A stretch of DNA of 64,000 bases, taken from positions 4,154,001 through 4,218,000 of the forward strand of contig NZ_JAJEJP010000001.1 of NCBI RefSeq assembly GCF_021390495.1, in the 5' to 3' direction. The position numbers and the translations under genes are program-made. Origin of the DNA: Paraburkholderia sp. ZP32-5 (GTDB taxonomy: Bacteria > Pseudomonadota > Gammaproteobacteria > Burkholderiales > Burkholderiaceae). Shown here one piece after another: positions 1 through 64,000 of this stretch. The notes below the pieces were generated by a model, which was not told the origin of the DNA, did no database searches, and worked only from the letters and a program-made list of their open reading frames with translations. Each line of letters opens with the position of its first letter. Position 1 is the first letter of the stretch.

Positions 1-672
1 TTCGGCTTCCCGCTCACGGAAGACGTCTACTCGGCGAACGGCACGGTGCATCAGCAGAGCGGCATCACGCAGCGTCGCGCCGATCTGTTCCAGGCGTACA
101 CGCGTGAAGTATCGGCGCAGTTCCAGCCGGTGCCGTCCTCGAGCTTCCGGATCATGGCGCCGGCTCACGGCTCGTTCGCGGCGGGGCAACCCAACGGGAA
201 CTACTTCGATGGCTATGTGAACGACATGTGGACGTACTACGGATCGAACGATCTGCCGGTTGTGGTGGGCGCGCGTTCGTTCGTCGGCCGCTCGCAGGGT
301 ACGCAGATTCTGTTCACCGAAATCGATCAGCACAACGGCGCGTACGTCGGCAACACCTATGCCGTCGACAAGCCGAGCACGCAGGACGTGCTGCTCTGCA
401 ACGGCGTGTTCCTCGAAGGTGACGGTACGCAGCAGCAGATCGAGGCGCAGATTTGCGCGTCGATCAACCGCCACGTGATGGGCGACGTGACCAGGTGGAA
501 TGTCCCGTCTGCCTATTACGCGACCGAGCCGTACAACGAGTACGCCCGCTTCTGGCACGACCACGGCATCAGCGGCTTCGACTACGGTTTCGCGTTCGAC
601 GACGTCAACAACCAGAGCTCGACGGTGAATGTGCCGAATCCGGAGCACATCGTGCTCGGCATCGGTTTCTGA
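1..672 (+). CDS. GH64 beta-1,3-glucanase, C-terminal part (5' end outside window)
   Basis: The reading frame is open from base 1, so the gene begins upstream of the window; about 223 codons are visible. The sequence resembles the C-terminal half of glycoside hydrolase family 64 (laminaripentaose-producing beta-1,3-glucanase). It is rich in aromatic and Asn/Gly residues and ends in a YGFAFDDVN-type segment followed by a closing strand that ends LGIGF, as in GH64 enzymes. Such enzymes are secreted and degrade beta-1,3-glucans such as fungal cell-wall glucan. The catalytic acids and signal peptide would lie partly outside the window and cannot be checked. A strong terminator follows, separating the gene from the secretion operon. 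It could be a substrate of that secretion system, but this is only inferred from proximity. Confidence 0.75.
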   Translation, partial: FGFPLTEDVYSANGTVHQQSGITQRRADLFQAYTREVSAQFQPVPSSSFRIMAPAHGSFAAGQPNGNYFDGYVNDMWTYYGSNDLPVVVGARSFVGRSQGTQILFTEIDQHNGAYVGNTYAVDKPSTQDVLLCNGVFLEGDGTQQQIEAQICASINRHVMGDVTRWNVPSAYYATEPYNEYARFWHDHGISGFDYGFAFDDVNNQSSTVNVPNPEHIVLGIGF

Positions 673-715
673 TGCCACGGCACTGATGCCGTAACCGGCA
701 TTGGCAATGCAACAA

Positions 716-748
716 GGGCGCCCGCGGCTGGGCGCCCCCTAATTTTTT
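716..748 (+). terminator. Rho-independent terminator after the GH64 gene
   Basis: An inverted repeat (gggcgccc ... gggcgcccc) with a 6-nt loop is followed by a run of T residues (taatttttt). It lies 44 nt after the GH64 stop codon and just before the Shine-Dalgarno of gspG. Confidence 0.85.
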
Positions 749-762
749 GAGAAGGATGATCG

Positions 763-1224
763 ATGAGTAACGGGACGGCTGTCCGCATCATGGACAAGCG
801 CGAGCGGCGGTCGGCGCCGCGCCGGGCGAAGGGTTTCACCCTGCTCGAACTGCTGGTGGTGCTGGTGATCATCGGCATGCTCGCGGCAATCGTCGGGCCG
901 CGCTATTTCGCCCAGCTGGGCAAGTCGCAGGTGACGGTCGCGCGCGCGCAGATCGACGTCCTGAGCAAGTCGGTCGACAACTTCCGGATCGACGTCGGCC
1001 GTTTTCCGACGGCCGAGGAAGGGCTTCAGGCACTGGTGGTGCGTCCGCCCAGCGCGGACAAATGGAATGGTCCGTATCTGAAGAAGGAAGTGCCGCTCGA
1101 TCCGTGGGGGCATCCGTACGTCTACCAGGTGCCGGGCACCAAGGGTGACTACGCGATCATCTCGTACGGCCGCGACGGGCAGCCGGGCGGTTCCGGCGAG
1201 GATGCCGATCTCAGCAGCGAATAA
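763..1224 (+). CDS. gspG: Type II secretion major pseudopilin GspG
   Basis: Major pseudopilin of a type II secretion-like system, the subunit of the periplasmic pseudopilus. The prepilin cleavage motif KGFTLLELLVVLVIIGML starts near residue 23, with Glu at +5 and a hydrophobic N-terminal helix. The C-terminal part has the GspG hallmarks: FPTAEEGLQAL, WNGPYL, DPWGHPYVY and a GRDGQPGG calcium-loop-like segment. The length of 153 aa is normal for the family. The ATG at 763 is preceded by GAGAAGGA at good spacing; an ATG at 790 would give a leader closer to the usual length. It heads the operon and is separated from gspF by about 100 nt containing a hairpin. Confidence 0.95.
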   Translation: MSNGTAVRIMDKRERRSAPRRAKGFTLLELLVVLVIIGMLAAIVGPRYFAQLGKSQVTVARAQIDVLSKSVDNFRIDVGRFPTAEEGLQALVVRPPSADKWNGPYLKKEVPLDPWGHPYVYQVPGTKGDYAIISYGRDGQPGGSGEDADLSSE

Positions 1225-1234
1225 GCATGTCAGC

Positions 1235-1253
1235 GGTCCGCCGACGGCGGACC
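1235..1253 (+). other. Intercistronic hairpin between gspG and gspF
   Basis: A perfect 8-bp inverted repeat (ggtccgcc gac ggcggacc) lies 10 nt after the gspG stop codon and has no T tract. It is more likely an mRNA-stabilising or partial attenuation hairpin that sets gspG expression above the rest of the operon than a full terminator. This is an inference from its position behind a major-subunit gene. Confidence 0.5.
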
Positions 1254-1325
1254 CTGCATGGCGGTGCGCCTCGCGAGACGCAGCGCCATGCGGCAGACGG
1301 TTTTGACCAAAGGTAACGCAGCACC

Positions 1326-2513
1326 ATGCAATTTGAAGTAAGAGCGCTTTCTCCGGAGAACCGGATCATCGCCCTTGTCGTCGACGCACAGGACGAAGCG
1401 GGCGCGCGTGCCCACGCCGAGGCGCGCGGCCTGCACGTGACGCGGGTCGCGCCGGTGCGTGCGCTGCGCCGGCCGGCCGGCTCGCGCGGCAGGATCTCGC
1501 TGGTGCTGTTCAGCCAGGAACTGCTCGCGCTGCTGAAGGCGGGTTTGTCGATCGTCGAGGGGCTGGAGGCGCTGCTCGAACGCGAGGGCGGCGCGCGGCT
1601 GCGCGGCGTGCTGGAACGCCTGCTCGCCGGGCTGCGCGAGGGCAAGCGCTTTTCGAGCCTGCTCGGCGAGCAGCCCGATGTGTTTCCGCCGCTCTACGTC
1701 GGCATCGTGCGCGCAGCCGAGGGCACCAGCGACCTGCCGCGCGCGCTGCAACGCTATGTCGATTATCAGGAGCGGATCGATACGGTGCGCAACAAGCTCG
1801 TCAGCGCGGCGATCTATCCGAGCATCCTGCTGGTGGTCGGCGGCGGCGTGTCGGCGTTTCTGATTTCCTACGTGGTGCCGCGCTTCGCGACGATCTACGA
1901 GGGCACCGGGCGCGCGCTGCCGTGGATGTCGCAGATGCTGCTCGACTGGGGCAAGTTCGCGTCGGCCCACGGGCTGCCGCTGCTGATCGCCGTGCTCAGC
2001 GCCGTGGTCGCGCTGTTCGTCGGCGCGCGCGCGGCGATCGCGCGGATCGGGCTCGTCAGCCTGCTCGGGCGGATTCCGGTGCTGGGACCGCATCTGCGGA
2101 TTTATCAGTTGTCCCGTCTCTATCTGACACTCGGCATGCTGCTCGAAGGCGGCATTCCGATCGTCGCCGCGATGGAGACGGCCAGCGGCACGGTTGCGCC
2201 GGCGATGCGCGACGGGCTGCAGGCCGCACGCGTCGCCGTGCAGTCCGGCGAGCCGCTGTCCGGCGCGTTCCAGGCGCGCAACCTGACCACGCCGATTTCG
2301 CTGCGGATGCTGCGCGTCGGCGAGCGCTCGGGCGAACTCGGCGCCATGCTGACCCAGTCGGCGGCGTTCTACGACGGCGAGATCAGCCGCTGGATCGACC
2401 GCTTCACGCGGATGTTCGAGCCGCTGCTGATGTCGGCCATCGGTGTCGTGGTCGGCACCATCGTCGTGTTGCTTTACATGCCTATTTTCGATCTCGCGGG
2501 GAGCCTGTCATGA
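1326..2513 (+). CDS. gspF: Type II secretion inner-membrane platform protein GspF
   Basis: Polytopic inner-membrane protein that forms the core of the T2SS assembly platform and contacts the ATPase GspE. The 395 aa contain two T2SF repeats of roughly 110-120 residues, each followed by hydrophobic segments, with a final membrane helix near the C terminus (VVVGTIVVLLYMPIF). The sequence LFSQELLALLKAGLSIVEGLEALL in the first repeat is typical of the family. The start at 1326 gives MQFEVRALSPE, matching usual GspF N termini. The stop overlaps the gspE start in an ATGA configuration, indicating translational coupling. Confidence 0.93.
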   Translation: MQFEVRALSPENRIIALVVDAQDEAGARAHAEARGLHVTRVAPVRALRRPAGSRGRISLVLFSQELLALLKAGLSIVEGLEALLEREGGARLRGVLERLLAGLREGKRFSSLLGEQPDVFPPLYVGIVRAAEGTSDLPRALQRYVDYQERIDTVRNKLVSAAIYPSILLVVGGGVSAFLISYVVPRFATIYEGTGRALPWMSQMLLDWGKFASAHGLPLLIAVLSAVVALFVGARAAIARIGLVSLLGRIPVLGPHLRIYQLSRLYLTLGMLLEGGIPIVAAMETASGTVAPAMRDGLQAARVAVQSGEPLSGAFQARNLTTPISLRMLRVGERSGELGAMLTQSAAFYDGEISRWIDRFTRMFEPLLMSAIGVVVGTIVVLLYMPIFDLAGSLS

Positions 2514-4210
2514 ATCTGCGCGAGGAGATGCACACCCCGTTGCCGCCGTTGTTCGATGCCGATCTGCTGGTTCGCGCGCGGGCGTCCGCGGCGGCCACGC
2601 AGCGCCACCTCGTCGAGGAACTGCAGGCGTTGACCGGCGCCGAGCCGATCGAGCTGTTGCGCGCGCTGGCGGCACAGCTTGCGATGCCGGTCATCGAAAC
2701 GGCCGGCATGCTGGCGCTGGCGCCGGCGTTCGACCGCGTGCCGCTGTCGCGCGCGATGCAGCGCCGCTGCGCGATGCTGCGCGATGATGGCAACGCATTG
2801 GTCGGCGTGGTCACGAGCCCGTTCGATCTCGATCTGCAGACCTGGCTCGCGTCGCAGGGCGGCGCGGCCGTCGAGATGCGGCTGGCGCTGCCCGGCGACC
2901 TGCTCGCCTATCACACGCGCATGGAAGAATCGGCGCGCGCGGTCGACAGCCTCGTTTCCGTGGGTGACGGCGCGCAGGCCGACGTTCGCGCCGCCCAGGT
3001 GCTGTCGTTTCAGACTGTCAACGAGGCCGCGAGCCCAGCCGTCAAGCTGGTGAACTCGACGCTCTACGACGCGCTGAAGGCCGGCGCGTCCGACATCCAC
3101 CTCGAAAGCACGGCGGCGGGGCTCGCGCTGAAATACCGCGTCGACGGTGTGCTCGACGCGGCCGCGACGATTCAGGGCATCGAAACGGCCGAGCAGGTGA
3201 TCTCGCGCCTGAAGGTGCTGGCCGAACTGGACATCGCCGAGAGGCGCGTGCCGCAGGACGGCAGCTTCCGCGTTGCGGCGGGCGGCCGCGACATCGATCT
3301 GCGCGTGTCGATCATGCCGAGTATTCATGGCGAGGACGCCGTGATCCGGATTCTCGACAAGCGCGCGATGATCGAGGCCTACGGCTCGCTGACGCTCGAA
3401 GCGCTCGGTTACGACGCCGAATCGCTCGTTGCGCTGCGCGCGCTGGCCGAGGAACCGTACGGCATGCTGCTGGTGACCGGCCCGACCGGCTCCGGCAAGA
3501 CCACCACGCTGTATGCCGCGCTGACCGAGATTCATAACGGCCGCGACAAGATCATCACGATCGAGGACCCGGTCGAATACCAGTTGCCCGGCATCCTGCA
3601 GATTCCCGTCAACGAGAAGAAGGGGCTCACCTTCGCGCGCGGGCTGCGCTCGATCCTTCGGCACGACCCGGACAAGATCATGGTCGGCGAGATCCGCGAT
3701 CGCGAGACCGCCGAGATCGCCGTGCAGTCGGCGCTGACGGGCCACCTCGTGCTGACCACCGTGCATGCGAACAACGTGTTCGACGTGTTCGGCCGTTTCA
3801 GCCACATGGGCATCGATCCGTATGCGTTCGTGTCGGCGCTGAACGGCATCTGGGCGCAGCGTCTGCTGCGCGTGAACTGCCCGCGCTGTGCGGTGCCGTA
3901 CGTGCCGGGCGACGCCGAACTCGCGAGGCTCGGCCTCAGCCGCGAGCGCGTCGCCGATTATCAGTTTCGCCAGGGGACCGGCTGCGGCGACTGCCGGGGC
4001 ACCGGTTATCGCGGCCGGCGCGCGATCGCGGAAATCCTGATCCTCGACGACGAGATCCGCGACCTGGTCGTCGAAAAGCAGCCGATCCGCGTGATCAAGG
4101 AAGTGGCCCACCGCAACGGCACGCGGCAGTTGCGCGAGGTGGCGCTCGGCCTCGTGAAGCGTGGTGAGACGACCCTCGCCGAAGTGAAGCGGGTGACGCT
4201 CAATGCTTGA
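2510..4210 (+). CDS. gspE: Type II secretion ATPase GspE
   Basis: Cytoplasmic hexameric ATPase that drives pseudopilus assembly. The 566 residues contain the N-terminal T2SSE region, Walker A GPTGSGKT at residues 324-331, an Asp box, a Walker B-type segment (DKIMVGEIRD), a His box (TTVHANN) and a zinc-binding tetracysteine motif (C457, C460, C492, C495). The frame is open far upstream, but the ATG at 2510 is chosen because it overlaps the gspF stop (ATGA) and begins a normal GspE N terminus. It overlaps the next gene by 8 nt. Confidence 0.93.
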   Translation: MNLREEMHTPLPPLFDADLLVRARASAAATQRHLVEELQALTGAEPIELLRALAAQLAMPVIETAGMLALAPAFDRVPLSRAMQRRCAMLRDDGNALVGVVTSPFDLDLQTWLASQGGAAVEMRLALPGDLLAYHTRMEESARAVDSLVSVGDGAQADVRAAQVLSFQTVNEAASPAVKLVNSTLYDALKAGASDIHLESTAAGLALKYRVDGVLDAAATIQGIETAEQVISRLKVLAELDIAERRVPQDGSFRVAAGGRDIDLRVSIMPSIHGEDAVIRILDKRAMIEAYGSLTLEALGYDAESLVALRALAEEPYGMLLVTGPTGSGKTTTLYAALTEIHNGRDKIITIEDPVEYQLPGILQIPVNEKKGLTFARGLRSILRHDPDKIMVGEIRDRETAEIAVQSALTGHLVLTTVHANNVFDVFGRFSHMGIDPYAFVSALNGIWAQRLLRVNCPRCAVPYVPGDAELARLGLSRERVADYQFRQGTGCGDCRGTGYRGRRAIAEILILDDEIRDLVVEKQPIRVIKEVAHRNGTRQLREVALGLVKRGETTLAEVKRVTLNA

Positions 4211-5084
4211 ACGTCTGCTCAAACGCCTGGGCGCCGGGTTCGCGCGGCGCGGTCATTGCCGGCTCTCGATCTCGCGTGACACGTTGACCGTGCGGCGCGT
4301 GGGCGCCTCGCGCAAGGTGCCGGCGCTGTTCGTCGAACGGCCGCTGCCGGTGCTTGCCGAGACTTCGCCCGAAGCACTGGCCGCGCTGATCGCCAGCGCG
4401 CTCGACGAGTCGGGCGGTGCCGGCCTGCCGGTTCACGTGACCTTCGCTGACGAACTGGTGCGCTATTTCATCGTCACGCCAGCCGACAACACCGTGCGCA
4501 TGCAGGACCTGCACGCGGCCACCGGCGTGCGCTTCCAGACGCTTTATGGCGATGACCCGGCTGGCTGGCAACTGGCCGCCGACTGGCAGGCCGCCGAGCC
4601 GTTCCTCGCCTGTGCCGTGTCGCGGCGCTGGTCCGATGCGTTGCGGCAGGCCGTCGCGGTCGGGCGCGGCTGTGTCGTATCGGCGCGGCCCGAACTCATC
4701 GCTGCGTGGAACCTGTCGCGCCGTGAGCTTGGCGCCGGCCGTTGGCTCGCGACGCGCGGCGAACGCGCGTTGACGCTCGCGCTGATCGCGGGCGAAGCGC
4801 GTCCGCGCGTGGCGGCGGTCCGCACGCTGCCGGTGCCTGAGCCGGTGCCGTCGATCGCGTGGCTGCGCGAGCAGGTCGCGCGCGCGGCGCTGCTCGACAA
4901 TCTGCCCGCGCCGGCGGCGCTGCTGCTGCATGGCCCGCGCTGCGACGCATGGATGCCGAGCGCGACGGGTTTTACCGATCCGGGCATGAGTGTGCTCTGG
5001 GGCGATGCGGATGAGCGTTCGACGTCCGGCGCGAACGGCGCCGTGACGCCGTCCGCGCCGCTCGCATGGAGCGGCCCGACCTGA
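4203..5084 (+). CDS. GspL/PilM-like cytoplasmic platform protein
   Basis: A 293-aa soluble protein with no clear membrane segment, placed exactly where a GspL cytoplasmic domain or PilM-like actin-fold protein is expected: right after gspE and before a PilN-like membrane protein. I see alternating hydrophobic strands and helices compatible with an actin-like fold, but no motif that proves it. The family role would be to link the ATPase to the inner-membrane platform. It overlaps gspE by 8 nt, and its TGA overlaps the next ATG (ATGA). The assignment rests mainly on gene order. Confidence 0.65.
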   Translation: MLERLLKRLGAGFARRGHCRLSISRDTLTVRRVGASRKVPALFVERPLPVLAETSPEALAALIASALDESGGAGLPVHVTFADELVRYFIVTPADNTVRMQDLHAATGVRFQTLYGDDPAGWQLAADWQAAEPFLACAVSRRWSDALRQAVAVGRGCVVSARPELIAAWNLSRRELGAGRWLATRGERALTLALIAGEARPRVAAVRTLPVPEPVPSIAWLREQVARAALLDNLPAPAALLLHGPRCDAWMPSATGFTDPGMSVLWGDADERSTSGANGAVTPSAPLAWSGPT

Positions 5085-5635
5085 TGAGAAGCCTACCCAT
5101 CGATCTCGCGCCGTTCAGCATACGGCGCGAGTGGTACCGGATTCGTCTGTCCGCGCGCGTGTTCGCGCTGGCCGGACTGGTGCTGTGCGGCGTCGCCGCG
5201 TTCCGTGCGCAGACGCTGCTCGCGCGCCTGCAGACGCTCGACGGCGAGTCGGCGAGCATCGTCGAACGCAACGAGCGGGCGGCGCATGCGGCGCTGCGCG
5301 TGCACAGCGAACCGATCGACGCGAAACGGGCCGCGGCGGTCAACCTCGCGGTCGCGCGGTTGAACCTGCCGTGGGACGACCTGCTCGATGCGATCGAAGC
5401 CGCGACGCCAGCCCAGATCGCGCTGATGTCGATCACACCCGAGCCGGGCCGCGCGCTGATCCGGATCGAGGCCGAGTGCGAGGGCAGCAGGCAGATGCTC
5501 GACTACCTCGGCTCGCTGTCGCAGCAGCCGTTGCTGGGGCGCGTGACGCTCACCCGGCACGAGCTGGTGAAGGACGGCATGGACAGCGTGTTCCGGTTTC
5601 AGGTCGAGGTGCAGTGGCGGAGGATGGGATCGTGA
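5084..5635 (+). CDS. PilN-like (GspL membrane-domain) protein
   Basis: A bitopic inner-membrane protein of 183 aa from the ATG at 5084. It has one membrane segment near residues 24-45, then a coiled-coil-like stretch, then a ferredoxin-like periplasmic domain, which is the layout of PilN or the C-terminal half of GspL. An alternative ATG at 5066 would add six residues. I prefer 5084 because it overlaps the previous stop codon (ATGA). Together with the preceding gene it appears to form a split GspL, as in type IV pilus PilM/PilN. Confidence 0.65.
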   Translation: MRSLPIDLAPFSIRREWYRIRLSARVFALAGLVLCGVAAFRAQTLLARLQTLDGESASIVERNERAAHAALRVHSEPIDAKRAAAVNLAVARLNLPWDDLLDAIEAATPAQIALMSITPEPGRALIRIEAECEGSRQMLDYLGSLSQQPLLGRVTLTRHELVKDGMDSVFRFQVEVQWRRMGS

Positions 5636-6744
5636 CGATGCAGCCACTTGCCCGCGGTCTGCTGCGGCTTCGTCTCGCGCTGCCGCGCTTCGGCGCCGGC
5701 CCGTTGCTGGCGGGCGCACTGCTCGTGGCCGCCGCGCTGCTGTGGCTCGGCCTGCTGCCGGGCATGGCGGCGCGCGTCGATGACGAGACGCACGCGCTCG
5801 CGCGCCTGCGCTCGCAGCCGGCGCCGAAGCCGGTTGTGCCCGCGCCGGTGCTGGCGGCTGGCCGGCTCGCGGATTTCTATGCCGGGCTCGGCGATTCCGC
5901 GCATACCAGCGAGATCGTCACGCGCCTGTTCGAGGCAGCCGACGCAGCCGGCGTCACGCTCGACAAAGCCGAATACAAACCGGGACACGACACGCCTGGG
6001 CGTTTCGATACGTACTCGATCGTGCTGCCCGTCAAGGGCGACTACGGACGCGTGCGGCAATTCAGCGAGAAGGTTCTGACGACGGTGCCGTATGCGGCGC
6101 TCGATGACATACGCTTCAAGCGCAACTCCGCGAACGATCCCGGCGTCGAGGCGAATTTGAGCTTCACGGCATTTCTGAGGCCGGTGACGATCGCGCCGGT
6201 TAGTGCGTCGGCGGTGGCTGCGGCGGAGGCGGTGGCTGAATCCGCGGCGTCCGGAGTAGCGTCGGGAGCGGTCGCGGCGGTGGGGGCCTCTGGTGTCGCG
6301 GAAGTCTCGCGCAGCGCGGCCGCTGCCTCGGGTGCCTCGGGTGCAATCGCGATGCCGGGGGTGCCGACGCTGGCCATGATCCCGGCGCTGGAGACGACCG
6401 GGACAACGCAGCGCGCGACCTCCGCAGCGGTGCAACCGGCTGCGTCGAGCGTACCTTTGCCAGCACCGGACGCCACGATTGCGACAGGACCGGCTCGGGT
6501 TGCGGTCGCGGCGAAGCTTGCCGTGCCGGCTCAGGTTGCGGCGGCGCATGCGTTGGCGGTCGTGCCGGTGACGGTGGCGCCGGCCCCGCGCACGGCGACC
6601 AGGGTTGTGGTCGAAGCCGCGACGCTGGAGGCAGCGCTGTCGCGAGCCGCGGCTTCGTCCCACGAACCCGCCACCCCCGAAACCGCCGCAGCTTCCGCTG
6701 CCCCCGCCCCCGCCTCCGCCGCGACGGCAGGAGGCGAGCAATGA
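5632..6744 (+). CDS. PilO/GspM-like platform protein with Ala-rich C-terminal tail
   Basis: A 370-aa inner-membrane protein with one N-terminal membrane segment (about residues 22-44) and a periplasmic alpha/beta domain to about residue 185 that includes VTLDKAEYK and YSIVLPVKGDYGRVRQF. The latter type of segment is common in PilO/GspM-like proteins. The remaining half is a low-complexity Ala/Val/Ser/Pro-rich tail with no visible fold. The GTG at 5632 is chosen because GGAGG lies 8 nt upstream and the GTGA overlaps the previous stop; ATG 5638 is the alternative. It overlaps the next gene by 4 nt. Confidence 0.62.
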   Translation: MTMQPLARGLLRLRLALPRFGAGPLLAGALLVAAALLWLGLLPGMAARVDDETHALARLRSQPAPKPVVPAPVLAAGRLADFYAGLGDSAHTSEIVTRLFEAADAAGVTLDKAEYKPGHDTPGRFDTYSIVLPVKGDYGRVRQFSEKVLTTVPYAALDDIRFKRNSANDPGVEANLSFTAFLRPVTIAPVSASAVAAAEAVAESAASGVASGAVAAVGASGVAEVSRSAAAASGASGAIAMPGVPTLAMIPALETTGTTQRATSAAVQPAASSVPLPAPDATIATGPARVAVAAKLAVPAQVAAAHALAVVPVTVAPAPRTATRVVVEAATLEAALSRAAASSHEPATPETAAASAAPAPASAATAGGEQ

Positions 6745-7280
6745 AACGCCAGCACATCGTCATGGCGGTGCTGTTCGTGTCCTGCGCGCTGGTGCTCGTG
6801 TTCACGGGCCATTCGCAGGACGACGCGATCGTCGAGGCGACGCCGCGCCCGCCCGGTGGGCCAGCGGCGACGTCGGCCGCGGGCTCGTCCGCGCAAGCCG
6901 ATGCCGGCCGCGCGCGCGATGCCAACGGCGTCGTGTCGATCGCGTCGGTCCACGCCCGCGCCGATCGGCTGGGAGCGGGCGCGCACGCGCTCTTCAACAC
7001 GCGGATGCTGGTGCCGCCACTGCCGTCGGCCGCGCCGCCGCAAGCCGACATGCCACCGCTGCCGAACACGCCGCCGATGCCGTTCACCTACATCGGCAAG
7101 CAACTGGCGGCCGGACGCTGGGAGGTCTACCTCGCGCGCGGCGACGACACGCTGATCGTGCGGGACCAGATGGTGATCGACGGCACCTACCGGGTCGATT
7201 CGATTGCCCCGCCCAACCTGACACTCGTCTATCTGCCTCTGAAACTTGTCCAGACGCTGGATATCGGCAATGCCGACTGA
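6741..7280 (+). CDS. GspC/PilP-like inner-membrane secretion protein
   Basis: A 179-aa protein with an N-terminal membrane anchor (residues 5-22), a Pro/Ala-rich periplasmic linker, and a small C-terminal beta domain (PFTYIGKQL, EVYLARGDDTLIV, YRVDSIAPPNLTLVYLPL). That domain resembles the homology region of GspC or the PilP domain that contacts the secretin N-domains. The overlap with the previous gene (ATGA) and the position just before the secretin gene support a linker role between platform and outer-membrane channel. Confidence 0.65.
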   Translation: MKRQHIVMAVLFVSCALVLVFTGHSQDDAIVEATPRPPGGPAATSAAGSSAQADAGRARDANGVVSIASVHARADRLGAGAHALFNTRMLVPPLPSAAPPQADMPPLPNTPPMPFTYIGKQLAAGRWEVYLARGDDTLIVRDQMVIDGTYRVDSIAPPNLTLVYLPLKLVQTLDIGNAD

Positions 7281-7305
7281 TCCGCGCGTTACGAGGAACG
7301 AACCG

Positions 7306-9843
7306 TTGTCCAAGCCACTCCCGATTCGAAACCAAGCGCATGCGCCGGATACCGCCGCGCCGCGCCATCTGCGCCATCCGCGGCGCGGCGCCCTGCTGAC
7401 CGCGCTGGCGGTCCTGCTGGGCGCCTGCACGACGCCGCAGTCCTATCTCGACGGCCAGAAGCTCGTCGCGACCGGCAAGGTCGACGAAGGCGTCGACAAG
7501 CTCAAGGAAGCGTCCAACCAGAACCCCGAGGACGCGAAATATCGCGAGACCTATCTCGCCGGGCACGAGAAGCAGGTCAACGATCTGATGGCGCAGGCCG
7601 ACCGGCTCAGCGCGAGTGGCGCGCGCGACGAGGCTCGGAAGGTCTACGAGCACGTGCTCGCGGTGAGCCCCGGCGACGAACGCGCGCTGGCCGGCCTCAC
7701 GGCACTCGACACCGACGCGCGCCTGAACCTGATGCTGAGCCGCGCCGAGGCGCTCTTCGTGCGGCATCAGTCCGACGCCGCGCGGCACCTGCTCGATGCG
7801 GTGCTGACCGAGGCCCCCGACAACCGGCGCGCGCTCGCACTGCAGCGCAAGCTCAGTGCCGACACGGGCGCGGCGCGCGTCGAGGCCGCGCTCGCCGCCG
7901 CTTATCGCAAGCCGATCCGCATCGATTTCCGTGACGCGCCGCTCAAGCAGATCTTCGACGTGATCTCGCGCTCGTCGGGCATGAACTTCCTGTTCGACCG
8001 CGACGTGAAGACCGACCAGCGCACCACGATCTTCCTGAAAAACAGCACGATCGACGCGACCGTGCGCTACGTGCTTGCAACCAACCAGCTCGCGCAGCAG
8101 GTGCTCGACGAGAACACGGTGCTGATCTATCCGAATACGCCCGCGAAAATCAAGGATTACCAGGAACTGGCGGTGCGTACCTTCTTCCTGTCGAACACCG
8201 AGGCGAAGACGATCGCGAATACGCTGAAGACGATCCTGAAGGTTCACGACGTCGTCGCCGACGAGAAACTCAACGTGGTGATCGTGCGCGACACGCCCGA
8301 CGCGATCCGGATGGCGGAGCGGCTCGTCGCGCTCGAGGATGTGCCCGAACCGGAAGTGATGCTCGAAGTGGAAGTGCTCGAAGTGCAGCGCAATCGCGAG
8401 CTGAACCTCGGCGTGCAGTGGCCGGCTTCGGTCAATGTCACGCCGTTGCCGCTCGGCAGCGCGATCGCGCCAGTCACCGGGCAACCCACCACCACCGGCG
8501 TCTCGCCGTACTACCCGTACGGCTATGGTGGCGGGGTCGGCACCGGCACCAGCGGCTCCACGCCGGCGCTGACGCTGAACGACCTGCTGCACCAGACGGT
8601 GCACACGATCGGCCTGTCATCGCTGCAGGCGACCGTCAATGCGAACGTGCAGGACTCCGACGTCAAGCTGCTGACCAATCCGCGGATTCGCGTGCGCAAT
8701 CACGAGAAGGCGAAAATCCTGATCGGCGAGCGCGTGCCGAACATCACATCGACGGCGACCTCGACAGGCTTTCTGTCGCAGTCGGTCAACTATCTCGACA
8801 TCGGTCTGACACTGAACGTCGAGCCGACCGTCTATCTCGACGACACGGTCGGCATCAAGCTCGCGCTCGAAGTCAGCAGCCTGGGCAATACCGTCACCAC
8901 CAGCACCGGCACGGCCGCCTACGAGATCGGCACGCGCACGGCCAGCACCGTACTGCAGTTGAAGAACGGCGAGACCGACGTGCTGGCCGGCCTGATCGAC
9001 AACGAGGAACGCACGTCGGGCAACAAGCTGCCCGGCCTCGGCCAGTTGCCGGTCCTCGACCGGCTGTTCGGCGCAACCGACGATCAGGCCAAGAACACCG
9101 AAATCGTGCTCGCGATCACGCCGCATCTGGTGCGCAACATCCGCCGTCCCGACGCGGATCTCGCCTACTTCACCTCGGGCACCGAGACCAATATGCACAG
9201 CATGATCGAGTCGAACGGACTGGCGCTGCCGGCCGCGTCGGCGAGTTCGGGCGCGGGCGGTGACGCGGCGGGATTCGGCGCTGGCGCGTTGCCGAACGGC
9301 GCGGGTGGCGCAAGCGGCGCGAATGGCGCGTACGGCGCGGGCTCGGGAGCCGGCGCGGCTTATGGTGGCGGCGCCGGTGCGTACTACGGCGGCGACGGCG
9401 TGCCGGGCGTCGGCGCGGTACCCGGCACCGCGCAGATGACGATTGAGGGACCGCCGCAGGTGAAGACCGGCGATTCGGTCACCGTGTCGTTGTCGATGTC
9501 GGCCGATCAGCCGGTTGCGAGCGCGTCGTCGATCGTCGGCTTCGATGCGACCAGACTGCAGTTCGTCGGCGTGACGGAGGGCGACTTCCTGAAGCAGGGC
9601 GGCGCGCCGACCTCGTTCTCCAGCCGCGTGAGCCCAGGCCAGGTGCAACTCGCGGATTCGGTGCAGGGCGGACTGGGCGCGGCGTCGACGGGTACTTACG
9701 CGGTACTGAGCTTCAAGGCGCTGGCGCCGGCCTCGCCGACCTCGATCAAGGTCACGCCGGGCGCGGTCGTCGGCCTGACCGGCGCGCCGATCACGTTGGC
9801 GACGCCGTCCGCCTACACGCTCGGCATCGCCGCGACGCCATGA
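7306..9843 (+). CDS. gspD: Lipoprotein secretin (GspD/PilQ-like) with TPR-like region and C-terminal cohesin-like domain
   Basis: Outer-membrane secretin channel. From the N terminus it has a lipoprotein signal with lipobox LGAC, a TPR-like helical region (about residues 50-180), N0/STN and N1 domains (IRIDFRDAPLKQIFDVI; VVIVRDTPDAI), and the secretin beta-barrel domain, with VPNITSTAT, a YLDIGLTL-type strand and a closing PVLDRLFGATD-LAITPHLV segment. A long Gly/Ala-rich linker and a cohesin-like beta domain follow (about residues 710-845). TTG 7306 is chosen because GAGGA sits 8 nt upstream and it gives the shortest signal peptide; ATG 7270, inside the previous gene, is the alternative. The C-terminal cohesin-like domain is unusual for classical GspD. 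Confidence 0.88.
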   Translation: MSKPLPIRNQAHAPDTAAPRHLRHPRRGALLTALAVLLGACTTPQSYLDGQKLVATGKVDEGVDKLKEASNQNPEDAKYRETYLAGHEKQVNDLMAQADRLSASGARDEARKVYEHVLAVSPGDERALAGLTALDTDARLNLMLSRAEALFVRHQSDAARHLLDAVLTEAPDNRRALALQRKLSADTGAARVEAALAAAYRKPIRIDFRDAPLKQIFDVISRSSGMNFLFDRDVKTDQRTTIFLKNSTIDATVRYVLATNQLAQQVLDENTVLIYPNTPAKIKDYQELAVRTFFLSNTEAKTIANTLKTILKVHDVVADEKLNVVIVRDTPDAIRMAERLVALEDVPEPEVMLEVEVLEVQRNRELNLGVQWPASVNVTPLPLGSAIAPVTGQPTTTGVSPYYPYGYGGGVGTGTSGSTPALTLNDLLHQTVHTIGLSSLQATVNANVQDSDVKLLTNPRIRVRNHEKAKILIGERVPNITSTATSTGFLSQSVNYLDIGLTLNVEPTVYLDDTVGIKLALEVSSLGNTVTTSTGTAAYEIGTRTASTVLQLKNGETDVLAGLIDNEERTSGNKLPGLGQLPVLDRLFGATDDQAKNTEIVLAITPHLVRNIRRPDADLAYFTSGTETNMHSMIESNGLALPAASASSGAGGDAAGFGAGALPNGAGGASGANGAYGAGSGAGAAYGGGAGAYYGGDGVPGVGAVPGTAQMTIEGPPQVKTGDSVTVSLSMSADQPVASASSIVGFDATRLQFVGVTEGDFLKQGGAPTSFSSRVSPGQVQLADSVQGGLGAASTGTYAVLSFKALAPASPTSIKVTPGAVVGLTGAPITLATPSAYTLGIAATP

Positions 9844-10373
9844 CGGGCGCTCTGTTGCTTCGTCGCGCGCAGCGGGCGAATCTCGCGGCGTGGCCCGGCC
9901 GCGTCGCGGCGGCCGGCTTCACGTTGATCGAACTGCTCGTCACGCTCGCGATCCTCGGCGTGCTCGCGAGCATGACGGTGCCGGTTGCCCAGGTGATGCG
10001 GCAGCATGAACGCGAGCAGGAATTGCGCGACGCGCTGCATCAGATCCGCGGCGCGATCGACGCGTACAAGGCCGCCACCAAGGAGGGACGCGTGCAACTC
10101 GACAGCGGTGCGTCGGGTTATCCGCCGAAGCTGGCCGTGCTCGTCGACGGCGTGAAGGATCAGACCGATCCGAAGGGCACGAAGATCTATTTCCTGCGCC
10201 GGATGCCGCGCGATCCGATGAACGACGACGTGCATCTCGATGCGGCGGATAGCTGGGGTAAGCGCGCGTATGCGAGCGAGCCCGACGATCCACAGGAAGG
10301 CGACGACGTCTACGACGTCTACTCGACGTCGAAGGGCGTCGGACTGAACGGCATTCCGTACCGGAACTGGTGA
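9840..10373 (+). CDS. Type II secretion-like minor pseudopilin
   Basis: A 177-aa pseudopilin. The prepilin motif AGFTLIELLVTLAILGVLA starts near residue 25 and carries the Glu at +5. The downstream domain has a GspG-like layout, with YPPKLAVL and RMPRDPMN, but lacks the exact GspG calcium loop. It starts at ATG 9840, overlapping the secretin stop by 4 nt (ATGA), so it is translationally coupled to the channel gene. The leader before the cleavage site is longer than usual for prepilin peptidase substrates. Confidence 0.85.
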   Translation: MTGALLLRRAQRANLAAWPGRVAAAGFTLIELLVTLAILGVLASMTVPVAQVMRQHEREQELRDALHQIRGAIDAYKAATKEGRVQLDSGASGYPPKLAVLVDGVKDQTDPKGTKIYFLRRMPRDPMNDDVHLDAADSWGKRAYASEPDDPQEGDDVYDVYSTSKGVGLNGIPYRNW

Positions 10374-10380
10374 GAGCGCG

Positions 10381-10776
10381 ATGACCAACCCGATGCCCGT
10401 GCCGCGCAAGCGCAACGGCTTTACGCTGATCGAATTGCTGATCGTGCTGTCGATCATCGCGCTGATGCTGACGCTCGCGCTGCCGCAGTATTTCCACTCG
10501 ATCGATGCGTCGAAGGAGAAGGTCCTCGCGCAGAATCTGACCGTGACGCGCGACGCGATCGACAAGTTTTACGGCGATCTCGGCCGCTATCCCGATTCGC
10601 TCGACGAACTCGTCGACAAGCACTACCTGCGCGCACTGCCGTTCGATCCCGTGACCGACAGCGCGACCACGTGGCAGATCGTGCCGCCCGACGAGCAGTT
10701 CCCGGGCAAAGTCTACGACCTGAAGAGCGGCGCCGAAGGCAGCACGCTCGACGGCCGGCCATTCAACTCCTTATGA
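10381..10776 (+). CDS. Type II secretion-like pseudopilin
   Basis: A 131-aa pseudopilin with a short leader and cleavage motif NGFTLIELLIVLSIIALML, followed by a compact domain (FYGDLGRYPDSLDELVDKHYLRALPFDP) resembling GspG-type cores. It lies 7 nt after the preceding pseudopilin, and its stop overlaps the next start (ATGA). It probably forms part of the pseudopilus shaft or tip with its two neighbours; which of the H, I or J roles it plays cannot be decided by eye. Confidence 0.85.
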   Translation: MTNPMPVPRKRNGFTLIELLIVLSIIALMLTLALPQYFHSIDASKEKVLAQNLTVTRDAIDKFYGDLGRYPDSLDELVDKHYLRALPFDPVTDSATTWQIVPPDEQFPGKVYDLKSGAEGSTLDGRPFNSL

Positions 10777-11669
10777 CGATGCGCGTCGGACGGCACCGTG
10801 CGCGCGCGGCGGCATCGCGGCGTCGGCGCGGGCACGGGCCTCGTGACCAGCGTGGGTACGCCTATCTCGCGCTGCTGATCGGCATTGCGATCATCGGCGT
10901 CGTCGCGGCGGGCACGATCCAGCTTGGTGCGCTTTATCAGCGGCGCATGGCCGAGAAGGCGCTGCTCGACATCGGCGATCAGTTTCAGCGCGCGCTGCTG
11001 AGTTACTCCGACAGCACGCCGGTCGGCCAGCCGACCCAGCCGCGCTCACTCGACGAACTCGTGCGCGATCCGCGTTATCCGAATCCAGTCCGTCATCTGC
11101 GCCGCATCTATGCCGATCCGATGACGGGCAAGGCCGACTGGGTGCTGGTGCGATCGCCGAATGGACAGACGATCATCGGCATTCACAGCGCTTCGCGCGA
11201 GCACCCGATCCAGTTGCGGCAGTTCCCGGAGCGGTTCCGCGGCTTCGAGGACAAGCGCAGCTATACGCAATGGGTATTCATCGCGCGTCCGCCGCAACAG
11301 GCGCTCGGGCAGCGTGCGCCGACCTTGCCGGGAGGCTTGCCCGTGCCGGGCGCGCTGATGCCGGGCGTGCCGCTGCCGGTGACGGACGACGGCGACGGAC
11401 TGCCGCCGGGCGCCGTCGATCCGGCCGATGGAAGCTTGCCGGCGGGCGGGGGCGCTTCGCCGGGCGGTGGGTTTTCAGCCGGTGGCGGCTCATCGAATAG
11501 CAGTGGTTTTTCGGCCGGTGGCGGTTTTTCGAATGACAGCGGTTTTTCGAACGGTGGTGGCTTTTCGAATGGCGGGGGCTTCTCGAATGGCGGGGGCTTT
11601 TCAAATGGCAGCGGTTATTCGAACGACGGTGGCTTCTCGACGAACGGCGGCGATTCCATCGGTCACTAG
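10773..11669 (+). CDS. Pseudopilin-like protein with Gly/Ser/Phe/Asn-repeat tail
   Basis: A 298-aa protein starting at ATG 10773 (ATGA overlap). The leader is long and Arg-rich, followed by RGYAYLALLIGIAIIGVVAAG. This keeps a pilin-like hydrophobic helix but lacks the canonical Glu at +5 (GYAYLAL rather than GFTLIEL), which suggests a tip-type or non-classical pseudopilin. The middle domain, with WVLVRSPNGQTIIGIHS, resembles other pseudopilins of this operon type. The last 80 residues or so are a Gly/Ser/Phe/Asn repeat. It is the last gene of the operon. Confidence 0.75.
   Translation: MTMRVGRHRARAAASRRRRGHGPRDQRGYAYLALLIGIAIIGVVAAGTIQLGALYQRRMAEKALLDIGDQFQRALLSYSDSTPVGQPTQPRSLDELVRDPRYPNPVRHLRRIYADPMTGKADWVLVRSPNGQTIIGIHSASREHPIQLRQFPERFRGFEDKRSYTQWVFIARPPQQALGQRAPTLPGGLPVPGALMPGVPLPVTDDGDGLPPGAVDPADGSLPAGGGASPGGGFSAGGGSSNSSGFSAGGGFSNDSGFSNGGGFSNGGGFSNGGGFSNGSGYSNDGGFSTNGGDSIGH
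11443..11652 (+). repeat. Tandem GGGFSN-coding repeats in the pseudopilin tail
   Basis: Imperfect 18-bp units encode GGGFSN or GSGFSN-like hexapeptides about ten times in the 3' end of the last pseudopilin gene. Neighbouring units are close to identical at the DNA level, so copy number is likely to vary by slippage. Confidence 0.85.
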
Positions 11670-11965
11670 AGCCCATACGAATCGAGCCATTCGCTTCCAC
11701 GGTATCCGCAATCCCGCCCTGCGACCGTATATCAAGCGCCGACCGCGCGGTGCAAGGAGACAACAGACACGACCGCCACGGCAGAGCTTCGGCTATTACG
11801 CGTCATGCGGTCCATGCAGACCTTCGCCTTCGCCATCGCAGGGCCCAGTACTACAACTGCAGCCGATGGGACCTTACGCTGGTTCGCCTATATCGCAGCA
11901 GCCGTATGGGCAACCGGCGATGGCCGATTTTGATCAACTGGCGAAGGCAGAGTTGCACCCTCTCC
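11670..11965. other. Gap of about 300 bp after the secretion operon, no supported gene
   Basis: No reading frame here has a convincing start, Shine-Dalgarno and codon use. No T-tailed hairpin is visible after the operon. The stretch is probably the decayed border between host operon and accessory DNA. Confidence 0.5.
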
Positions 11966-12135
11966 TGTCGGCTGTTGATGTCCACGTCGAACTGACCCAC
12001 TTAGGGCCGTAGTTTTCATCGAATTTTGACCCACGTGATTGAATGCCCTGCTTAATCCTTGCGCAGGGGATGCAAAGGTGATCACGGTGGGCATATTGGC
12101 CAAGATCAGGCGGATGTATTTCCGCGAGAAGATCC
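11966..12135 (+). mobile_element. IS21-like insertion sequence remnant (left end plus first codons of istA)
   Basis: The sequence tgttgatgtccacgtcgaac followed by actgaccca-type motifs resembles the terminal region of IS21-family elements common in Burkholderia. It is followed at 12078 by GTG and codons reading VITVGILAKIRRMYFREK, the start typical of IstA transposases. Homology stops near 12135, where the immunity gene sequence begins, so only about 170 bp remain. It is non-functional and marks a past insertion and deletion. Confidence 0.6.
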
Positions 12136-13239
12136 CGCCGGCGGGAGCTTCGGTGTTTTATGCAGATCAACCCAGTAGCCATTGATCTTTTCGTCGGGAA
12201 CATCAAAGCGCCGCAGCCATACTTCCGTCGCCACGCGCGTGTTGAGCAACGGCGCCGTGCTGTTGACCGTGCCACCTTGCAAGATGTCCGATGTGTCCGC
12301 CACGATCGAGTGCAGCGCATGATTCAACAGCACGTACGCGGCGGGCGGTTGGGGAGGAATGCCTTTCCCCTGAGGAACGCCTGCGGCTGGTTCCGCTCCC
12401 GCTTGAATGATGAGGCTACCATCGCCCAACGGCGTTTTGCGGAACCAGTCCGGCGGAAGCATCAGTTTGTCCGCACCGCCGACACGGCGAACGAAATCAA
12501 CATCGAGGGCCGTCAGCCAATCAACGGTCTTGATCCGGTCTCGCACGGTGATTGTTTCGTGCCCCATCGGGTTCCCGACATCGATACCAGGCCCGTATAG
12601 TCGCGACCAAAAATTCTCGCTGGCTTCGTTGGGCTCCCGCCCTGTGGGGGGGAGGTTTACGCCAAAACCAGCATGCCCCCATCGGGTCGGCAGCGCCATG
12701 ACGAACTCAGCAAACAGCTTCTCAAAAACACCTGGGCACAATTGGAGGAATCTGCGCGGCACACTGAATTCGACCGTATCCAGAGCGTAGTCAGCCTGCC
12801 AATTCTCGAAGCAAAACACGCCGAACGCAAAGAAGCCCGCCGCGAGCTTGTGATCGGCACTGGTCGTTTGTGAAACAACGAGAGCGCTGCTCGGCTGCTC
12901 CCGCGCCAGGTTCGGAAATCCGCGCGCCTTCGCAAACTCAATGGGCCTTTTCCCTTCCTCATAAAACCAGCGCATCGGGCTTGCCATCGGAGGCGGCATC
13001 TCTGCGGCTTTGGCGAAGGCCCTGGCATACTCGTCGATGGCCGCCATGTAGCGCTCATAGCAGTGTACGAGCGCATCGCGAACGGGTTTCGTATGACCCC
13101 CGGTGAAGTACACCACGCCACGCACGACGAGAGCTGCGCCGACGATGCCCTTTTGGTAGGGTTCCTCGTACAAGCCGAAGGGTAAGGTGTCTTGTCGCCG
13201 CGGGTCTTTGGCCCATGCAGCCAGTTCATCTTTCGTCAT
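12106..13239 (-). CDS. Type VI secretion immunity protein (DUF3396 family)
   Basis: A 377-aa cytoplasmic protein resembling the DUF3396 'type VI immunity' family, which protects producers from a cognate T6SS nuclease effector. Family-like features are the central FAFGVFCFENWQ and SVPRRFLQL stretches and the NFWSRLYGPGID segment. It begins 5 nt after the stop of the VRR-NUC gene upstream, so the two are an operon and probably a cognate pair. The last 8-12 residues (about SSRGNTSA) are encoded by the IS21 remnant, so the original C terminus has been replaced. That may or may not affect function. Confidence 0.75.
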   Translation of the reverse strand: MTKDELAAWAKDPRRQDTLPFGLYEEPYQKGIVGAALVVRGVVYFTGGHTKPVRDALVHCYERYMAAIDEYARAFAKAAEMPPPMASPMRWFYEEGKRPIEFAKARGFPNLAREQPSSALVVSQTTSADHKLAAGFFAFGVFCFENWQADYALDTVEFSVPRRFLQLCPGVFEKLFAEFVMALPTRWGHAGFGVNLPPTGREPNEASENFWSRLYGPGIDVGNPMGHETITVRDRIKTVDWLTALDVDFVRRVGGADKLMLPPDWFRKTPLGDGSLIIQAGAEPAAGVPQGKGIPPQPPAAYVLLNHALHSIVADTSDILQGGTVNSTAPLLNTRVATEVWLRRFDVPDEKINGYWVDLHKTPKLPPAGSSRGNTSA

Positions 13240-13244
13240 GATCT

Positions 13245-14015
13245 TTAGGGGAAGGCTGCGCCGGGGCTTATGGGAGGCACTGGAGGCACCCCGAAAGGCG
13301 CGGTAGTGTCCATTCCGCCGGCCTTGCCACCGAACAATTCATCCATGTCCGTTTGTGTTTGCGCTGATCGAGCAGGCTTGCTCCGTGGTTCTTTGTCACC
13401 ACACCCGCAATCCGCTCGCTTCAGCGACACATACTTACTACTGTCGCCTGCAATTCGGCGGTACGACATTTCCTGCCCGTAGCCGAAATCGTCATCGAAC
13501 TTCATTTCCACGACAGTTTTGATGTTCGATTGCACAGGTGGCTGGGTCGGGTCATTCACGATCACCACATCAGGACGGTGGATCTGATCCAAGCCCGCCT
13601 GCTTGCCCTTGACGTAGCCTCCCATGCCGCCAGGCCATTGATTTCGAATCCAGTCTATCAGTGAGCGGTGAGGGGTCAGAGGGTCGTCGTCCGACATGAT
13701 CGGAACGGGCGGCGCCGGAGGCTTCGGGCTCATGTCGTAGGGGACTTCCGGCACGTATTCTGTCGGCTTCCCGGTCATCGCTTTCGACACGTTGTTGTCG
13801 GCGTCCAATCGTTGTGCGACGCACTTCTGCCGCAAAATCCGGCTTCCGGTTTTTGTCGGGTAGGCGACGCCGATCCGACCGCATTTGCACATGAGGTTGC
13901 AAAGTTTCTGCCTTTCATCTGGCGACAAGCCGCTTCTGGCTCCTACAACCGTCGTTTGCCCGTCGCCACTCCCAGTTCCTCCGACGGCCGAGCCGCCCGA
14001 ATACCCGCCGCTCAT
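13245..14015 (-). CDS. VRR-NUC-type T6SS nuclease effector
   Basis: A 256-aa protein with a Gly-rich N terminus, a Cys-containing segment (LCNLMCKCGRIG) and a C-terminal PD-(D/E)XK nuclease of VRR-NUC type: RPDVVIVN supplies the Asp and VVEMKF the ExK, followed by GQEMSYRRIAG. Such proteins are DNase effectors delivered by type VI secretion and are usually encoded next to a DUF3396 immunity gene, as here. The start at 14015 is chosen because it overlaps the stop of the upstream frame (ATGA). No PAAR or VgrG part is present, so delivery would depend on another locus. Confidence 0.75.
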   Translation of the reverse strand: MSGGYSGGSAVGGTGSGDGQTTVVGARSGLSPDERQKLCNLMCKCGRIGVAYPTKTGSRILRQKCVAQRLDADNNVSKAMTGKPTEYVPEVPYDMSPKPPAPPVPIMSDDDPLTPHRSLIDWIRNQWPGGMGGYVKGKQAGLDQIHRPDVVIVNDPTQPPVQSNIKTVVEMKFDDDFGYGQEMSYRRIAGDSSKYVSLKRADCGCGDKEPRSKPARSAQTQTDMDELFGGKAGGMDTTAPFGVPPVPPISPGAAFP

Positions 14016-14320
14016 GCTTCGCTCGCGCCTGCAGTCCTGGTCGAGCCCGGTTGATTGAACGTCAGCGACGCTGCTTGATGCGTGTTCAGCCAGTCTGTAT
14101 GGCCGGTGGCATCCGTCGTGCCCTGGACAGTCTGGCCGTCTGCAGAAGTAACCGTGTATGGATGATTCGGGATCGGTCGCCGCGAGTTGTCGTCGACGAG
14201 TTGAAAACGCCCGCGATATTTGCCGTCGCCTTGCGCGGCAGTTTCGGCGAGGCAAACAAGCACGCGCGAGCCTTGCGCGAACACGCGGCGAACGGCGGCC
14301 ACTATCTCGATCACGAGCAA
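14012..14320 (-). pseudogene. 5'-truncated T6SS accessory gene with transthyretin-like domain
   Basis: The frame encodes GKYRGRFQLVDDNSRRPIPNHPY-like sequence followed by TVTSADGQTVQGTTDATGHTDW. This is the transthyretin/prealbumin-like module often found at the C terminus of VgrG or PAAR-associated proteins. No good start codon or Shine-Dalgarno is seen (only a TTG at 14320), and the frame is closed at 14372, so the N-terminal part has probably been lost. Its stop overlaps the effector start, consistent with a former VgrG/PAAR-effector-immunity operon. Confidence 0.55.
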
Positions 14321-14552
14321 ATGATGGCAGTGAAGGATCGCCGTGCAGAGAACATGCGCGCGCTGCTTGCGTTAAATGGTCACGCGGCTCTGGCCTAAAA
14401 GTCCCACCGGCGTCCCGCCGAGCGTCGGACCCGCGCCCGTAACAAATGCAATCGCCCGTTGAAGGTGGTTGCACATTTGCCTCCAAGAAGCAGACCAAGC
14501 AAACAGCTAGTGATGTGCCGTTTTGTCCCGGAAGGACTTGAAAGCGTCCAAA

Positions 14553-15635
14553 ATGGACGTTAATATGTCTTCGAAAGACATCGAGTTGCAATCAACCTAC
14601 GTGAGCAAAGCTATGGATCTGATATACGCTTTTTGGAACAATAAGGGCGGAACCGGCAAGACTAGCCTCGCATTTCAGGCGATCACTCGGTACGCGGAGC
14701 TAAACCCGAAGAAGAGGTTGCTTGCAGTTGATCTGTGTCCTCAAGCAAACCTATCGGAATTGATGCTGGGCGGCCTCAACTACAAGGGCAGTGAAAAGCT
14801 GCTCGAACGCCAAGGTATGGTTCCGAGATGCAGCGTCGGCGGCTACTTTCAACTTCGCCTCCCTTCCCCGTATACACCGCCGGCATTCAAGGCCCATGAC
14901 TTTCTCACGAAGCCGCACACGTATAACTCGGCAATTCCGAAAAACATAGACTTAGTTTGTGGCGACCCGTTGCTAGAGCTCCAGGCTAACGCCGTCAATA
15001 CACTTGCGAACCAGAACATCCCCGGCACCAATACTTGGATTGCCGTGATCGATTGGCTTAAAGATTTCCTGAAACAGTTAGAAGGCGAGTACGACACGGT
15101 TTTCTTGGACTGCAATCCGAGTTTTTCAATGTATACGCAGATTGCTTTAGCGAGCGCTCACAGGATCGTGCTGCCAGTTATGGCAGACGATTCTTCACGT
15201 AGAGCGATCCAGAATGCGTTCTCGCTCATTTACGGATTGAAGCTGCCTTCCGATATTTATGCGGCGTATATGTTTGCTACGAAGCTAACCGCAGCAGATC
15301 GTCCATTGCCCAAGGTGCACCTGATCGCGAGAAACCGATTGACTCAATACATGGGTGAAGCCTCTGCTTATGCAGCGGTCCTCCAAGCCATATCGGAAGA
15401 TGTGGCGGGCCTCTTAAAAACAAATCCGGAATTGTTCACGTTCAAAAAGGCAAAAGACGCGTTCGTGAGCATCCGCGATTTCCAAACTACCGGTGTGGTG
15501 GCGTTCGCCAAGGGACAACCCTTTTCGCACGTCCGGGCGGCGAAACAAACTGTGAATGGACACCGCGTTCAGGTAAAGCAGGAATATCTTGACAATTGCG
15601 TAGAGGCGTTGGAATCGCTAGTCAAACGTTTGTAG
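14553..15635 (+). CDS. ParA/MinD-like P-loop ATPase (orphan)
   Basis: A 360-aa protein with a deviant Walker A motif NNKGGTGKTS near the N terminus, a Walker A'-like AVDLCPQANLSE and a Walker B-like DTVFLDCNPS. This is the ParA/Soj/MinD family, membrane- or nucleoid-associated ATPases that partition DNA or position complexes. No ParB gene or parS cluster is visible next to it. Some mobile elements and phage-exclusion loci carry such solitary ATPases. Start choice is uncertain: ATG 14553 is used, with ATG 14565 and ATG 14613 also possible. A TTG at 14523 would extend it. Confidence 0.8.
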   Translation: MDVNMSSKDIELQSTYVSKAMDLIYAFWNNKGGTGKTSLAFQAITRYAELNPKKRLLAVDLCPQANLSELMLGGLNYKGSEKLLERQGMVPRCSVGGYFQLRLPSPYTPPAFKAHDFLTKPHTYNSAIPKNIDLVCGDPLLELQANAVNTLANQNIPGTNTWIAVIDWLKDFLKQLEGEYDTVFLDCNPSFSMYTQIALASAHRIVLPVMADDSSRRAIQNAFSLIYGLKLPSDIYAAYMFATKLTAADRPLPKVHLIARNRLTQYMGEASAYAAVLQAISEDVAGLLKTNPELFTFKKAKDAFVSIRDFQTTGVVAFAKGQPFSHVRAAKQTVNGHRVQVKQEYLDNCVEALESLVKRL

Positions 15636-15708
15636 CAACCACCGTCTAAAGGCGATAGGAGTCGCGCGGCGAGGATCGAAGCCCGACCACGCGACTCGTA
15701 CGGGACTT

Positions 15709-16694
15709 TTAACCCAATTTCTTCGCAATATCCTCAGCGCGCGGCGCGGCGTACCGCTGGATCATCGAGAGGGTCTTGTGCCCACTTACCTGCGACACCT
15801 CAACGATATTTAGACCGCGCTCTAGCATACGGCTAACGCCTTCGCGCCGCAGATCGTGAAAGCACAGCCCTTCGATCTTGACGCGCTTTGTTAGCCGAAC
15901 GAAAGCGTGCTTGAGGCTGCACCGATCCTTGCTGAACGCACTGAACACGTTGTCACCTTCACGCGGCATTGCTTTCAAGATGGATACAGCACGGCTCGAC
16001 AGCGGAATCGTTCGTGGATGACCGTTCTTCGTGATCGGAAACCGCGCAACCCGGTTTTTCAGGTCCACGTTCTTCCAAGTGAGCGCCAGCAGTTCGCCCT
16101 GACGCGCGGCAGTCTCGATTGCGATGATAATGACCGGCTTCAGTTGTTTGATGCGCGAACTTTCACAGCCCTTCAGCAGCAGTTCCTCTTCGCCGGGTTT
16201 CAGCCGCCTATCACGTGGTGCTGGCGCCTTCGGGCGCTTAATCTGAACGTCAGGGACCGGCATACCCCAGTCGATTCGCGCCCGGTTCAGCGCGGCCCGA
16301 AGTATGTTGAGTTCACGCAGAACGGTTCCCGCTGAGACCTGCCGCAAACGCTCGTCGCGGTACGTCGCCAGAACGGATGGAGATAGATCGCTGATCGGCG
16401 TCTTGGTGAAGGGCCACTCGCGCAGCCAGATATTTATGCACTGCACTTCGAGCGCGCCGCCCCTCAGCGTCGGCAAACGTCTTCCCGGTATCGCCTGAGT
16501 ATGTCGGCTAGTGTCGCATCAGACTTCGGCTGGCCTTCGCCGGTATCCCAAGCGCGCTCGATCTGACGCGCCCATTTCTTGGCGTCTGAGAGGGTCTTGA
16601 AGGTCTTGGATTGGGTCGGATGAGCGTTGCGGCGGCCCTTCGCCTGGTGGGTGACGTCGCCGGAAGCGGTCACGCGCTTTGAGAATGTAGCCAT
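15709..16694 (-). pseudogene. int: Tyrosine-type site-specific integrase, frameshifted
   Basis: The N-terminal part (from ATG 16694, MATFSKRVTAS...) and the catalytic part lie in two frames. The C-terminal frame has the tyrosine recombinase residues: Arg in ARQGELLAL, His-x-x-Arg in HDLRREGVSR, His in SGHKTLSM and Tyr in IQRYA. The reading breaks near 16485: GACGTTTGCCG should probably be GACGTTTTGCCG, giving EDVLPTLRGG. A single T lost from a T4 run therefore explains the break. The total of 986 nt is one base short of 329 codons. With one base restored the protein would be about 328 aa, the normal size. Confidence 0.85.
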
Positions 16695-16940
16695 TGCTGC
16701 GTCCCTTTCGAGTCCTTTGGACACGAGAAGCAACGCGAGTGTAGAGTTCACCACTTCATGTCGCGTTTGGACAATCCGCTCTTGTCGCCAATAAGGGGCG
16801 CGCGCAGCCTAGGGTGATGAATTAACGCGTCAAGACAACCTGTCCATGTCGCCATTGTATACAGACACTTAACAATTCGATGGTCGAGCCCTTTTTTTTG
16901 CCGGCTGGACCTTCGACTGGTGCGTGAGCGCGTCTTGTTG
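16695..16940. other. Intergenic stretch upstream of the broken integrase
   Basis: AT-rich sequence with no supported gene. It would hold the integrase promoter and possibly the old attachment region, but I could not find a copy of the tRNA-Arg 3' end here. Confidence 0.4.
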
Positions 16941-17297
16941 CTACTGTCGCAACATTGACTCCCTGCTGCCAAGCGCCCAATCCGCGGGCACTACCCACTC
17001 GACTGCTCCGGCCGGATAGTCCCGCGGCCACCTTGCCGCCAATTCCCCGACAGCACTCCTCGCCGCATCAAGCGCCTCAGCGTATTCATAGCCGCCCGAC
17101 GCGGAACGGATTGTCTCCAAGACCACTGCGGCACAGCCCAGCCGGTCAAACGCTCGGCGGAGTCGCTCGCGTATAGCGTTAGTCAGCCCAAGCTCTCTGC
17201 TCACAAGCTCGACATCGACCGCCGCGTCTGCCGACAGAACGGCCATGAGCTCCGATGCCCGCCCGGACGCTCGCCAGTGAATGGAAGGTTTTGCCAA
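16941..17297 (-). CDS. Hypothetical protein behind a LexA box
   Basis: A small protein of 118 aa from TTG 17297, or 101 aa from ATG 17246 (the first Met codon, ELMAVLSAD). It is helical, with a winged-helix-like opening (VELVSRELGLTNAIRERLRRAF). I do not recognise a family. The near-consensus LexA box at 17359-17374 lies 62 nt upstream of the TTG start, so the gene may be induced by DNA damage. Codon use and GC are closer to the host than to the defence genes next to it. Confidence 0.55.
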   Translation of the reverse strand: MAKPSIHWRASGRASELMAVLSADAAVDVELVSRELGLTNAIRERLRRAFDRLGCAAVVLETIRSASGGYEYAEALDAARSAVGELAARWPRDYPAGAVEWVVPADWALGSRESMLRQ

Positions 17298-17358
17298 CTC
17301 CTATATAGGCAAACCTTCTATACACGGCTCAAAACCATAATGGCACAAATCACCAATA

Positions 17359-17374
17359 CTGTATATACATACAG
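17359..17374 (-). promoter_or_regulatory. LexA (SOS) box
   Basis: CTGTATATACATACAG fits CTGT-N8-ACAG, and with its flanks (tactg...cagta) differs at one position from the classical consensus. It is embedded in a longer palindrome, 17351-17382, with arms caccaatactgtat and atacagtattggtg. It lies downstream of the XRE gene stop and upstream of the 16941-17297 gene on the minus strand. The long palindrome could alternatively act as a transcript hairpin. Confidence 0.75.
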
Positions 17375-17385
17375 TATTGGTGGCG

Positions 17386-17658
17386 CTATTTCTGCGCGAG
17401 CCCTTCGAGCAACACAACCGTTCGTCTCGCATTATCCAGCGCGCCTTCAAGCCCTATTTCAGTATGTGAGTGGTCACTTACATAATCCGCGAGGCGCGCG
17501 AGACAGAAGTTGATGAGGTGCGTCGGTGCCCCGAGCTTTTCTGACTCGTATCGGGAGAGGGTCGACTTGTGGACACCGGTCACCGTCGCGAACTCAGCTT
17601 GGGTGCTTTCGCCGCGCGCCCATCGCAGGAGTTCACCTTGACTTCGAGGTGGGAACAT
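17386..17658 (-). CDS. Small XRE-type helix-turn-helix repressor
   Basis: A 90-aa protein with an N-terminal Cro/C1-type HTH: ELLRWARGESTQAEFATVTG then VHKSTLSRYESEKLGAPT. The C-terminal helical part (NARRTVVLLEGL) may dimerise. It is transcribed divergently from the ietA ATPase gene. A 21-bp perfect palindrome overlapping a TATAAT element lies between them, so it is a good candidate for the repressor of the ietAS system and of itself. Confidence 0.8.
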   Translation of the reverse strand: MFPPRSQGELLRWARGESTQAEFATVTGVHKSTLSRYESEKLGAPTHLINFCLARLADYVSDHSHTEIGLEGALDNARRTVVLLEGLAQK

Positions 17659-17684
17659 TCGTTGAAAATGCTGTAGTCACAATT

Positions 17685-17705
17685 ATATTGCTATAATAGC
17701 AATAT
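17685..17705. promoter_or_regulatory. 21-bp palindromic operator between XRE gene and ietA
   Basis: atattgctat-a-atagcaatat is a perfect inverted repeat with a one-base centre. It contains TATAAT (17692-17697), a good -10 element reading toward ietA. A repressor bound here would block the promoter. The likely ligand is the divergently encoded XRE protein, which is inferred from position. Confidence 0.7.
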
Positions 17706-17753
17706 TCTACCCGTTTGAAGTCTATACTTCGTTTCGAGACTTTTGAGGTTCCA

Positions 17754-18761
17754 ATGGCCCGTTCTGACCAAGTGAAAGCACTACTGCGCGCATATGCTGG
17801 TGACAACCACGAGCATTTCTACGCGGTTGCTATGCAGATGGCTGCGGACGAGGCTCATCGTGGCCACACAAAGCTGGCGGCAGAGCTGCGCGACCTCGTT
17901 GATGCCGCTAAGGCAGGCAGAAAGCCTGGGCTGTCCTCCGTTCAAAGCAAGGGCGTGCAACGTCCGACTCCGCTGGCTCAACCAAAGGGCGAGCTTTCCG
18001 AACTATTAGCAGTGCAGTATCCGCAAGAGCATCTGCAGCAGATGGTGCTGTCAGAGGCTGTGCGCGGAAAGTTAAACCGCGTCCTTCGCGAGCAGCGTCA
18101 CCATGAGCAGCTGCACAGCCACGGACTAAGCCCTCGTAGAAAGCTGCTTCTTGTCGGCCCACCAGGCACTGGCAAGACAATGACCGCTGCTGCGTTGGCC
18201 GGCGAGCTCCGTTTGCCGCTCTTCACTGCGCGGTTCGACAGCCTCATCACCAAGTTTATGGGCGAAAGCGCCTCCAAGCTCCGGCTGGTTTTTGAGGCGC
18301 TGAAATCAACGCGCGGCGTCTACTTTTTCGATGAGTTCGATTCGCTGGGACTGCAGCGAGGCAGTCAGCATGATGTGGCGGAAATGCGGCGTACATTGAA
18401 TATGTTCTTACAGCTCATCGAACAGGACGCGTCCGATAGCCTTCTGATTGCTGCGACCAACCACGGCAAAGACCTCGACACGGCTCTTTTCCGGCGCTTC
18501 GATGACGTCATTAAGTACGAGGCGCCTGACGAGCGCCAAATCGAGACGCTGCTGAGAAACAGCTTAGGTGTCTTCGGAACGTCCGACATCGACTATCGCA
18601 AACTCGCGCATGTTGGCAAAGGTGAATCACACGCAGACATCGTCAAGGCGTGTCTCGACGCATTGAAAGACGCGATTATGGAAGGCGAGAAAACTGTAAG
18701 TGAAGCGAGCGTCATTCGCCATTTGGAAGAGCGCGCTCAAGGCCACAACGTACATCCGTAA
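17754..18761 (+). CDS. ietA: AAA+ ATPase of an IetAS-type defence system
   Basis: A 335-aa AAA+ ATPase with Walker A GPPGTGKT at residues 135-142, Walker B YFFDEFDSL, sensor-type ATN and an arginine-finger region FRRFDD. The N-terminal 100 residues are a helical adaptor region. It is followed, 81 nt downstream, by a subtilisin-like protease gene. This ATPase-subtilase pair is the architecture of ietAS, first described on an Agrobacterium plasmid and later shown to act against phage. ATG 17754 is chosen over 17715 because TGAGG lies just upstream and it starts the conserved MARSDQVKALL helix. Confidence 0.85.
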   Translation: MARSDQVKALLRAYAGDNHEHFYAVAMQMAADEAHRGHTKLAAELRDLVDAAKAGRKPGLSSVQSKGVQRPTPLAQPKGELSELLAVQYPQEHLQQMVLSEAVRGKLNRVLREQRHHEQLHSHGLSPRRKLLLVGPPGTGKTMTAAALAGELRLPLFTARFDSLITKFMGESASKLRLVFEALKSTRGVYFFDEFDSLGLQRGSQHDVAEMRRTLNMFLQLIEQDASDSLLIAATNHGKDLDTALFRRFDDVIKYEAPDERQIETLLRNSLGVFGTSDIDYRKLAHVGKGESHADIVKACLDALKDAIMEGEKTVSEASVIRHLEERAQGHNVHP

Positions 18762-18842
18762 AAACAACATCCCGAACGAATGAATCGGGAAATCTTGCGG
18801 TAGACTCTCAGGCGAATAAGACCAAATGAAGAACCTGAGAAA

Positions 18843-21380
18843 ATGGCGGACGAACTTAAGGGTCACCTGTCCATTGAAGGATTCGTGACGTCGCTTGAAT
18901 TTCGCTCGCCCTTGTCCGTTCAGCGCGAAAATGCGCCGCCGAGGGACCGGGGAGCGCACGGCCAACGCCTGTTGGCCCAGCTTCAAGAGATTGCCGGCAG
19001 CATCGTCGAGTTGGAGGAGACTCGTGAAGCCTTGGGATTACCCGAGCGACGCGGCATGTCTATCGCCGTCGAGTTCAGCCCGCGCGGCTCCTACGATTAT
19101 CGAAAAGTCGAGTGGAAGTCTGATGGCATTGAACTCCTGACAGTCCTTGCTCACACAAACTCCGACGTCGCCGTATTGCACGTTCCAGATGGCAAGCTGT
19201 CTGCGTTCGTAAGACGGGTCAGCGAGTACCTCGAGAAAGACAATCGCAACGGCACCGCTCCCCAACACGCGGCTCTCGTAAATGCCATTGCCAACATTCG
19301 CCGCGCCGCCTTTACCGAATTGTGGACCGACGCAGCGGACCCGCCGGTAGATGACGAGCCTCATTGGCTGCAGATTTGGCTGCGACACACGGGTGGCGCA
19401 CTCACCGACGTCGTGGCGGAATTTCGAGATGAGGCCGCGAAGGTCGGCATCAATGTCGAACCGGGTTTCGTCCGATTTCCCGGTCGGGTGGTCGTTGCAG
19501 CGAACGCGACGCGTGCTGCAATTGAACAGGGCGTTGCCCTGCTCGACCTTATCGCCGAAATCCGATTTGTCGAGCCAAACGCAGAGTTCTTTCTTAGTAA
19601 CCTTACGCCGGCAGAACAGGCGGACTGGGTCACGAATCTTCTCGAACGAAGCGCTTTCACTGCCGACGACAGCGCGCCACACATTTGCATCCTCGACACG
19701 GGGGTGAACCATGGGCATCCGTTGTTGGCGCCAGCTCTCGATGAAGCGGACCTACACACCCACAATCCCGACTGGCAGAAACATGACCATGCAGGCCATG
19801 GCAGCGAGATGGCGGGCATTGCCCTTTATGGCGACCTGACCGCGGCCTTGCACACGGGAGATGAACTTGAAATCCCGCATCGCCTTGAATCCGTGAAGAT
19901 TTTGCCGCCCGATGGGGAAACGCCGCCCCGCCTCTGGGGCTCCGTGACTGCGGAATCCGTAGCGCGGGTTGAGGTCGATGCTCCTGACAGGTCGCGGGTC
20001 TTCGCGATGATGACGACGTCGGTTGGCCATCTCCTCGGCGCTCCCTCTGAATGGTCTGCGACGGTTGACCAACTGGCGTTTGGTCGCTCGCCTATTGATG
20101 TAAGTGGGTCGGCCGAAGAGGAAGACGAGGACGCGCCACGTGTACCCAGGCTCTTCGTACTCTCTGCCGGCAATGTCCAGTGGACCGAGTGGGGCACGTA
20201 TCCCGAAAGCAACGCATTGAGCCCTGTCCAGAATCCAGGGCAGGCCTGGAACGCGCTCACGGTAGGTGCTGCGACATCGCTGACGGATATCGATGCCAAA
20301 AAGCATGCAACGCTCAAGGCAATTGCCGAGGCGGGTTTGCTTTCGCCTGCCTCGACCACCTCGGTGTTGTGGAGCAACACGCCTTGGCCATTCAAGCCGG
20401 ACGTAGTCGCTGAAGGCGGAAATGGGTCGCTCGACGGTGGCATCCATGTGACTGTAGGCCCGGAGTCACTTCGGCTGTTGACGACTTCGAACACCCCAGC
20501 GAAGAATCTTTTCGCAGACACAGGCGACACCAGCGCTGCGACGGCAGACGTTGCACGGATTTGCGCACACCTCCGTGCAAGGTATCCGCAATACTGGCCG
20601 GAGACGATTCGTGCTCTCGTCGCACATGGTGCCGAGCACACGAAAGGCATGCAGGCAACGCTTCCTGACGAACCTAAAAAACTCGACAAGGACAAGCTTC
20701 TCCGGACCTTCGGATACGGGCTGGTGAGCCCGGTCCAGTCCGAATATTCGACTGCACACAGGCCGACTCTCGTAGTTCAGCGGCAGTTCAATCCATATTA
20801 CCGCAAGCCCGGCGGCTCGATTGTGTTGGGCGAGATGCAGTTGCACGACTTACCTTGGCCAGTAGAAGAGCTATTGCAACTAGGCGAGGCCCAAGTCGAG
20901 CTGCGCATCACGCTTTCCTACTTTGTCGAGCCGAACCCGAGTTCGCGCGGCTGGCTTAGCAAGTTCCGCTACCAGTCCTATGCGTTGCGCTTCGCTGTCA
21001 AAGGCGCGACTGAAGACGCGAACCAGTTCAAGGCCCGTATCAACAGGCTTGAACGGTCACAGACTGAAGATAGCGGTTTCGGCGACCCTGACGTTGCCCA
21101 GTGGAAGTACGGCGCACAGTTGCGCGCCCGCGGCTCGATGCACTCAGACGTCTGGGTTGGAACAGCGGCCCAGCTCGCCACGAAATCCCAGATTGCAGTG
21201 TTCCCGGTCGGCGGTTGGTGGAAAGACTGGAAGGAAGCACGCCAATGGGATAGCGAAGCTCGCTACGCGCTCGTGGTCTCGTTGAAGGTTGCCGATAACA
21301 TCGAAACGGACATCTACACCCCTATCGCGACAATCATCGCGCCGGAGGCTGTTATCGATATTGATACACAAGGTGCCTAA
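18843..21380 (+). CDS. ietS: Subtilisin-like (S8) serine protease of an IetAS-type system
   Basis: An 845-aa protein with a long N-terminal region and an S8 peptidase domain whose triad can be read: Asp285 (LDTGVNHGH), His319 (GHGSEMAG) and Ser564 (GDTSAATA). The oxyanion Asn is likely in LSAGN. There is no signal peptide, so it acts in the cytoplasm. A beta-rich C-terminal domain follows. Paired with the upstream AAA+ ATPase it forms an IetAS module, where the ATPase is thought to control a potentially toxic protease. The ATG at 18843 is preceded by a GAGAA stretch. Confidence 0.85.
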   Translation: MADELKGHLSIEGFVTSLEFRSPLSVQRENAPPRDRGAHGQRLLAQLQEIAGSIVELEETREALGLPERRGMSIAVEFSPRGSYDYRKVEWKSDGIELLTVLAHTNSDVAVLHVPDGKLSAFVRRVSEYLEKDNRNGTAPQHAALVNAIANIRRAAFTELWTDAADPPVDDEPHWLQIWLRHTGGALTDVVAEFRDEAAKVGINVEPGFVRFPGRVVVAANATRAAIEQGVALLDLIAEIRFVEPNAEFFLSNLTPAEQADWVTNLLERSAFTADDSAPHICILDTGVNHGHPLLAPALDEADLHTHNPDWQKHDHAGHGSEMAGIALYGDLTAALHTGDELEIPHRLESVKILPPDGETPPRLWGSVTAESVARVEVDAPDRSRVFAMMTTSVGHLLGAPSEWSATVDQLAFGRSPIDVSGSAEEEDEDAPRVPRLFVLSAGNVQWTEWGTYPESNALSPVQNPGQAWNALTVGAATSLTDIDAKKHATLKAIAEAGLLSPASTTSVLWSNTPWPFKPDVVAEGGNGSLDGGIHVTVGPESLRLLTTSNTPAKNLFADTGDTSAATADVARICAHLRARYPQYWPETIRALVAHGAEHTKGMQATLPDEPKKLDKDKLLRTFGYGLVSPVQSEYSTAHRPTLVVQRQFNPYYRKPGGSIVLGEMQLHDLPWPVEELLQLGEAQVELRITLSYFVEPNPSSRGWLSKFRYQSYALRFAVKGATEDANQFKARINRLERSQTEDSGFGDPDVAQWKYGAQLRARGSMHSDVWVGTAAQLATKSQIAVFPVGGWWKDWKEARQWDSEARYALVVSLKVADNIETDIYTPIATIIAPEAVIDIDTQGA

Positions 21381-21486
21381 GACCTATTCAGGCCAAGCCC
21401 GATACAAGAGGACCCGGGATAAGTGCTCATCGCAACAGATGAGCACAAAGACGTGCACACCCTCATATTTGCAATAACAACCACAC

Positions 21487-22854
21487 ATGCTCTTAACCTA
21501 TACATCCCAAGCCGGGCGATACGAGTTTGTAAGAGAGGGACAATATTCGGACTCCACAGCGAACACGTTTACAATCATCGTCGGCAAAAACGGAACCGGC
21601 AAGAGTCGATTGCTGAGAGCGGTCGTGCTGGCCCTGTTCGGAGGAGAAATCCGCGAAGAAATCTTAGACCCGCGCGATAGAGCTGAACTCCGACAGCTCG
21701 CTTTCGAGCTTGATACGAAGCAAAACCCGACACAGGTAATATGTGTTGCCACAAGCCCATTTGACAGATTTCCTCTTCTTCGCCGTAGCCAGAATATACC
21801 TGGTTACACATACCTTGGTATGCGTGGTCTGTCGAGCGCCAACCAAAGCCTCGCCTATTTGTCGAAAATTGCAAACACGCTTGTCGACTCTGTCCTTAGC
21901 GACGAAAGGCAGGCCGGCGCGATTGCCGGGGTATTGAATTACCTCGGATATGAGCCGTCAATTCGCATGTCGTGGCAGCCCTTATCGCATCGATTGATAG
22001 ATGACCTTACCCAAGCCGACGACCCTCATCACGCCGCCCGTGAGCTGATTCGCCGCGGTCCTCCCATGATTCCCAATGAAATGGCCTCCAACTATCAACG
22101 TATAATTGATACGCCACCTCATAAGCTCCGACACGCGTTGGAATTAGCGCGCCATCTTCGAATCGAGAAGTTTTCGCGCTTCGTTGAGCTACGTCTTAGC
22201 CAAGACGGATTTGCCACTGACGGCTATTACGGAATTAGTCTCGAAGAAATTTTCTTACTCGTTAGTACAGGGTTGCTTCGGCTACGCCAAGTAGAACTCT
22301 GTAAGTCAGGCAGCGACGAAGGGTTCCTTATTAGTCACGCGAGTTCTGGCGAACAAGCCGTGGTTCTCAGCCTACTGGGCATTGGAAGTCAAATTCGAGA
22401 CGGTAGTCTTATTTGCATTGACGAACCCGAAGTGTGCCTGCATCCAGAGTGGCAAGAAAAGTACATCCAGCTTCTCTATTCGACTTTCCAACATTTCACG
22501 GGCTGTCACTTCGTCATTGCGACGCACTCGCCACAAATCGTTGCACATTTGCCGGAAGGCAACTGCCACATCATGTCCATGGAGACTGGGCTGGCAACCG
22601 ACGCGTCGTCTTATTCTCGCAAGTCCATAGACTATCAGCTAGCTGAAGTATTCGGAGCCCCCGGTGTTCGCAACGAATACCTGAGCCGGATTGCCTTAAA
22701 CCTGTTTGCGTCAGTATCCAAAGTTCGCCGGTTTGATGCTGAAGCGCTCAAAACTTTGCAATCGCTCGAGAAGGTTGTCGAACTCCTGCAGAAAGACGAC
22801 CCAGTGTATGACCTCATCATGGCGCTACGGGAGATGCGTAAGAACTATGCCTGA
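21487..22854 (+). CDS. ptuA: Septu ATPase PtuA
   Basis: A 455-aa SMC/ABC-like ATPase. Walker A GKNGTGKS is at residues 33-40, the signature-like SSGEQAVVLSLLGI precedes Walker B SLICIDEPEVCLHP, and the H-loop reads IATHSPQ. With the HNH gene that overlaps it by 8 nt it matches the Septu anti-phage system, in which PtuA ATPase complexes recruit the PtuB nuclease. It starts 106 nt after ietS on the same strand and has clearly lower GC than the genes flanking the island. Confidence 0.85.
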   Translation: MLLTYTSQAGRYEFVREGQYSDSTANTFTIIVGKNGTGKSRLLRAVVLALFGGEIREEILDPRDRAELRQLAFELDTKQNPTQVICVATSPFDRFPLLRRSQNIPGYTYLGMRGLSSANQSLAYLSKIANTLVDSVLSDERQAGAIAGVLNYLGYEPSIRMSWQPLSHRLIDDLTQADDPHHAARELIRRGPPMIPNEMASNYQRIIDTPPHKLRHALELARHLRIEKFSRFVELRLSQDGFATDGYYGISLEEIFLLVSTGLLRLRQVELCKSGSDEGFLISHASSGEQAVVLSLLGIGSQIRDGSLICIDEPEVCLHPEWQEKYIQLLYSTFQHFTGCHFVIATHSPQIVAHLPEGNCHIMSMETGLATDASSYSRKSIDYQLAEVFGAPGVRNEYLSRIALNLFASVSKVRRFDAEALKTLQSLEKVVELLQKDDPVYDLIMALREMRKNYA

Positions 22855-23500
22855 CATCGCGAATCCCGTCGCATATACCGATGACTTGGATAGGTTGGTG
22901 CAGTCCAAGCAGAATGACGCGACGTTCACACATCAGCAATGGGGGCACGACGACCTCGCGCCGCTTCGCTCACACGTCCGCACGCACTATCGAAACGAAC
23001 AGAGGGCTATCTGCTCATTCTGCCGTGGACCGCTCGGCCTGCAGGCTGCGGAAAACTGCCAAGTGGAGCACATTGTCCCGAAGTCTATCCGTCCAGAGTT
23101 CATGTTTGAGCCGAAGAACCTGTGTGTGATATGCGCCGACTGCAACACCATCAAGCGCGACCAAGAAGTAACAGCCACCATCCCCAATACTGTGGCTCCC
23201 CGACGTGGACAACAACGATATCCACGCACGTCGAACGCCTTCCTGATTGTGCACCCGCATTTCGACATTTACAGCGAGCACGTTCTGATTCATCACGGTT
23301 TCTACGTCGACCGGTCGCCCAAGGGGAATTTCACTATCGGAGCGTGCAAGTTGAATCGTCGACTTCACGAGTTCGGGTGGGATGAAAATATTGTCGACAG
23401 ACCGACGCTCATGGAGGCGGCGCAGCAATATGTCAATTCAGAGCCTGGGGTCGACCGGCTTGCTGCCCTGCAGCGGCTGCGAGAGGAGGTTCTGCCATGA
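22847..23500 (+). CDS. ptuB: Septu HNH nuclease PtuB
   Basis: A 217-aa HNH endonuclease. A CxxC zinc pair (CSFCRG) is followed by Glu74-His75 in the VEHIVPKS segment, an Asn in the PKNLCVIC segment and a second CxxC (CADC). The start at ATG 22847 overlaps ptuA by 8 nt. In Septu this subunit is the DNA-degrading effector. The C-terminal part (FTIGACKLNRRLHEFG) is an added helical region. Gabija follows 43 nt later, so the two systems may share a transcript. Confidence 0.85.
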   Translation: MPDIANPVAYTDDLDRLVQSKQNDATFTHQQWGHDDLAPLRSHVRTHYRNEQRAICSFCRGPLGLQAAENCQVEHIVPKSIRPEFMFEPKNLCVICADCNTIKRDQEVTATIPNTVAPRRGQQRYPRTSNAFLIVHPHFDIYSEHVLIHHGFYVDRSPKGNFTIGACKLNRRLHEFGWDENIVDRPTLMEAAQQYVNSEPGVDRLAALQRLREEVLP

Positions 23501-23543
23501 CTGACACCGTCATAGTGCACACCTCCTACTCACCGGAGGCATA

Positions 23544-25268
23544 GTGGTCCGCATTCGCAAAATTGAAATCAAACACTTCAGGTCTATCTGCTCGCTTGAC
23601 TGGACTCCTGTCGACGGCATTAACTGCCTTATTGGTCCCGGAGATAGTGGAAAATCAACCATCCTCGATGCAATTGACCTGTGCCTTGGAGCGCGACGCA
23701 ACCTCAGTCTCGCCGATACGGACTTCTTTCAGTTGGACGTCACGCAAGACATCATCATCCAAGTTACGGTGGGGGCGCTACCCGACTTCTTGAAAAATAT
23801 TGAAGTCTACGGAGAGTATCTACGCTGCTTCGACGCCAATACGGGCGCTGTTGAGGACGAACCGCGCAAGAATACGGAGATTGTGCTGACGGTCCGCCTG
23901 ACGGTGAAGGCGGACCTTGAGCCAGTGTGGTCCCTTTATTCCGAGCGGACAGCCTCTGACGACCCACCCCGAATGTTGACTTGGAGAGAACGTACCAACC
24001 TAGCACCTTCGCGGCTAGGGCAACATCCGAACTCAAATCTGTCATGGACCAGAGGCTCCGTCCTGAACCGCCTGTCCGACGAGCGTGCGAGCATAGGCTC
24101 CGAGCTTGTAAGAGCTGCGCGAGAAGCGCGAACGGGCTTCGGAGCCAAGGCCGCGCCCCAGTTGGAGAATACACTCAAAGCCGTCACCGATACAGCCACC
24201 GCGTTGGGTGTCCCTGTCGGAAAATCTGCCACGGCTCTCCTCGATGCCCACTCAGTGTCGTTCGGCGATGGAGCGATTTCGCTACACAGCGAGGCAGGTA
24301 TTCCGCTCCGAAATCTTGGCACTGGGTCTTCGCGGTTACTGATTGCGGGACTAAATCGCAGGGCCGCAGAGTCAGCAAGCATCGTTCTCGTTGATGAGAT
24401 TGAGTATGGACTTGAGCCCCACCGACTAACTAGGCTCCTCAATTCGCTCGGTTCCAAGGAGCAGCCGTCGCCTCTACAAGCTTTCATCACAACCCATTCG
24501 CCCGTGGTGCTTCGGGAATTGGCGGGAACCCAACTCTTCGTGCTGCGCGAAACGGCGGGTGTACATCGTGCGCTACCGGTGGGCAATGACGACGATGTCC
24601 AAGGTGCAATCCGTCTTTATCCAGAAGCGTTTCTCGCCAGAACGGTTATCGTTTGCGAAGGCGCGAGCGAGATTGGCCTGATTCGAGGTATGGATGAATT
24701 CTGGGTGAAAAGTGGCTTCCCGTCTTTGCAGGCAGATGGAGTGTCCTACGTCGACACTGGTGGTGGCGACGCCGACCGCTGTTTTCATAAGGCTAAGGCT
24801 TTCCTCAAGCTTGGATATCGCGTTGCTGCAGTTCAAGACAACGACAAGACACCTACGGCTGCGCTCGTCAACGAATTCAAAGCATCCGGGGGCTACCATG
24901 TGGCCTGGAGAGATGGCAGAGCACTCGAAGATGAGCTTTTTGTGAGTCTCCCCGACTCCGCCGTCACACAACTCATCGAGCGAGCGTTGGAGCTGACCGA
25001 AGACGGCAAGGTGGATGAAAACATCAAGACCAAGTCGGACGGAAAAGTGAATCTCGGACAGATTCAGTTCGAGGGCTTGGTAAGCTCATATTCGCCTGCT
25101 ACACGAGTTGTTCTCGGAGCAGCCTCTCGCAGCCGAAAAGCCGGGTGGTTTAAATCGATATCCAAAATGGAAGGTGTAGCCCGGGACATACTCGGACCCC
25201 ATTTCGACGCGACGGATTCAGGTTTCACTGGCCTAATCGTCGACCTGTTTGACTGGGCAGCCTCGTGA
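23544..25268 (+). CDS. gajA: Gabija nuclease-ATPase GajA (OLD family)
   Basis: A 574-aa OLD-family protein with Walker A GPGDSGKST at residues 31-39, signature-like LGTGSSRLL, Walker B-like IVLVDEIEYGLEPHR and H-loop FITTHSP. A C-terminal Toprim nuclease domain has EGASE at residues 372-376 and a VQDNDKT metal motif. It starts at GTG 23544 with GGAGG 4 nt upstream. The next gene is an UvrD-like helicase overlapping at the stop codon, which together define Gabija. GajA nicks DNA when nucleotides are depleted during phage infection. Confidence 0.88.
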   Translation: MVRIRKIEIKHFRSICSLDWTPVDGINCLIGPGDSGKSTILDAIDLCLGARRNLSLADTDFFQLDVTQDIIIQVTVGALPDFLKNIEVYGEYLRCFDANTGAVEDEPRKNTEIVLTVRLTVKADLEPVWSLYSERTASDDPPRMLTWRERTNLAPSRLGQHPNSNLSWTRGSVLNRLSDERASIGSELVRAAREARTGFGAKAAPQLENTLKAVTDTATALGVPVGKSATALLDAHSVSFGDGAISLHSEAGIPLRNLGTGSSRLLIAGLNRRAAESASIVLVDEIEYGLEPHRLTRLLNSLGSKEQPSPLQAFITTHSPVVLRELAGTQLFVLRETAGVHRALPVGNDDDVQGAIRLYPEAFLARTVIVCEGASEIGLIRGMDEFWVKSGFPSLQADGVSYVDTGGGDADRCFHKAKAFLKLGYRVAAVQDNDKTPTAALVNEFKASGGYHVAWRDGRALEDELFVSLPDSAVTQLIERALELTEDGKVDENIKTKSDGKVNLGQIQFEGLVSSYSPATRVVLGAASRSRKAGWFKSISKMEGVARDILGPHFDATDSGFTGLIVDLFDWAAS

Positions 25269-26689
25269 TGCCTGAACCGGACCTGCTGACCCTCACGCGC
25301 GGAAGCATCACCGCGCCGGCCGGTTGCGGCAAGACCCAGCTGATAGCCGACAGCTTGCGGCGCCATTCTGACAGCAAGCCAATCCTGATTCTCACCCATA
25401 CGAACGCCGGCAAGAGAGCTCTCGAGGATAGGCTCGTTAAAGCGAAGACCGCACGGGATGCGTACCGCGTCGCGACTATCGATAGCTGGGCCATCCGGCT
25501 CATATCCAAGTTTCCGGCACGTAGCGGCCACGACCGTTCGATTGAGATGCTGAACAACCCGAACACGGACTATGCGGCCATTCGCGTGGCAGCGTGGACG
25601 CTTCTGGCATCAGATGCAATCAGCGATGCTCTGAAAGCGACCTACAGTCGGGTATTCGTTGACGAGTACCAAGACTGCACCCTGCCGCAGCATCACATCG
25701 TCAGTTGGCTCGCGCACGTTTTGCCAACGTGCGTTTTGGGAGACCCTCTTCAGGCAATTTTCAACTTTCGCGAGGCTACGGTCGACTGGGCGACGGACGT
25801 GCTGCGAATGTTTCCAGAGAGCAGAGAGCTTTCGACGCCTTGGCGATGGCGGAACGCCGGGGCAGAGCAGCTTGGAAACTGGCTACTCGACGCCCGCCGT
25901 GCGCTACTCGCTAGTCGACCAATAGACCTTCGCGGTGCCCCTGCTGAAGTCACATGGATGGCGCTGCCGGACGCGCCCGATGGCGCTCACCGAGTTCGTC
26001 TTCTGGCAGCACAAACAAAGGCGCCCGTACCTAACGGTTCCGTGCTCGTTATTGGTGACAGCACCAGTCCGAGCGGTCAGCGACTCGTTGCTTCGCAAAC
26101 ACCTGGCGCCACGACCGTAGAGGCGGTCGACCTGCGAGACTTGACGGCATTCGGACAAAACTTTGACCCTCAAAAAACAAACGCGTTGGAGACCTTCGTC
26201 GGCTTCGCTTCCGAATTGATGACCGGGCTTGGAGCCGCTCAACTGCTGCGACGCATTCAATCCCTCAAAAGCGGAACCGCCCGCAATGATGCGACCGCCG
26301 TTGAAGCGGCAGCAGTCGCATTTTCGTGCGCTCCCTCATTCGGTACGGCCGCGGCAGCGCTTCGAACATTCGAGGAGGGTGCGGGCGTACGAGTATTTCG
26401 ACCCGAGGCATTGCGTGTTTGCCTTACTGCCTTCGACATCGCAGCAAAAGAGGGATGTTCCCTACCCCTAGCGGTTGCTCGCGCCCGCGAACAAAACAGG
26501 CACTACGGCCGTCCACAGATTCGGAGGGCCGTTGGCAGTACGTTGCTTCTTAAAGGACTTGAAGCAGATACGGCTATCGTGCTCAACCCTTCGGACATGA
26601 ACGCGCGACACCTTTATGTAGCGCTCACTCGCGGAGCCAGGAGTCTGGTTATCTGCTCTCGGACACCCGTTCTTATCCCCACTCCTTGA
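25268..26689 (+). CDS. gajB: Gabija UvrD-like helicase GajB
   Basis: A 473-aa superfamily-1 helicase with Walker A APAGCGKTQ close to the N terminus and a DEAD-box-like VFVDEYQDCT. A motif III-like LGDPLQAIFNF and a C-terminal HLYVALTRGARSLV follow. The size and the TGATG overlap with gajA fit the Gabija pair, where GajB senses DNA ends and activates or cooperates with GajA. GTG 25265 is an alternative start one codon earlier. It converges with the minus-strand gene ending at 26730, with only 40 nt between. Confidence 0.87.
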   Translation: MPEPDLLTLTRGSITAPAGCGKTQLIADSLRRHSDSKPILILTHTNAGKRALEDRLVKAKTARDAYRVATIDSWAIRLISKFPARSGHDRSIEMLNNPNTDYAAIRVAAWTLLASDAISDALKATYSRVFVDEYQDCTLPQHHIVSWLAHVLPTCVLGDPLQAIFNFREATVDWATDVLRMFPESRELSTPWRWRNAGAEQLGNWLLDARRALLASRPIDLRGAPAEVTWMALPDAPDGAHRVRLLAAQTKAPVPNGSVLVIGDSTSPSGQRLVASQTPGATTVEAVDLRDLTAFGQNFDPQKTNALETFVGFASELMTGLGAAQLLRRIQSLKSGTARNDATAVEAAAVAFSCAPSFGTAAAALRTFEEGAGVRVFRPEALRVCLTAFDIAAKEGCSLPLAVARAREQNRHYGRPQIRRAVGSTLLLKGLEADTAIVLNPSDMNARHLYVALTRGARSLVICSRTPVLIPTP

Positions 26690-26729
26690 GCGTTTGACTC
26701 CGGAAACAAAAATCAGTATTCGCATCCGC

Positions 26730-28382
26730 TTACATCGACAGCCCGTGCGAAGGGCCATCCCGGGATATGCCCAGGATTTTTGCCCAACGCTCGCCCTCTA
26801 ATTCCATTGATTTGGTCAACGCGCGAGCGTTCTCGCCGATTGCCTGAAAAATCATGTAGGGAGGCAGCTCGGTTGAGACCAGGCCTGATTCCTCGCTCAG
26901 CCATTTAAACGCAGCCTTTACGCCATCAAACGATGCTGTCGCTCGGCCGCACAACGCTCCGGTTAGCAATGTCGGGAAGGATTCGCCCCACTCGCGCCAG
27001 TCAACGTCACAGCCAGCCGCCGTCCATTTGGTCGCGGATGTCTCATCGGCCCAACCATATCCTCGATTTATCGCCGCTTTAGACTTCGGAACTGCCACCG
27101 CGGGAATCGCAGCGAGACCGCAGTTGCGCACGGAAAGTAGCGCGTGCATACAGAAACTGCCGATGTCTGGTTGATGCAATTTTTCCAGGCACTGAAACTG
27201 CCGCACCCCGTCCTGCCAAACATCAATCTTATCCGTCTTCCGGTCGTCCCTCTTGAATTGGATAAAGGCAAGGCGCACGCGGACAGAATCACCAAACTTC
27301 GTGCAGAGCGCTAGCATGATGTCCGCGCCAGTCCTTGTCTCGGCCTTCTTATTGAGAAATGTCCCACGCACCGCGTGTACAAATCCATTGGGCAATCCGA
27401 GTGCAACGCACAAACTCGGACCCCAAGCCCGAATCTGTTGCTCCCACGCATTACACCAATCAATGGCGAACGCGTCCTCAGCATAACCGGCGCCGTACGC
27501 CTTCGCGTGGTAGTCGGTCGTTGCCTTGACTGCAGTCCAGAAGGTAATCCAGGCGTCTGGCCGGACGAAGCTTCTGGGCGTCACCGCTGCTCTGAACGCG
27601 ACCTGCAAGCGGTCTTGCGGGTCAGTAGCGGGTGGCTTCACCGCGGGTTTAAGTTGTCTCGTAATACCTTCTGCCGTTGCGAGTGCGTACGCGGTGCTAT
27701 CTGAGCCACTCAACTCGCTCGCACAGTTTGCCACTAGAAATTCACTGTGAATTTCTAGTGCTTTTTTTGAGATGCCTGCTTGGGCGACTCGTGTCGGCAA
27801 CTCCCTGCGTGCAAACTCTTGCAGTTCTCCGAGTTGCTGCGTCACATGAATGAGGTCAAGTTGCATGGCGCCGGTAGGGAGGAGCGGCTCTTGGTATTCA
27901 ATTCCAAGTGCATTGTTCCCGTGCTGCAAAATTGCCCCTGTATAGACCTGTTCCATGTCGCTCAGCTTGTTTTCGAGCTTTTTGATTTCGAGAAGACAGT
28001 TCGAGCTGACGTCGGATTGCTCTATCGTTTTGACAGCGCTTGGGCGATTGACTAGCTCGTATGCCTTGAATTCTGTTTCTTCCACCTCAATCTGCTTCGA
28101 GCGCTTACTCACTACATCCCGTTGCCGTTCCAAGGCTCGCGCATACTCTTTTCGCAGCCACAGACGGCTCCACAAAGTTTTTGCTTCAATCGACTTTACC
28201 AGACGAATGGCCTCTTTGAACTCTTGCAAGGTAGCTTCTTTCGAAGCGCTCAATTGAGGGTTGACCAGCCAGAACCCTTCCTCGAGAACGTCATCAACTG
28301 TGCCGTTGACAATCTGCTTTTCCAATTCAATCTTTAACTTATTGAGCGTTGTTGACAAACTTTCTACGTTTGGTAGGAGCAT
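26730..28382 (-). CDS. Unknown 550-aa protein: coiled-coil N terminus, nuclease-like C terminus
   Basis: I do not recognise a named family. Residues 1-150 are Glu/Lys-rich and look coiled-coil, with the stretch LENKLSDMEQVY. A helical middle follows. Residues about 335-380 read AVRGTFLNKKAETRTGADIML then FIQFKR. Asp354 and Gln375-x-Lys377 give a D...QxK pattern, as in variants of the PD-(D/E)XK fold. If so it would be a DNase. It is convergent with gajB and co-directional with five other unknown genes to its right. A role in anti-phage defence is inferred from neighbours only. Confidence 0.7.
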   Translation of the reverse strand: MLLPNVESLSTTLNKLKIELEKQIVNGTVDDVLEEGFWLVNPQLSASKEATLQEFKEAIRLVKSIEAKTLWSRLWLRKEYARALERQRDVVSKRSKQIEVEETEFKAYELVNRPSAVKTIEQSDVSSNCLLEIKKLENKLSDMEQVYTGAILQHGNNALGIEYQEPLLPTGAMQLDLIHVTQQLGELQEFARRELPTRVAQAGISKKALEIHSEFLVANCASELSGSDSTAYALATAEGITRQLKPAVKPPATDPQDRLQVAFRAAVTPRSFVRPDAWITFWTAVKATTDYHAKAYGAGYAEDAFAIDWCNAWEQQIRAWGPSLCVALGLPNGFVHAVRGTFLNKKAETRTGADIMLALCTKFGDSVRVRLAFIQFKRDDRKTDKIDVWQDGVRQFQCLEKLHQPDIGSFCMHALLSVRNCGLAAIPAVAVPKSKAAINRGYGWADETSATKWTAAGCDVDWREWGESFPTLLTGALCGRATASFDGVKAAFKWLSEESGLVSTELPPYMIFQAIGENARALTKSMELEGERWAKILGISRDGPSHGLSM

Positions 28383-28535
28383 TTCAATTATTCGCTTTTT
28401 TTGCTGATGCGCTCATAGGCTGACCTCATCTCTCGCAGTCCTTTAGCAGGGGTGAGACTGAAGGGGCACAGTCCAATTATGTCGGCTTGTGACGGAGGCC
28501 TTTTTCGCTGTCACGGTCTATGATTTACTCTTCAC

Positions 28536-28949
28536 TCAGGCCGGGTCAAAGAACGCCGCGACGTCCACGTACGACAACACGTCGATGAAAGCCGCGCCTA
28601 GTTTGAGTAGCGCGCCGCGATGCCGGTCGCTCAGCCACGCGCTCCGGCCTTCGTCGTGCAGCACTGCTCGCATATCCCGCATGTCCGAAGGCGATGCGAA
28701 CAATCGAGTCAGGCAAGTTTCAGGGTCGACGCGGCCAGCCTCCACCGCTGCTGCCAGACTATCCATCACCCACGTGAGCGTAGGCGCGCCCGGCATTGCC
28801 AGCAAATCCCCAACCCTGATTGGCGCCAGCGCCGCCTTCTCCGCGTTCCAGCCGCCGAGCTCGATGCACGCAGACGCTTTCCGGGCACCCTCTTCAGTGT
28901 CGAAAATCAATGCAGAAACTTGAGGGATGTAGGCATTCACTGTCGGCAT
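28536..28949 (-). CDS. Hypothetical protein, 137 aa
   Basis: A small alpha/beta-looking protein with no recognised family. It starts MPTVNAYIPQVSALIFDTEEGARKAS, with Ala-rich helices afterwards and no membrane segment. It is co-directional with its neighbours but separated from the upstream gene by about 325 bp, so it may have its own promoter. Its GC and codon use are closer to the host than those of the two neighbours. Confidence 0.6.
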   Translation of the reverse strand: MPTVNAYIPQVSALIFDTEEGARKASACIELGGWNAEKAALAPIRVGDLLAMPGAPTLTWVMDSLAAAVEAGRVDPETCLTRLFASPSDMRDMRAVLHDEGRSAWLSDRHRGALLKLGAAFIDVLSYVDVAAFFDPA

Positions 28950-29274
28950 TTTTTGGTCTCAATGCTCGATTGTCAGGTCGCCAACTCAAGGACGGCCTAT
29001 CCGGTTACCCGCCATTCATTTCGAGCAGGTCATCGACGAGCTTCATGTCCAAGGTTTGGATATTCGGCGCCTTCATACGTTACATATGGTCGCTGCGCGT
29101 TCGGTAATCATGCCGGTGTTTTTCGCCCCCCAATGCAAGCTGCCGTTCTTCTCGAGTCGAATCGTGGCAATCGAAGAAATTATGCCCGAACGCAAGCAGG
29201 GCATCGCAGTGTATCCCCTTTGCCGGCGATAGTGCCAGATGTGGTCGCCTGCGGGCATCGTCGCTGCCCGCTTT
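28950..29274. other. Gap of 325 bp, possible gene debris
   Basis: Only a 61-codon minus-strand frame (29073-29258) is open, with no convincing start or homology. The stretch would hold the promoter of the 28536-28949 gene and perhaps the remains of an older gene. Confidence 0.4.
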
Positions 29275-30858
29275 TCAGGATGCTGTCGCCATCTGATTCG
29301 GTCTCGCTCTCTCCATCAACTTCTCGTAGAACGGAGCGTAGACATCAAAAAGGTGAGCCGGCAGTTCTGGGCTCCGGTACGGTGCCTCGTTCAGTAGGTC
29401 GGACAGCAGCAAGAGACGCTTTTCCGGGATGCTTCGACGTCGCGTGTAGTCTTTAAAGAACATCGCGAATCCGCACCTTTTCAGCCGGACAGCCTCGATA
29501 AGCCGGTCGACATGGTCGATGCTTAGAATGTAGACCGGGTTTCCCGATGCGAAATGGTCTGCATTTGCCGTGAATAACTGGTCCGTCTCAGCCGCAAAAA
29601 GGTCACCGTAGGTGATGACGACCTTGTGTACGCTCGCGTTGGGGTAGGTCTTCTGTACAAAATCCTCGACGTTCCTCAGTTGTTCATCGGCCTTCTTCAC
29701 GGTTGCACTGAGCTTCGATGCGTAATCACGTGCTGTTCCTGCCGCAGGTAATGTGTGAGTCAAGGCCTTGTTCTTGACCTCGAGCAACACGACATCAGCC
29801 CCATCTAAAACTGCGAAATCGCAGCACTTGCCGTCGACCGAAAAACGGGTCCGAACTTGCCCTTCGTTCAGAATCTCAAGGCCAGTCAGACTGAGGCTAC
29901 GCCCGACATACTCTTCGAACAGTTTTTCGAAGCTCTGTCGAATCACGGGGCTCTCGCTGCGGCCGACGATGTCGCTCAACGCGTATCCGAGGTTGCGGTC
30001 GAGGCAGCAGCGCCCCCAGAAATACCAAGTGTTGTTGTCCAGACGTGTGAAGGGTGACCGATACAGAAGATTCGGCTGGAACCACTCATCCGAACTGACC
30101 TCGCCGTAGTGCTCCGCAGTCACCGGTCGGGGGACGAGCATCGTTTGATAAAATTTTTCGACGGGTGCTCGCCCAAAAATTCCGTGTAAGGCTACTCTGT
30201 ATCTCGGAGCCATGACGGTCGAAATATCTTCGAGTGAGTGTTTGCGAAAGAGGGTGGCAAGGCCGAGAAAGTCCATGGGCGGCATGCCCAAGCTCTCTTC
30301 GAAAAGACGGTAGAGATGGGAGCGCGGTTGCAGTTTATTGATGAGGTCAATCTGGCGCGCGAAGGGTCCTAGCTCCTGCTCTCGTTGATGCGGAATTTGC
30401 GGGAGAACCCACGACCTGAGCGCGAGGTGAAATGAGCGGCCCGGCCCGAATCCAGTGAAGGCAAGGTCAGCGAGCTTCCACGCCAAGTCAATACAGTACC
30501 TCAACTCTTGCCGTGTGATTGCCACGGAACTGTACATCCGTGGTTCATCGCGCAATACCCATACCGCGACGCGCTCGGCGAGCCATGGAGCATGTGGTTT
30601 CCCATCATCTGCCCTCGACTCCGCCCCGATGAACTGGGACAGTTGGTCCAAGACGCTAGCATAGGAAAACTTCCGGAGTCGGTTGCGGATTGGCCGAATT
30701 GCGTTGGCGTACGTCATGTGTTCCGTCGCTTTTCGCTTGTAGTACGGCCGTCGAAGTATCCAATGCGCTACGACTGAACTGTTCATGACCTGCACCGTCG
30801 GCTTTAAACAAGTGTCGACTACGAACGTCTTCAGGGAGCCGGTGTCATTCAACACCAT
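29275..30858 (-). CDS. Unknown protein with PD-(D/E)XK-like nuclease motif
   Basis: A 527-aa protein. The last 220 residues contain FEKLFEEYVGR, a strand with Asp347 (CCDFAVLD) and VVLLEVKNK with Glu360-x-Lys362. This matches the D...ExK core of the PD-(D/E)XK nuclease superfamily. The N-terminal 300 residues are helical and unassigned. The start is uncertain: ATG 30858 lies 24 nt after the upstream gene, while ATG 30717 (MTYANAIRP) would remove 47 poorly structured residues. It lies last in a run of four closely spaced minus-strand genes beginning with the STAND gene and may be its effector or accessory nuclease. Confidence 0.72.
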   Translation of the reverse strand: MVLNDTGSLKTFVVDTCLKPTVQVMNSSVVAHWILRRPYYKRKATEHMTYANAIRPIRNRLRKFSYASVLDQLSQFIGAESRADDGKPHAPWLAERVAVWVLRDEPRMYSSVAITRQELRYCIDLAWKLADLAFTGFGPGRSFHLALRSWVLPQIPHQREQELGPFARQIDLINKLQPRSHLYRLFEESLGMPPMDFLGLATLFRKHSLEDISTVMAPRYRVALHGIFGRAPVEKFYQTMLVPRPVTAEHYGEVSSDEWFQPNLLYRSPFTRLDNNTWYFWGRCCLDRNLGYALSDIVGRSESPVIRQSFEKLFEEYVGRSLSLTGLEILNEGQVRTRFSVDGKCCDFAVLDGADVVLLEVKNKALTHTLPAAGTARDYASKLSATVKKADEQLRNVEDFVQKTYPNASVHKVVITYGDLFAAETDQLFTANADHFASGNPVYILSIDHVDRLIEAVRLKRCGFAMFFKDYTRRRSIPEKRLLLLSDLLNEAPYRSPELPAHLFDVYAPFYEKLMERARPNQMATAS

Positions 30859-30882
30859 TGCCTCGCCAAAATTGGCCTCTCT

Positions 30883-31743
30883 TCAATACTCGCTGGTGAG
30901 CGACGGGGAAACCTTGAACCGCGGCAGATATGGTCCATGACGCACATGGTTCATTAGGCTCCAGTATGCAGACCGAGCGAACGAATGATTGCAATCCTCT
31001 GGGTATTTATAGTGATACCGGTGGTCCTCCCCAGGCTCCTGTGTGTACGATTGCAAGAACTCGTCAGCTAAATAGTCGTTGACTCCCCAAAGCAACTCGT
31101 TCAGCAGTTCGGCTATATAGCTTGAGTGATATGTGAAGATGTTAGTGTGGAACCATTCGTAGAAGCCTGGTAACGCTTTAAATCCATCTTCTGCACTAAT
31201 CTCAACACCGCTTCTCTTAAGTGTCTGAACAATTTTCTCTACGTTCGACTGAAGGCGCGAGAAGTTGTGCTTGGCAATATCCCCACAAATCTTGATGTAG
31301 CGAATCCTTTCTATGCGAACGTCCACTTGAACATCTATATCGCCGAACCAAACATCAGGGACGATGCAGTCAGCTTCAAGCCACGCCGAGAGCGAGTCAA
31401 GCGGCTTCTGTATGCGGTCGCTATTCCTCGCAAGCTTTGGCGCTGCGCATATTTGTCGCAAGTAAAACAAGAACGTGTAGTCGGTGGGACGACCAGCCTT
31501 GGGCGGTTTCTTCAAATTAAGGAAGCTGTCGTTTGCGCCGCGTTCGTTAGGCTGAGATAGAAAATCACCCAGTAAGATATTGAACAACCTCTTGTCATTG
31601 GGGTTGTCAAACATCAAAAGAACGTCGTCTGTTCGCTTGAGCTTGTTGAAAAATGCATAATTAACCATGCCTCCAAGCATTTCCCAAGCCGCCAGAAGGA
31701 CGATGGCCTCGTGTTCAACTTCGTTGAATTTTTCTGAACGCAT
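30883..31743 (-). CDS. Hypothetical 286-aa helical protein
   Basis: No named family recognised. The protein is mostly helical and rich in aromatic residues, with a segment KICGDIAKHNFSRLQ that recalls the conserved helix of HEPN-type proteins, although the strict R-x4-6-H motif is not present. HEPN proteins are common RNase effectors in defence loci, so this is worth testing, but the match is weak. It lies 91 nt after the 482-aa gene and 24 nt before the PD-(D/E)XK gene. Confidence 0.65.
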   Translation of the reverse strand: MRSEKFNEVEHEAIVLLAAWEMLGGMVNYAFFNKLKRTDDVLLMFDNPNDKRLFNILLGDFLSQPNERGANDSFLNLKKPPKAGRPTDYTFLFYLRQICAAPKLARNSDRIQKPLDSLSAWLEADCIVPDVWFGDIDVQVDVRIERIRYIKICGDIAKHNFSRLQSNVEKIVQTLKRSGVEISAEDGFKALPGFYEWFHTNIFTYHSSYIAELLNELLWGVNDYLADEFLQSYTQEPGEDHRYHYKYPEDCNHSFARSAYWSLMNHVRHGPYLPRFKVSPSLTSEY

Positions 31744-31834
31744 ATTTAGTGTTATCTGTCGGTAACATCAAGTCCGCGTCGTTCGCTACACGTCCTCGAT
31801 GATGCCGTTTCGCTTGATGTTCACCATAGGGCCC

Positions 31835-33283
31835 TTACGGAGCGTAAAGTATGCCGCAGCTGCTTTGCTCGGATGCAAACCTTTCGTAAGAGGCGGCGCG
31901 GCAATTTCGAGTAACCCACCAGAGGTAGAAGTCGCGATGGGCATCTTGCCCGGACGAGAAAGCTCTTAAGGCTGGTTCAGCAACGAGCGCGGTTCCGCAC
32001 AGTCCGCTCATATCGACTGGGTGGACCGGGTTCCATCCGGCATTCCAATAGCCTAGTGTTGCGATTGGTCCTTTCGCGCAAGAGATGCTAAGAGAGCCGG
32101 CGTTCGGCAGAATGGTGATAGGGCCTTCAACATCCGTGAGGACCGGATAGTGGAGCCGCGAAGGGTACAGGTCGCGCTGAAGGTATCCGAGGCGACTGAA
32201 TCTATACGTCGACGCGAGCGGCGCAGCATTGAACTCTTTGTCTAGTGTGTCCTTGCGTGTCAAAACAGGTAGGGATGTGACGCTCTGCAAACCGACCGTC
32301 TCGCAGCTTCCATATCCTCCTTCTAGTTGGATTCGGGAGAAACGCTCGACGAGACCTCGGGCATCTATCAAATTCTCATCGAAGTGCCGCCAACGAACAA
32401 CGGACAGCTCTATCACGCCAAGCGGGTCAACGTGTATGGGAGTCGACAAGGATAGCAGAACACGACCTTGTGCCAGTGACTGCAGCGAGCTGGCCAAGCT
32501 TTGAATATACGCGTCTATGGAAGCGTTATCTTGGGCAATATTTTCACTGAATGCCGGAAGCCACGACGGCCGAGACGGTCGCATGAACGCGAGCGTCGGG
32601 TCAAGAGGGAGCGCATCCAGCGCAAGGTGGTTGACTATGCCGGCGCGCAAGCGCCAAAACTTATGTGCGACAGCAAATGTCCGTTGGTAGGCGGAAGCCA
32701 CGCGAAGGAAATTTCGATTGGCGAAAGCCCCCGTAGTGTCGTCCCCAACGGGACGGACAAAGTGTCCCAAGTCGCCCTGGTAAGGGGCATGTGGAAAGCC
32801 ACCAGCAGACGACATCCATTCGTAGTTGCACTGCCGAACAAGCGGTAGTCTTAAATGTTGCTCTAGTTGCTGAAGACGGGTCAAAAAGAATCGTGGTACA
32901 TCCGCGCCTTGCATTTCGTCGAATTTAGTTGACTCTTGAAAGTCCGATGGAGCGACTCGCAGCGGAGGGTTCCAAGAATCATCCGACGGAAGGTCGCAAT
33001 CATTAAGTACGAGTGCGGCCAGCGTAGAGGGACGTTCGAGCATTGCCTTCAGTTCTGCCGGCAGGACAAAACCTCTGTTCTTTGCCATCCAGAAAATGAA
33101 CAGGATTTCGACTGCTTCAGCCTCGACGTTGCATGCTTTCAACTCTTGAAGCAGAACGTTTGTAACCTCTTCATGCGTCTCTGAAATCAGCAGCAGGGCA
33201 GCAAGCTCTTGCATTGCCCACCAGCGAGTTGATGCGACCGGCCATCGAAAGCGCGAGATAAGCATTGCAAGGTCGGAATTCAA
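31835..33283 (-). CDS. Unknown 482-aa partner of the STAND ATPase
   Basis: The start codon overlaps the stop of the 1467-aa STAND gene by 4 nt, so the two are translationally coupled. The N-terminal 100 residues look like a HEAT-like helical pair (WWAMQELAALLLISE...). The rest is a mixed alpha/beta region with no motif I recognise. No membrane segment or obvious catalytic residues are visible. It is best described as an accessory or second subunit of the upstream nuclease-STAND protein. I know of no established system with this exact pair. Confidence 0.75.
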   Translation of the reverse strand: MNSDLAMLISRFRWPVASTRWWAMQELAALLLISETHEEVTNVLLQELKACNVEAEAVEILFIFWMAKNRGFVLPAELKAMLERPSTLAALVLNDCDLPSDDSWNPPLRVAPSDFQESTKFDEMQGADVPRFFLTRLQQLEQHLRLPLVRQCNYEWMSSAGGFPHAPYQGDLGHFVRPVGDDTTGAFANRNFLRVASAYQRTFAVAHKFWRLRAGIVNHLALDALPLDPTLAFMRPSRPSWLPAFSENIAQDNASIDAYIQSLASSLQSLAQGRVLLSLSTPIHVDPLGVIELSVVRWRHFDENLIDARGLVERFSRIQLEGGYGSCETVGLQSVTSLPVLTRKDTLDKEFNAAPLASTYRFSRLGYLQRDLYPSRLHYPVLTDVEGPITILPNAGSLSISCAKGPIATLGYWNAGWNPVHPVDMSGLCGTALVAEPALRAFSSGQDAHRDFYLWWVTRNCRAASYERFASEQSSCGILYAP

Positions 33284-36200
33284 GCGCTAGCTCCTGTCAT
33301 CAACTGCTCGGCCCACGCAGGTCGCTCGAGTCGCAAAGTCCTCGTATCCTCCTGGACGCTACGAACCATTGTCTCCGCGAAGGCCACTGCTTCTGCGGTG
33401 CGGCCTAGTTGCCCCAAGAAAAACACCATGATGTCGGACGGAATAATCCGGTCGGATTTTGGTCCGAAAACGCCGAAAGCAGACTTGAGAAAAAATTCAT
33501 CGCCACGGCGCCGATACTTTGTTGCCACAACGCAAAGGCGGCTTTCGGTCGCTTTCCTGCTCTCAAAATACATAGGCCCCATCCATCCGCCGTTCATACG
33601 CTGAGCTTGTACGATATAGGGGAAGGCCGCTTTTGCTCCCTCGAGCTTCAGCTTCGTTGTGAACGCATCGTCGAGGAGCACAGCGAGGTCTCTGTCGCGG
33701 CAGTCAGATGACAGCAACAAAGGCTCTAGGTTTTGGATAAGGTCTGAGCCTTGACCCTGAGCTTCCCAATGGGCGTACCATTGCTTCAAGACTTCACGAC
33801 GAACACCATAGAGTTCTGCAAGGTCAGTCATAAGTCTGCTCAGCTCAGCGACGGCATATGTCCCTACGTCGCCTTTGAAAGGAGCAAACTCAGTTGGTGT
33901 GCCGCCTGATTCTGGTTTTGCAATCGCGCCGACGTCTCGGCCGACATGTTCGTTAGCCAAGTCACGCAGTTGCGTTGCGTTCTGGTTCTCCGACCCGGCA
34001 GTCTCCTGTGAGGCATCTTCGGCTTCTATTTGCAGGCCAGTTCTAGCGACCGCAGCAAGTGTGCGAGATATAGTCTCTGCAGTCGTCAGGTAGGTTCTAA
34101 GGCTCTTTTCAGCCTCATCCCATTGTCCTAGCTCGACGTGTTGCCTATGCTTTCCAGCAAGTGCTTCTCGATTCAACTGTGCGAGAAGTTCGTTAGCCTC
34201 AGCAATGACATGCCTCGTTCCCTTTCCGTCCGTATAAACGGAGACGCTCTGAACCTGAGGCGAGATTTCGTAGAGCAGTCGGCGTGCGTCATCGGGAGCA
34301 ATAGGCACAAGATAACTTATGGCATCCATCACATCAGGAAGGGCGGGGTCCTTTCGTTGGCCGTACCCCAGCACTAGCTCCCAAGTAACTCGGCAGAGTT
34401 CTCCGGCAAGCTTTGCGAGGCCATGCCGAAGTGACAGCTCACAGAGTTCTAGGAACACGCGCATCCTGGCCCCAGTTTCTTCTTCGACCTTGGCATTGCG
34501 CTCGTCTCGCTGTCGAAGAACAAATAGTTCAGCAGCATCGTCAGTGAGCACTTTGGCGAAATCCGAAGCATAGAGCGCGCGAAAATGGTCCGCATCAAAC
34601 CATGACAACCGCAATGCTTCCTCTACCTCATCAACGGTAACCAGTGGATTGCCGGATACCTGCGAATCTACTATCTTGATGTCGACCGCAAGCGCATTCA
34701 GGGCACGCCGGAAACTCGCAGCTCCGTCCCCTCGCTGGTAGTTGTTGTAATCCGGTACGGGAATAGACTCAAACGACTTATGGACACAGAGAAATGAGAC
34801 CGATTCGCCAGATAGCCAGCATTTGGCTACGTCTGATGCAACGTTTGTGAGGATGTCAAGGTAATCAGATACATTCTCACGGTCCTTGAAAATCGGTGTC
34901 TTGATAAAGCTAAAATCTCCACTGGCAACTGTCATGTGCAGGTGTACGGCGCCAAAGAACCAAAAGCGCGCGAGCTGTGTTAACGCTTCCTGTTTATAGT
35001 CATAGTGCGCATGCGACCAATCAGCCCCAGAGCCGCCGGCGAAGACCAGGATGTCTAGTCCATTCATCGCGCCTATGCACGCGGCCAACAGGCCGCAAGA
35101 CAGGTCTTGAAAATTGCTCCACGAGACAAGCTCGGCATCAACTAAAGTCGCGGCTCGAACTGCGGCATCGCATACCATGGCTTTCTGCTCACCCTCCGGA
35201 AGGAGGCTTGCTATCTCGACAAGTCCGCGGACATTGTCAGTATCGACATACGCCTCGACGACTTTTTCTCCGATTTCAAGGGAGTTCGACATGACAATTT
35301 CGGCGGCAGCTTCAGGCGTACTCCCGGCAACCCCCATGCCAACGAAGGTTCTCACGAGGTACTGTCTTTCCGCCCCTAACTCGTAACTCCAACGTTGGCT
35401 TACGAAACGGCTTTCGCCTCTGAATCGATGTAGGGCTTCCGTGGCACTCTTTCGTGCAGTACTGTGGTCACCCCGCGTCGAAAGAGCGCGACTCAGTGCT
35501 GCAAGGTCAAGGGTAGTTGTTTCATGTCGCGACGCGACGGCTTCCTCGATAACACTGACGTCTCGCGCAAGCGTCCATGTACAAGCTTTAAGGCGCACAG
35601 CGTCGGTTCCAGCCAGCTGGAAGGACAGGCCGTTTAGCGACCTCGTTTTCAGATGGCGGAGGCGATAGGCATCGGCGTAACGGGCACGGCAAACAGCGTG
35701 TTCCTCTGCGTCTGCCATGAGACTCTCGAACAGCTCAGTGGGGTAGCCTTCGCATAGTCGGTCGATAATCCAGTCCCTCTGCAGACCTTCGATGAGGTCC
35801 TCTGGGTGGCCTTGTTTTGCCTTCACAGACCACAACCAGTTAACCCGTAGGGCATTCGGCGCGTCATCGCCAAGCCAGCGCTCAACGAATGGCGCCAACG
35901 CTTTGACTCTAAGCTCATAGCCATCGGTCTGCTTGATAAACACGACCAAGCTTTCGTGAAATGGCTTGAGCCCCGCTGTCGAGCTGTAGAGCAGATGCAT
36001 GACAGCGGAGACTTCGGGTAGTGGCGCCCCCGCATTGCGCGCTATCTCAGTAAAACCATGCGCCGGCCAGAAGAACGGGAATTCGCAGACGAGCCTTAAC
36101 ACGTCCTTTTGGCTAGCCGAAAGTAAATTCCAGAGTGAACCATAGTATGTTTTTACATCCCTAGTCATATCTCCCAGGAGCTGCTCAACACTCCATTTCG

Positions 36201-37683
36201 ATAGTGGATGGTCTGAGCGAATCAGTTCTTCAGTCGCATATATGACGTGCAGTGGATGACCATTCGTACGCGCACGTACCCCAGCCGCAGCCGCCTGGAT
36301 TTCCTCTTCAAAGTTTGGGTGCTTTGGTTCTATCTTTAATCGACCTTGGTTCACCTGTTTCCGGATGTATTGAAGCACGGCGTCTGCTGACATTACCGGG
36401 AGTTCTTTCCAAGTGCTCCGAGGTGCGTCGGTAAGCAGGCGGGTCGGCAACTGTGCGTCTTCGACTGGTTGCGTTCCTACTACAACGACCAAATTCTCGA
36501 ATGCCGGCAGCACTTGATTGAAAATCTCGTCTAGCGGACGCTTGTCTTGGCCTTGGTTGCGCCAGACATGGTCAAGACCATCCAGAATGAGAACAAAGGG
36601 CTTTTTGTGCTTGTTGTAATGAGCTGCACATGCGGCGAGAGCGGCCCCCAAAGTTTGGTCAGGTACGCGAACGTCCGGATGAAAATTCTTGATTTGAGCG
36701 AGTAGAGATTCTTCGACGGCAAAACTCGTATGGCGGTCGAGCGACCGGTCCGTTGACGAGAGGTAGTAGTGGTGCCGCACCAAGGGTATGCCCTTCTTTT
36801 GCAACAGCTCGCATACCTTGCTAAGAAAGGTGCTTTTCCCGCGCCCCGGCGGTCCCGTCAGCACAATCGGTTCAGTCGGAACCGCTTCAATGGCGTTGAT
36901 GAATGATAGAAAAAACGCCGTGTCAGGTACGCGGTATCCGATTGGGATAGCAAAATTTTCGGGGAGCGGTTCGGGAGCCTCGAAAAGCAGGGTCTCGCGA
37001 AGCAGTTTGAGCGTAATCCAGCCGTCGGGGGAAGGTTGATTTTTCTGAATCGACCAGTGGATGGCTCGATTCTTGAGCGTCTCAACACCCTGAGGGGTTG
37101 AGTGGCGTCTGAGCCTAGCCGTGACGTGACTCTCGACACTTGCGAAACTCTTGTTGCTGTGACGAACTTCCAGCGCATCAAAAAGCTCTTTTGCATTGGA
37201 TGAACCGCCCAGCTCCTCAATCACTTGATGCTGGATTTCCGCAGGCGCTTTCGTATAATCAATGCGGTTGCCTCCGGCGAGACATGCTTCGAGGCTGGAA
37301 TCGGGTATCCGGTTTGTTAGCAGGCGAACATGCCCAACGCGGTTGCTCTCGATTTGCTTAAGCGCATCGAACCACTTCCTCAGGTTTGACCGAGATTTCC
37401 CTCCTTTCTTTCCTGGCCGTTCTAGCAACCACTCCCAATCCAACAAATGCTTTTCTTCTGCCGGGGTGAACTTGACCTGCCACAAGTCGACCTTCCCGTC
37501 AGGGCGCTCCGCAACAAGGTCATCGAGACCTTGAGGAGCAATCTCGTCTGCATCGCACTCGAAGCGAACTCGCGTATAGCGCGTGGGGGCATCGAGCCAG
37601 TCGCAAAGTAGATTGACGCCCTGCATCGTTTGATAAACGTATCCTGCAGCGGGAATAGCAGTGTTTTTAACGTGGGCAGCCAT
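33280..37683 (-). CDS. Large STAND NTPase with N-terminal Cap4-like nuclease domain
   Basis: 1467 aa. The N terminus (residues 1-75) reads GYVYQTMQGVNLL, then E42, D54-D55 and LWQVKF with Gln69-x-Lys71, the pattern of Cap4/Mrr-like PD-(D/E)XK DNases. The NTPase has Walker A GPPGRGKS (277-284) and Walker B FVLILDGLD (366-371), followed by a winged-helix-like region. The remaining 900 residues or so are helical repeats. This is the nuclease-STAND-sensor layout of Avs-type immune receptors, in which the repeats bind a phage protein and the nuclease then cuts DNA. I cannot assign it to a numbered Avs type. It is the first gene of a minus-strand operon. Confidence 0.85.
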   Translation of the reverse strand: MAAHVKNTAIPAAGYVYQTMQGVNLLCDWLDAPTRYTRVRFECDADEIAPQGLDDLVAERPDGKVDLWQVKFTPAEEKHLLDWEWLLERPGKKGGKSRSNLRKWFDALKQIESNRVGHVRLLTNRIPDSSLEACLAGGNRIDYTKAPAEIQHQVIEELGGSSNAKELFDALEVRHSNKSFASVESHVTARLRRHSTPQGVETLKNRAIHWSIQKNQPSPDGWITLKLLRETLLFEAPEPLPENFAIPIGYRVPDTAFFLSFINAIEAVPTEPIVLTGPPGRGKSTFLSKVCELLQKKGIPLVRHHYYLSSTDRSLDRHTSFAVEESLLAQIKNFHPDVRVPDQTLGAALAACAAHYNKHKKPFVLILDGLDHVWRNQGQDKRPLDEIFNQVLPAFENLVVVVGTQPVEDAQLPTRLLTDAPRSTWKELPVMSADAVLQYIRKQVNQGRLKIEPKHPNFEEEIQAAAAGVRARTNGHPLHVIYATEELIRSDHPLSKWSVEQLLGDMTRDVKTYYGSLWNLLSASQKDVLRLVCEFPFFWPAHGFTEIARNAGAPLPEVSAVMHLLYSSTAGLKPFHESLVVFIKQTDGYELRVKALAPFVERWLGDDAPNALRVNWLWSVKAKQGHPEDLIEGLQRDWIIDRLCEGYPTELFESLMADAEEHAVCRARYADAYRLRHLKTRSLNGLSFQLAGTDAVRLKACTWTLARDVSVIEEAVASRHETTTLDLAALSRALSTRGDHSTARKSATEALHRFRGESRFVSQRWSYELGAERQYLVRTFVGMGVAGSTPEAAAEIVMSNSLEIGEKVVEAYVDTDNVRGLVEIASLLPEGEQKAMVCDAAVRAATLVDAELVSWSNFQDLSCGLLAACIGAMNGLDILVFAGGSGADWSHAHYDYKQEALTQLARFWFFGAVHLHMTVASGDFSFIKTPIFKDRENVSDYLDILTNVASDVAKCWLSGESVSFLCVHKSFESIPVPDYNNYQRGDGAASFRRALNALAVDIKIVDSQVSGNPLVTVDEVEEALRLSWFDADHFRALYASDFAKVLTDDAAELFVLRQRDERNAKVEEETGARMRVFLELCELSLRHGLAKLAGELCRVTWELVLGYGQRKDPALPDVMDAISYLVPIAPDDARRLLYEISPQVQSVSVYTDGKGTRHVIAEANELLAQLNREALAGKHRQHVELGQWDEAEKSLRTYLTTAETISRTLAAVARTGLQIEAEDASQETAGSENQNATQLRDLANEHVGRDVGAIAKPESGGTPTEFAPFKGDVGTYAVAELSRLMTDLAELYGVRREVLKQWYAHWEAQGQGSDLIQNLEPLLLSSDCRDRDLAVLLDDAFTTKLKLEGAKAAFPYIVQAQRMNGGWMGPMYFESRKATESRLCVVATKYRRRGDEFFLKSAFGVFGPKSDRIIPSDIMVFFLGQLGRTAEAVAFAETMVRSVQEDTRTLRLERPAWAEQLMTGASA

Positions 37684-37933
37684 GGTCGACGAACGTTTGG
37701 TAAAGCTTGATTGTTAGCATCAAACTATCATGACGGTTTGCGGCATCATTGCGAAAATGCGTATAGCAATCTCGTCGATGAGAGGTTTATGGGAGACTGC
37801 CGCAGGACATAACGACCGGCAGATGATGGTTGGGAGGGCGGCCGAGGTGACTACGGTGGCTCTTCACCTTACTTTGTCGGTATGCGATTTGAATCGGTAG
37901 TTCAACATCATAGATGGCAAGCAAGAAAAAATC
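37684..37933. other. Divergent promoter region, STAND operon and 37934 gene
   Basis: A 250-bp AT-rich intergenic region between divergent genes. It must hold promoters for both; I see no strong palindrome or T-tailed hairpin. Confidence 0.5.
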
Positions 37934-38701
37934 ATGGACATAGTATCAGTTGCGATTGCTTCCGCAGCAGGAAGAATGCTGGTCGATAAAGCCAAGGATA
38001 TTGGTATTGACCTGTTAATTGATAAGTTCAAGGCGCAAGTTGTAAGTCGCTGGAGCAAACATCGAGCAGAGGTATTCTTGGCTCAGCTTCTCGACGAGGT
38101 TAGAAAGCAGGGCGACGAGAAGTTTGAGTCTGCAAATCTAAACGACCTGCTTGAAAAGTTAGCCGATGGCGATGCCGAGACGTCGCTGCTCTTTGATGCC
38201 TATCGGCGAGTTGCTTTGTGCGCAAGCAAGGACATCGGTCCGATGGTCATTGGCGTGCTTACGGCTGTCATACTGCGACGAGACTCCAGGGCGACCGATG
38301 ACGAGGAACAGATGTTCATGGCTGCTGAGACCTTGAATGACCGAGACTTCGTCGAGTTCATTGAATGGTTCGAACGCGCGCATGCAAAGACGCACAAGCC
38401 GACGCATCCGACGCTGCAATTACCCACGTTTCCTGGAGTTGTAGCTGTTGAGCATGTTACTGCGAAAGCAACTAGGAACACATTCACAAATGCCGACGTA
38501 CCGGTAAATCTTTTTTCTGACGTCGGGCCCTTTGCGCCGAAGCTCACTAACCTAGGAATCTTTGTCCAGTTTTCAAGGCCTGCTGATACTTCGAAAGGGA
38601 CAGCCAACACGAAGCGATATGTCGCAGCGACCCATGTGGCGACTCGGCTGTACGCGGTCGCCAAACGTGTTGCTTCAGCCACCACACCACTTTCGAAATG
38701 A
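37934..38701 (+). CDS. Hypothetical 255-aa protein divergent from the STAND operon
   Basis: No family recognised. Residues 1-30 form a glycine/alanine-rich, partly hydrophobic helix (VSVAIASAAGRMLVDKAKDIGIDLL). A helical region follows, then a C-terminal beta-looking segment. Similar small proteins sit near NLR-like and STAND genes in other bacteria, but I cannot document a functional link. It is transcribed away from the STAND gene and followed by gene debris. Confidence 0.6.
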   Translation: MDIVSVAIASAAGRMLVDKAKDIGIDLLIDKFKAQVVSRWSKHRAEVFLAQLLDEVRKQGDEKFESANLNDLLEKLADGDAETSLLFDAYRRVALCASKDIGPMVIGVLTAVILRRDSRATDDEEQMFMAAETLNDRDFVEFIEWFERAHAKTHKPTHPTLQLPTFPGVVAVEHVTAKATRNTFTNADVPVNLFSDVGPFAPKLTNLGIFVQFSRPADTSKGTANTKRYVAATHVATRLYAVAKRVASATTPLSK

Positions 38702-38774
38702 CTATTTGAGCAGTACTGCAGAGCTGAATTCGAAAAAAATCGCTCGTACGGCACGAAATGCTCAAGCCTTTCTC

Positions 38775-39014
38775 TCAAGCGGCAAGCCGGTGTTCGTAGT
38801 ACGGCCGGTCCTTATCATCGAGGATGGCGTACATCGCGTCCAGGCTTGATGCTTCCGGCTTCAGCCACGCTTCGATGTTCTCGGGCTTGATGGGGATGAT
38901 GCAGCGGTCATGGCCGGCCGCCTCAATCTCGCGCGGCGGCTCGTCGGTGATGGCTGCGAACGACAACAGGTCTGGCTCACCCGGCTTGGTCCATCGCGAC
39001 CACAAGCAGGCGAT
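38775..39014 (-). pseudogene. C-terminal fragment of a YedK/HMCES-type SRAP peptidase
   Basis: About 80 residues resemble the end of SOS-response-associated peptidases (SRAP): IACLWSRW, DLLSFAAITDEP and HDRCIIPI, followed by IEAWL. The His of HDR is the conserved active-site residue. The N-terminal part, with the catalytic Cys2, is missing. The frame continues upstream to 39122 as unrelated Gly/Ser-rich sequence, so the gene is truncated. In related bacteria such genes sit near DNA-damage genes, and an imuA fragment lies 1.5 kb away. Confidence 0.7.
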
Positions 39015-40537
39015 GTGCATCAGCTGCCCATTGCTGGGGCGACCCGAACCATCCGAACTGCCGAGCAAACACGAAGACATGCCGTCCGGCCCCGGCCCCG
39101 ACAACAACCCGCCGAGAGGCAAGTGAGCCGCCTGCTCAAGTATGTCGCTGCCTGAGCATGGACGCGGCCTTCGCCATTTCGGTGATGGCCGCGCCTTCGT
39201 TCCGTAGATAGGTTAGACAAGTCACGTACCGGTCGGCCACCCATGATTAAAGCTCTCGTGGCCAAACGGGTAGCGGGGGGAATGCCCACATTCCATCTCC
39301 CGCGCATAGCTCCCGACCGTTTCACCAAGCCAGCCTAATAGGGGGACGAATTTTGCCGCGTCGTACTGGTGACGCAACGCATCTTCGGTCTTGTTGAAAC
39401 CATGTGCTTCGAGCAACGCCTGAAACGTCGTTAAGTCTGGGAAGTGAGTTCCAGCGCTCCATCAATGCAGCGTACTGAGCTCGCTTGCAGTCGCACCGTT
39501 TGCGCCCCGTAGGAGTGCTGTTGCCGACAGTGCGCCGACCCGATGTCTGAGTTCGTCATGGAGAAGGCTTGTAGGATTGCGCCCGGCGGCATTTGCGGAT
39601 GGTAGAAGGCAAGAGAACAATGAGTCGCTTTCGATTTTGTTCTTCGTGAGCTGGATGTCCCATGCTGCGAGGTATCGTCGGCGGGATTGGTGAGACTCGT
39701 CACTCAGTCGACTTCTCGGGCAACTGCCGAACTGCGGCAACGCCGATATGCCATGATGATTCACCATGGCTCAGTGAACGCAAGCCTTATTCGAAGAGGG
39801 AGATATAAAACAAAAGAGGCCCTATCCATAGGGCCTCTTTTGTTGTCAGGCGGGTGCGGATGCCTGTTCCGCGGTTACATGATGGTGCGCAAGGAGGGTA
39901 AAACAAACTTCCATGCTCAAGTGGACTACACCTTCAAGTAATTTAGCTGAATCGCGCAGGTTCATAGGGGTTGCTCCCAAAAAGTGAATGGATGAAAACA
40001 CGTTAGATACGGCATGCACTACCAACTCGACCGGAAAAATCAATGCTGCATACTGCAGCGTCACGGCCAAGAACAGCAAAGTAATGAAACGTGCGCAACC
40101 ATCACTGAACCGCGGATTGGACTCGAACCCAGCTGCCCGAAAGTCTTCTCTACCGCAGAGCCGACTATTCTACAGACATTATAGTATTTGTCAAACGAAT
40201 TTTTACACGTAATCGAAAAATTGTGGTAGCGGCCTCCAGCCGCGCGCTGCTCAATGCCGGGGGCGCGTTCGAGCGCCCCCCCCGGCTTCGCTCTTCAGCA
40301 ATTGACTGCATCGGCTGCTTCCTGCCTACTGTTTGGCCATTCTTGCTCGCGAATAACATCGTCTCGCCAGTTTTTCCGCGCGCGACCGCCTCCTGAGTTG
40401 CCGTATCCACGAACGCATGATTTAAGTTGGCCACGAACCCAGCTATCTCCGGCATGAGTCCTTGCGCACCGGCATGTCCATCGGCGTCTCCTGTAGCAGC
40501 CCCAAAGGGGTACTTCACAAACTGGATTTTTAAGATG
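39015..40537. other. 1.5 kb of degenerate DNA between yedK and imuA fragments
   Basis: Several overlapping short frames are open, but none has matching start, Shine-Dalgarno and codon use. The minus frame 39222-39416 (QYDAAKFVPLLGWLGE) and the minus frame 40165-40545 (MPEIAGFVANLNHAF) read somewhat like protein and may be decayed genes. A bidirectional terminator lies at 39809-39844. A 23-nt hairpin (gggggcgc ... gcgccccc) lies near 40260. Confidence 0.45.
39809..39844. terminator. Bidirectional terminator-like hairpin
   Basis: aacaaaagaggccctat and its exact complement form a 17-bp stem with a 2-nt loop. The A and T runs on either side of the GC core make it work as an intrinsic terminator in both directions. 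Confidence 0.75.
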
Positions 40538-40553
40538 CTGTACATTCATACAG
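40538..40553 (+). promoter_or_regulatory. LexA (SOS) box upstream of the imuA fragment
   Basis: CTGTACATTCATACAG fits CTGT-N8-ACAG and ends 12 nt before the imuA start codon. LexA control is the known arrangement for imuA-imuB-dnaE2 mutagenesis cassettes. Confidence 0.8.
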
Positions 40554-40565
40554 TATTTTTGTAGC

Positions 40566-41018
40566 ATGGCCGCCTTGCCTCAACACGTCGAGTCGATTCA
40601 CCCAGCGCTCTGGCGCGGGGCGCAACTCGCACGTGCCCCTGGCAGGCCGGTGGATACAGGCTACGCAGCCCTTTCGGCCGAACTGCTCGGCGGTGGCTGG
40701 CCGCTGGACGCACTGGTAGAACTGCTGGTCCAACAACTAGGGGTAGGCGAGATGCGACTCCTGAAGCCGGCGCTCGCCAAACTGAGCGCGCGGCCGATTG
40801 CGCTGCTTCCGCCACCGCACGTGCTCAATTCGCTGGCGTTCTCCTATCTCGGCCTGCCAGTGGACCGGCTCATGAGATTGCGGGCACCGAAGACGGCGGA
40901 CGCACTCTGGTGCGCGGAGCGCATGCTTCAGGCGAAGAGTTGCGGCGCCCTCATCCTGTGGCAGCAGCATATCCGGACCGAGGCGCTGCGGCGATTGCAC
41001 CTTGCGGCTCAGGCATCC
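40566..41018 (+). pseudogene. imuA: imuA, 3'-truncated
   Basis: The first 150 residues or so match ImuA, the RecA/SulA-like partner of the ImuB-DnaE2 error-prone polymerase: HPALWRG, ELLGGGWPLDALVELL, RPIALLPPPH and LILWQQHIRTEALRRLHLAAQA. Homology ends at about 41018, where an unrelated HU-like sequence begins. The frame then runs on to 41096 with a foreign tail. ImuA is normally about 230 aa, so the last third is missing. imuB and dnaE2 do not follow. The LexA box is intact, so a truncated SOS-induced protein could still be made. Confidence 0.8.
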
Positions 41019-41020
41019 TC

Positions 41021-41242
41021 GCAGCTTTGGAAGATACTATCCTCCGCGCTGTCCACAAGAAGGGTGCTGGTGAGTTCACGCTCTCTGGGTTACTGAAGAT
41101 TGCCGTGCAGCAAGTGCCGGCCAAGAAAAAGCGCCTCGGCAAGGCCCCGTTCACGGGTGAGGAGCGCTGGTTTGACGCCAAGCCGGCGAGCGTACGCCTG
41201 AAAGCGCGCCCGCTGAAGAAGCTGAAGGACGCAGCAGCATAA
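41021..41242 (+). pseudogene. C-terminal fragment of an HU-like DNA-binding protein
   Basis: In the frame of 41021-41242 the sequence reads AALEDTILRAVHKKGAGEF, then VPAKKKRLGKAPFTGEERWFDAKPAS and KARPLKKLKDAAA. This is the Lys-rich DNA-binding arm and C terminus of HU-family proteins with an extended basic tail, common in Burkholderiales. The N-terminal dimerisation helices are absent, replaced by the imuA fragment in another frame. It keeps its terminator, so it is a recombination scar joining two host-type genes. Confidence 0.75.
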
Positions 41243-41265
41243 CCGCCGCGTTGCTGGATTAAAAG

Positions 41266-41288
41266 CCCGCTTTTCGAGCGGGTTTTTT
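41266..41288 (+). terminator. Rho-independent terminator after the HU-like fragment
   Basis: cccgct and agcggg pair around a 5-nt loop and are followed by six T residues. Confidence 0.85.
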
Positions 41289-41353
41289 CAACGTCATAGC
41301 GCTCGCATGGGGCAGACACGTGGCCGTACTAGACAACCACCGTCCTATGAACC

Positions 41354-42292
41354 CTAAGTTTCAATCCTGTTTTCTTCCAAGCGCTTGTCGCCAGTGTCGC
41401 CTTGCGCGATTTGATGAGATTTTTCATCAAGACCTTCGAAGAACTCTTCGTCGTGAGGATACTTCTTCGCAAGCACGCCCCAAATCATGCTGTCACGAAG
41501 GTCATGACGGTCTTCTCCGTAATGTGCCTGCCGATGGTCATCTGCGCAAATAGCGATTACATTCCGTTCGTCGTCTGCTCCGCCGCAATTCAGCGGGATG
41601 ACATGGTGCGCCTCCAGGTAATACGCGCCGCTCGCCGTCACAAAGCCCTTCTTTCCGCATAGCTCACAGTTCCCATCTGCAGCTCGCAGCTTCGCCGCGC
41701 GGACCACGGCCGAATCACGCTCGTAAATGGCAGTGGCGGTGGCCGGAGCAACTGACTTCTTGGTGGGAACGGCAGGTGCAACGGACAATCTAGCTCTGCG
41801 CAGCTCTTCATACTCTTGGTCTTCGGCATAAGGGTCGAAGTCGACGGGCTGTGGCTTGCCGCGGATAACGACAATCCGTCGGTCTTCATTTCGGTGATGC
41901 GGGTACCAGAGGACAGGGTCCAACTCGCGCTGATGTGCCTCGCTCGTCTCCCGCAGCCCTTTCCTACGTCGTACTCCATCAAGAATCGCCACACGAATCG
42001 GCTGCTTTCGGTAGTAAGCCTCTACCATCAACGCCGATACCGCATCCGCGCGATTCAATTGAACCGGAGTAGCAGTCGCGATATTTTCTTGCGCCCAGTC
42101 CGAGGCGCTGTCGATGAATGAAATCTCATCGCCATCCTCATTCATACCGTCGTGCCAGATGTTGACCAGATAGGGACCACCTTCGCCTTTGAAGCACCAA
42201 TCATACTGCGTCGTCATGGGGACACCGACCTTCTCTGCGATGTCGCGGACCAGTTGCTTCGTAACGGGCTTCAGGTCTACCAAAGTTGTCAT
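41354..42292 (-). CDS. HNH endonuclease (McrA-like)
   Basis: A 312-aa protein. The C-terminal HNH nuclease has CELCGKKGF (first zinc pair), LEAHHVIPLNCGG (catalytic His), RNVIAICADDHRQAHY (Asn and second zinc ligands). The N-terminal 170 residues are a separate domain (PYLVNIWHDGMNEDGD, RVAILDGVRRRKG) that probably recognises DNA, possibly modified bases as in McrA-type restriction enzymes. No methyltransferase gene is adjacent, which fits a modification-dependent or orphan enzyme. The region on either side is decayed, but this frame is intact. Confidence 0.8.
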   Translation of the reverse strand: MTTLVDLKPVTKQLVRDIAEKVGVPMTTQYDWCFKGEGGPYLVNIWHDGMNEDGDEISFIDSASDWAQENIATATPVQLNRADAVSALMVEAYYRKQPIRVAILDGVRRRKGLRETSEAHQRELDPVLWYPHHRNEDRRIVVIRGKPQPVDFDPYAEDQEYEELRRARLSVAPAVPTKKSVAPATATAIYERDSAVVRAAKLRAADGNCELCGKKGFVTASGAYYLEAHHVIPLNCGGADDERNVIAICADDHRQAHYGEDRHDLRDSMIWGVLAKKYPHDEEFFEGLDEKSHQIAQGDTGDKRLEENRIET

Positions 42293-42676
42293 ATTTTTAT
42301 TTACAAGTGAGGGCGCCCACTCGCCTGAATATGATTGCCGGCGCGCTGAGTGTTACTGGCTCACGGAGGTGGTACGCACAGCTGTCGGCCCCGTCTTCCG
42401 GAACATTTCGTCCATCGAGTCTTGCACTACGCCGTCGGTATTCGGGAATTGATGTAGCACGGAGTTCTTCCAGTGCTCAGACGCAATCAGCCCGGCAGAC
42501 GGAGCCTTATAGAAGCGGATGTGATTGTAGCGGATGACCCACGGAACATGACCGTGATGGGCAAGCAGGTCGCGCTCGAAAACGACCTATGCCAACGCAA
42601 ATGTAACAGGTTGCCGAAATTGGTGCCGTCGCAAACACTTGGTTCAATATCCGCATGACGGTATACCCTCTGACCG

Positions 42677-42890
42677 CTACAGAAGTCGCCGAAGTTTGAT
42701 GCCAATCGGCGTATTCCGAGTCTCCGTCCGCGAGTAACGTACTCGTGAACTTCGAGAAGAGCAAACGTAAGACCGATGTAGATTTTCGAATCGTTCTGTC
42801 TTGCGTAACTCACTGCCGTCGTCGAGGCGTACGGTGAAACCGTCTTCGCTAAGCGCTACTTCGATTGCATTGTCGGGTACAGTTTTTCAT
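42677..42890 (-). pseudogene. Frameshifted small gene (possible DUF2442-like)
   Basis: From the CAT at 42888-42890 the start reads ATGAAAAACTGT. Removing one A gives a frame reading M-K-T-VPDNAIEVALSEDGFTVRLDDG, followed by SELRKTERFENL. This looks like a genuine small beta-domain protein, possibly DUF2442-like. As it stands the frame is broken by an extra base in the A run next to the start codon. The 3' end appears scrambled as well. It is an interpretation by eye with modest support. Confidence 0.35.
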
Positions 42891-42950
42891 CGCGAAAACC
42901 CTCAAATGCCATCATCGGTCACCAGTCAAGAAGGACTCGCAGCCTTGCCA

Positions 42951-43244
42951 TCACCAGTCCACTTCGATAACGCTCACCCATTCCCTGGATTCAACAGCTC
43001 GCCGTATTCGCCGCAGCGTCTCATCGTGCGAATGCGCAAGGAATTTGGCTGCATCTTCCCGGGTTTTGGGAACAAGTTGATGCGCCAAGTCTTCGCAAAT
43101 GGTCCATCACTCCGCCCGCTCTTCTGCAGTCAGACCGGAGACAAACTTGCCGTCAATCATCCTGACAGCAAGTTTTGGGTGGGTGCCGGAAAGCGACGTC
43201 GGTGTCACGTCTCGAGGGAAATCGTCAGGTACAGGAGTGCTCAT
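42951..43244 (-). pseudogene. Small gene interrupted by an in-frame TGA
   Basis: A frame of 98 codons starts at ATG 43244 (MSTPVPDDFPRDVTPTSL). It runs through IDGKFVSGLTAEERAE to a TGA at 43107-43109, then continues with coherent sequence (WTICEDLAHQLVPKTREDAAKFLAHS ... SVIEVDW) to a second stop at 42951. The protein on both sides of the TGA has the same character, so a CGA-to-TGA nonsense change is likely. Function unknown. It lies in the same orientation as the orphan cluster upstream. Confidence 0.5.
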
Positions 43245-43368
43245 TTGAAAATTCCGATGACTCGCGTGGCAATGTCAATAGAAGATTGGTGTTTGCCGGA
43301 ACGGAGGGTCTTTGATTCGAGCGCAGTACGACGGACTGACGCGGGTCCCAAGCATGCAGCGACGAGCA

Positions 43369-43908
43369 TCAATCGAGCACCTCATCCTTAAAGGTTCGGG
43401 CTCGAGCTATCACTCCCTTTATATCGCCAACCGCCAGCAACTCGAGCGGGCTCTTGTCGCCAAGACTTCCACGCCGCGCGACAAAGAAGTCCCATTTCAG
43501 CCACCCCGACATCTCGCCCAACGCCTGTGACACAGTCTCAAGCGCATGTCGGTCCATGTCGGTGTTCGCAAGGAACGCCGGGTAGTAAAGCTCGCCATCA
43601 ACTTCGACAGTGAAGAAGCGCTTTTGGTCGAGCGCCGTCTGGACGTCTGCCGGTGTTATCGACAGAGCCACTTGGAATGCATTGGCATCCAGCAGGCTCC
43701 CGTCCTCAGCTAAGCGTCGGCGATGCTCCTGAACTTCGGCGCGGACGTCGTCCGAAATGTCTACGGTCGAGAAGTGCTCGGCAGGTGGTGGCCGCAGGCG
43801 AACGAAGTAGCGTGTCGTCTGCTGCCATCGAAACCGTACCAGTCCTTGGCCGAACGCTCGGCGCTTCAGGCGTGTCCTGACCTTCATTGTGTACACCCGT
43901 CGGAGCAT
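43369..43908 (-). CDS. MbcA/ParS/Xre-antitoxin-like domain protein
   Basis: A 179-aa protein. The C-terminal 70 residues, PAFLANTDMDRHALETVSQAL to WLKWDFFVARR and SPLELLAVGDIKGVIARA, resemble the toxin-binding domain of Xre/MbcA/ParS antitoxins, which pair with RES or ADP-ribosyl toxins. No RES-type gene is adjacent, so the partner, if any, is elsewhere or lost. The first 7 codons may not be translated (ATG 43887 is an alternative start). It is the last gene of a tightly packed minus-strand cluster. Confidence 0.65.
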   Translation of the reverse strand: MLRRVYTMKVRTRLKRRAFGQGLVRFRWQQTTRYFVRLRPPPAEHFSTVDISDDVRAEVQEHRRRLAEDGSLLDANAFQVALSITPADVQTALDQKRFFTVEVDGELYYPAFLANTDMDRHALETVSQALGEMSGWLKWDFFVARRGSLGDKSPLELLAVGDIKGVIARARTFKDEVLD

Positions 43909-43960
43909 GGATTCGCTCTATCGGCGTCGAATTCCCTGCGTATCGCCTCGCTTACGCTCT

Positions 43961-44464
43961 TCATCGCATTTCGCCAAATTGGGCATATAACGCCGCCTTC
44001 AAACCCTCTTGAATATCTGGGTCTCCGAGCCCTTCGTCTGGGTCACAATGTACGGGACGGCCGGGTTCGTCATCGAAGCCATCGTCCATGTCGTCTAGTG
44101 CGAGCCAGTGGACCAACCGATGGCGATTCACATATCCGAGGACCAGTATCCCTCTAGCCATGCCGTCCCAGAAATATGCGTCATGGAACCTGGAGTGATA
44201 AGTTGCCCATACCACCTTAGCGCGAAGGTCAGCAGCTGGCAACGCACTCCGTGCGCGATTAAATCCGAGCCCTTTCACCCATGACGTCGACAAGACCAAT
44301 TCGACGCTAGGATACGGAGCGAGAATCGCTGCCAAGACATCGGCGTACTCAAACAACTTGATGTGAGTGGGGTCGCTACTGATGATGCCGCGCTTCGTGC
44401 GGTAAGCGCCACCCCGATGCAGAACACCGTCGTAGTCGAGAAAGAGTACTTGCCGGTCAGACAT
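43961..44464 (-). CDS. HAD-like phosphatase with intact DxD motif
   Basis: A 167-aa HAD-fold protein. The start VLFLDYDGVLHRG carries the DxD nucleophile motif, and LVLSTSWVK supplies motif II (Thr/Ser). The sequence resembles the 'HAD domain in Swiss Army Knife RNA repair' group found in many mobile regions. ATG 44464 is chosen because the motif normally begins a few residues from the N terminus; ATG 44491 would add nine residues. It lies in the minus-strand orphan cluster. Two related proteins on the opposite strand, at 47.7-48.7 kb, have lost the nucleophile. Confidence 0.75.
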   Translation of the reverse strand: MSDRQVLFLDYDGVLHRGGAYRTKRGIISSDPTHIKLFEYADVLAAILAPYPSVELVLSTSWVKGLGFNRARSALPAADLRAKVVWATYHSRFHDAYFWDGMARGILVLGYVNRHRLVHWLALDDMDDGFDDEPGRPVHCDPDEGLGDPDIQEGLKAALYAQFGEMR

Positions 44465-44500
44465 CGCTCTCATCTCCATAACCTGCCCCATGAAACCGCG

Positions 44501-44797
44501 CTATGTGGCCCCGCGGCGTGGCCGAAAAGGTGGCCTTGGTGGCAATTCTTCGCTGCCAGCAAGAGCGGTCACGATACCTCTACCTACCAAATCCGGCACC
44601 GTCGTCGCATGTCGGGGATAGTCGACAAGCAGCCCGGTGGCGATGCGATTCCCAGCTTTATCGAATAGCCTCACCTCGTAGGAGGCGGACACGAAGCTGC
44701 CTCCGATATTCACAATTTCAACCATAGCGAGCTGCTTTCGAAATCGCGGGTCGGGGTCACCATACGGAAGCTTTTCGACTGTAACGAGCAGCATCAC
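44501..44797 (-). CDS. Hypothetical protein, 98 aa
   Basis: A small beta-rich protein (VTVEKLPYGD ... EIVNIGGSFVSASYEVRLFDKAGN) of unknown function, with no signal or membrane segment. It lies 36 nt from the HAD gene in the same operon-like array. Confidence 0.6.
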   Translation of the reverse strand: MMLLVTVEKLPYGDPDPRFRKQLAMVEIVNIGGSFVSASYEVRLFDKAGNRIATGLLVDYPRHATTVPDLVGRGIVTALAGSEELPPRPPFRPRRGAT

Positions 44798-44839
44798 AAA
44801 TCCCTCATCCGATTGGGAAGACCTGCCGAGTCCTCCTTG

Positions 44840-45301
44840 TTAGCGCCGCCTGATACGACCGATGGCTCTCCGTGCGATGCTGGAGACGACTCCGCTTCGC
44901 ACGACAGCAGCCGGAGGCCGTGCCTGCATCGGGCATCCTGCGTATCGAACGCGCACGCGAACGCTTTCTCCAGCGATTGCAATGTGGACGGACGCCTCCA
45001 ACTTCGGGCCGGGACATCCCGAAGATTCCCTGTGGACGAATACGGAGAACGCGCGAGGCGTAGAGTACGGACCGAGGGGCAAGTAGTAACCCTCTACCCG
45101 CAAGGCGTCCGAGGCCCGCTGAAGCAGCGGCGAGTCTGGGTCAACCGGCGCTGTCGCCACATACAGCGCTCTCAGGTCGTCAGGCTGGAACGCATGCTCA
45201 CCCTCATACACAGCTACGGTTGTGGCTGAATCGCCCGCTGCGTCTTCGCTTGCCCTTGCGCCATGCCCCCCCGGGCTCGCTCGCCAACGGCAACACAACA
45301 T
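44840..45301 (-). CDS. Hypothetical protein, 153 aa
   Basis: Start ATG 45301 is chosen because GGGAGGG lies just upstream; the open frame extends further but overlaps the neighbour. The sequence has a beta-domain core (TVAVYEGEHAFQPDDLRALYVATAPVDPDS) and a basic Arg-rich C terminus. No family recognised. It is part of the minus-strand cluster. Confidence 0.55.
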   Translation of the reverse strand: MLCCRWRASPGGHGARASEDAAGDSATTVAVYEGEHAFQPDDLRALYVATAPVDPDSPLLQRASDALRVEGYYLPLGPYSTPRAFSVFVHRESSGCPGPKLEASVHIAIAGESVRVRVRYAGCPMQARPPAAVVRSGVVSSIARRAIGRIRRR

Positions 45302-45357
45302 GCTTCCCTCCCGTACTCTGCTGTCGCCAAACAGAACCTCAAATCTGTAGAAAACAT

Positions 45358-45822
45358 TCAAAGGTGAGAACTTTCCGGCAACGAAATAAATGTCGCGGCA
45401 AGGACCCGTTGAGCGGCAGCGCACGCCTCCCGCAGTGACACTGGCGGCAAGTGCGGCGACCAGCTCGCCGCCCACATGACCAGAGCCCCGATAACCAGAC
45501 CGTCTGGAGGAGGCAACTGCATGGCCGCGATTTGGCGCTCGACCAGCGCTACGTCGCGGTGCGCGCTGCTCGCAAGACCAACGCCTCGGCAATCAGCAAA
45601 CTCGCAGCAGCACAAATACATGCAGGTCACCAAGTTCCTGAAGCACGTGTGCGTCGAGACTTCTCCGGCGGCCGCATCAAGATACAGTTCAATCGCTGCA
45701 CGCAGCCGCGGGTGCGCTCGCGGCCTTGAGATGTCGACGGCCACGAACCGAGCCATCACTACTGGGGCGGAAGCACATGCAGCGCATATAGTCGACAGCT
45801 GAATCACAAGTCGCCGTTTCAT
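45358..45822 (-). CDS. Hypothetical protein with signal-like N terminus, 154 aa
   Basis: The N terminus (KRRLVIQLSTICAACASAPVVMA) has a positive charge followed by a hydrophobic core and small residues, like a Sec signal peptide or single anchor. The mature part is Cys-rich (CFRNLVTCMYLCCCEF). GGGAGG lies upstream of the ATG. Function unknown. Confidence 0.55.
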   Translation of the reverse strand: MKRRLVIQLSTICAACASAPVVMARFVAVDISRPRAHPRLRAAIELYLDAAAGEVSTHTCFRNLVTCMYLCCCEFADCRGVGLASSAHRDVALVERQIAAMQLPPPDGLVIGALVMWAASWSPHLPPVSLREACAAAQRVLAATFISLPESSHL

Positions 45823-45843
45823 GCGATACCTCCCGCCCTCAAA

Positions 45844-46224
45844 TCAGCCCCTTCTTCGCCTCGACCTTTTCGCCCTCCGGGATTCCGCCGGAATACCAGA
45901 CGGGCGCAGATGCTGCGGCACTGACGCGGCAGCCAAGACGTATGCAAGCGCGTCACGTCGTTGCCTGGCTCTCTCGTGGTCGCGTCTGGGAACGAGTAGA
46001 CCCCACAGCATCGCTCGACGAAGCAGACGGTGAATGCACTCTTTAGGACGTCTGCGACCTCGAAGGCGAGCGATTCGGTTGCGATTAAGAAAACCCTGGT
46101 ACGACGACAGGAACTCGTCCGCAACGCCTTGAAGCGCGAAGCTGACCATGCGCGCCGCCTCGCCGGCAGGTCTGCCGCTCTGTTGTCCGCGATTCCACAC
46201 TCGCACAGTTCGCTTCGCGACCAC
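45844..46224 (-). CDS. Hypothetical basic protein, 126 aa
   Basis: GTG 46224 lies 2 nt after the stop of the BPSL0761-type gene, suggesting coupling. The protein is Arg-rich and helical (MVSFALQGVADEFLSSYQGFLNRN). A second frame, 45819-46124, is also open and ends in an ATGA overlap with the next gene, so the choice is uncertain. The present frame has the more natural residue composition. Confidence 0.45.
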   Translation of the reverse strand: MVAKRTVRVWNRGQQSGRPAGEAARMVSFALQGVADEFLSSYQGFLNRNRIARLRGRRRPKECIHRLLRRAMLWGLLVPRRDHERARQRRDALAYVLAAASVPQHLRPSGIPAESRRAKRSRRRRG

Positions 46225-46226
46225 GA

Positions 46227-46469
46227 TTAGTCTCGCGAACCGCGGAGCAGCCGGAGGCGCCTAGCCCGTGAACACGGTGCAGCCCACACCTCTGGCAACG
46301 CGGCAGCCGACTCCATAAGGTCAGCTTCGAATGGGTAATGTCGAAGAAGCCCCACTGCAACGGATTGGATAAGGCCCGGCACATCGATGGGTTCACGGGC
46401 TTCCGCAAGCGTCTGCAGAAACCATCGGACTTCAGTGACCGCCCGCGAGCGCTCAACAGGCGTGGTCAC
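46227..46469 (-). CDS. BPSL0761-family small protein
   Basis: An 80-aa protein starting MTTPVERSRAV, with RWFLQTLAEAREPIDVPG and GLLRHYPFEADL. This is the pattern of the small BPSL0761 family known from Burkholderia pseudomallei and relatives, whose function is unknown. It overlaps the upstream gene by 17 nt. Members are often found on islands. Confidence 0.7.
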   Translation of the reverse strand: MTTPVERSRAVTEVRWFLQTLAEAREPIDVPGLIQSVAVGLLRHYPFEADLMESAAALPEVWAAPCSRARRLRLLRGSRD

Positions 46470-46818
46470 GGTCGGATTCCTGGTATTGGTCCGTTATGTC
46501 CGCATAGTCGGAGATGTGATTGTGTTCACACCAGAACGACCAGAAGTATTCACTCACGCCATCCAAGCCGGCCGGACCCCGAAGGAAATAAATACGACCG
46601 GAGCGACTCTCAGCTCTATGGGTGTCGGAGTCATACACCAAGATTTCAGAGCTGATGCGGCCTAAAAAATTTGAGGCGTTGAGACCGACAAAGTGCACGT
46701 GGCCATCTGGAAGTATTTCCATGACGCGCCAATGCAGAAGGTCGGTAGATGGCTCAACACCTAGACTGGGCGCAATTCGAGCATGCATGACAATCACCTG
46801 GATGTGCCACAACGACAT
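46453..46818 (-). CDS. Hypothetical protein, 121 aa
   Basis: A small soluble protein (HWRVMEILPDGHVHFVGLNASNFLG ... GRIYFLRGPAGLDGVSEYFWSF) of beta-rich character. It has no recognised family. It heads the run of close, partly overlapping minus-strand genes down to 43369. Confidence 0.6.
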   Translation of the reverse strand: MSLWHIQVIVMHARIAPSLGVEPSTDLLHWRVMEILPDGHVHFVGLNASNFLGRISSEILVYDSDTHRAESRSGRIYFLRGPAGLDGVSEYFWSFWCEHNHISDYADITDQYQESDRDHAC

Positions 46819-46966
46819 CAGGCACCACTGCGTAGAACAGCAAGCGGGCTGGTTGTGGGATGCAGGTGCTCGAGCAGCGTTATTTGACTTTTAGCTCGGG
46901 CGAAGATGTGCGTTTATGCACATGAAACGACTATAGTCGGTGAGCGGAATTTTGCAAGCCCGTCGG

Positions 46967-47539
46967 TTACCGATGCTGCTCCGCCCTTTGGTGACCGTCC
47001 ACCGCAGCGCCGTTCAGAGACGAGACGTCCACGAACCGACCGATACCTTCGAACCGGCACACGGTCGCACACTGAAGGAACAAAGCCGCTGGGAAAGTGC
47101 CGCTTTTGGCCTGACTCTCCAAGTCCTTCGAGGTGACGACGACCCCAATCTCCGAAAGTCGCGCTGCCAGCCCCGCCCAGGTCAGCCACGGCTGGAGAGA
47201 CAGTTCTGACTGCAAGACGGCCGATGCGCGTTGCTCCCATGATTGCGTTGCGGTCAGGGCCTTCTCCCAAGCTGCCGGGTAGTCGGTCCGGGAAGCCAGA
47301 ACCACCTGCAGAAAGAAGGTGAACCGGCAGGTCCCGCGCTGCGACTTCGCCTGAACACCGCGAAAGGTATCAGGCACACCCATGTCGGCGAGCGCTGCAG
47401 CCAGGTCCGCGTAGCTCATGTCCTGCCGGGCAAGCGTCGCGCGAATTCCACGCGATACGAGGCCCGACCAGACGCTTTCCTGCTCGTCGCCCGGCGCTCG
47501 CGATTCCTTCGCATGAGAATTAGTAACTTTCGCTTGCAT
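46967..47539 (-). CDS. DUF6471-type protein, two repeats
   Basis: A 190-aa protein with two similar modules: WSGLVSRGIRATLARQDMSYADLAAAL-MGV ... FTFFLQVVLA and LSLQPWLTWAGLAARLSEIGV ... FPAALFLQCATV. This is the DUF6471 pattern, a small helix-turn-helix-like domain. It may be a DNA-binding regulator. It precedes the minus-strand cluster but is separated by about 150 bp of AT-rich sequence, so it may control it. Confidence 0.7.
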   Translation of the reverse strand: MQAKVTNSHAKESRAPGDEQESVWSGLVSRGIRATLARQDMSYADLAAALADMGVPDTFRGVQAKSQRGTCRFTFFLQVVLASRTDYPAAWEKALTATQSWEQRASAVLQSELSLQPWLTWAGLAARLSEIGVVVTSKDLESQAKSGTFPAALFLQCATVCRFEGIGRFVDVSSLNGAAVDGHQRAEQHR

Positions 47540-47696
47540 GTTTGCAGATTTGTGTACTAATTTTGATGTGTGTTAACACACATGGCTCATCCAAAAGTCA
47601 AACGCCAACGGAAGGGCCCATAAGACACCCATCTTCCTGGTTGCCGCCAGACACTGCGGACCAACCACAGAAGGTGCTCTGGCGGAGGATTCGGTC

Positions 47697-48191
47697 ATGT
47701 CCTCAACACTCTACCTTGGGCTCGAAGGCGTAACCTTCGCTCGCCGCTGCACAACTCGCCTCTCACGCTGCCAGCTCGAGCATCCGAGCGCTCTACCGCT
47801 GCCCCTCCTTCATCGACTGTCACGTATCGTTGACGAGTACCTCGACCTGACGATTGTCATCAACTCGTGGCTCGTGCCCGACTACGGATATCGGGGCGTG
47901 CTGAATCTGCTGCCTGCTCCGATTGCGAGCAAAACGGTCGGGGCGACCATGCAAGGAAATCGCACCCACCGTCGGCTCCCTACCTTACCTCGCGTAGACA
48001 TTCTGCGCGCTGACATCAGGCGGCGGAACCCGTCCCATCTCCTGATTGTAGATAGTTGCTCTTCAGCTGTCCCTTACGAGTACCTGCCGCAAGCCGTTCT
48101 CGTGAATAATACGTCCGAACTCGCCGCAACCCAATACGCGGAAATCATTTTAGATATCCTCGATTGCGCTACCCGCGTCCAGAGCACATAA
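47697..48191 (+). CDS. HAD-like protein lacking the catalytic Asp
   Basis: A 164-aa protein related in layout to the HAD protein encoded next. The N terminus reads LYLGLEGVTF where an active HAD would have DxDG, so both Asp residues are replaced (Gly and Glu). The motif II-like INSWLV and the C-terminal LLIVDSCSS region are kept. It is probably not a phosphatase and may have become a binding or inhibitory protein. It overlaps the next open frame, and the two form a pair on the + strand. Confidence 0.65.
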   Translation: MSSTLYLGLEGVTFARRCTTRLSRCQLEHPSALPLPLLHRLSRIVDEYLDLTIVINSWLVPDYGYRGVLNLLPAPIASKTVGATMQGNRTHRRLPTLPRVDILRADIRRRNPSHLLIVDSCSSAVPYEYLPQAVLVNNTSELAATQYAEIILDILDCATRVQST

Positions 48192-48214
48192 ACTCTAATT
48201 CTGTAGGTATCCGA

Positions 48215-48715
48215 ATGAATTTATACCTTAATCTGGACGGGGTACTGCACCCGAATCAGGTCGCGTATCGACCCGGTCGAGCGCCCGAACTGGAGATAGA
48301 AGGCCATCGCGTGCTGGAGCATGCCCATCTGCTGACAGAAGTTCTCGCCGCTCACGAAGACGTAGGCATTGTGCTCAACACGTGGTGGACCTACTACCTC
48401 GGCTTCGACACTTGCCTGAACCTGCTCTCAGCGGCCCTCGCATCCCGCGTGACCGGCGCCGTTCTTGGATTCTCCGCGTCGTATTGCGAATTGCCTCATC
48501 GCGTTCGCGAAGCAGAGACACGGATTACGGACAGCCGCTCGGACGCTTATCTGATACTGGACCACAGCAACGCACGCTACCTACGTTGCTACCTTCCGCA
48601 TCTGCTTGCCGTCAACGAATCCGAAGGGATGGCGACTCCCCAAGCCGCTCAGGTATTGCGGCGTCGTATCGACATGATTGTCAGCGAGGAGCGTATGAAG
48701 ATGCGGCATCCTTAA
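48215..48715 (+). CDS. HAD-like protein with Asn in place of the nucleophile
   Basis: A 166-aa protein starting LYLNLDGVLHPN: the nucleophile Asp of DxD is Asn while the second Asp is kept. LNTWWTYYLGF is a motif II-like Thr and YLILDH a motif IV-like segment. ATG 48215 is chosen because it is preceded by a TAGGT element and starts the motif at the usual distance. It is a second probably inactive HAD, directly after the more diverged one. Confidence 0.7.
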   Translation: MNLYLNLDGVLHPNQVAYRPGRAPELEIEGHRVLEHAHLLTEVLAAHEDVGIVLNTWWTYYLGFDTCLNLLSAALASRVTGAVLGFSASYCELPHRVREAETRITDSRSDAYLILDHSNARYLRCYLPHLLAVNESEGMATPQAAQVLRRRIDMIVSEERMKMRHP

Positions 48716-49599
48716 CAAGTTCCCGTGGCGAAACGGACGATTTGAGAAGTTCTGTTTAGATATACACCCGCTATCAAAACATAAACAGAAAAGACATTTA
48801 TTCCGCAATAAATAAGTTAGCAGGAATTTTGTGCGTGACAGCCCGGAGAATTTCGAAACGAAGTTCTCTAAAAACGCTCCAAAAACGCTATACATTTCGA
48901 AGCGTCTCGTTCTATCATTTCTCATCGCTTCGCAGGTGCAACTTCCCCCGGTTTTCCACTTCAAATTTCAGGAGGTAGCCGCCGGACCCCAGTGCTCATC
49001 TACTAAGCCCGATGGGGCGATGCGACCCCGCAGCGCGTGCGTGACCGCACAAATGAAGAGGGGTCGCTAAGCCCAAAAAATGGACCGCGACCCCAGTGGC
49101 TCCCCGTAAGAGAAACCACGGTTCGCACCCCAATGTTCTCACGGGGGGCTCTGGGCGTCAAAGGACTTCGCTCGTCTTCAACGAACGGATATCTGACGCC
49201 AAATGACTTCGAATATCATGCATTTTCGGCCAATTCCACCGAACTTCGGCCCTCGGCAGCTCCCCCCTCCTATGTGGTGGCGCCGGTACCCCTCCAAGAC
49301 ACCCTGTCCCCAATTGTTTTCCCCCTGTTTCACCTCCTCCGCACTCCCTCCGCCGCCTCCTCCCGGCTCCTTCCGCTTCCCCTCAGTACCTCTCCGCGCT
49401 CCTGGCAAAACCGGGGCGAGCCGCCGCATCTGGCTGACAAATCAGGCCCTTCCACCAGTCCGGTGAGTCTCTGAATTACGTCAGAACGCTAACCAATTGC
49501 GTTCGCGGGACCGCTGCAGTGTTGTACCCGTCCTGTCGCCGGCGCGCTCCAGACACGCTGCGAGGGGGCACGGCTGCCCACTTTTCTAAAGGAATTGTC
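48716..49599. other. Non-coding stretch of about 880 bp upstream of the transposition genes
   Basis: No supported gene. The left half is AT-rich. The middle contains repeated ggtcgc/gcgacc-type blocks around 49005-49105 (gatggggcgatgcgacccc, aggggtcgct, accgcgacccc), and the right half is a C-rich run (49250-49400). It could hold a transposon end or promoter, but I found no copy of the right-end palindrome. Confidence 0.4.
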
Positions 49600-50322
49600 A
49601 TGCACTCAAAGACCGCGCCGAGCAGCTTTACGCGTGAGCTGGAGGACTTCGTCGTCCGCCTCAAAAATTTTAGCGACGTCGCAAGCGAGGCACGGGCGTC
49701 CGAGAAGGCGACCCGTCACGCAGCTCCGAGCAAACCAGGGATGCTGACCATGCGCTCGTCGCGATACTTGCCCGTCCCGCCACGCGGAGGGGTAGTTGCG
49801 GGATGCCCTAGAAGCATCCAACGGCTGTGCGCGGTCCAGGCGCCGTCGAACGGCCTGCCTGCAAAAACGGCCTCTGCACGTCGGGCGCGTGTCGTCTGGG
49901 ATGCGGCGCGAGCGCACAACGCACCCGAGCGTGTGCTGGTCAGGCGCAAGTGCGACTCGCAAATCTTCGAAGCGACGATGCCCACGCAATTGAACCCCAC
50001 GCTGTCCGACGCCCCCTCGCAGCTCGAGGGCTCCTTTCCCTTCGCATCTATCTCCCGGGCGAACGCTCCCTTCAGCGTGCTGACGGGTCACGCGACAGTC
50101 TCCGCTTGGGGCGAACGCTTGCGCGCGCTCACTCATGCGGAGGTGGTCGACGCCATCGACGGCTGGCTGACCTTCGCGCTTGGCCAGATTGTGGGTCCCG
50201 CTAACGGGGAGCGGGCTGCGTACATTGGGTCGCTCATTCGCCTCCGGTACCAGTGGGACCAGATTCACGTTCGACTCAATCAGCAGGGCAAGTCAGGCGC
50301 TCTTTTTTCGATCCATCAGTGA
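49600..50322 (+). CDS. Hypothetical protein upstream of tnsAB, 240 aa
   Basis: ATG 49600 has AAGGA 8 nt upstream. The N-terminal half is basic and low in order. The C-terminal 80 residues (FPFASISRANAPFSVLTGHATVSAWGERL ... AYIGSLIRLRYQWDQIH) look like a folded helical domain. No family recognised. It lies in the same direction as the Tn7-like genes and may be an accessory of that element. Confidence 0.55.
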   Translation: MHSKTAPSSFTRELEDFVVRLKNFSDVASEARASEKATRHAAPSKPGMLTMRSSRYLPVPPRGGVVAGCPRSIQRLCAVQAPSNGLPAKTASARRARVVWDAARAHNAPERVLVRRKCDSQIFEATMPTQLNPTLSDAPSQLEGSFPFASISRANAPFSVLTGHATVSAWGERLRALTHAEVVDAIDGWLTFALGQIVGPANGERAAYIGSLIRLRYQWDQIHVRLNQQGKSGALFSIHQ

Positions 50323-50412
50323 CGCCCCGCGTATCGGGGTCCGACGTGCCTCGACTAACTCCCAAGGGGCACGAGTTCCGCAGTCGCGTTTCATCTCTCA
50401 GGAGGATGTGCC

Positions 50413-50775
50413 ATGAGGCAAAGCAACCGTGATTCCATCCAGCCCGCGAAGATTCGCTCAGGCGGCGCTCGCGTCCGTGCGGCGATGGTGCCGGTCTACA
50501 TGAAGGAGCCTACGCTGAAGGTACGGCGCTACCCGTCGACCATAGTGGCGGATTCTAGTGAGAAGTCGAGCACAGCGACGCTGGCCCTGCTCTGCGCCGA
50601 GCAGGGCGTGGCGGTCATCAGACGTCCTGCCCACTCCGATGCTCGCGCCCAGTTCGAACGGTCAATCGAATGCGTTCGCGAAGCCTTCCTCAAAGCATCA
50701 ATGGAGCGCACCCGAGCGTTGCCTCTGCCTAGTTTGCAAGTGAGGTCAAAGCGTCGGTATCGCACAGGCCGGTAG
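50413..50775 (+). CDS. Hypothetical basic protein, 120 aa
   Basis: A strong GGAGG lies upstream of ATG 50413. The protein is Arg/Lys-rich with a short helical segment (ATLALLCAEQGVAVIRRP). Function unknown. Position between the previous gene and tnsAB suggests the three form one transcript with the transposition genes. Confidence 0.5.
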   Translation: MRQSNRDSIQPAKIRSGGARVRAAMVPVYMKEPTLKVRRYPSTIVADSSEKSSTATLALLCAEQGVAVIRRPAHSDARAQFERSIECVREAFLKASMERTRALPLPSLQVRSKRRYRTGR

Positions 50776-50870
50776 GCATGCCGCGATAAGGACCCGGCCG
50801 TTTCCGTAGGTATCTCAACGCAACGCGCGCTGGCCTCATGGTCAGCGCGCAAATCAAAGCAGAGGACCGC

Positions 50871-53852
50871 ATGAAAATTGAGCTTCCAGTTACCCTTGCG
50901 CCCATCTCGACCTGGCAGCAGAGGGATGCCCAGTGGCGCGAGACCTACCCCTTAGGGTCGGCAAAGCCCTACACCAACGAAGAACTTCGTGCCGCATTTG
51001 TGGAGTGGGGAACCCCGGAACAAGGGCAGAAGTACATCATCCGGTCGCGCATAGAGTCACCAACTCGCAAATTTCCCGGCCGTGGCGGCAATGTGATTAG
51101 TCAGTACACGTCGCTCAAAATGAAGAAGAGGCTGGGGACCGAAAGCAAGAGGGTCGAATTCCCGGCCGTCGTACACGCGGACTTCGATGGCGTCACTCAC
51201 GAGTTGTACTGTCAGCCGGTGAAGGTGGGCATCCCCACTGTCATACGCCGTACGTCGTCACGGGGCAAGGTCACCGAATATACCCACGAGGTCCCGTGCA
51301 CGCCTGACATCCTTCGCTTGACCAAGCATGGTCCGATACTTGAGGAATGGAAGACAGAAGAGGACCTTCGAAAGCTCGCCAAGAGAAATTCGAACCGGTT
51401 CTTCAAGACCGACGATGGTACGTGGCGCTGCCCCGAACGGGAGGCCTACTTCAACCAGCTCGGCATCGACTATTGCGTTCGCTCCTCGGACGAAATCGCA
51501 ACCACATTTGCGGAGAACCTGCAGTTTCTGAAGCCGTATTTCAAACCAGATGCGCGACCGTTGGACGATGCTCAATGGTCGGTCATCGAAGATATTGTTG
51601 GGCAGTGCGGAGCGATGAGCCTGGCGTCTCTACTCGCACTCGCGTATGAGGACGAGACACCCTGGAACGAGACCGTAGTCCTTCCGACACCCCCTGGTCG
51701 ATTCCGGAGAGAGGACGTTCACAAGGCCATTTCAGAACAACGCCTTTACGTCGACCTCGACTATGACGAGTTGTCCGACCCGTTCTCCGTCGTGGTCTGC
51801 TCAAGTCCCGAACAGCTGGAGCTCGTCAAATGGCGTCGTCCTCCGCCCCACGCCGTCTCCGAAAGCTTCGTCATGAACGTTGAGGTCGGCACCGAGTTCG
51901 TCTTCAACAAGCAACCTCATACCTTCGTTGTGACCGGCTTGCCGGCTGGGAAGGTGCTCTTCCGCAACTCTGATTCAACGACCTTCGAAGAAATCAGCGA
52001 CGCACAGTTTCAGCTGTCGCTCTTCAAGGGCGATATCCGACCGCTCTCCTCACCAAAGACAACGCAGGAATTGCTCGCCGATTACGAATACGTTTCCGAC
52101 GAGCGAATCGCCGTAGCGCGCGGCAGGCTCGAGCTCCTCAGAAATCTCGAAAAGATGGATGCCCCTCACGGGTTCAGCGTCCGGACATTGCAGAGCTGGC
52201 GAAAGCTTCTGCGCGCGGCAGGCGATTCGCAGCCGTTGCAGTTGCTTGCATTGATACCGGGAATACCTGGCGGTGCCCGCAGGGTTCCACAGCTTACGCT
52301 TGACGTCCTGGCGTTGATTAGAGAGGTGGCCCTCAGTGGGAACAATCCAACTAATCCACTGAATAGCCACTCTTATGAGAAGCTCAAGCGCCTGTGCAAG
52401 GAGCGGAACATCAAGCCGTGCACAAAAAATACGTTTTACCGCCGCTCGGCACGCTTCCGCGATGAGAAGTTGCGCGAAGGAAGCCGCCGGGCCTACAGCA
52501 AGGAACCCGCCGTCTGGTATCTGAATCGAGCCGAGAGCATTCACGGGGGCTGGCCGTTTGCCCGCGTACACATCGACCACACGAAGCTCGACATTATCAT
52601 CAAGGTGCGCGGTTACGGTGGTCGTTGGTACAGGCTACGTCCCTGGCTGACCATCGTGATGGACGCTCAGTCTCGCGCCGTCCTCGCCTTCTACCTCTCA
52701 GCGCATCCGCCTAGCACCGTAAGCTGCATGATGGCAATGCGCAGCATGGTCTCCATTCACAAGCGGGTCCCGGACACGATTGTCGTCGACAACGGGGCAG
52801 AGTTCAGGTCAGCCGCGTTCGACAGGTTTTGTGACCTGAACGATATAACCCTCGATTTCCGGCCCGCGCACAAGGCGAGATTCGGCGGCGTTGTCGAGCG
52901 TCTCTTCGGAACCACCAACACGTTGCTGATTCACAACCTCGTGGGCAACACAAAGGCCACTCAACACGTCCGCACCCTGACTCGGTCAATCGACCCGATG
53001 CGAGCTGACCATCTTAGCTTCGTCGAGCTCCACGGGCTGCTCGAATATTTCTTCTTCGCCGAGTACAACCGGGAACGCGTCCATCCTGCTCACGACCATA
53101 CACCAGAGCAGTTCATGCATCACCAGTTCATGATGACCAGTCGGCGGCAAACGCGCCTACGTCCCTATGACACCAACTTCATGCTCCAGACGTTGGTCCC
53201 GGTATCGAGGAGGGGCACCCGCACGGTCAATCCGCGGATGGGCGTGAAGATTGGACCCATCTACTACTGGACAGACGAGTTTGCTGCGCATCGCCATAAG
53301 AGCAAGGAAGTCCCGGTATTCGTTGACATGTGGGACGTGAGCGTCGCCTACGCAATCATCAATGGCAAGTGGCACAAGTGCATCTCGCCGCTGCTCAGGC
53401 GCTTCCAGAAGTTGACCTTCATTGAGCTTCGGTACGCGCTGTACGAAGTCCGTCTGCGCCTGAAGGCTGCTCCCGAGGCCGACTTTGAATCGGTCATCTC
53501 TGACGTTTTCGCAGACCACACGCTCCCGCCAGCAGCAGAAGCAACGGCTGCGACACGCCAGATTTATGGGGCAGCTGGTCTCGCCGCAATTGAAATCAGA
53601 AAGGTTGTTGCAGATGACGTGGTCGAAGTCCCTTCGACGAGCGGGACTGACTCAGGGCAGACCTACGTGAAGGTTCAGCAGTCGACCACGTCGCTCAAGC
53701 TGCAGAAACAGAAGTCCACGCGCGTGCGGAATCCTAATGCCCAGCCCCAATCGGAGGTCACCGCGAACGACGATGCGCGAAACGAAAAGCCTCCGTTCAA
53801 TTTTGGTTTCAAGATTGGCTACACATCACTTCCCGTCCGTCGTCCCATCTAG
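50871..53852 (+). CDS. tnsAB: Fused TnsA-TnsB transposase of a Tn7-like element
   Basis: A 993-aa fusion. The N-terminal domain resembles TnsA: Asp146 (CTPDILRL) and Glu159-x-Lys161 (EEWKTEEDL) give the endonuclease core, followed by a FNQLGIDYCVRSSDEI segment typical of TnsA's C-terminal part. The C-terminal part is a TnsB/Mu-like DDE transposase with D569 (HIDHTK), D640 (VVDNGAEF) and E676 (GGVVERLFG), the last two 36 residues apart as in DD(35)E enzymes. The fusion lets one protein cut both strands at transposon ends for cut-and-paste movement. ATG 50871 follows AGAGGA. Confidence 0.88.
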   Translation: MKIELPVTLAPISTWQQRDAQWRETYPLGSAKPYTNEELRAAFVEWGTPEQGQKYIIRSRIESPTRKFPGRGGNVISQYTSLKMKKRLGTESKRVEFPAVVHADFDGVTHELYCQPVKVGIPTVIRRTSSRGKVTEYTHEVPCTPDILRLTKHGPILEEWKTEEDLRKLAKRNSNRFFKTDDGTWRCPEREAYFNQLGIDYCVRSSDEIATTFAENLQFLKPYFKPDARPLDDAQWSVIEDIVGQCGAMSLASLLALAYEDETPWNETVVLPTPPGRFRREDVHKAISEQRLYVDLDYDELSDPFSVVVCSSPEQLELVKWRRPPPHAVSESFVMNVEVGTEFVFNKQPHTFVVTGLPAGKVLFRNSDSTTFEEISDAQFQLSLFKGDIRPLSSPKTTQELLADYEYVSDERIAVARGRLELLRNLEKMDAPHGFSVRTLQSWRKLLRAAGDSQPLQLLALIPGIPGGARRVPQLTLDVLALIREVALSGNNPTNPLNSHSYEKLKRLCKERNIKPCTKNTFYRRSARFRDEKLREGSRRAYSKEPAVWYLNRAESIHGGWPFARVHIDHTKLDIIIKVRGYGGRWYRLRPWLTIVMDAQSRAVLAFYLSAHPPSTVSCMMAMRSMVSIHKRVPDTIVVDNGAEFRSAAFDRFCDLNDITLDFRPAHKARFGGVVERLFGTTNTLLIHNLVGNTKATQHVRTLTRSIDPMRADHLSFVELHGLLEYFFFAEYNRERVHPAHDHTPEQFMHHQFMMTSRRQTRLRPYDTNFMLQTLVPVSRRGTRTVNPRMGVKIGPIYYWTDEFAAHRHKSKEVPVFVDMWDVSVAYAIINGKWHKCISPLLRRFQKLTFIELRYALYEVRLRLKAAPEADFESVISDVFADHTLPPAAEATAATRQIYGAAGLAAIEIRKVVADDVVEVPSTSGTDSGQTYVKVQQSTTSLKLQKQKSTRVRNPNAQPQSEVTANDDARNEKPPFNFGFKIGYTSLPVRRPI

Positions 53853-53870
53853 TCAACGTTGGAGGTAGGT

Positions 53871-54935
53871 ATGGCAATGCTTACTCGCGAACAAGCTATC
53901 GCAGGCTCGCCTGAGGACAAGGAGGAGTACCTCAAGTGGCTCTTCGTCCCACATCGCAATCTTGAGATTCTCGCCAAGGAAGTCAGCAGGCGGATGACTG
54001 CAGGCGCGGGGCTGTCACTTACAGTGGTTGTGGGTCCAACCGGTATAGGGAAATCGAGCTTCGGTCGCATGCAGTTGCGTAATCTCCTGAAGCGTTACCA
54101 AGTGCAAATACAGGAACGGCCTCATGTCATCCCAGCTGTCATGAGCGAAGTGGACCCAGCCGACCACACGGGTGAAATGAATTTTGTCCTGTTGTATAAC
54201 CGGTTGTGCTCAGACCTACTGGTTCCCAGCGCCCTTGATATGGTCGCCGCACCAATGGAATCTGACGAACTGTGGGACCCCATTAAGCGGGGTCGCCTCG
54301 AGTTCGAAAGCGCGTTGATAAAGCGCGAATTGCGGCATCTCATCCTCGATGAAGCAGTCCACTTCACGAACTCCAGAACCAACCCGCTGCTGTATGGCGA
54401 TTTCCTCAAGTCACTATCGAACCGCGCTGGCTTCAATCTGTTACTTCTCGGAGCATACGGGTGTGAAGAGCTTGCTATCGCGAGTGACCAGTTGGGTCGT
54501 CGCGTTGGAGTCATTCACTATCCGCGATACCTGCAAACGCAGGACGACGCCAAAGAGTTCGGAACCTTCCTCAGGTCGTATGTCGCATCCCTGCCGTACA
54601 AACTCGAATTCGAACTGACCGACAACCAGATTGAATACATGCTGGTCGGCACCGTTGGCCTCCCTGGGTTAGCCGCCGATGTCTTAAAAAGGGCTTGCGA
54701 ACATTGCTGCTTCGAGCGATATCCCGCGTGGAACGAAGAAAAGCTTCGCCTTGCAATGCCATCAAAAGCAGCGCAGCGAAAAATTGCAAGGGCTACCATC
54801 GAAGGCGAAACTAATGTCTTGCCGTTCCTCAATACAGATGAAGCGGTCGATTACATGACCGAGGAACAAGTTCGCACAGAACTCAGACAGGAAGAGGCTG
54901 AACGCAAGGCCTTGAACTGCAGGAGTGCTCGATGA
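53871..54935 (+). CDS. tnsC: Tn7-like AAA+ regulator TnsC
   Basis: A 354-aa AAA+ ATPase with Walker A GPTGIGKS at residues 55-62 and Walker B HLILDEAVH. In Tn7-like elements TnsC connects the target-selection protein to the transposase and senses target immunity. GGAGG lies 5 nt upstream of ATG 53871. The gene is 18 nt after tnsAB and overlaps tniQ by 4 nt (ATGA). Confidence 0.87.
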   Translation: MAMLTREQAIAGSPEDKEEYLKWLFVPHRNLEILAKEVSRRMTAGAGLSLTVVVGPTGIGKSSFGRMQLRNLLKRYQVQIQERPHVIPAVMSEVDPADHTGEMNFVLLYNRLCSDLLVPSALDMVAAPMESDELWDPIKRGRLEFESALIKRELRHLILDEAVHFTNSRTNPLLYGDFLKSLSNRAGFNLLLLGAYGCEELAIASDQLGRRVGVIHYPRYLQTQDDAKEFGTFLRSYVASLPYKLEFELTDNQIEYMLVGTVGLPGLAADVLKRACEHCCFERYPAWNEEKLRLAMPSKAAQRKIARATIEGETNVLPFLNTDEAVDYMTEEQVRTELRQEEAERKALNCRSAR

Positions 54936-56290
54936 CAGAGAAAATTGCTCTGGTGGAGCTTCCGGGTGGATGGCCCAAAGATGCTCCGCCACGGTCTGCA
55001 TTTCTAGGACTCGCCCCCCTGGGTGTGGGTGGTGAGAGCTTCGAAGACCTAGCGAGCTACTTTCGCCGACTGGCCGAGCTTCACCTGATGCGTCCGTGGA
55101 CTCTCGCGATGCGCGCAGTGGCGCCAGTTATTAGTGGGAAATCGGAGAGAGGCCGACGAAGTATCGCAGATGTTTGCTATGGGCTATCCATGAATGGAGT
55201 GACGAAGTTAGCCGACCAATGGGTGGATGCTCTGTCTCAACTTACGCTCCGAAACGACCTTCACTTAAGAACCCTGCTCCCGCTGCGTGACATAGTGCCT
55301 AGGTACAAGCTTCTTTCCCAGACCGAGCGCTATTGCCCGCTTTGCTATTTGGACGATGAAAACAACAAGCGACCGAAATACAACCGCCTGCTGTGGTCAC
55401 TGGATTGTGTAAAGGCGTGCCCTGTCCACAACGTGCTTCTGGTCGAAGTGCGCTCTTTTGCCTCGAATGAAGGACGGCCTTTTTTCCTGCCGGGTATTTC
55501 GCGTTTGGACGGAACCAGCCTCGCTGCTGCGAACGCTACCCCAGCAACCGACGAGCAATCCTGCATGGCCCGTATGACAGCCCACCTTCTTGACGACATA
55601 CACCACCATCCTGAAGTGTTCGAGAGCAATTGCAGCCCCGCTCCCTTCCTCAAGTTTGCTATTAACAAACTGTTCGCCGGCGTCGCTATGAACTTTGCCC
55701 AACACCTCGGCGTAGGCAAAGGCGAACTCTCTGGGTGGACTAGCGGTGATGTTAGACCGAGTCTGCCGCGCCTCCTGCAGATAGCATACTGTTGTGGTTG
55801 CGCCGTATCGGACGTCATCCTTGGCAACAAGGTGATGCTGAGGCGAGTAGCCCTCTTGTCTCCACCACCTGTTTTGGCGCCGAAGCGACGAAACGGCGCA
55901 AAGAGGCCCACGGATGTGTTGCTGACCGAGCTGGAAGCTATCGTTAAATCCGGAGCAGCACGCCACGGAAAGCAAGCTGCTGACCTGCTGGATGTATCTC
56001 AAAAATACCTGAAAAAACTGTCACCGACTTCTTGGGATGTGCTTGTTCAGCGAGGAGCAGAGGACCGGCGAATGAGAACGGTCAATCGTCGGGAATCTCG
56101 TTTCGCCGAATTCAATCGGTCACACGCAGCCTTGGCACGGAAAATGGGCCTCACGCCAACGAGGCGCGACGTTCACGAGGATGTCTTCAGGCGGACGGGT
56201 ATCCGGTACCGATTCGTTGAGGGTCATGATTTCCTGCACCGAGCACGCGCGATAGCCGCGAGACCGGAAAATACGAGGAAAGCCAGATGA
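54932..56290 (+). CDS. tniQ: TniQ/TnsD-type target-selection protein
   Basis: A 452-aa TniQ-family protein. Its zinc site is visible as CPLC ... CVKACPVH in the N-terminal third, and the C-terminal 200 residues are basic with HTH-like helices (HLGVGKGELSGWTSG, TPTRRDVHEDVF). In Tn7-like elements TnsD/TniQ recognises a fixed attachment site. The element ends a short distance from a tRNA-Arg gene, so this protein may recognise that gene; this is an inference. No CRISPR array or cas gene is present, so the element is not a CRISPR-guided one. Confidence 0.87.
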   Translation: MTEKIALVELPGGWPKDAPPRSAFLGLAPLGVGGESFEDLASYFRRLAELHLMRPWTLAMRAVAPVISGKSERGRRSIADVCYGLSMNGVTKLADQWVDALSQLTLRNDLHLRTLLPLRDIVPRYKLLSQTERYCPLCYLDDENNKRPKYNRLLWSLDCVKACPVHNVLLVEVRSFASNEGRPFFLPGISRLDGTSLAAANATPATDEQSCMARMTAHLLDDIHHHPEVFESNCSPAPFLKFAINKLFAGVAMNFAQHLGVGKGELSGWTSGDVRPSLPRLLQIAYCCGCAVSDVILGNKVMLRRVALLSPPPVLAPKRRNGAKRPTDVLLTELEAIVKSGAARHGKQAADLLDVSQKYLKKLSPTSWDVLVQRGAEDRRMRTVNRRESRFAEFNRSHAALARKMGLTPTRRDVHEDVFRRTGIRYRFVEGHDFLHRARAIAARPENTRKAR

Positions 56291-56360
56291 GCTTCTACGA
56301 GACCTGTCGGGAAGGACAGTCCATTCGTGGACTCTCATCCCCCGCAAAACAACCTGTTCG

Positions 56361-56374
56361 TGTCGTAAACGACA
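56361..56374. other. Palindrome TGTCGTAAACGACA near the Tn7-like genes, possible transposon terminus
   Basis: TGTCGT-AA-ACGACA lies 71 nt after tniQ and 51 nt before the tRNA 3' end. Tn7-like and Tn402-like ends begin TGT.../...ACA, so 56374 could be the right terminus. Alternatively it may be an operator. No matching left end was found. Confidence 0.4.
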
Positions 56375-56424
56375 TTAAGAGGTGAACTGGACAGCGAGGA
56401 AGAACCTAAGCGCTTGAATTCACT

Positions 56425-56500
56425 TGGCGCGCCCGGCTGGGATCGAACCAGCAACCCCTGCCTTCGGAGGGCAGTACTCTATCCATTGAGCTACGGGCGC
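56425..56500 (-). tRNA. tRNA-Arg (anticodon CCG)
   Basis: The minus strand reads GCGCCCGTAGCTCAATGGA as 5' acceptor and D-arm, with a 7-nt anticodon loop CTCCGAA whose anticodon is CCG. The T-arm is GGTTCGATCCC and the 3' end pairs with the acceptor and ends in an encoded CCA. The length is 76 nt. The 3' end faces the accessory region, the usual orientation for an island inserted at a tRNA gene. Confidence 0.95.
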
Positions 56501-56795
56501 TTCATGAGAACTGCGCGAAAGCGCGGCAACCAGAACGGACGCGACGCCAAAGCGAGAGACCGAGAGGATACCCGGTTTCGACCTAACCGTCCACCGGACG
56601 GCCAGCGCGCCGCCTGTCGCGGCCGTCCCATCCCGCTCATGCCGACCGCGCCGATGCGGGTAAACGCCTGCTGAACACCTTCCAGGCCCCCTCGCCGCCG
56701 CCGAAATCTTGCGTCTATAATCGTCCGTGGCTGACAAAGAACAAGAAGTTGCCGTCGCGCTGTACCGCTCACATACACACGGAGACGAGACAAGC

Positions 56796-57698
56796 ATGAG
56801 CGAAGCACCACACGGAGCCCCGATCAAAACCCCAGCACAGCTCATCGCCGCGGTCATCGCCGGGTTTGCTGTGCCGATCGTCATCATCGTTCTGCTCGCC
56901 GCCTACGTCGATAATTCGACGCGCACCGGCGCCGGCACCGACTCCCTTTCCGAAGCCGAAGTCACCTCGCGGATCCATCCGATCGCGCAAGTCGACATCC
57001 GCGACGCCAACGCACCGCGCGTCTACAAGAGCGGCGAGGAAGTCTATAAGGCGGTCTGCTCCGCGTGTCATGCGTCGGGTGCCGCAGGCGCGCCGAAATT
57101 CACCAATACCGCCGACTGGGCACCGCGCATCGCGCAAGGTTTCGACACGCTCTGGCACACCGCGCTGTCCGGTAAGGGCGCGATGCCGCCGCGCGGCGGC
57201 ACGAGCCCCGACGATTACAGCGACTTCGAGATCGCCCGCGCGGTCGTCTATATGGCGAACAACTCGGGGGCGAGCTTCCCCGAACCGGCGCAGCCGGCAG
57301 CGGGCGCGGCAGCCGCCTCTGGTGCTGCGGCAGCTTCGGGTGCGGCGGCAGGCGCATCGGACGCAGGCGCCACTCAGGCCGCCGCCGCGATGGCAGCGAT
57401 GGCCAACGTGCCGCAAACCCCTGCTCCGGCAGCCGGTGGCGCGCAAAGCGCGGATGCCTCGCAAGCCGGCAAGGCGCTCTATCAGGCTGTCTGCCAGGCT
57501 TGCCACGCGGCCGGCGTGCTGAACGCGCCGAAATTCGGTGACAAGGAAGCGTGGGCACCGCGTCTGAAAGACTCGATGGACACCGTCTACAACTACGCGC
57601 TGCACGGCAAGGGCGCGATGCCGCCGAAGGGTGGATCGAATGCATCGGATGCGGATGTGAAGGCCGCTGTCGACTATATGGTTAGCGCGGTGAAGTAA
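56796..57698 (+). CDS. Di-haem cytochrome c5-like membrane protein
   Basis: A 300-aa protein with an N-terminal membrane anchor (VIAGFAVPIVIIVLLAAYV) and two c-type haem sites, CSACH and CQACH, each followed by a GAP-KF ... W-PR and KGAMPP-GG pattern typical of cytochrome c5. The modules are joined by a long Ala/Gly linker. It is exported and carries electrons in the periplasm. ATG 56796 is chosen because an upstream frame extension lacks a start with Shine-Dalgarno. A terminator follows. Confidence 0.9.
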   Translation: MSEAPHGAPIKTPAQLIAAVIAGFAVPIVIIVLLAAYVDNSTRTGAGTDSLSEAEVTSRIHPIAQVDIRDANAPRVYKSGEEVYKAVCSACHASGAAGAPKFTNTADWAPRIAQGFDTLWHTALSGKGAMPPRGGTSPDDYSDFEIARAVVYMANNSGASFPEPAQPAAGAAAASGAAAASGAAAGASDAGATQAAAAMAAMANVPQTPAPAAGGAQSADASQAGKALYQAVCQACHAAGVLNAPKFGDKEAWAPRLKDSMDTVYNYALHGKGAMPPKGGSNASDADVKAAVDYMVSAVK

Positions 57699-57740
57699 GC
57701 GGGCACGCATTCGACTGGCTCCCCAGTCGGCCGCAACAAT

Positions 57741-57782
57741 AAAAAATCCCTGCATGCGGGAACGCATTGCAGGGATTTTTTT
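57741..57782. terminator. Bidirectional terminator between cytochrome c and rep
   Basis: aaaaaatccctgca pairs with tgcagggatttttt around a 13-nt loop. It serves the cytochrome gene on the + strand and the helicase gene on the - strand. Confidence 0.9.
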
Positions 57783-57824
57783 ATACGCGGCGAGTCGCAA
57801 CAACGGGCACTCGAACGCGCCCTC

Positions 57825-59915
57825 TCAAGCCTTCTGCAACAACGCCTTCAACGTCGCCAGCCGGTCCTTCGGCGTCATCGGCGCTTCTTCCGCCGTCGGC
57901 GGCGGCGCGTCGTCGAGCAGCATTTCGGCGATAAAGCGCGACGCCTCGCACACCACCGTCTCCCGCGCGCGCTTGCGCTTCTTGCACCAGTTCAGATGCA
58001 GACTGCGTTGCGCACGCGTGATCGCGACGTACATCAGCCGGCGCTCCTCCTCGATGCGCGCGTCGTCGATCGGTTCATCGTCGGGGCCGCCGCGATGCGG
58101 CATGATGCCTTCCTCGACACCGACAAGAAACACGTGCGGATATTCGAGCCCCTTCGACGCATGCACGGTCGACAGCCGCACCGCATCCGGGTCTTCCTCG
58201 CGGCCTTCGAGCATCGACATCAGCGCGACGGTCTGGATCAGGCCGAGCAGGTTCTTGCCGGTGTCGCCGAAACCGTCGGCGGTGTCGTAGCCGGTCGCTT
58301 CGCTGCCGTTGCCGTTCTGCGGCTCTTCCTTGGTGCCCTTGCGCTTCAGCCACTCGATGAATTCGAGCACGTTCTGCCACTTCGCCTGCGCCTGGCGTTC
58401 GTCGAACGCATCGTACAGATAGGCCTCGTAGTGGATCGCGTCCATCAGCTCATTGAGCAGTGTGCCGGCGGCGTCCTTCTCCGCGCGATCGGTCAGGCGT
58501 TGCATGAAGTCGCAGAACGCGCGCATCGGCTCGATCTGGCGCGGCGACAGGCGCGCTTCGATACCGCCCATATACACCGCCTCGAACAACGACACCTTCG
58601 CCTGCCCGGCAAACGCGCCGAGCGCTTCGAGCGTCGTGTTGCCGACGCCGCGGCGCGGCGTCGTGATCGCGCGGATGAAAGCCGGGTCGTCGTTCGCATT
58701 GGCGATCAGACGCAGGTATGCGCAGATGTCCTTGATCTCGGCCTTGTCGAAGAACGACTGGCCGCCCGACAGCACATACGGAATCCGCTCGCGGCGCAGC
58801 ACCTGTTCGAAGATGCGCGCCTGGAAGTTGCCGCGATACAGGATCGCGTAGTCGCGGAAATTCGTGCGCCGCTCGAACTTGTGCGCGGACAGGCGAAACA
58901 CCACCGACTCAGCTTCGTGCTCTTCGTCGTTGCAGCCCGTCACGGTGATCGTGTCGCCCATCCCGTGCTCGGACCATAGCTTCTTCTCGAACAGCTTCGG
59001 ATTGTTCGCGATCACGTTGTTCGCGGCGGTCAGAATCCGCACCGTCGAGCGGTAATTCTGTTCGAGCTTGATCAGATGCAGGTTCGGAAAATCCTTGCCG
59101 AGCTGGCCGAGGTTTTCGAGCGTCGCGCCGCGCCAGCCGTAGATCGCCTGATCGTCGTCGCCGACCGCTGTGAACGCCGCGCGCTTGCCGGCCAGCAGCT
59201 TGACCAGTTCGTACTGGCACGCGTTCGTGTCCTGATATTCGTCGATCAGCAGATAGCGCAGCTTGTTTTGCCAGCGGTCGCGCACCTGCTCGTTGCTCGC
59301 GAACAGCTCGGCGGGCAGGCGGATCAGATCGTCGAAATCGACGGCCTGGTACGCGTGCAGCGTCGCCACGTAATTGCGATAGACGATCGCGGCCTGATGC
59401 TCGTCCTCGGTCGACGCGGTCGCGATCGCCTGCTCGGGCATGATCAGACCGTTTTTCCACAGCGAGATGATCGACTGGACCTTGCGGATAAAGCCCTTGT
59501 CCGTCGAGCCGACCTGCTCCTGAATCATGCCGAAGCAGTCATCCGAATCCATGATCGAGAACTGCGGCTTCAGGCCGACGTGCTCCGCCTCCTGACGCAG
59601 AATCTGCACGCCGAGCGAGTGGAACGTGCAGACCGTCAGCTGGTTCACCGGCACCTTACGGCCTTCCTTGCCCGGCGCGGTCAGCGTCTTGCCTTCGAGC
59701 AGCTTGCCGACGCGCTCGCGCATTTCCGCGGCGGCCTTGTTCGTGAAGGTGACGGCGGCGATGTGGCGCGGCTCGAAGCCTTTGGCTTCGATCAGATGCG
59801 CGATTTTCTGCGTGATCACGCGTGTCTTGCCGCTGCCCGCGCCGGCGAGCACGAGACAGGGGCCGTCGAGATAACGGACCGCTTCACTTTGAGCGGGGTT
59901 CAGGCCTGCGGACAT
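57825..59915 (-). CDS. rep: Rep-like superfamily 1 DNA helicase
   Basis: A 696-aa UvrD/Rep helicase: Walker A AGAGSGKTR at residues 24-32, YLLIDEYQDTN, GDDDQAIYGWRGA, KLEQNYRST and a C-terminal LSTVHASKGLEYPHVFLVG followed by YVAITRAQ. The order and wording of the motifs fit Rep more than UvrD. It unwinds 3'-to-5', helping replication forks past proteins. The frame is open far upstream, but ATG 59915 (MSAGLNPAQ) matches the normal Rep start. Confidence 0.9.
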   Translation of the reverse strand: MSAGLNPAQSEAVRYLDGPCLVLAGAGSGKTRVITQKIAHLIEAKGFEPRHIAAVTFTNKAAAEMRERVGKLLEGKTLTAPGKEGRKVPVNQLTVCTFHSLGVQILRQEAEHVGLKPQFSIMDSDDCFGMIQEQVGSTDKGFIRKVQSIISLWKNGLIMPEQAIATASTEDEHQAAIVYRNYVATLHAYQAVDFDDLIRLPAELFASNEQVRDRWQNKLRYLLIDEYQDTNACQYELVKLLAGKRAAFTAVGDDDQAIYGWRGATLENLGQLGKDFPNLHLIKLEQNYRSTVRILTAANNVIANNPKLFEKKLWSEHGMGDTITVTGCNDEEHEAESVVFRLSAHKFERRTNFRDYAILYRGNFQARIFEQVLRRERIPYVLSGGQSFFDKAEIKDICAYLRLIANANDDPAFIRAITTPRRGVGNTTLEALGAFAGQAKVSLFEAVYMGGIEARLSPRQIEPMRAFCDFMQRLTDRAEKDAAGTLLNELMDAIHYEAYLYDAFDERQAQAKWQNVLEFIEWLKRKGTKEEPQNGNGSEATGYDTADGFGDTGKNLLGLIQTVALMSMLEGREEDPDAVRLSTVHASKGLEYPHVFLVGVEEGIMPHRGGPDDEPIDDARIEEERRLMYVAITRAQRSLHLNWCKKRKRARETVVCEASRFIAEMLLDDAPPPTAEEAPMTPKDRLATLKALLQKA

Positions 59916-60179
59916 CGTCTGTGGATGGGTACGGTTGAGGGCTGTCGAAGTCGCACCGGCGGGAGGCGCCGGCCGAGGGCCCGGGGGCATGCTGCGCGAA
60001 GCGCGCCGTGTTGGAATCGAGCTTCCGCGTGGCTCGCTTCTCGCGAGAGCAGCGATGCTAACACGGTTGCCTGTCGATGCGCGGAGGTGCCCCGCTTCCT
60101 CCCACAAATGCCACAATAATGAGATTGCGCGCCGCCGCCGCGGTGGCAAGACGGCGCGCCGTTTTGCAGGAAGACACGC

Positions 60180-61229
60180 ATGTCCGCATCGCTGAAGATT
60201 GGATTGATGGGCTACGGTTTCGCCGGCGCGACGTTTCACGCCCCGGTGATCGAACATTGCGGGCGCGCGAGCGTCGCCGCGATCGCGACCGGGCAGACCG
60301 AGCGCGCGCGGGCCGACTATCCACACGCAAAAATCGTCGCCGATCTCGACGCGCTGCTCGCGCTCGACGAAATCGACTGCATCGTGATCGCCACGCCCAA
60401 CGACACGCACTTCGACCTCGCGCGCCGCTCGCTCGAAGGCGGCAAGCACGTGGTCGTCGACAAGCCGGTCACGCTCACCGCCGCCGACGCCCATACGCTC
60501 GCCAACATCGCGCTCGCACGCGGCAAGCTGTTCGCGCCCTTTCACAATCGGCGCTGGGACGGCGATTTTATGACCGTGCGCGATCTGCTCGCGCGCGTCG
60601 AACTGGGCCGAGTCACGCAATACGAATCGCATTTCGACCGCTTCCGGCCGGGCGTGCGGCAGCGCTGGCGCGAAGACGTGACGCGCGGCGGCGGTCTGCT
60701 GCTCGACCTCGGCCCGCATCTGATCGACCAGGCGCTCACGCTGTTCGGCGCGCCGCAAACGGTGTCGGCGACCGTGCGCTCACATCGCGACGACGCGAGT
60801 GCGCCGGACTACGTGCACATTCAACTTGGCTACGGCGAGTTCGAAGTCGTGCTGCACGCCAGTGCGCTGACGGCCATCCCCGGACCGCGTTTCGCGATCC
60901 ACGGCACGCGCGGCAGCTATGTGAAATACGGGCTCGATACGCAGGAAGACCAGTTGAAGGCAGGTCTGCGCCCGGGCGCCGAAGGTTTCGGCGGCGGCAA
61001 TGCGCCCGGCGTGCTGCGCGCGCTCGATGGCGACCAGGAAGTCGAACGCGAATGGCCGACCCGCGACGGCGACTACGCTGGCTTCTATATCGCGTTGGCC
61101 GATGCGATCCAGAACCGCGTTGCGTTTCCGGTCAGCGCACAGGACGCGGTCGACGTGATGACGATCATCGAACTGGCCGCGCGCAGCTCGGAAGAAGGCG
61201 TGCGATTGCCGTTCGAACGCATTCGCTGA
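60180..61229 (+). CDS. Gfo/Idh/MocA-family oxidoreductase
   Basis: A 349-aa NAD(P)-dependent oxidoreductase. The N-terminal Rossmann fold starts IGLMGYGFAGATFHAPVI, and the catalytic-type motif DKPVTL (Lys of EKP/DKP) is present. A C-terminal alpha/beta domain follows, with GGGLLLDLGPHLIDQ. It resembles YdgJ/YhhX-like enzymes, which oxidise sugars or inositols; the substrate is unknown. Confidence 0.88.
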   Translation: MSASLKIGLMGYGFAGATFHAPVIEHCGRASVAAIATGQTERARADYPHAKIVADLDALLALDEIDCIVIATPNDTHFDLARRSLEGGKHVVVDKPVTLTAADAHTLANIALARGKLFAPFHNRRWDGDFMTVRDLLARVELGRVTQYESHFDRFRPGVRQRWREDVTRGGGLLLDLGPHLIDQALTLFGAPQTVSATVRSHRDDASAPDYVHIQLGYGEFEVVLHASALTAIPGPRFAIHGTRGSYVKYGLDTQEDQLKAGLRPGAEGFGGGNAPGVLRALDGDQEVEREWPTRDGDYAGFYIALADAIQNRVAFPVSAQDAVDVMTIIELAARSSEEGVRLPFERIR

Positions 61230-61463
61230 GCCCGCGCTGGGCGTGGCCGGCTTCGCGCCGCCACGCGCTGTGTACCAAAAAAGACCTGGCTCGATGCGTG
61301 TTCGAGCCTATCCGGCCGGGCCTTTCCTGACATTCCCGCAAGGAACATAACGTTACAAAATTTGCCCGCGGATGGGTCAGCGGGCATCCGTCATCATCCG
61401 TTGCTAACGAAGGGTATCCGCATCCCCCGCCCCGTCCAAACAACAACGACCTCCGGAGAATCC

Positions 61464-61814
61464 ATGCTTCGTATCACCCGTGTCCTCGCCGCATGCGCAC
61501 TGCTCACCTCTGTCGCCGCGTGCGTCGTGACACCCCCGCCGCCGCAGCATCCGAGCCCTAGCCCGCAGCAGATCGCGGACCAGCGTCTGCATCAGGTCGA
61601 CGGCCGTATCGAGAATCTCGCACGCCGCATCGACAACCGCGTGAATCAGGGCTATTACCCGCCGCCGCAAGGCGCGGCGCTTCATCACCGGCTGGAAACG
61701 ATCCGCCAGGAAGCACACGATATGGCCGCGCGACACGGCGGCGGATTGTCCTCCGAAGAGCAGCGCGTGCTGAACGAAGAACTCGACAACGCGGCACACG
61801 CGATCGGCGAGTAA
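61464..61814 (+). CDS. Small outer-membrane-type lipoprotein
   Basis: A 116-aa protein with a lipoprotein signal peptide ending SVAAC (lipobox Cys at residue 20), a Pro-rich linker and a helical domain (QIADQRLHQVDGRIENLARRID). CGGAG lies upstream of ATG 61464. Function unknown. A terminator follows. Confidence 0.85.
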   Translation: MLRITRVLAACALLTSVAACVVTPPPPQHPSPSPQQIADQRLHQVDGRIENLARRIDNRVNQGYYPPPQGAALHHRLETIRQEAHDMAARHGGGLSSEEQRVLNEELDNAAHAIGE

Positions 61815-61869
61815 CGGCTGGGTGAGCGGGCTGATACGTCCGCTCATCAACCGGTAAAAAGCGCAGCAA

Positions 61870-61904
61870 AAAGCGCGGGCACCACGTCCCGCGCTTTCTT
61901 TTTT
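61870..61904 (+). terminator. Rho-independent terminator after the small lipoprotein gene
   Basis: aaagcgcggg pairs with cccgcgcttt around caccacgt, followed by ctttttt. Confidence 0.9.
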
Positions 61905-61992
61905 CCGCGCCGGCGCATCGCCACACCCGCCACCACACCGCCCGCGGGCCTTCATTTGACAAAGCCCCTGCCCGTCGCGTAAATTCGCCGCA

Positions 61993-62268
61993 CGCGTCGG
62001 GAGAGCGCGCTGGCCGCATGCAAAATCGCAGGCCGCGCCGCCGAAGGGGCACACCCGCAAACTCTCAGGCAAAAGGACCGACCGCGTCGAAAAACACCGC
62101 TTTACGGCGGCTTTTTCGCACTCTGGAGAGCGGCAGTAGCCATTCGCGTCGCACGTCGTGCATCGCAGGCAGGCTGCCCACCGAAGGGGCGCGCGTCACC
62201 GTGACGAATCGAAGCTCATTGAGCAGGTCACGGCAGCGCAATCTCTCAGGTATCGAGGACAGAGGGGT
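61993..62268 (+). ncRNA. Tandem glycine riboswitch upstream of gcvT
   Basis: Aptamer I (61993-62089) has gtcgggagagcg, ccgccgaaggggca and actctcaggcaaaaggaccga. Aptamer II (62120-62268) has ctctggagagcgg, accgaaggggcgc and aatctctcaggtatcgaggacaga. These are the conserved glycine aptamer segments. Such tandem riboswitches switch on the glycine cleavage genes when glycine is high. The 30-nt linker contains a hairpin with flanking A and T runs, unlike the short linker usually seen. gcvT follows 84 nt downstream. Confidence 0.93.
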
Positions 62269-62352
62269 CATGTAGCACCACGCTCGCAGGCACACGGCCG
62301 CGAGGCGTAGAGCCGCATGGCCTTTTTTGTTTCGCGAGACGCCCGAGGCCCC

Positions 62353-63471
62353 ATGACCGAACTCAAACACACCCCGCTCCACGCCGCTCACCGCGCGCTC
62401 AACGCTCGCATGGTCGATTTCGGCGGCTGGGACATGCCCGTCAACTACGGCTCGCAGATCGACGAACACCGCGCGGTGCGCACCGACGCCGGCATGTTCG
62501 ACGTATCGCATATGTGCGCGGTCGATTTCACCGGCGAGCGCGTGCGCGCGTTCTTCGAATTCGCGCTGGCGAACAATGTCGCCAAACTGCAAACGCCGGG
62601 CCGCGCGCTCTATTCCTGCATGCTGAACCCGAACGGCGGCGTGATCGACGATCTGATCGTCTATTACTTCGCCGAAGATCACTTCCGTCTGGTCGTCAAC
62701 GCCGGCACCGCCGATAAAGACATCGCGTGGTTCGGCCAGCTCAATGCCGAAGGCGGTTTCGCCCTGACGATCACACCGCGTCGCGATCTCGCGATCGTCG
62801 CCGTGCAAGGCCCGAACGCACGCGAAAAAGTCTGGCAAACCGTGCCGGCCGCGCGCGCCGCCACCGAGCCGCTGAAGCCGTTCAACGCTGCGCGCGTCGC
62901 AGGCACGCCGTACGGCGAATTGACCGTTGCGCGCACCGGCTACACCGGCGAAGACGGCTTCGAAATCATCGTGCCGGCTGCGCATGTCGACGCGCTGTGG
63001 AACGCGCTCGTCGCGCAAGGCGTGCGCCCGGCCGGTCTCGGCGCGCGCGACACGCTGCGCCTCGAAGCGGGCATGAACCTGTACGGCCAGGATATGGACG
63101 ACAACGTGTCGCCGCTCGACGCCGGTCTCGCATGGACCGTCGATCTCACCGCGCCGCGCGACTTTGTCGGCCGCAGCAAGCTGGAAGCCGACGGCTCGCG
63201 CGCCGCGTTCGTCGGCCTGATCCTGCTGAAGGAAAACGGCAAGGCCGCCGGCGTGCTGCGCGCGCATCAGAAAGTCGTCACAGCACACGGCGAAGGCGAA
63301 ATCACGAGCGGCACGTTTTCGCCGACGATGCAGGAATCGATCGCCTTCGCGCGCGTGCCGAAAGGCGTGCAACCGGGCGATACCGTGCAGGTCCAGATTC
63401 GCGATAAAGCCTGCCCCGCAAGCGTGGTAAAACTGCCGTTCGTGCGCAACGGCAAGGTGCTGGCTCTCTAA
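62353..63471 (+). CDS. gcvT: Glycine cleavage system aminomethyltransferase GcvT
   Basis: A 372-aa T-protein. It starts [24 protein letters not shown], has MFDVSHM and the [13 protein letters not shown] motif, and ends in the usual beta domain ([12 protein letters not shown]). It takes the aminomethyl group from GcvH and passes the methylene to tetrahydrofolate, releasing ammonia. ATG 62353 is the normal family start; 12 upstream codons are also open. It lies under the glycine riboswitch and 58 nt before gcvH. Confidence 0.95.
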
Positions 63472-63529
63472 AGCCCGCGCACGCTCACCCTACTCAAGTC
63501 AAACCGAACCCACCGCATAGGAGCATCCG

Positions 63530-63910
63530 ATGAGCATCCCGGCCGATCTGAAATACACCGAATCGCACGAATGGGTCCGCACCGAAGCGGACGGCACGCT
63601 GACGGTCGGCATCACCGACCACGCGCAGGAAGCGCTCGGCGATATCGTCTTCTTCGAAGTCCAGGAACTGGGCAAAACCGTCGCCGCGGGCGACACCGTC
63701 GCCGTGATCGAATCGGTGAAGGCCGCCTCCGACATCTACGCGCCGGTCGCGGGCGAGATCATCGAAGCGAACACCGCTGTCGCCGATTCGCCGGACTCGG
63801 TCAACAGCACGCCGTATGAAAGCTGGCTGTTCAAGATCAAGCCGGCCGCCGATGCGTCGCTCGATCGTCTGATCGACGCGGGCGCGTACGAGAAGTCGAT
63901 CGGCGCCTGA
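63530..63910 (+). CDS. gcvH: Glycine cleavage system lipoyl carrier protein GcvH
   Basis: A 126-aa H-protein with lipoylated Lys64 in the conserved [12 protein letters not shown] loop and the typical [17 protein letters not shown] strand. It carries the aminomethyl group between P-, T- and L-proteins. It lies in the gcv operon; gcvP would be expected just beyond the window. Confidence 0.96.
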
Positions 63911-64000
63911 GTTACCCCGTGAGTCATTGCCCGACTCGCATTCTGTTTTAACCGTCAGGTGCGGCGCTCGCGAAACAGCGCGCGCCGCATCGCCAGGAAC

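Follow-up and report, generated by a model that had tools for sequence, protein, structure and literature searches.

A split, Avs3-like candidate anti-phage receptor in a defence island of Paraburkholderia sp. ZP32-5

In Paraburkholderia sp. ZP32-5, two overlapping genes very probably code for a single Avs3-like anti-phage receptor made in two halves, and the genes downstream are best read as separate cargo. All coordinates given here are positions in the 64,000-nt window of this genome that was analysed. The first gene encodes a 1467-aa nuclease-STAND protein (referred to as STAND) and the second a 482-aa partner (referred to as PART), and the two form one unit. Based on sequence comparisons and structure models, the pair is best read as a split anti-phage receptor distantly related to Avs3, in which PART is probably the C-terminal sensor tip, here a separate protein. 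Most familiar Avs-type receptors are giant proteins of one chain, in which removal of the tip is hard to tell from breakage of the protein. The natural split, together with many fused sisters, provides a ready test of the tip: PART can be added, omitted, swapped, or supplied in trans. The PADLOC profile library (version 2.0.0 of 2023) overlooks the STAND-PART family. No split Avs receptor was found in the titles and abstract openings searched, from which we do not claim absence from print.

Layout and domains of the locus

An earlier note on this DNA had described four minus-strand open reading frames, and their coordinates bear out the 4-nt overlap between STAND and PART, the 91-nt gap from PART to the 286-aa gene, and the 24-nt gap from there to the 527-aa gene (Table 1). 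The motif residues that it named are also where it had placed them: D54, D55, Q69, K71, a Walker A motif from residue 277, and Walker B D368/D371 in STAND, and D347, E360, and K362 in the 527-aa protein. D54, D55, Q69, and K71 are conserved in 27 of 28 aligned STAND proteins (the window protein counted); in the lone exception (L041), an insertion sequence breaks the 5' end. K283, S284, D368, and D371 are conserved in all 28. Because of this conservation across the aligned proteins, the nuclease and Walker residues are more than chance. The NACHT family PF05729 scored 49.7 bits against a cut-off of 26.7, and STAND had no match by sequence in the PDB at 0.01. The roughly 900 residues of helical repeats proposed in the earlier note are borne out at least by the model of a fused relative, which is helical from its residue 748 to about 1465, isolated bridges aside.

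Table 1. Features of the STAND-PART locus and its surroundings in the window
Feature	Position	Strand	Basis
Block common to the window and Caballeronia catudaia (L002), 85% DNA identity, similarity stopping on both sides	29006..38794	.	
527-aa GapS1-like gene with D347/E360-x-K362; separable	29275..30858	-	NCBIfam NF047931 4.3e-42, 144.5 bits (cut-off 320)
286-aa gene; best read as separable island cargo	30883..31743	-	Locus, plasmid, and hhalign comparisons
PART gene, 482 aa, TTG start; probable detached receptor C-terminal domain, first half helical, second half beta-rich	31835..33283	-	Model, Avs3 match
Stop/start overlap of STAND and PART, 4 nt (coding strand: TTGA)	33280..33283	-	Coordinates and sequence
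1467-aa STAND gene, encoding a Cap4-like nuclease, a NACHT NTPase, and predicted helical repeats	33280..37683	-	ORF list, PADLOC, Pfam, motif alignment
Predicted helical-repeat region of STAND, ~residues 641-1467, start approximate	33283..35763	-	Model of fused relative L004, aligned to Avs3
NACHT domain of STAND (residues 272-443), with Walker A at 277-284 and D368 in Walker B	36355..36870	-	Pfam PF05729 4.8e-13
Cap4/LmuA-like PD-(D/E)xK nuclease region of STAND, ~residues 1-240; D54, D55, Q69, K71	36964..37683	-	PADLOC LmuA, residues 6-173, 4.4e-7
Divergent 255-aa gene within the Caballeronia-shared block; matched by no family beyond a marginal LmuA hit (0.039)	37934..38701	+	PADLOC, Pfam, NCBIfam

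Linkage of PART and of the downstream genes to STAND

Scanning with a single PART sequence returned nothing, and scanning with an alignment of PART returned 31 loci, which extend up to 10 kb per side and in several cases end at contig edges. A STAND relative lies directly upstream of, or is fused to, the PART relative in 25 of the 26 GTDB loci where that relative is near full length, and the 26th contains a STAND remnant of 53 residues. STAND-PART fusions of 1,812 to 1,972 aa make up 22 of 120 STAND relatives among those listed and read through as one frame at the place where the two window genes overlap; the tree requires at least 10 switches between fusion and fission. Co-occurrence of the 482-aa gene with the STAND gene in other genomes, as raised in the earlier note, is thus seen at nearly every locus examined, even in fused form.

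PART could instead be a regulator or inhibitor that keeps the nuclease-STAND protein off until infection, rather than a sensor domain. Its gene is separate and overlaps the STAND gene, like those of many guard or antitoxin partners, and it changes faster than its neighbours, as would suit any arms-race surface. The dN/dS of PART, 0.214, is the highest among the five genes of the block. Since that value stays under 1 and PART also has the highest dS, we reject positive selection and claim only that PART is faster changing. However, the natural fusion of the two proteins and the collinear match of PART to the C-terminal region of Avs3 itself make a regulatory role distinctly unlikely.

The four genes had also been proposed to form a single anti-phage system with two nucleases. 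They share a strand and are closely spaced, the 9.8-kb block is held in common with Caballeronia catudaia, and in Paraburkholderia kururiensis the STAND and 286-aa protein matches list contigs of equal length (4117855), whatever the distance between them. Nevertheless, a four-gene locus is unsupported because the 286-aa and 527-aa genes are seldom beside PART and are found without the other three. One of the 31 loci has relatives of both genes next to PART, the 286-aa relative occurs without the other three genes in all four plasmid records opened (of eight), and a 73% identical relative of the 527-aa protein likewise lacks the other three across 15 kb of a genome from the same genus. The neighbours of the pair also differ at other loci, such as the 1260-aa gene that adjoins it in eight. 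We therefore consider a four-gene system highly improbable; the separation of genes in other genomes that would have spoken against it applies to the 286-aa and 527-aa genes but not to STAND and PART, which stay together at nearly every locus examined.

On these sequence comparisons, the 286-aa and GapS1-like 527-aa genes are best read as separable island cargo, downstream of STAND-PART by chance. The 527-aa protein matches NCBIfam NF047931 over residues 57 to 484 with a score below the family cut-off, making it a relative of GapS1 rather than a named member, outside the core unit; by sequence, it had no PDB match at 1. Across 31 rows, conservation of R146 and H159 in the 286-aa protein is at least 97%. 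An HEPN RNase was considered from these two residues; the motif spacing of HEPN RNases is R-x4-6-H, unlike the spacing found here.

Defence-island setting and a proposed mechanism

Known defence systems (ietAS, a PtuA-type ATPase, and Gabija) lie near STAND-PART at positions 17715-26689, placing the pair in a defence island. Of the earlier reading, the nuclease-STAND-repeat protein of Cap4-like type is borne out, and its partner proves to be conserved. Members of the family occur in Burkholderiales, Pseudomonas, Acinetobacter, and Klebsiella, among other groups, as well as on plasmids (15 PLSDB records). Plasmid pMOL28 of Cupriavidus metallidurans CH34 bears a natural STAND-PART pair. Phage records searched with STAND only gave no match, and viral contigs held no relatives of PART, STAND, the 527-aa protein, or the 286-aa protein, a weak negative given the few short patterns used. 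Of 27 protein hits to PART (most being unnamed), 4 carry the label "multidrug DMT transporter permease", as do 7 of 15 plasmid rows; neither the PART model nor its neighbours support this label.

PART may dock at the end of the STAND helical repeats, such that PART and repeats together would grip a conserved phage protein. The ligand of Avs3 is the phage large terminase, and the candidate ligand here would most likely be a DNA-packaging component, such as the large terminase. Ligand binding would lead the NACHT part to bind ATP and assemble, and assembly would in turn switch on the Cap4-like DNase, cutting DNA and halting infection, with loss of the cell as the probable price.

Plasmids or other mobile DNA, instead of phages, could be the target, as the system is itself plasmid-borne and a Cap4-like nuclease could cleave any DNA. 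This is very unlikely, however, given that the neighbours are known defence systems and that, in excerpts of two papers, Avs relatives respond to phage packaging proteins (PMC12724215, PMC12931631). Extending the split anti-phage receptor, we can picture a two-chain receptor resembling NLRs, whose ligand-reading tip forms a faster-changing subunit of its own that STAND partners may swap or share in trans. In this picture, one- and two-chain forms have switched at least 10 times, and the 1260-aa gene might supply a third, optional subunit. This combination is speculative and, taken jointly, rather unlikely.

Comparison with known systems

The top sequence match for the NTPase region is Avs1b of AVAST type I in PADLOC, which 18 of the 24 fusions hit with E values no higher than 1 (1.1e-12 for the strongest). 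However, it spans about 320 of 1,924 profile positions and is confined to STAND residues 349-587, or 346-682 in a fused relative, rather than running the full length as in Avs1. As for Avs1 partner genes, the three downstream genes matched no PADLOC family at 0.1. Scanning genomes with the Avs1b model gave no match anywhere, controls included, and is thus uninformative. LmuA of Lamassu shares the N-terminal Cap4-like nuclease region, the rest of STAND being without a match. Lamassu combines LmuA with the SMC-type LmuB, which it requires, and no SMC match was found among the four genes in PADLOC or Pfam. The nuclease-NACHT-helical layout is shared with bNACHT25/32, which have a DNase effector, and the window STAND contains the central NACHT module of the bNACHT proteins, leaving clade aside. 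According to excerpts of PMC12169576, defence by bNACHT25/32 requires the nuclease, and a separate C-terminal partner is not described in those excerpts.

Several features set the pair apart from described Avs3. The window STAND protein did not match the PADLOC Avs3a profile at 0.1, and Avs3a is absent from the 13 PADLOC families that the 24 fusions match with E values of 1 or below. PART gave no sequence signal to Avs3a in profile-profile comparison and, by sequence, matched nothing in PADLOC (0.1), Pfam (1), NCBIfam (1), or the PDB (10). A small second gene follows Avs3a in seven of eight plasmid records opened and is called avs3b in two, whereas no Avs3b gene lies directly downstream in the window; PART and the 286-aa protein were both rejected as Avs3b (hhalign, 0.27% and 0.17%, respectively). 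Avs3 is one polypeptide, and the window has two genes, with a single gene in the fused relatives.

The likeness to Avs3 comes from remote homology and structure. The nuclease and NACHT parts are linked to Avs3a by profile-profile comparison, a remote match over 840 columns, and the two nuclease regions gave 43% in hhalign compared with 0.4% for a reversed control. In VIA-align structure comparisons, the PART model (pLDDT 86.4, pTM 0.89) aligns over its whole length to Avs3 residues 1550-2078, and the C-terminal 1,200 residues of a modelled fused relative are collinear with Avs3 735-2087, with 949 residues aligned; other Avs types, such as Avs4, are absent among the structure matches listed, which does not speak against them. 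As modelled, PART folds like the C-terminal region of Avs3 and occupies the same position, so the view that the partner lies outside the Avs systems holds by gene list and fails by structure. STAND and PART together (~1,950 aa) compare with 2,017 to 2,159 aa for nine Avs3a proteins. As in Avs3, and in the same order, the pair combines an N-terminal Cap4-like PD-(D/E)xK nuclease, a STAND NTPase bearing both Walker motifs, and, in the models, a long helical-repeat region followed by the C-terminal domain of the Avs3 fold.

A two-gene core within a shared block

The core unit of the locus is two genes, encoding STAND (a 1467-aa protein with a Cap4-like nuclease, a NACHT domain and helical repeats) and PART, its 482-aa partner. 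All four minus-strand open reading frames (ORFs) described in an earlier note are present, and the residues it named occupy the positions it gave. The window (G000:C1:4154001-4218000, in the 9.09-Mb genome of Paraburkholderia sp. ZP32-5) has a neighborhood that is a defence island. A 9.8-kb segment of it (29006-38794) has an 85% identical counterpart in Caballeronia catudaia (L002), with the similarity breaking off on either side, so that the two genomes share the four genes, together with a divergent 255-aa gene, as one block; a separate 230-bp match to L002 lies outside it at 41018-41247.

Features of the locus and its surroundings in the window
Feature	Position (strand)	Remark
TsiV-type T6SS immunity protein	12106-13239	PF11876, 3.5e-68
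ietAS	17715-21380	defence island
PtuA-type ATPase	21487-22854	defence island
GajA + GajB (Gabija)	23544-26689	defence island
Unassigned 550-aa gene	26730-28382	within dense defence island 17715-28382
527-aa gene	29275-30858 (-)
286-aa gene	30883-31743 (-)
PART	31835-33283 (-)	4-nt overlap with STAND gene
STAND	33280-37683 (-)
255-aa gene	37934-38701 (+)	divergent
HNH protein	41354-42292	resembles type IV restriction enzymes
1004-aa protein	50838-53852	rve integrase core, 6.6e-9; possibly part of a transposition module
tRNA-Arg	56425-56500

The earlier note joined all four genes into one anti-phage locus, a reading that stands for PART, found beside or fused to STAND in 25 of 26 loci with a near-full-length PART match, and is not supported for the two downstream genes, whose relatives also occur apart. 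Judged by its sequence, the 527-aa protein is a GapS1 relative, although it scores below the family cut-off (NF047931, 4.3e-42; 144.5 bits, cut-off 320); a 73% identical relative occurs in a genome of the same genus (G255), and the 15 kb surrounding that relative contain no match to STAND, PART or the 286-aa protein. A protein search gave 171 relatives of the 286-aa protein; most of the matches listed (120 of 171) are unnamed, and those with names belong to Burkholderiales and other, mostly alphaproteobacterial, Pseudomonadota; none was found outside its own genome among 399 order-level or 144 same-genus genomes. In the four opened plasmid records (of eight), its neighbors are AbiV, AbiE, VapBC or integrase genes, and no STAND, PART or 527-aa match is present.

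Linkage and fusion of STAND and PART

An alignment-based scan of GTDB (one genome per species) identified PART relatives in at least 31 loci, a lower bound because the scan relies on two short peptide patterns. The PART match is near full length in 26 of the 31, and in 25 of these PART either directly follows a STAND relative on the same strand or forms one ORF with it (L004, L015, L026, and L027), which bears out the co-occurrence that the earlier note had proposed to check. Among the 25, L003, L011, and L015 are cut by contig ends, and the ORFs of STAND (L008 and L010) or PART (L025) are in pieces; in the 26th, L017, STAND is reduced to a 53-residue remnant. L031 has STAND, with PART cut by a contig end, and the 4 of 31 loci lacking a STAND match (L020, L028, L030, and L032) hold PART pieces. 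STAND matches occur in 26 PLSDB plasmid records, 13 of which hold at least 80% of STAND in one place, and by coordinates PART adjoins it in all 13; two other records that hold PART (CP052288 and Piscirickettsia NZ_CP039222) have STAND in broken or displaced pieces. A distant case is Roseibium (L053), where the STAND gene overlaps with that of a 465-aa protein, which matches the PART profile at 135 bits and is absent from the tblastn listing. The family is rare, occurring in 3 of 399 genomes from the order Burkholderiales and in 3 of 369 sampled at class level, the window's own genome being counted both times. Some PART relatives are labeled "multidrug DMT transporter permease" (4 of 27 NCBI protein hits and 7 of 15 PLSDB rows), a label without support from the PART model and context.

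PART lies in the same chain in 22 of 120 STAND relatives among the matches listed (the best 120 of 312). A FastTree phylogeny of 147 STAND rows (28 fused) requires at least 10 changes between the fused and unfused states even when only well-supported branches are trusted; several branches are long enough to trigger a tool warning, and not all "split" rows are confirmed to have a neighboring PART gene. Across 34 pairs, including 16 of the 22 fusions, distances among STAND proteins track those among PART proteins (correlation 0.985, with 0 of 2,000 permutations as high), although joint transfer of neighboring genes would also produce this value.

Other neighbors of the pair

A family of ~1260-aa proteins, possibly an optional third component, is encoded upstream of STAND in seven loci (L005, L006, L008, L019, L023, L025, and L029) and downstream of PART in one (L009); in L005 and L029 its gene shares 8 nt with the start of STAND, and its Upx scores are marginal (0.0081 to 0.062). 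In L019 a 94-aa ORF sits between this gene and STAND; it is related to another family (L009:3959-5527, 522 aa; L014:4055-5578, 507 aa) whose genes extend 8 nt into the start of STAND and one member of which has a weak Mrr_cat match. A full Avs2 gene (L021:800-5281) lies 289 nt upstream of the pair in Undibacterium baiyunense.

Proposed action and comparison with Avs systems

Excerpts of PMC12724215 and PMC12931631 describe Avs ligands as conserved phage packaging proteins (large terminase for Avs1-3, portal for Avs4), a C-terminal sensor and ATP-dependent assembly for Avs2, and cleavage of phage and host genomes by the Avs1-4 nuclease. STAND and PART probably form a split receptor, a reading for which the comparisons directly show the domain content and its conservation, the linkage and fusion of the genes, and the fold match. 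By analogy with Avs, PART would dock onto STAND, and the repeats and PART would together grip a packaging-type phage ligand, tentatively of the terminase type; assembly would then be driven by NACHT and DNA cleaved by the Cap4-like domain, presumably leading to cell death. Between the window and L002, PART is 72.6% identical in amino acids (block neighbors, 85.4 to 95.3%) with a dN of 0.173 (neighbors, 0.023 to 0.082); this faster change fits a ligand-facing part, though dN/dS is 0.214 and dS is likewise raised.

Aligned with hhalign against nine Avs3a proteins (L055 and L057-L064), 24 fusions gave a probability of 90.7 (E of 1.3e-6, 840 columns; reversed alignment, 0.26). Slice by slice, each set against the corresponding Avs3a region, the nuclease reached 43% and NACHT 74%, and the repeats 1.7% and PART 0.6% (0.1% in a larger PART alignment), with reversed controls at 0.0 to 0.4%; the sequence link to Avs3a is therefore through the nuclease and NACHT, and that of the repeats and PART is structural only, a fold match. 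A cut-short Avs3a relative also occurs elsewhere in the window's genome (L056, G000:C3:733267-735264; profile positions 1353-2019 of 2090, 837-aa open frame). PADLOC, with E up to 1, matched Avs1b in the NTPase region of 18 of the 24 fusions (best 1.1e-12), LmuA in the nuclease region of 17 (best 3.8e-8), and Avs3a in none; the release used misses the family. Whereas Avs3 is a single chain, the window receptor is in two, the family falls short of the Avs3 profile score, and the Avs3b neighbor is absent, so we name it Avs3-like, not Avs3. STAND-PART is best read as a family of Avs3-like receptors whose two halves are separate in the window and joined in one chain in many relatives.
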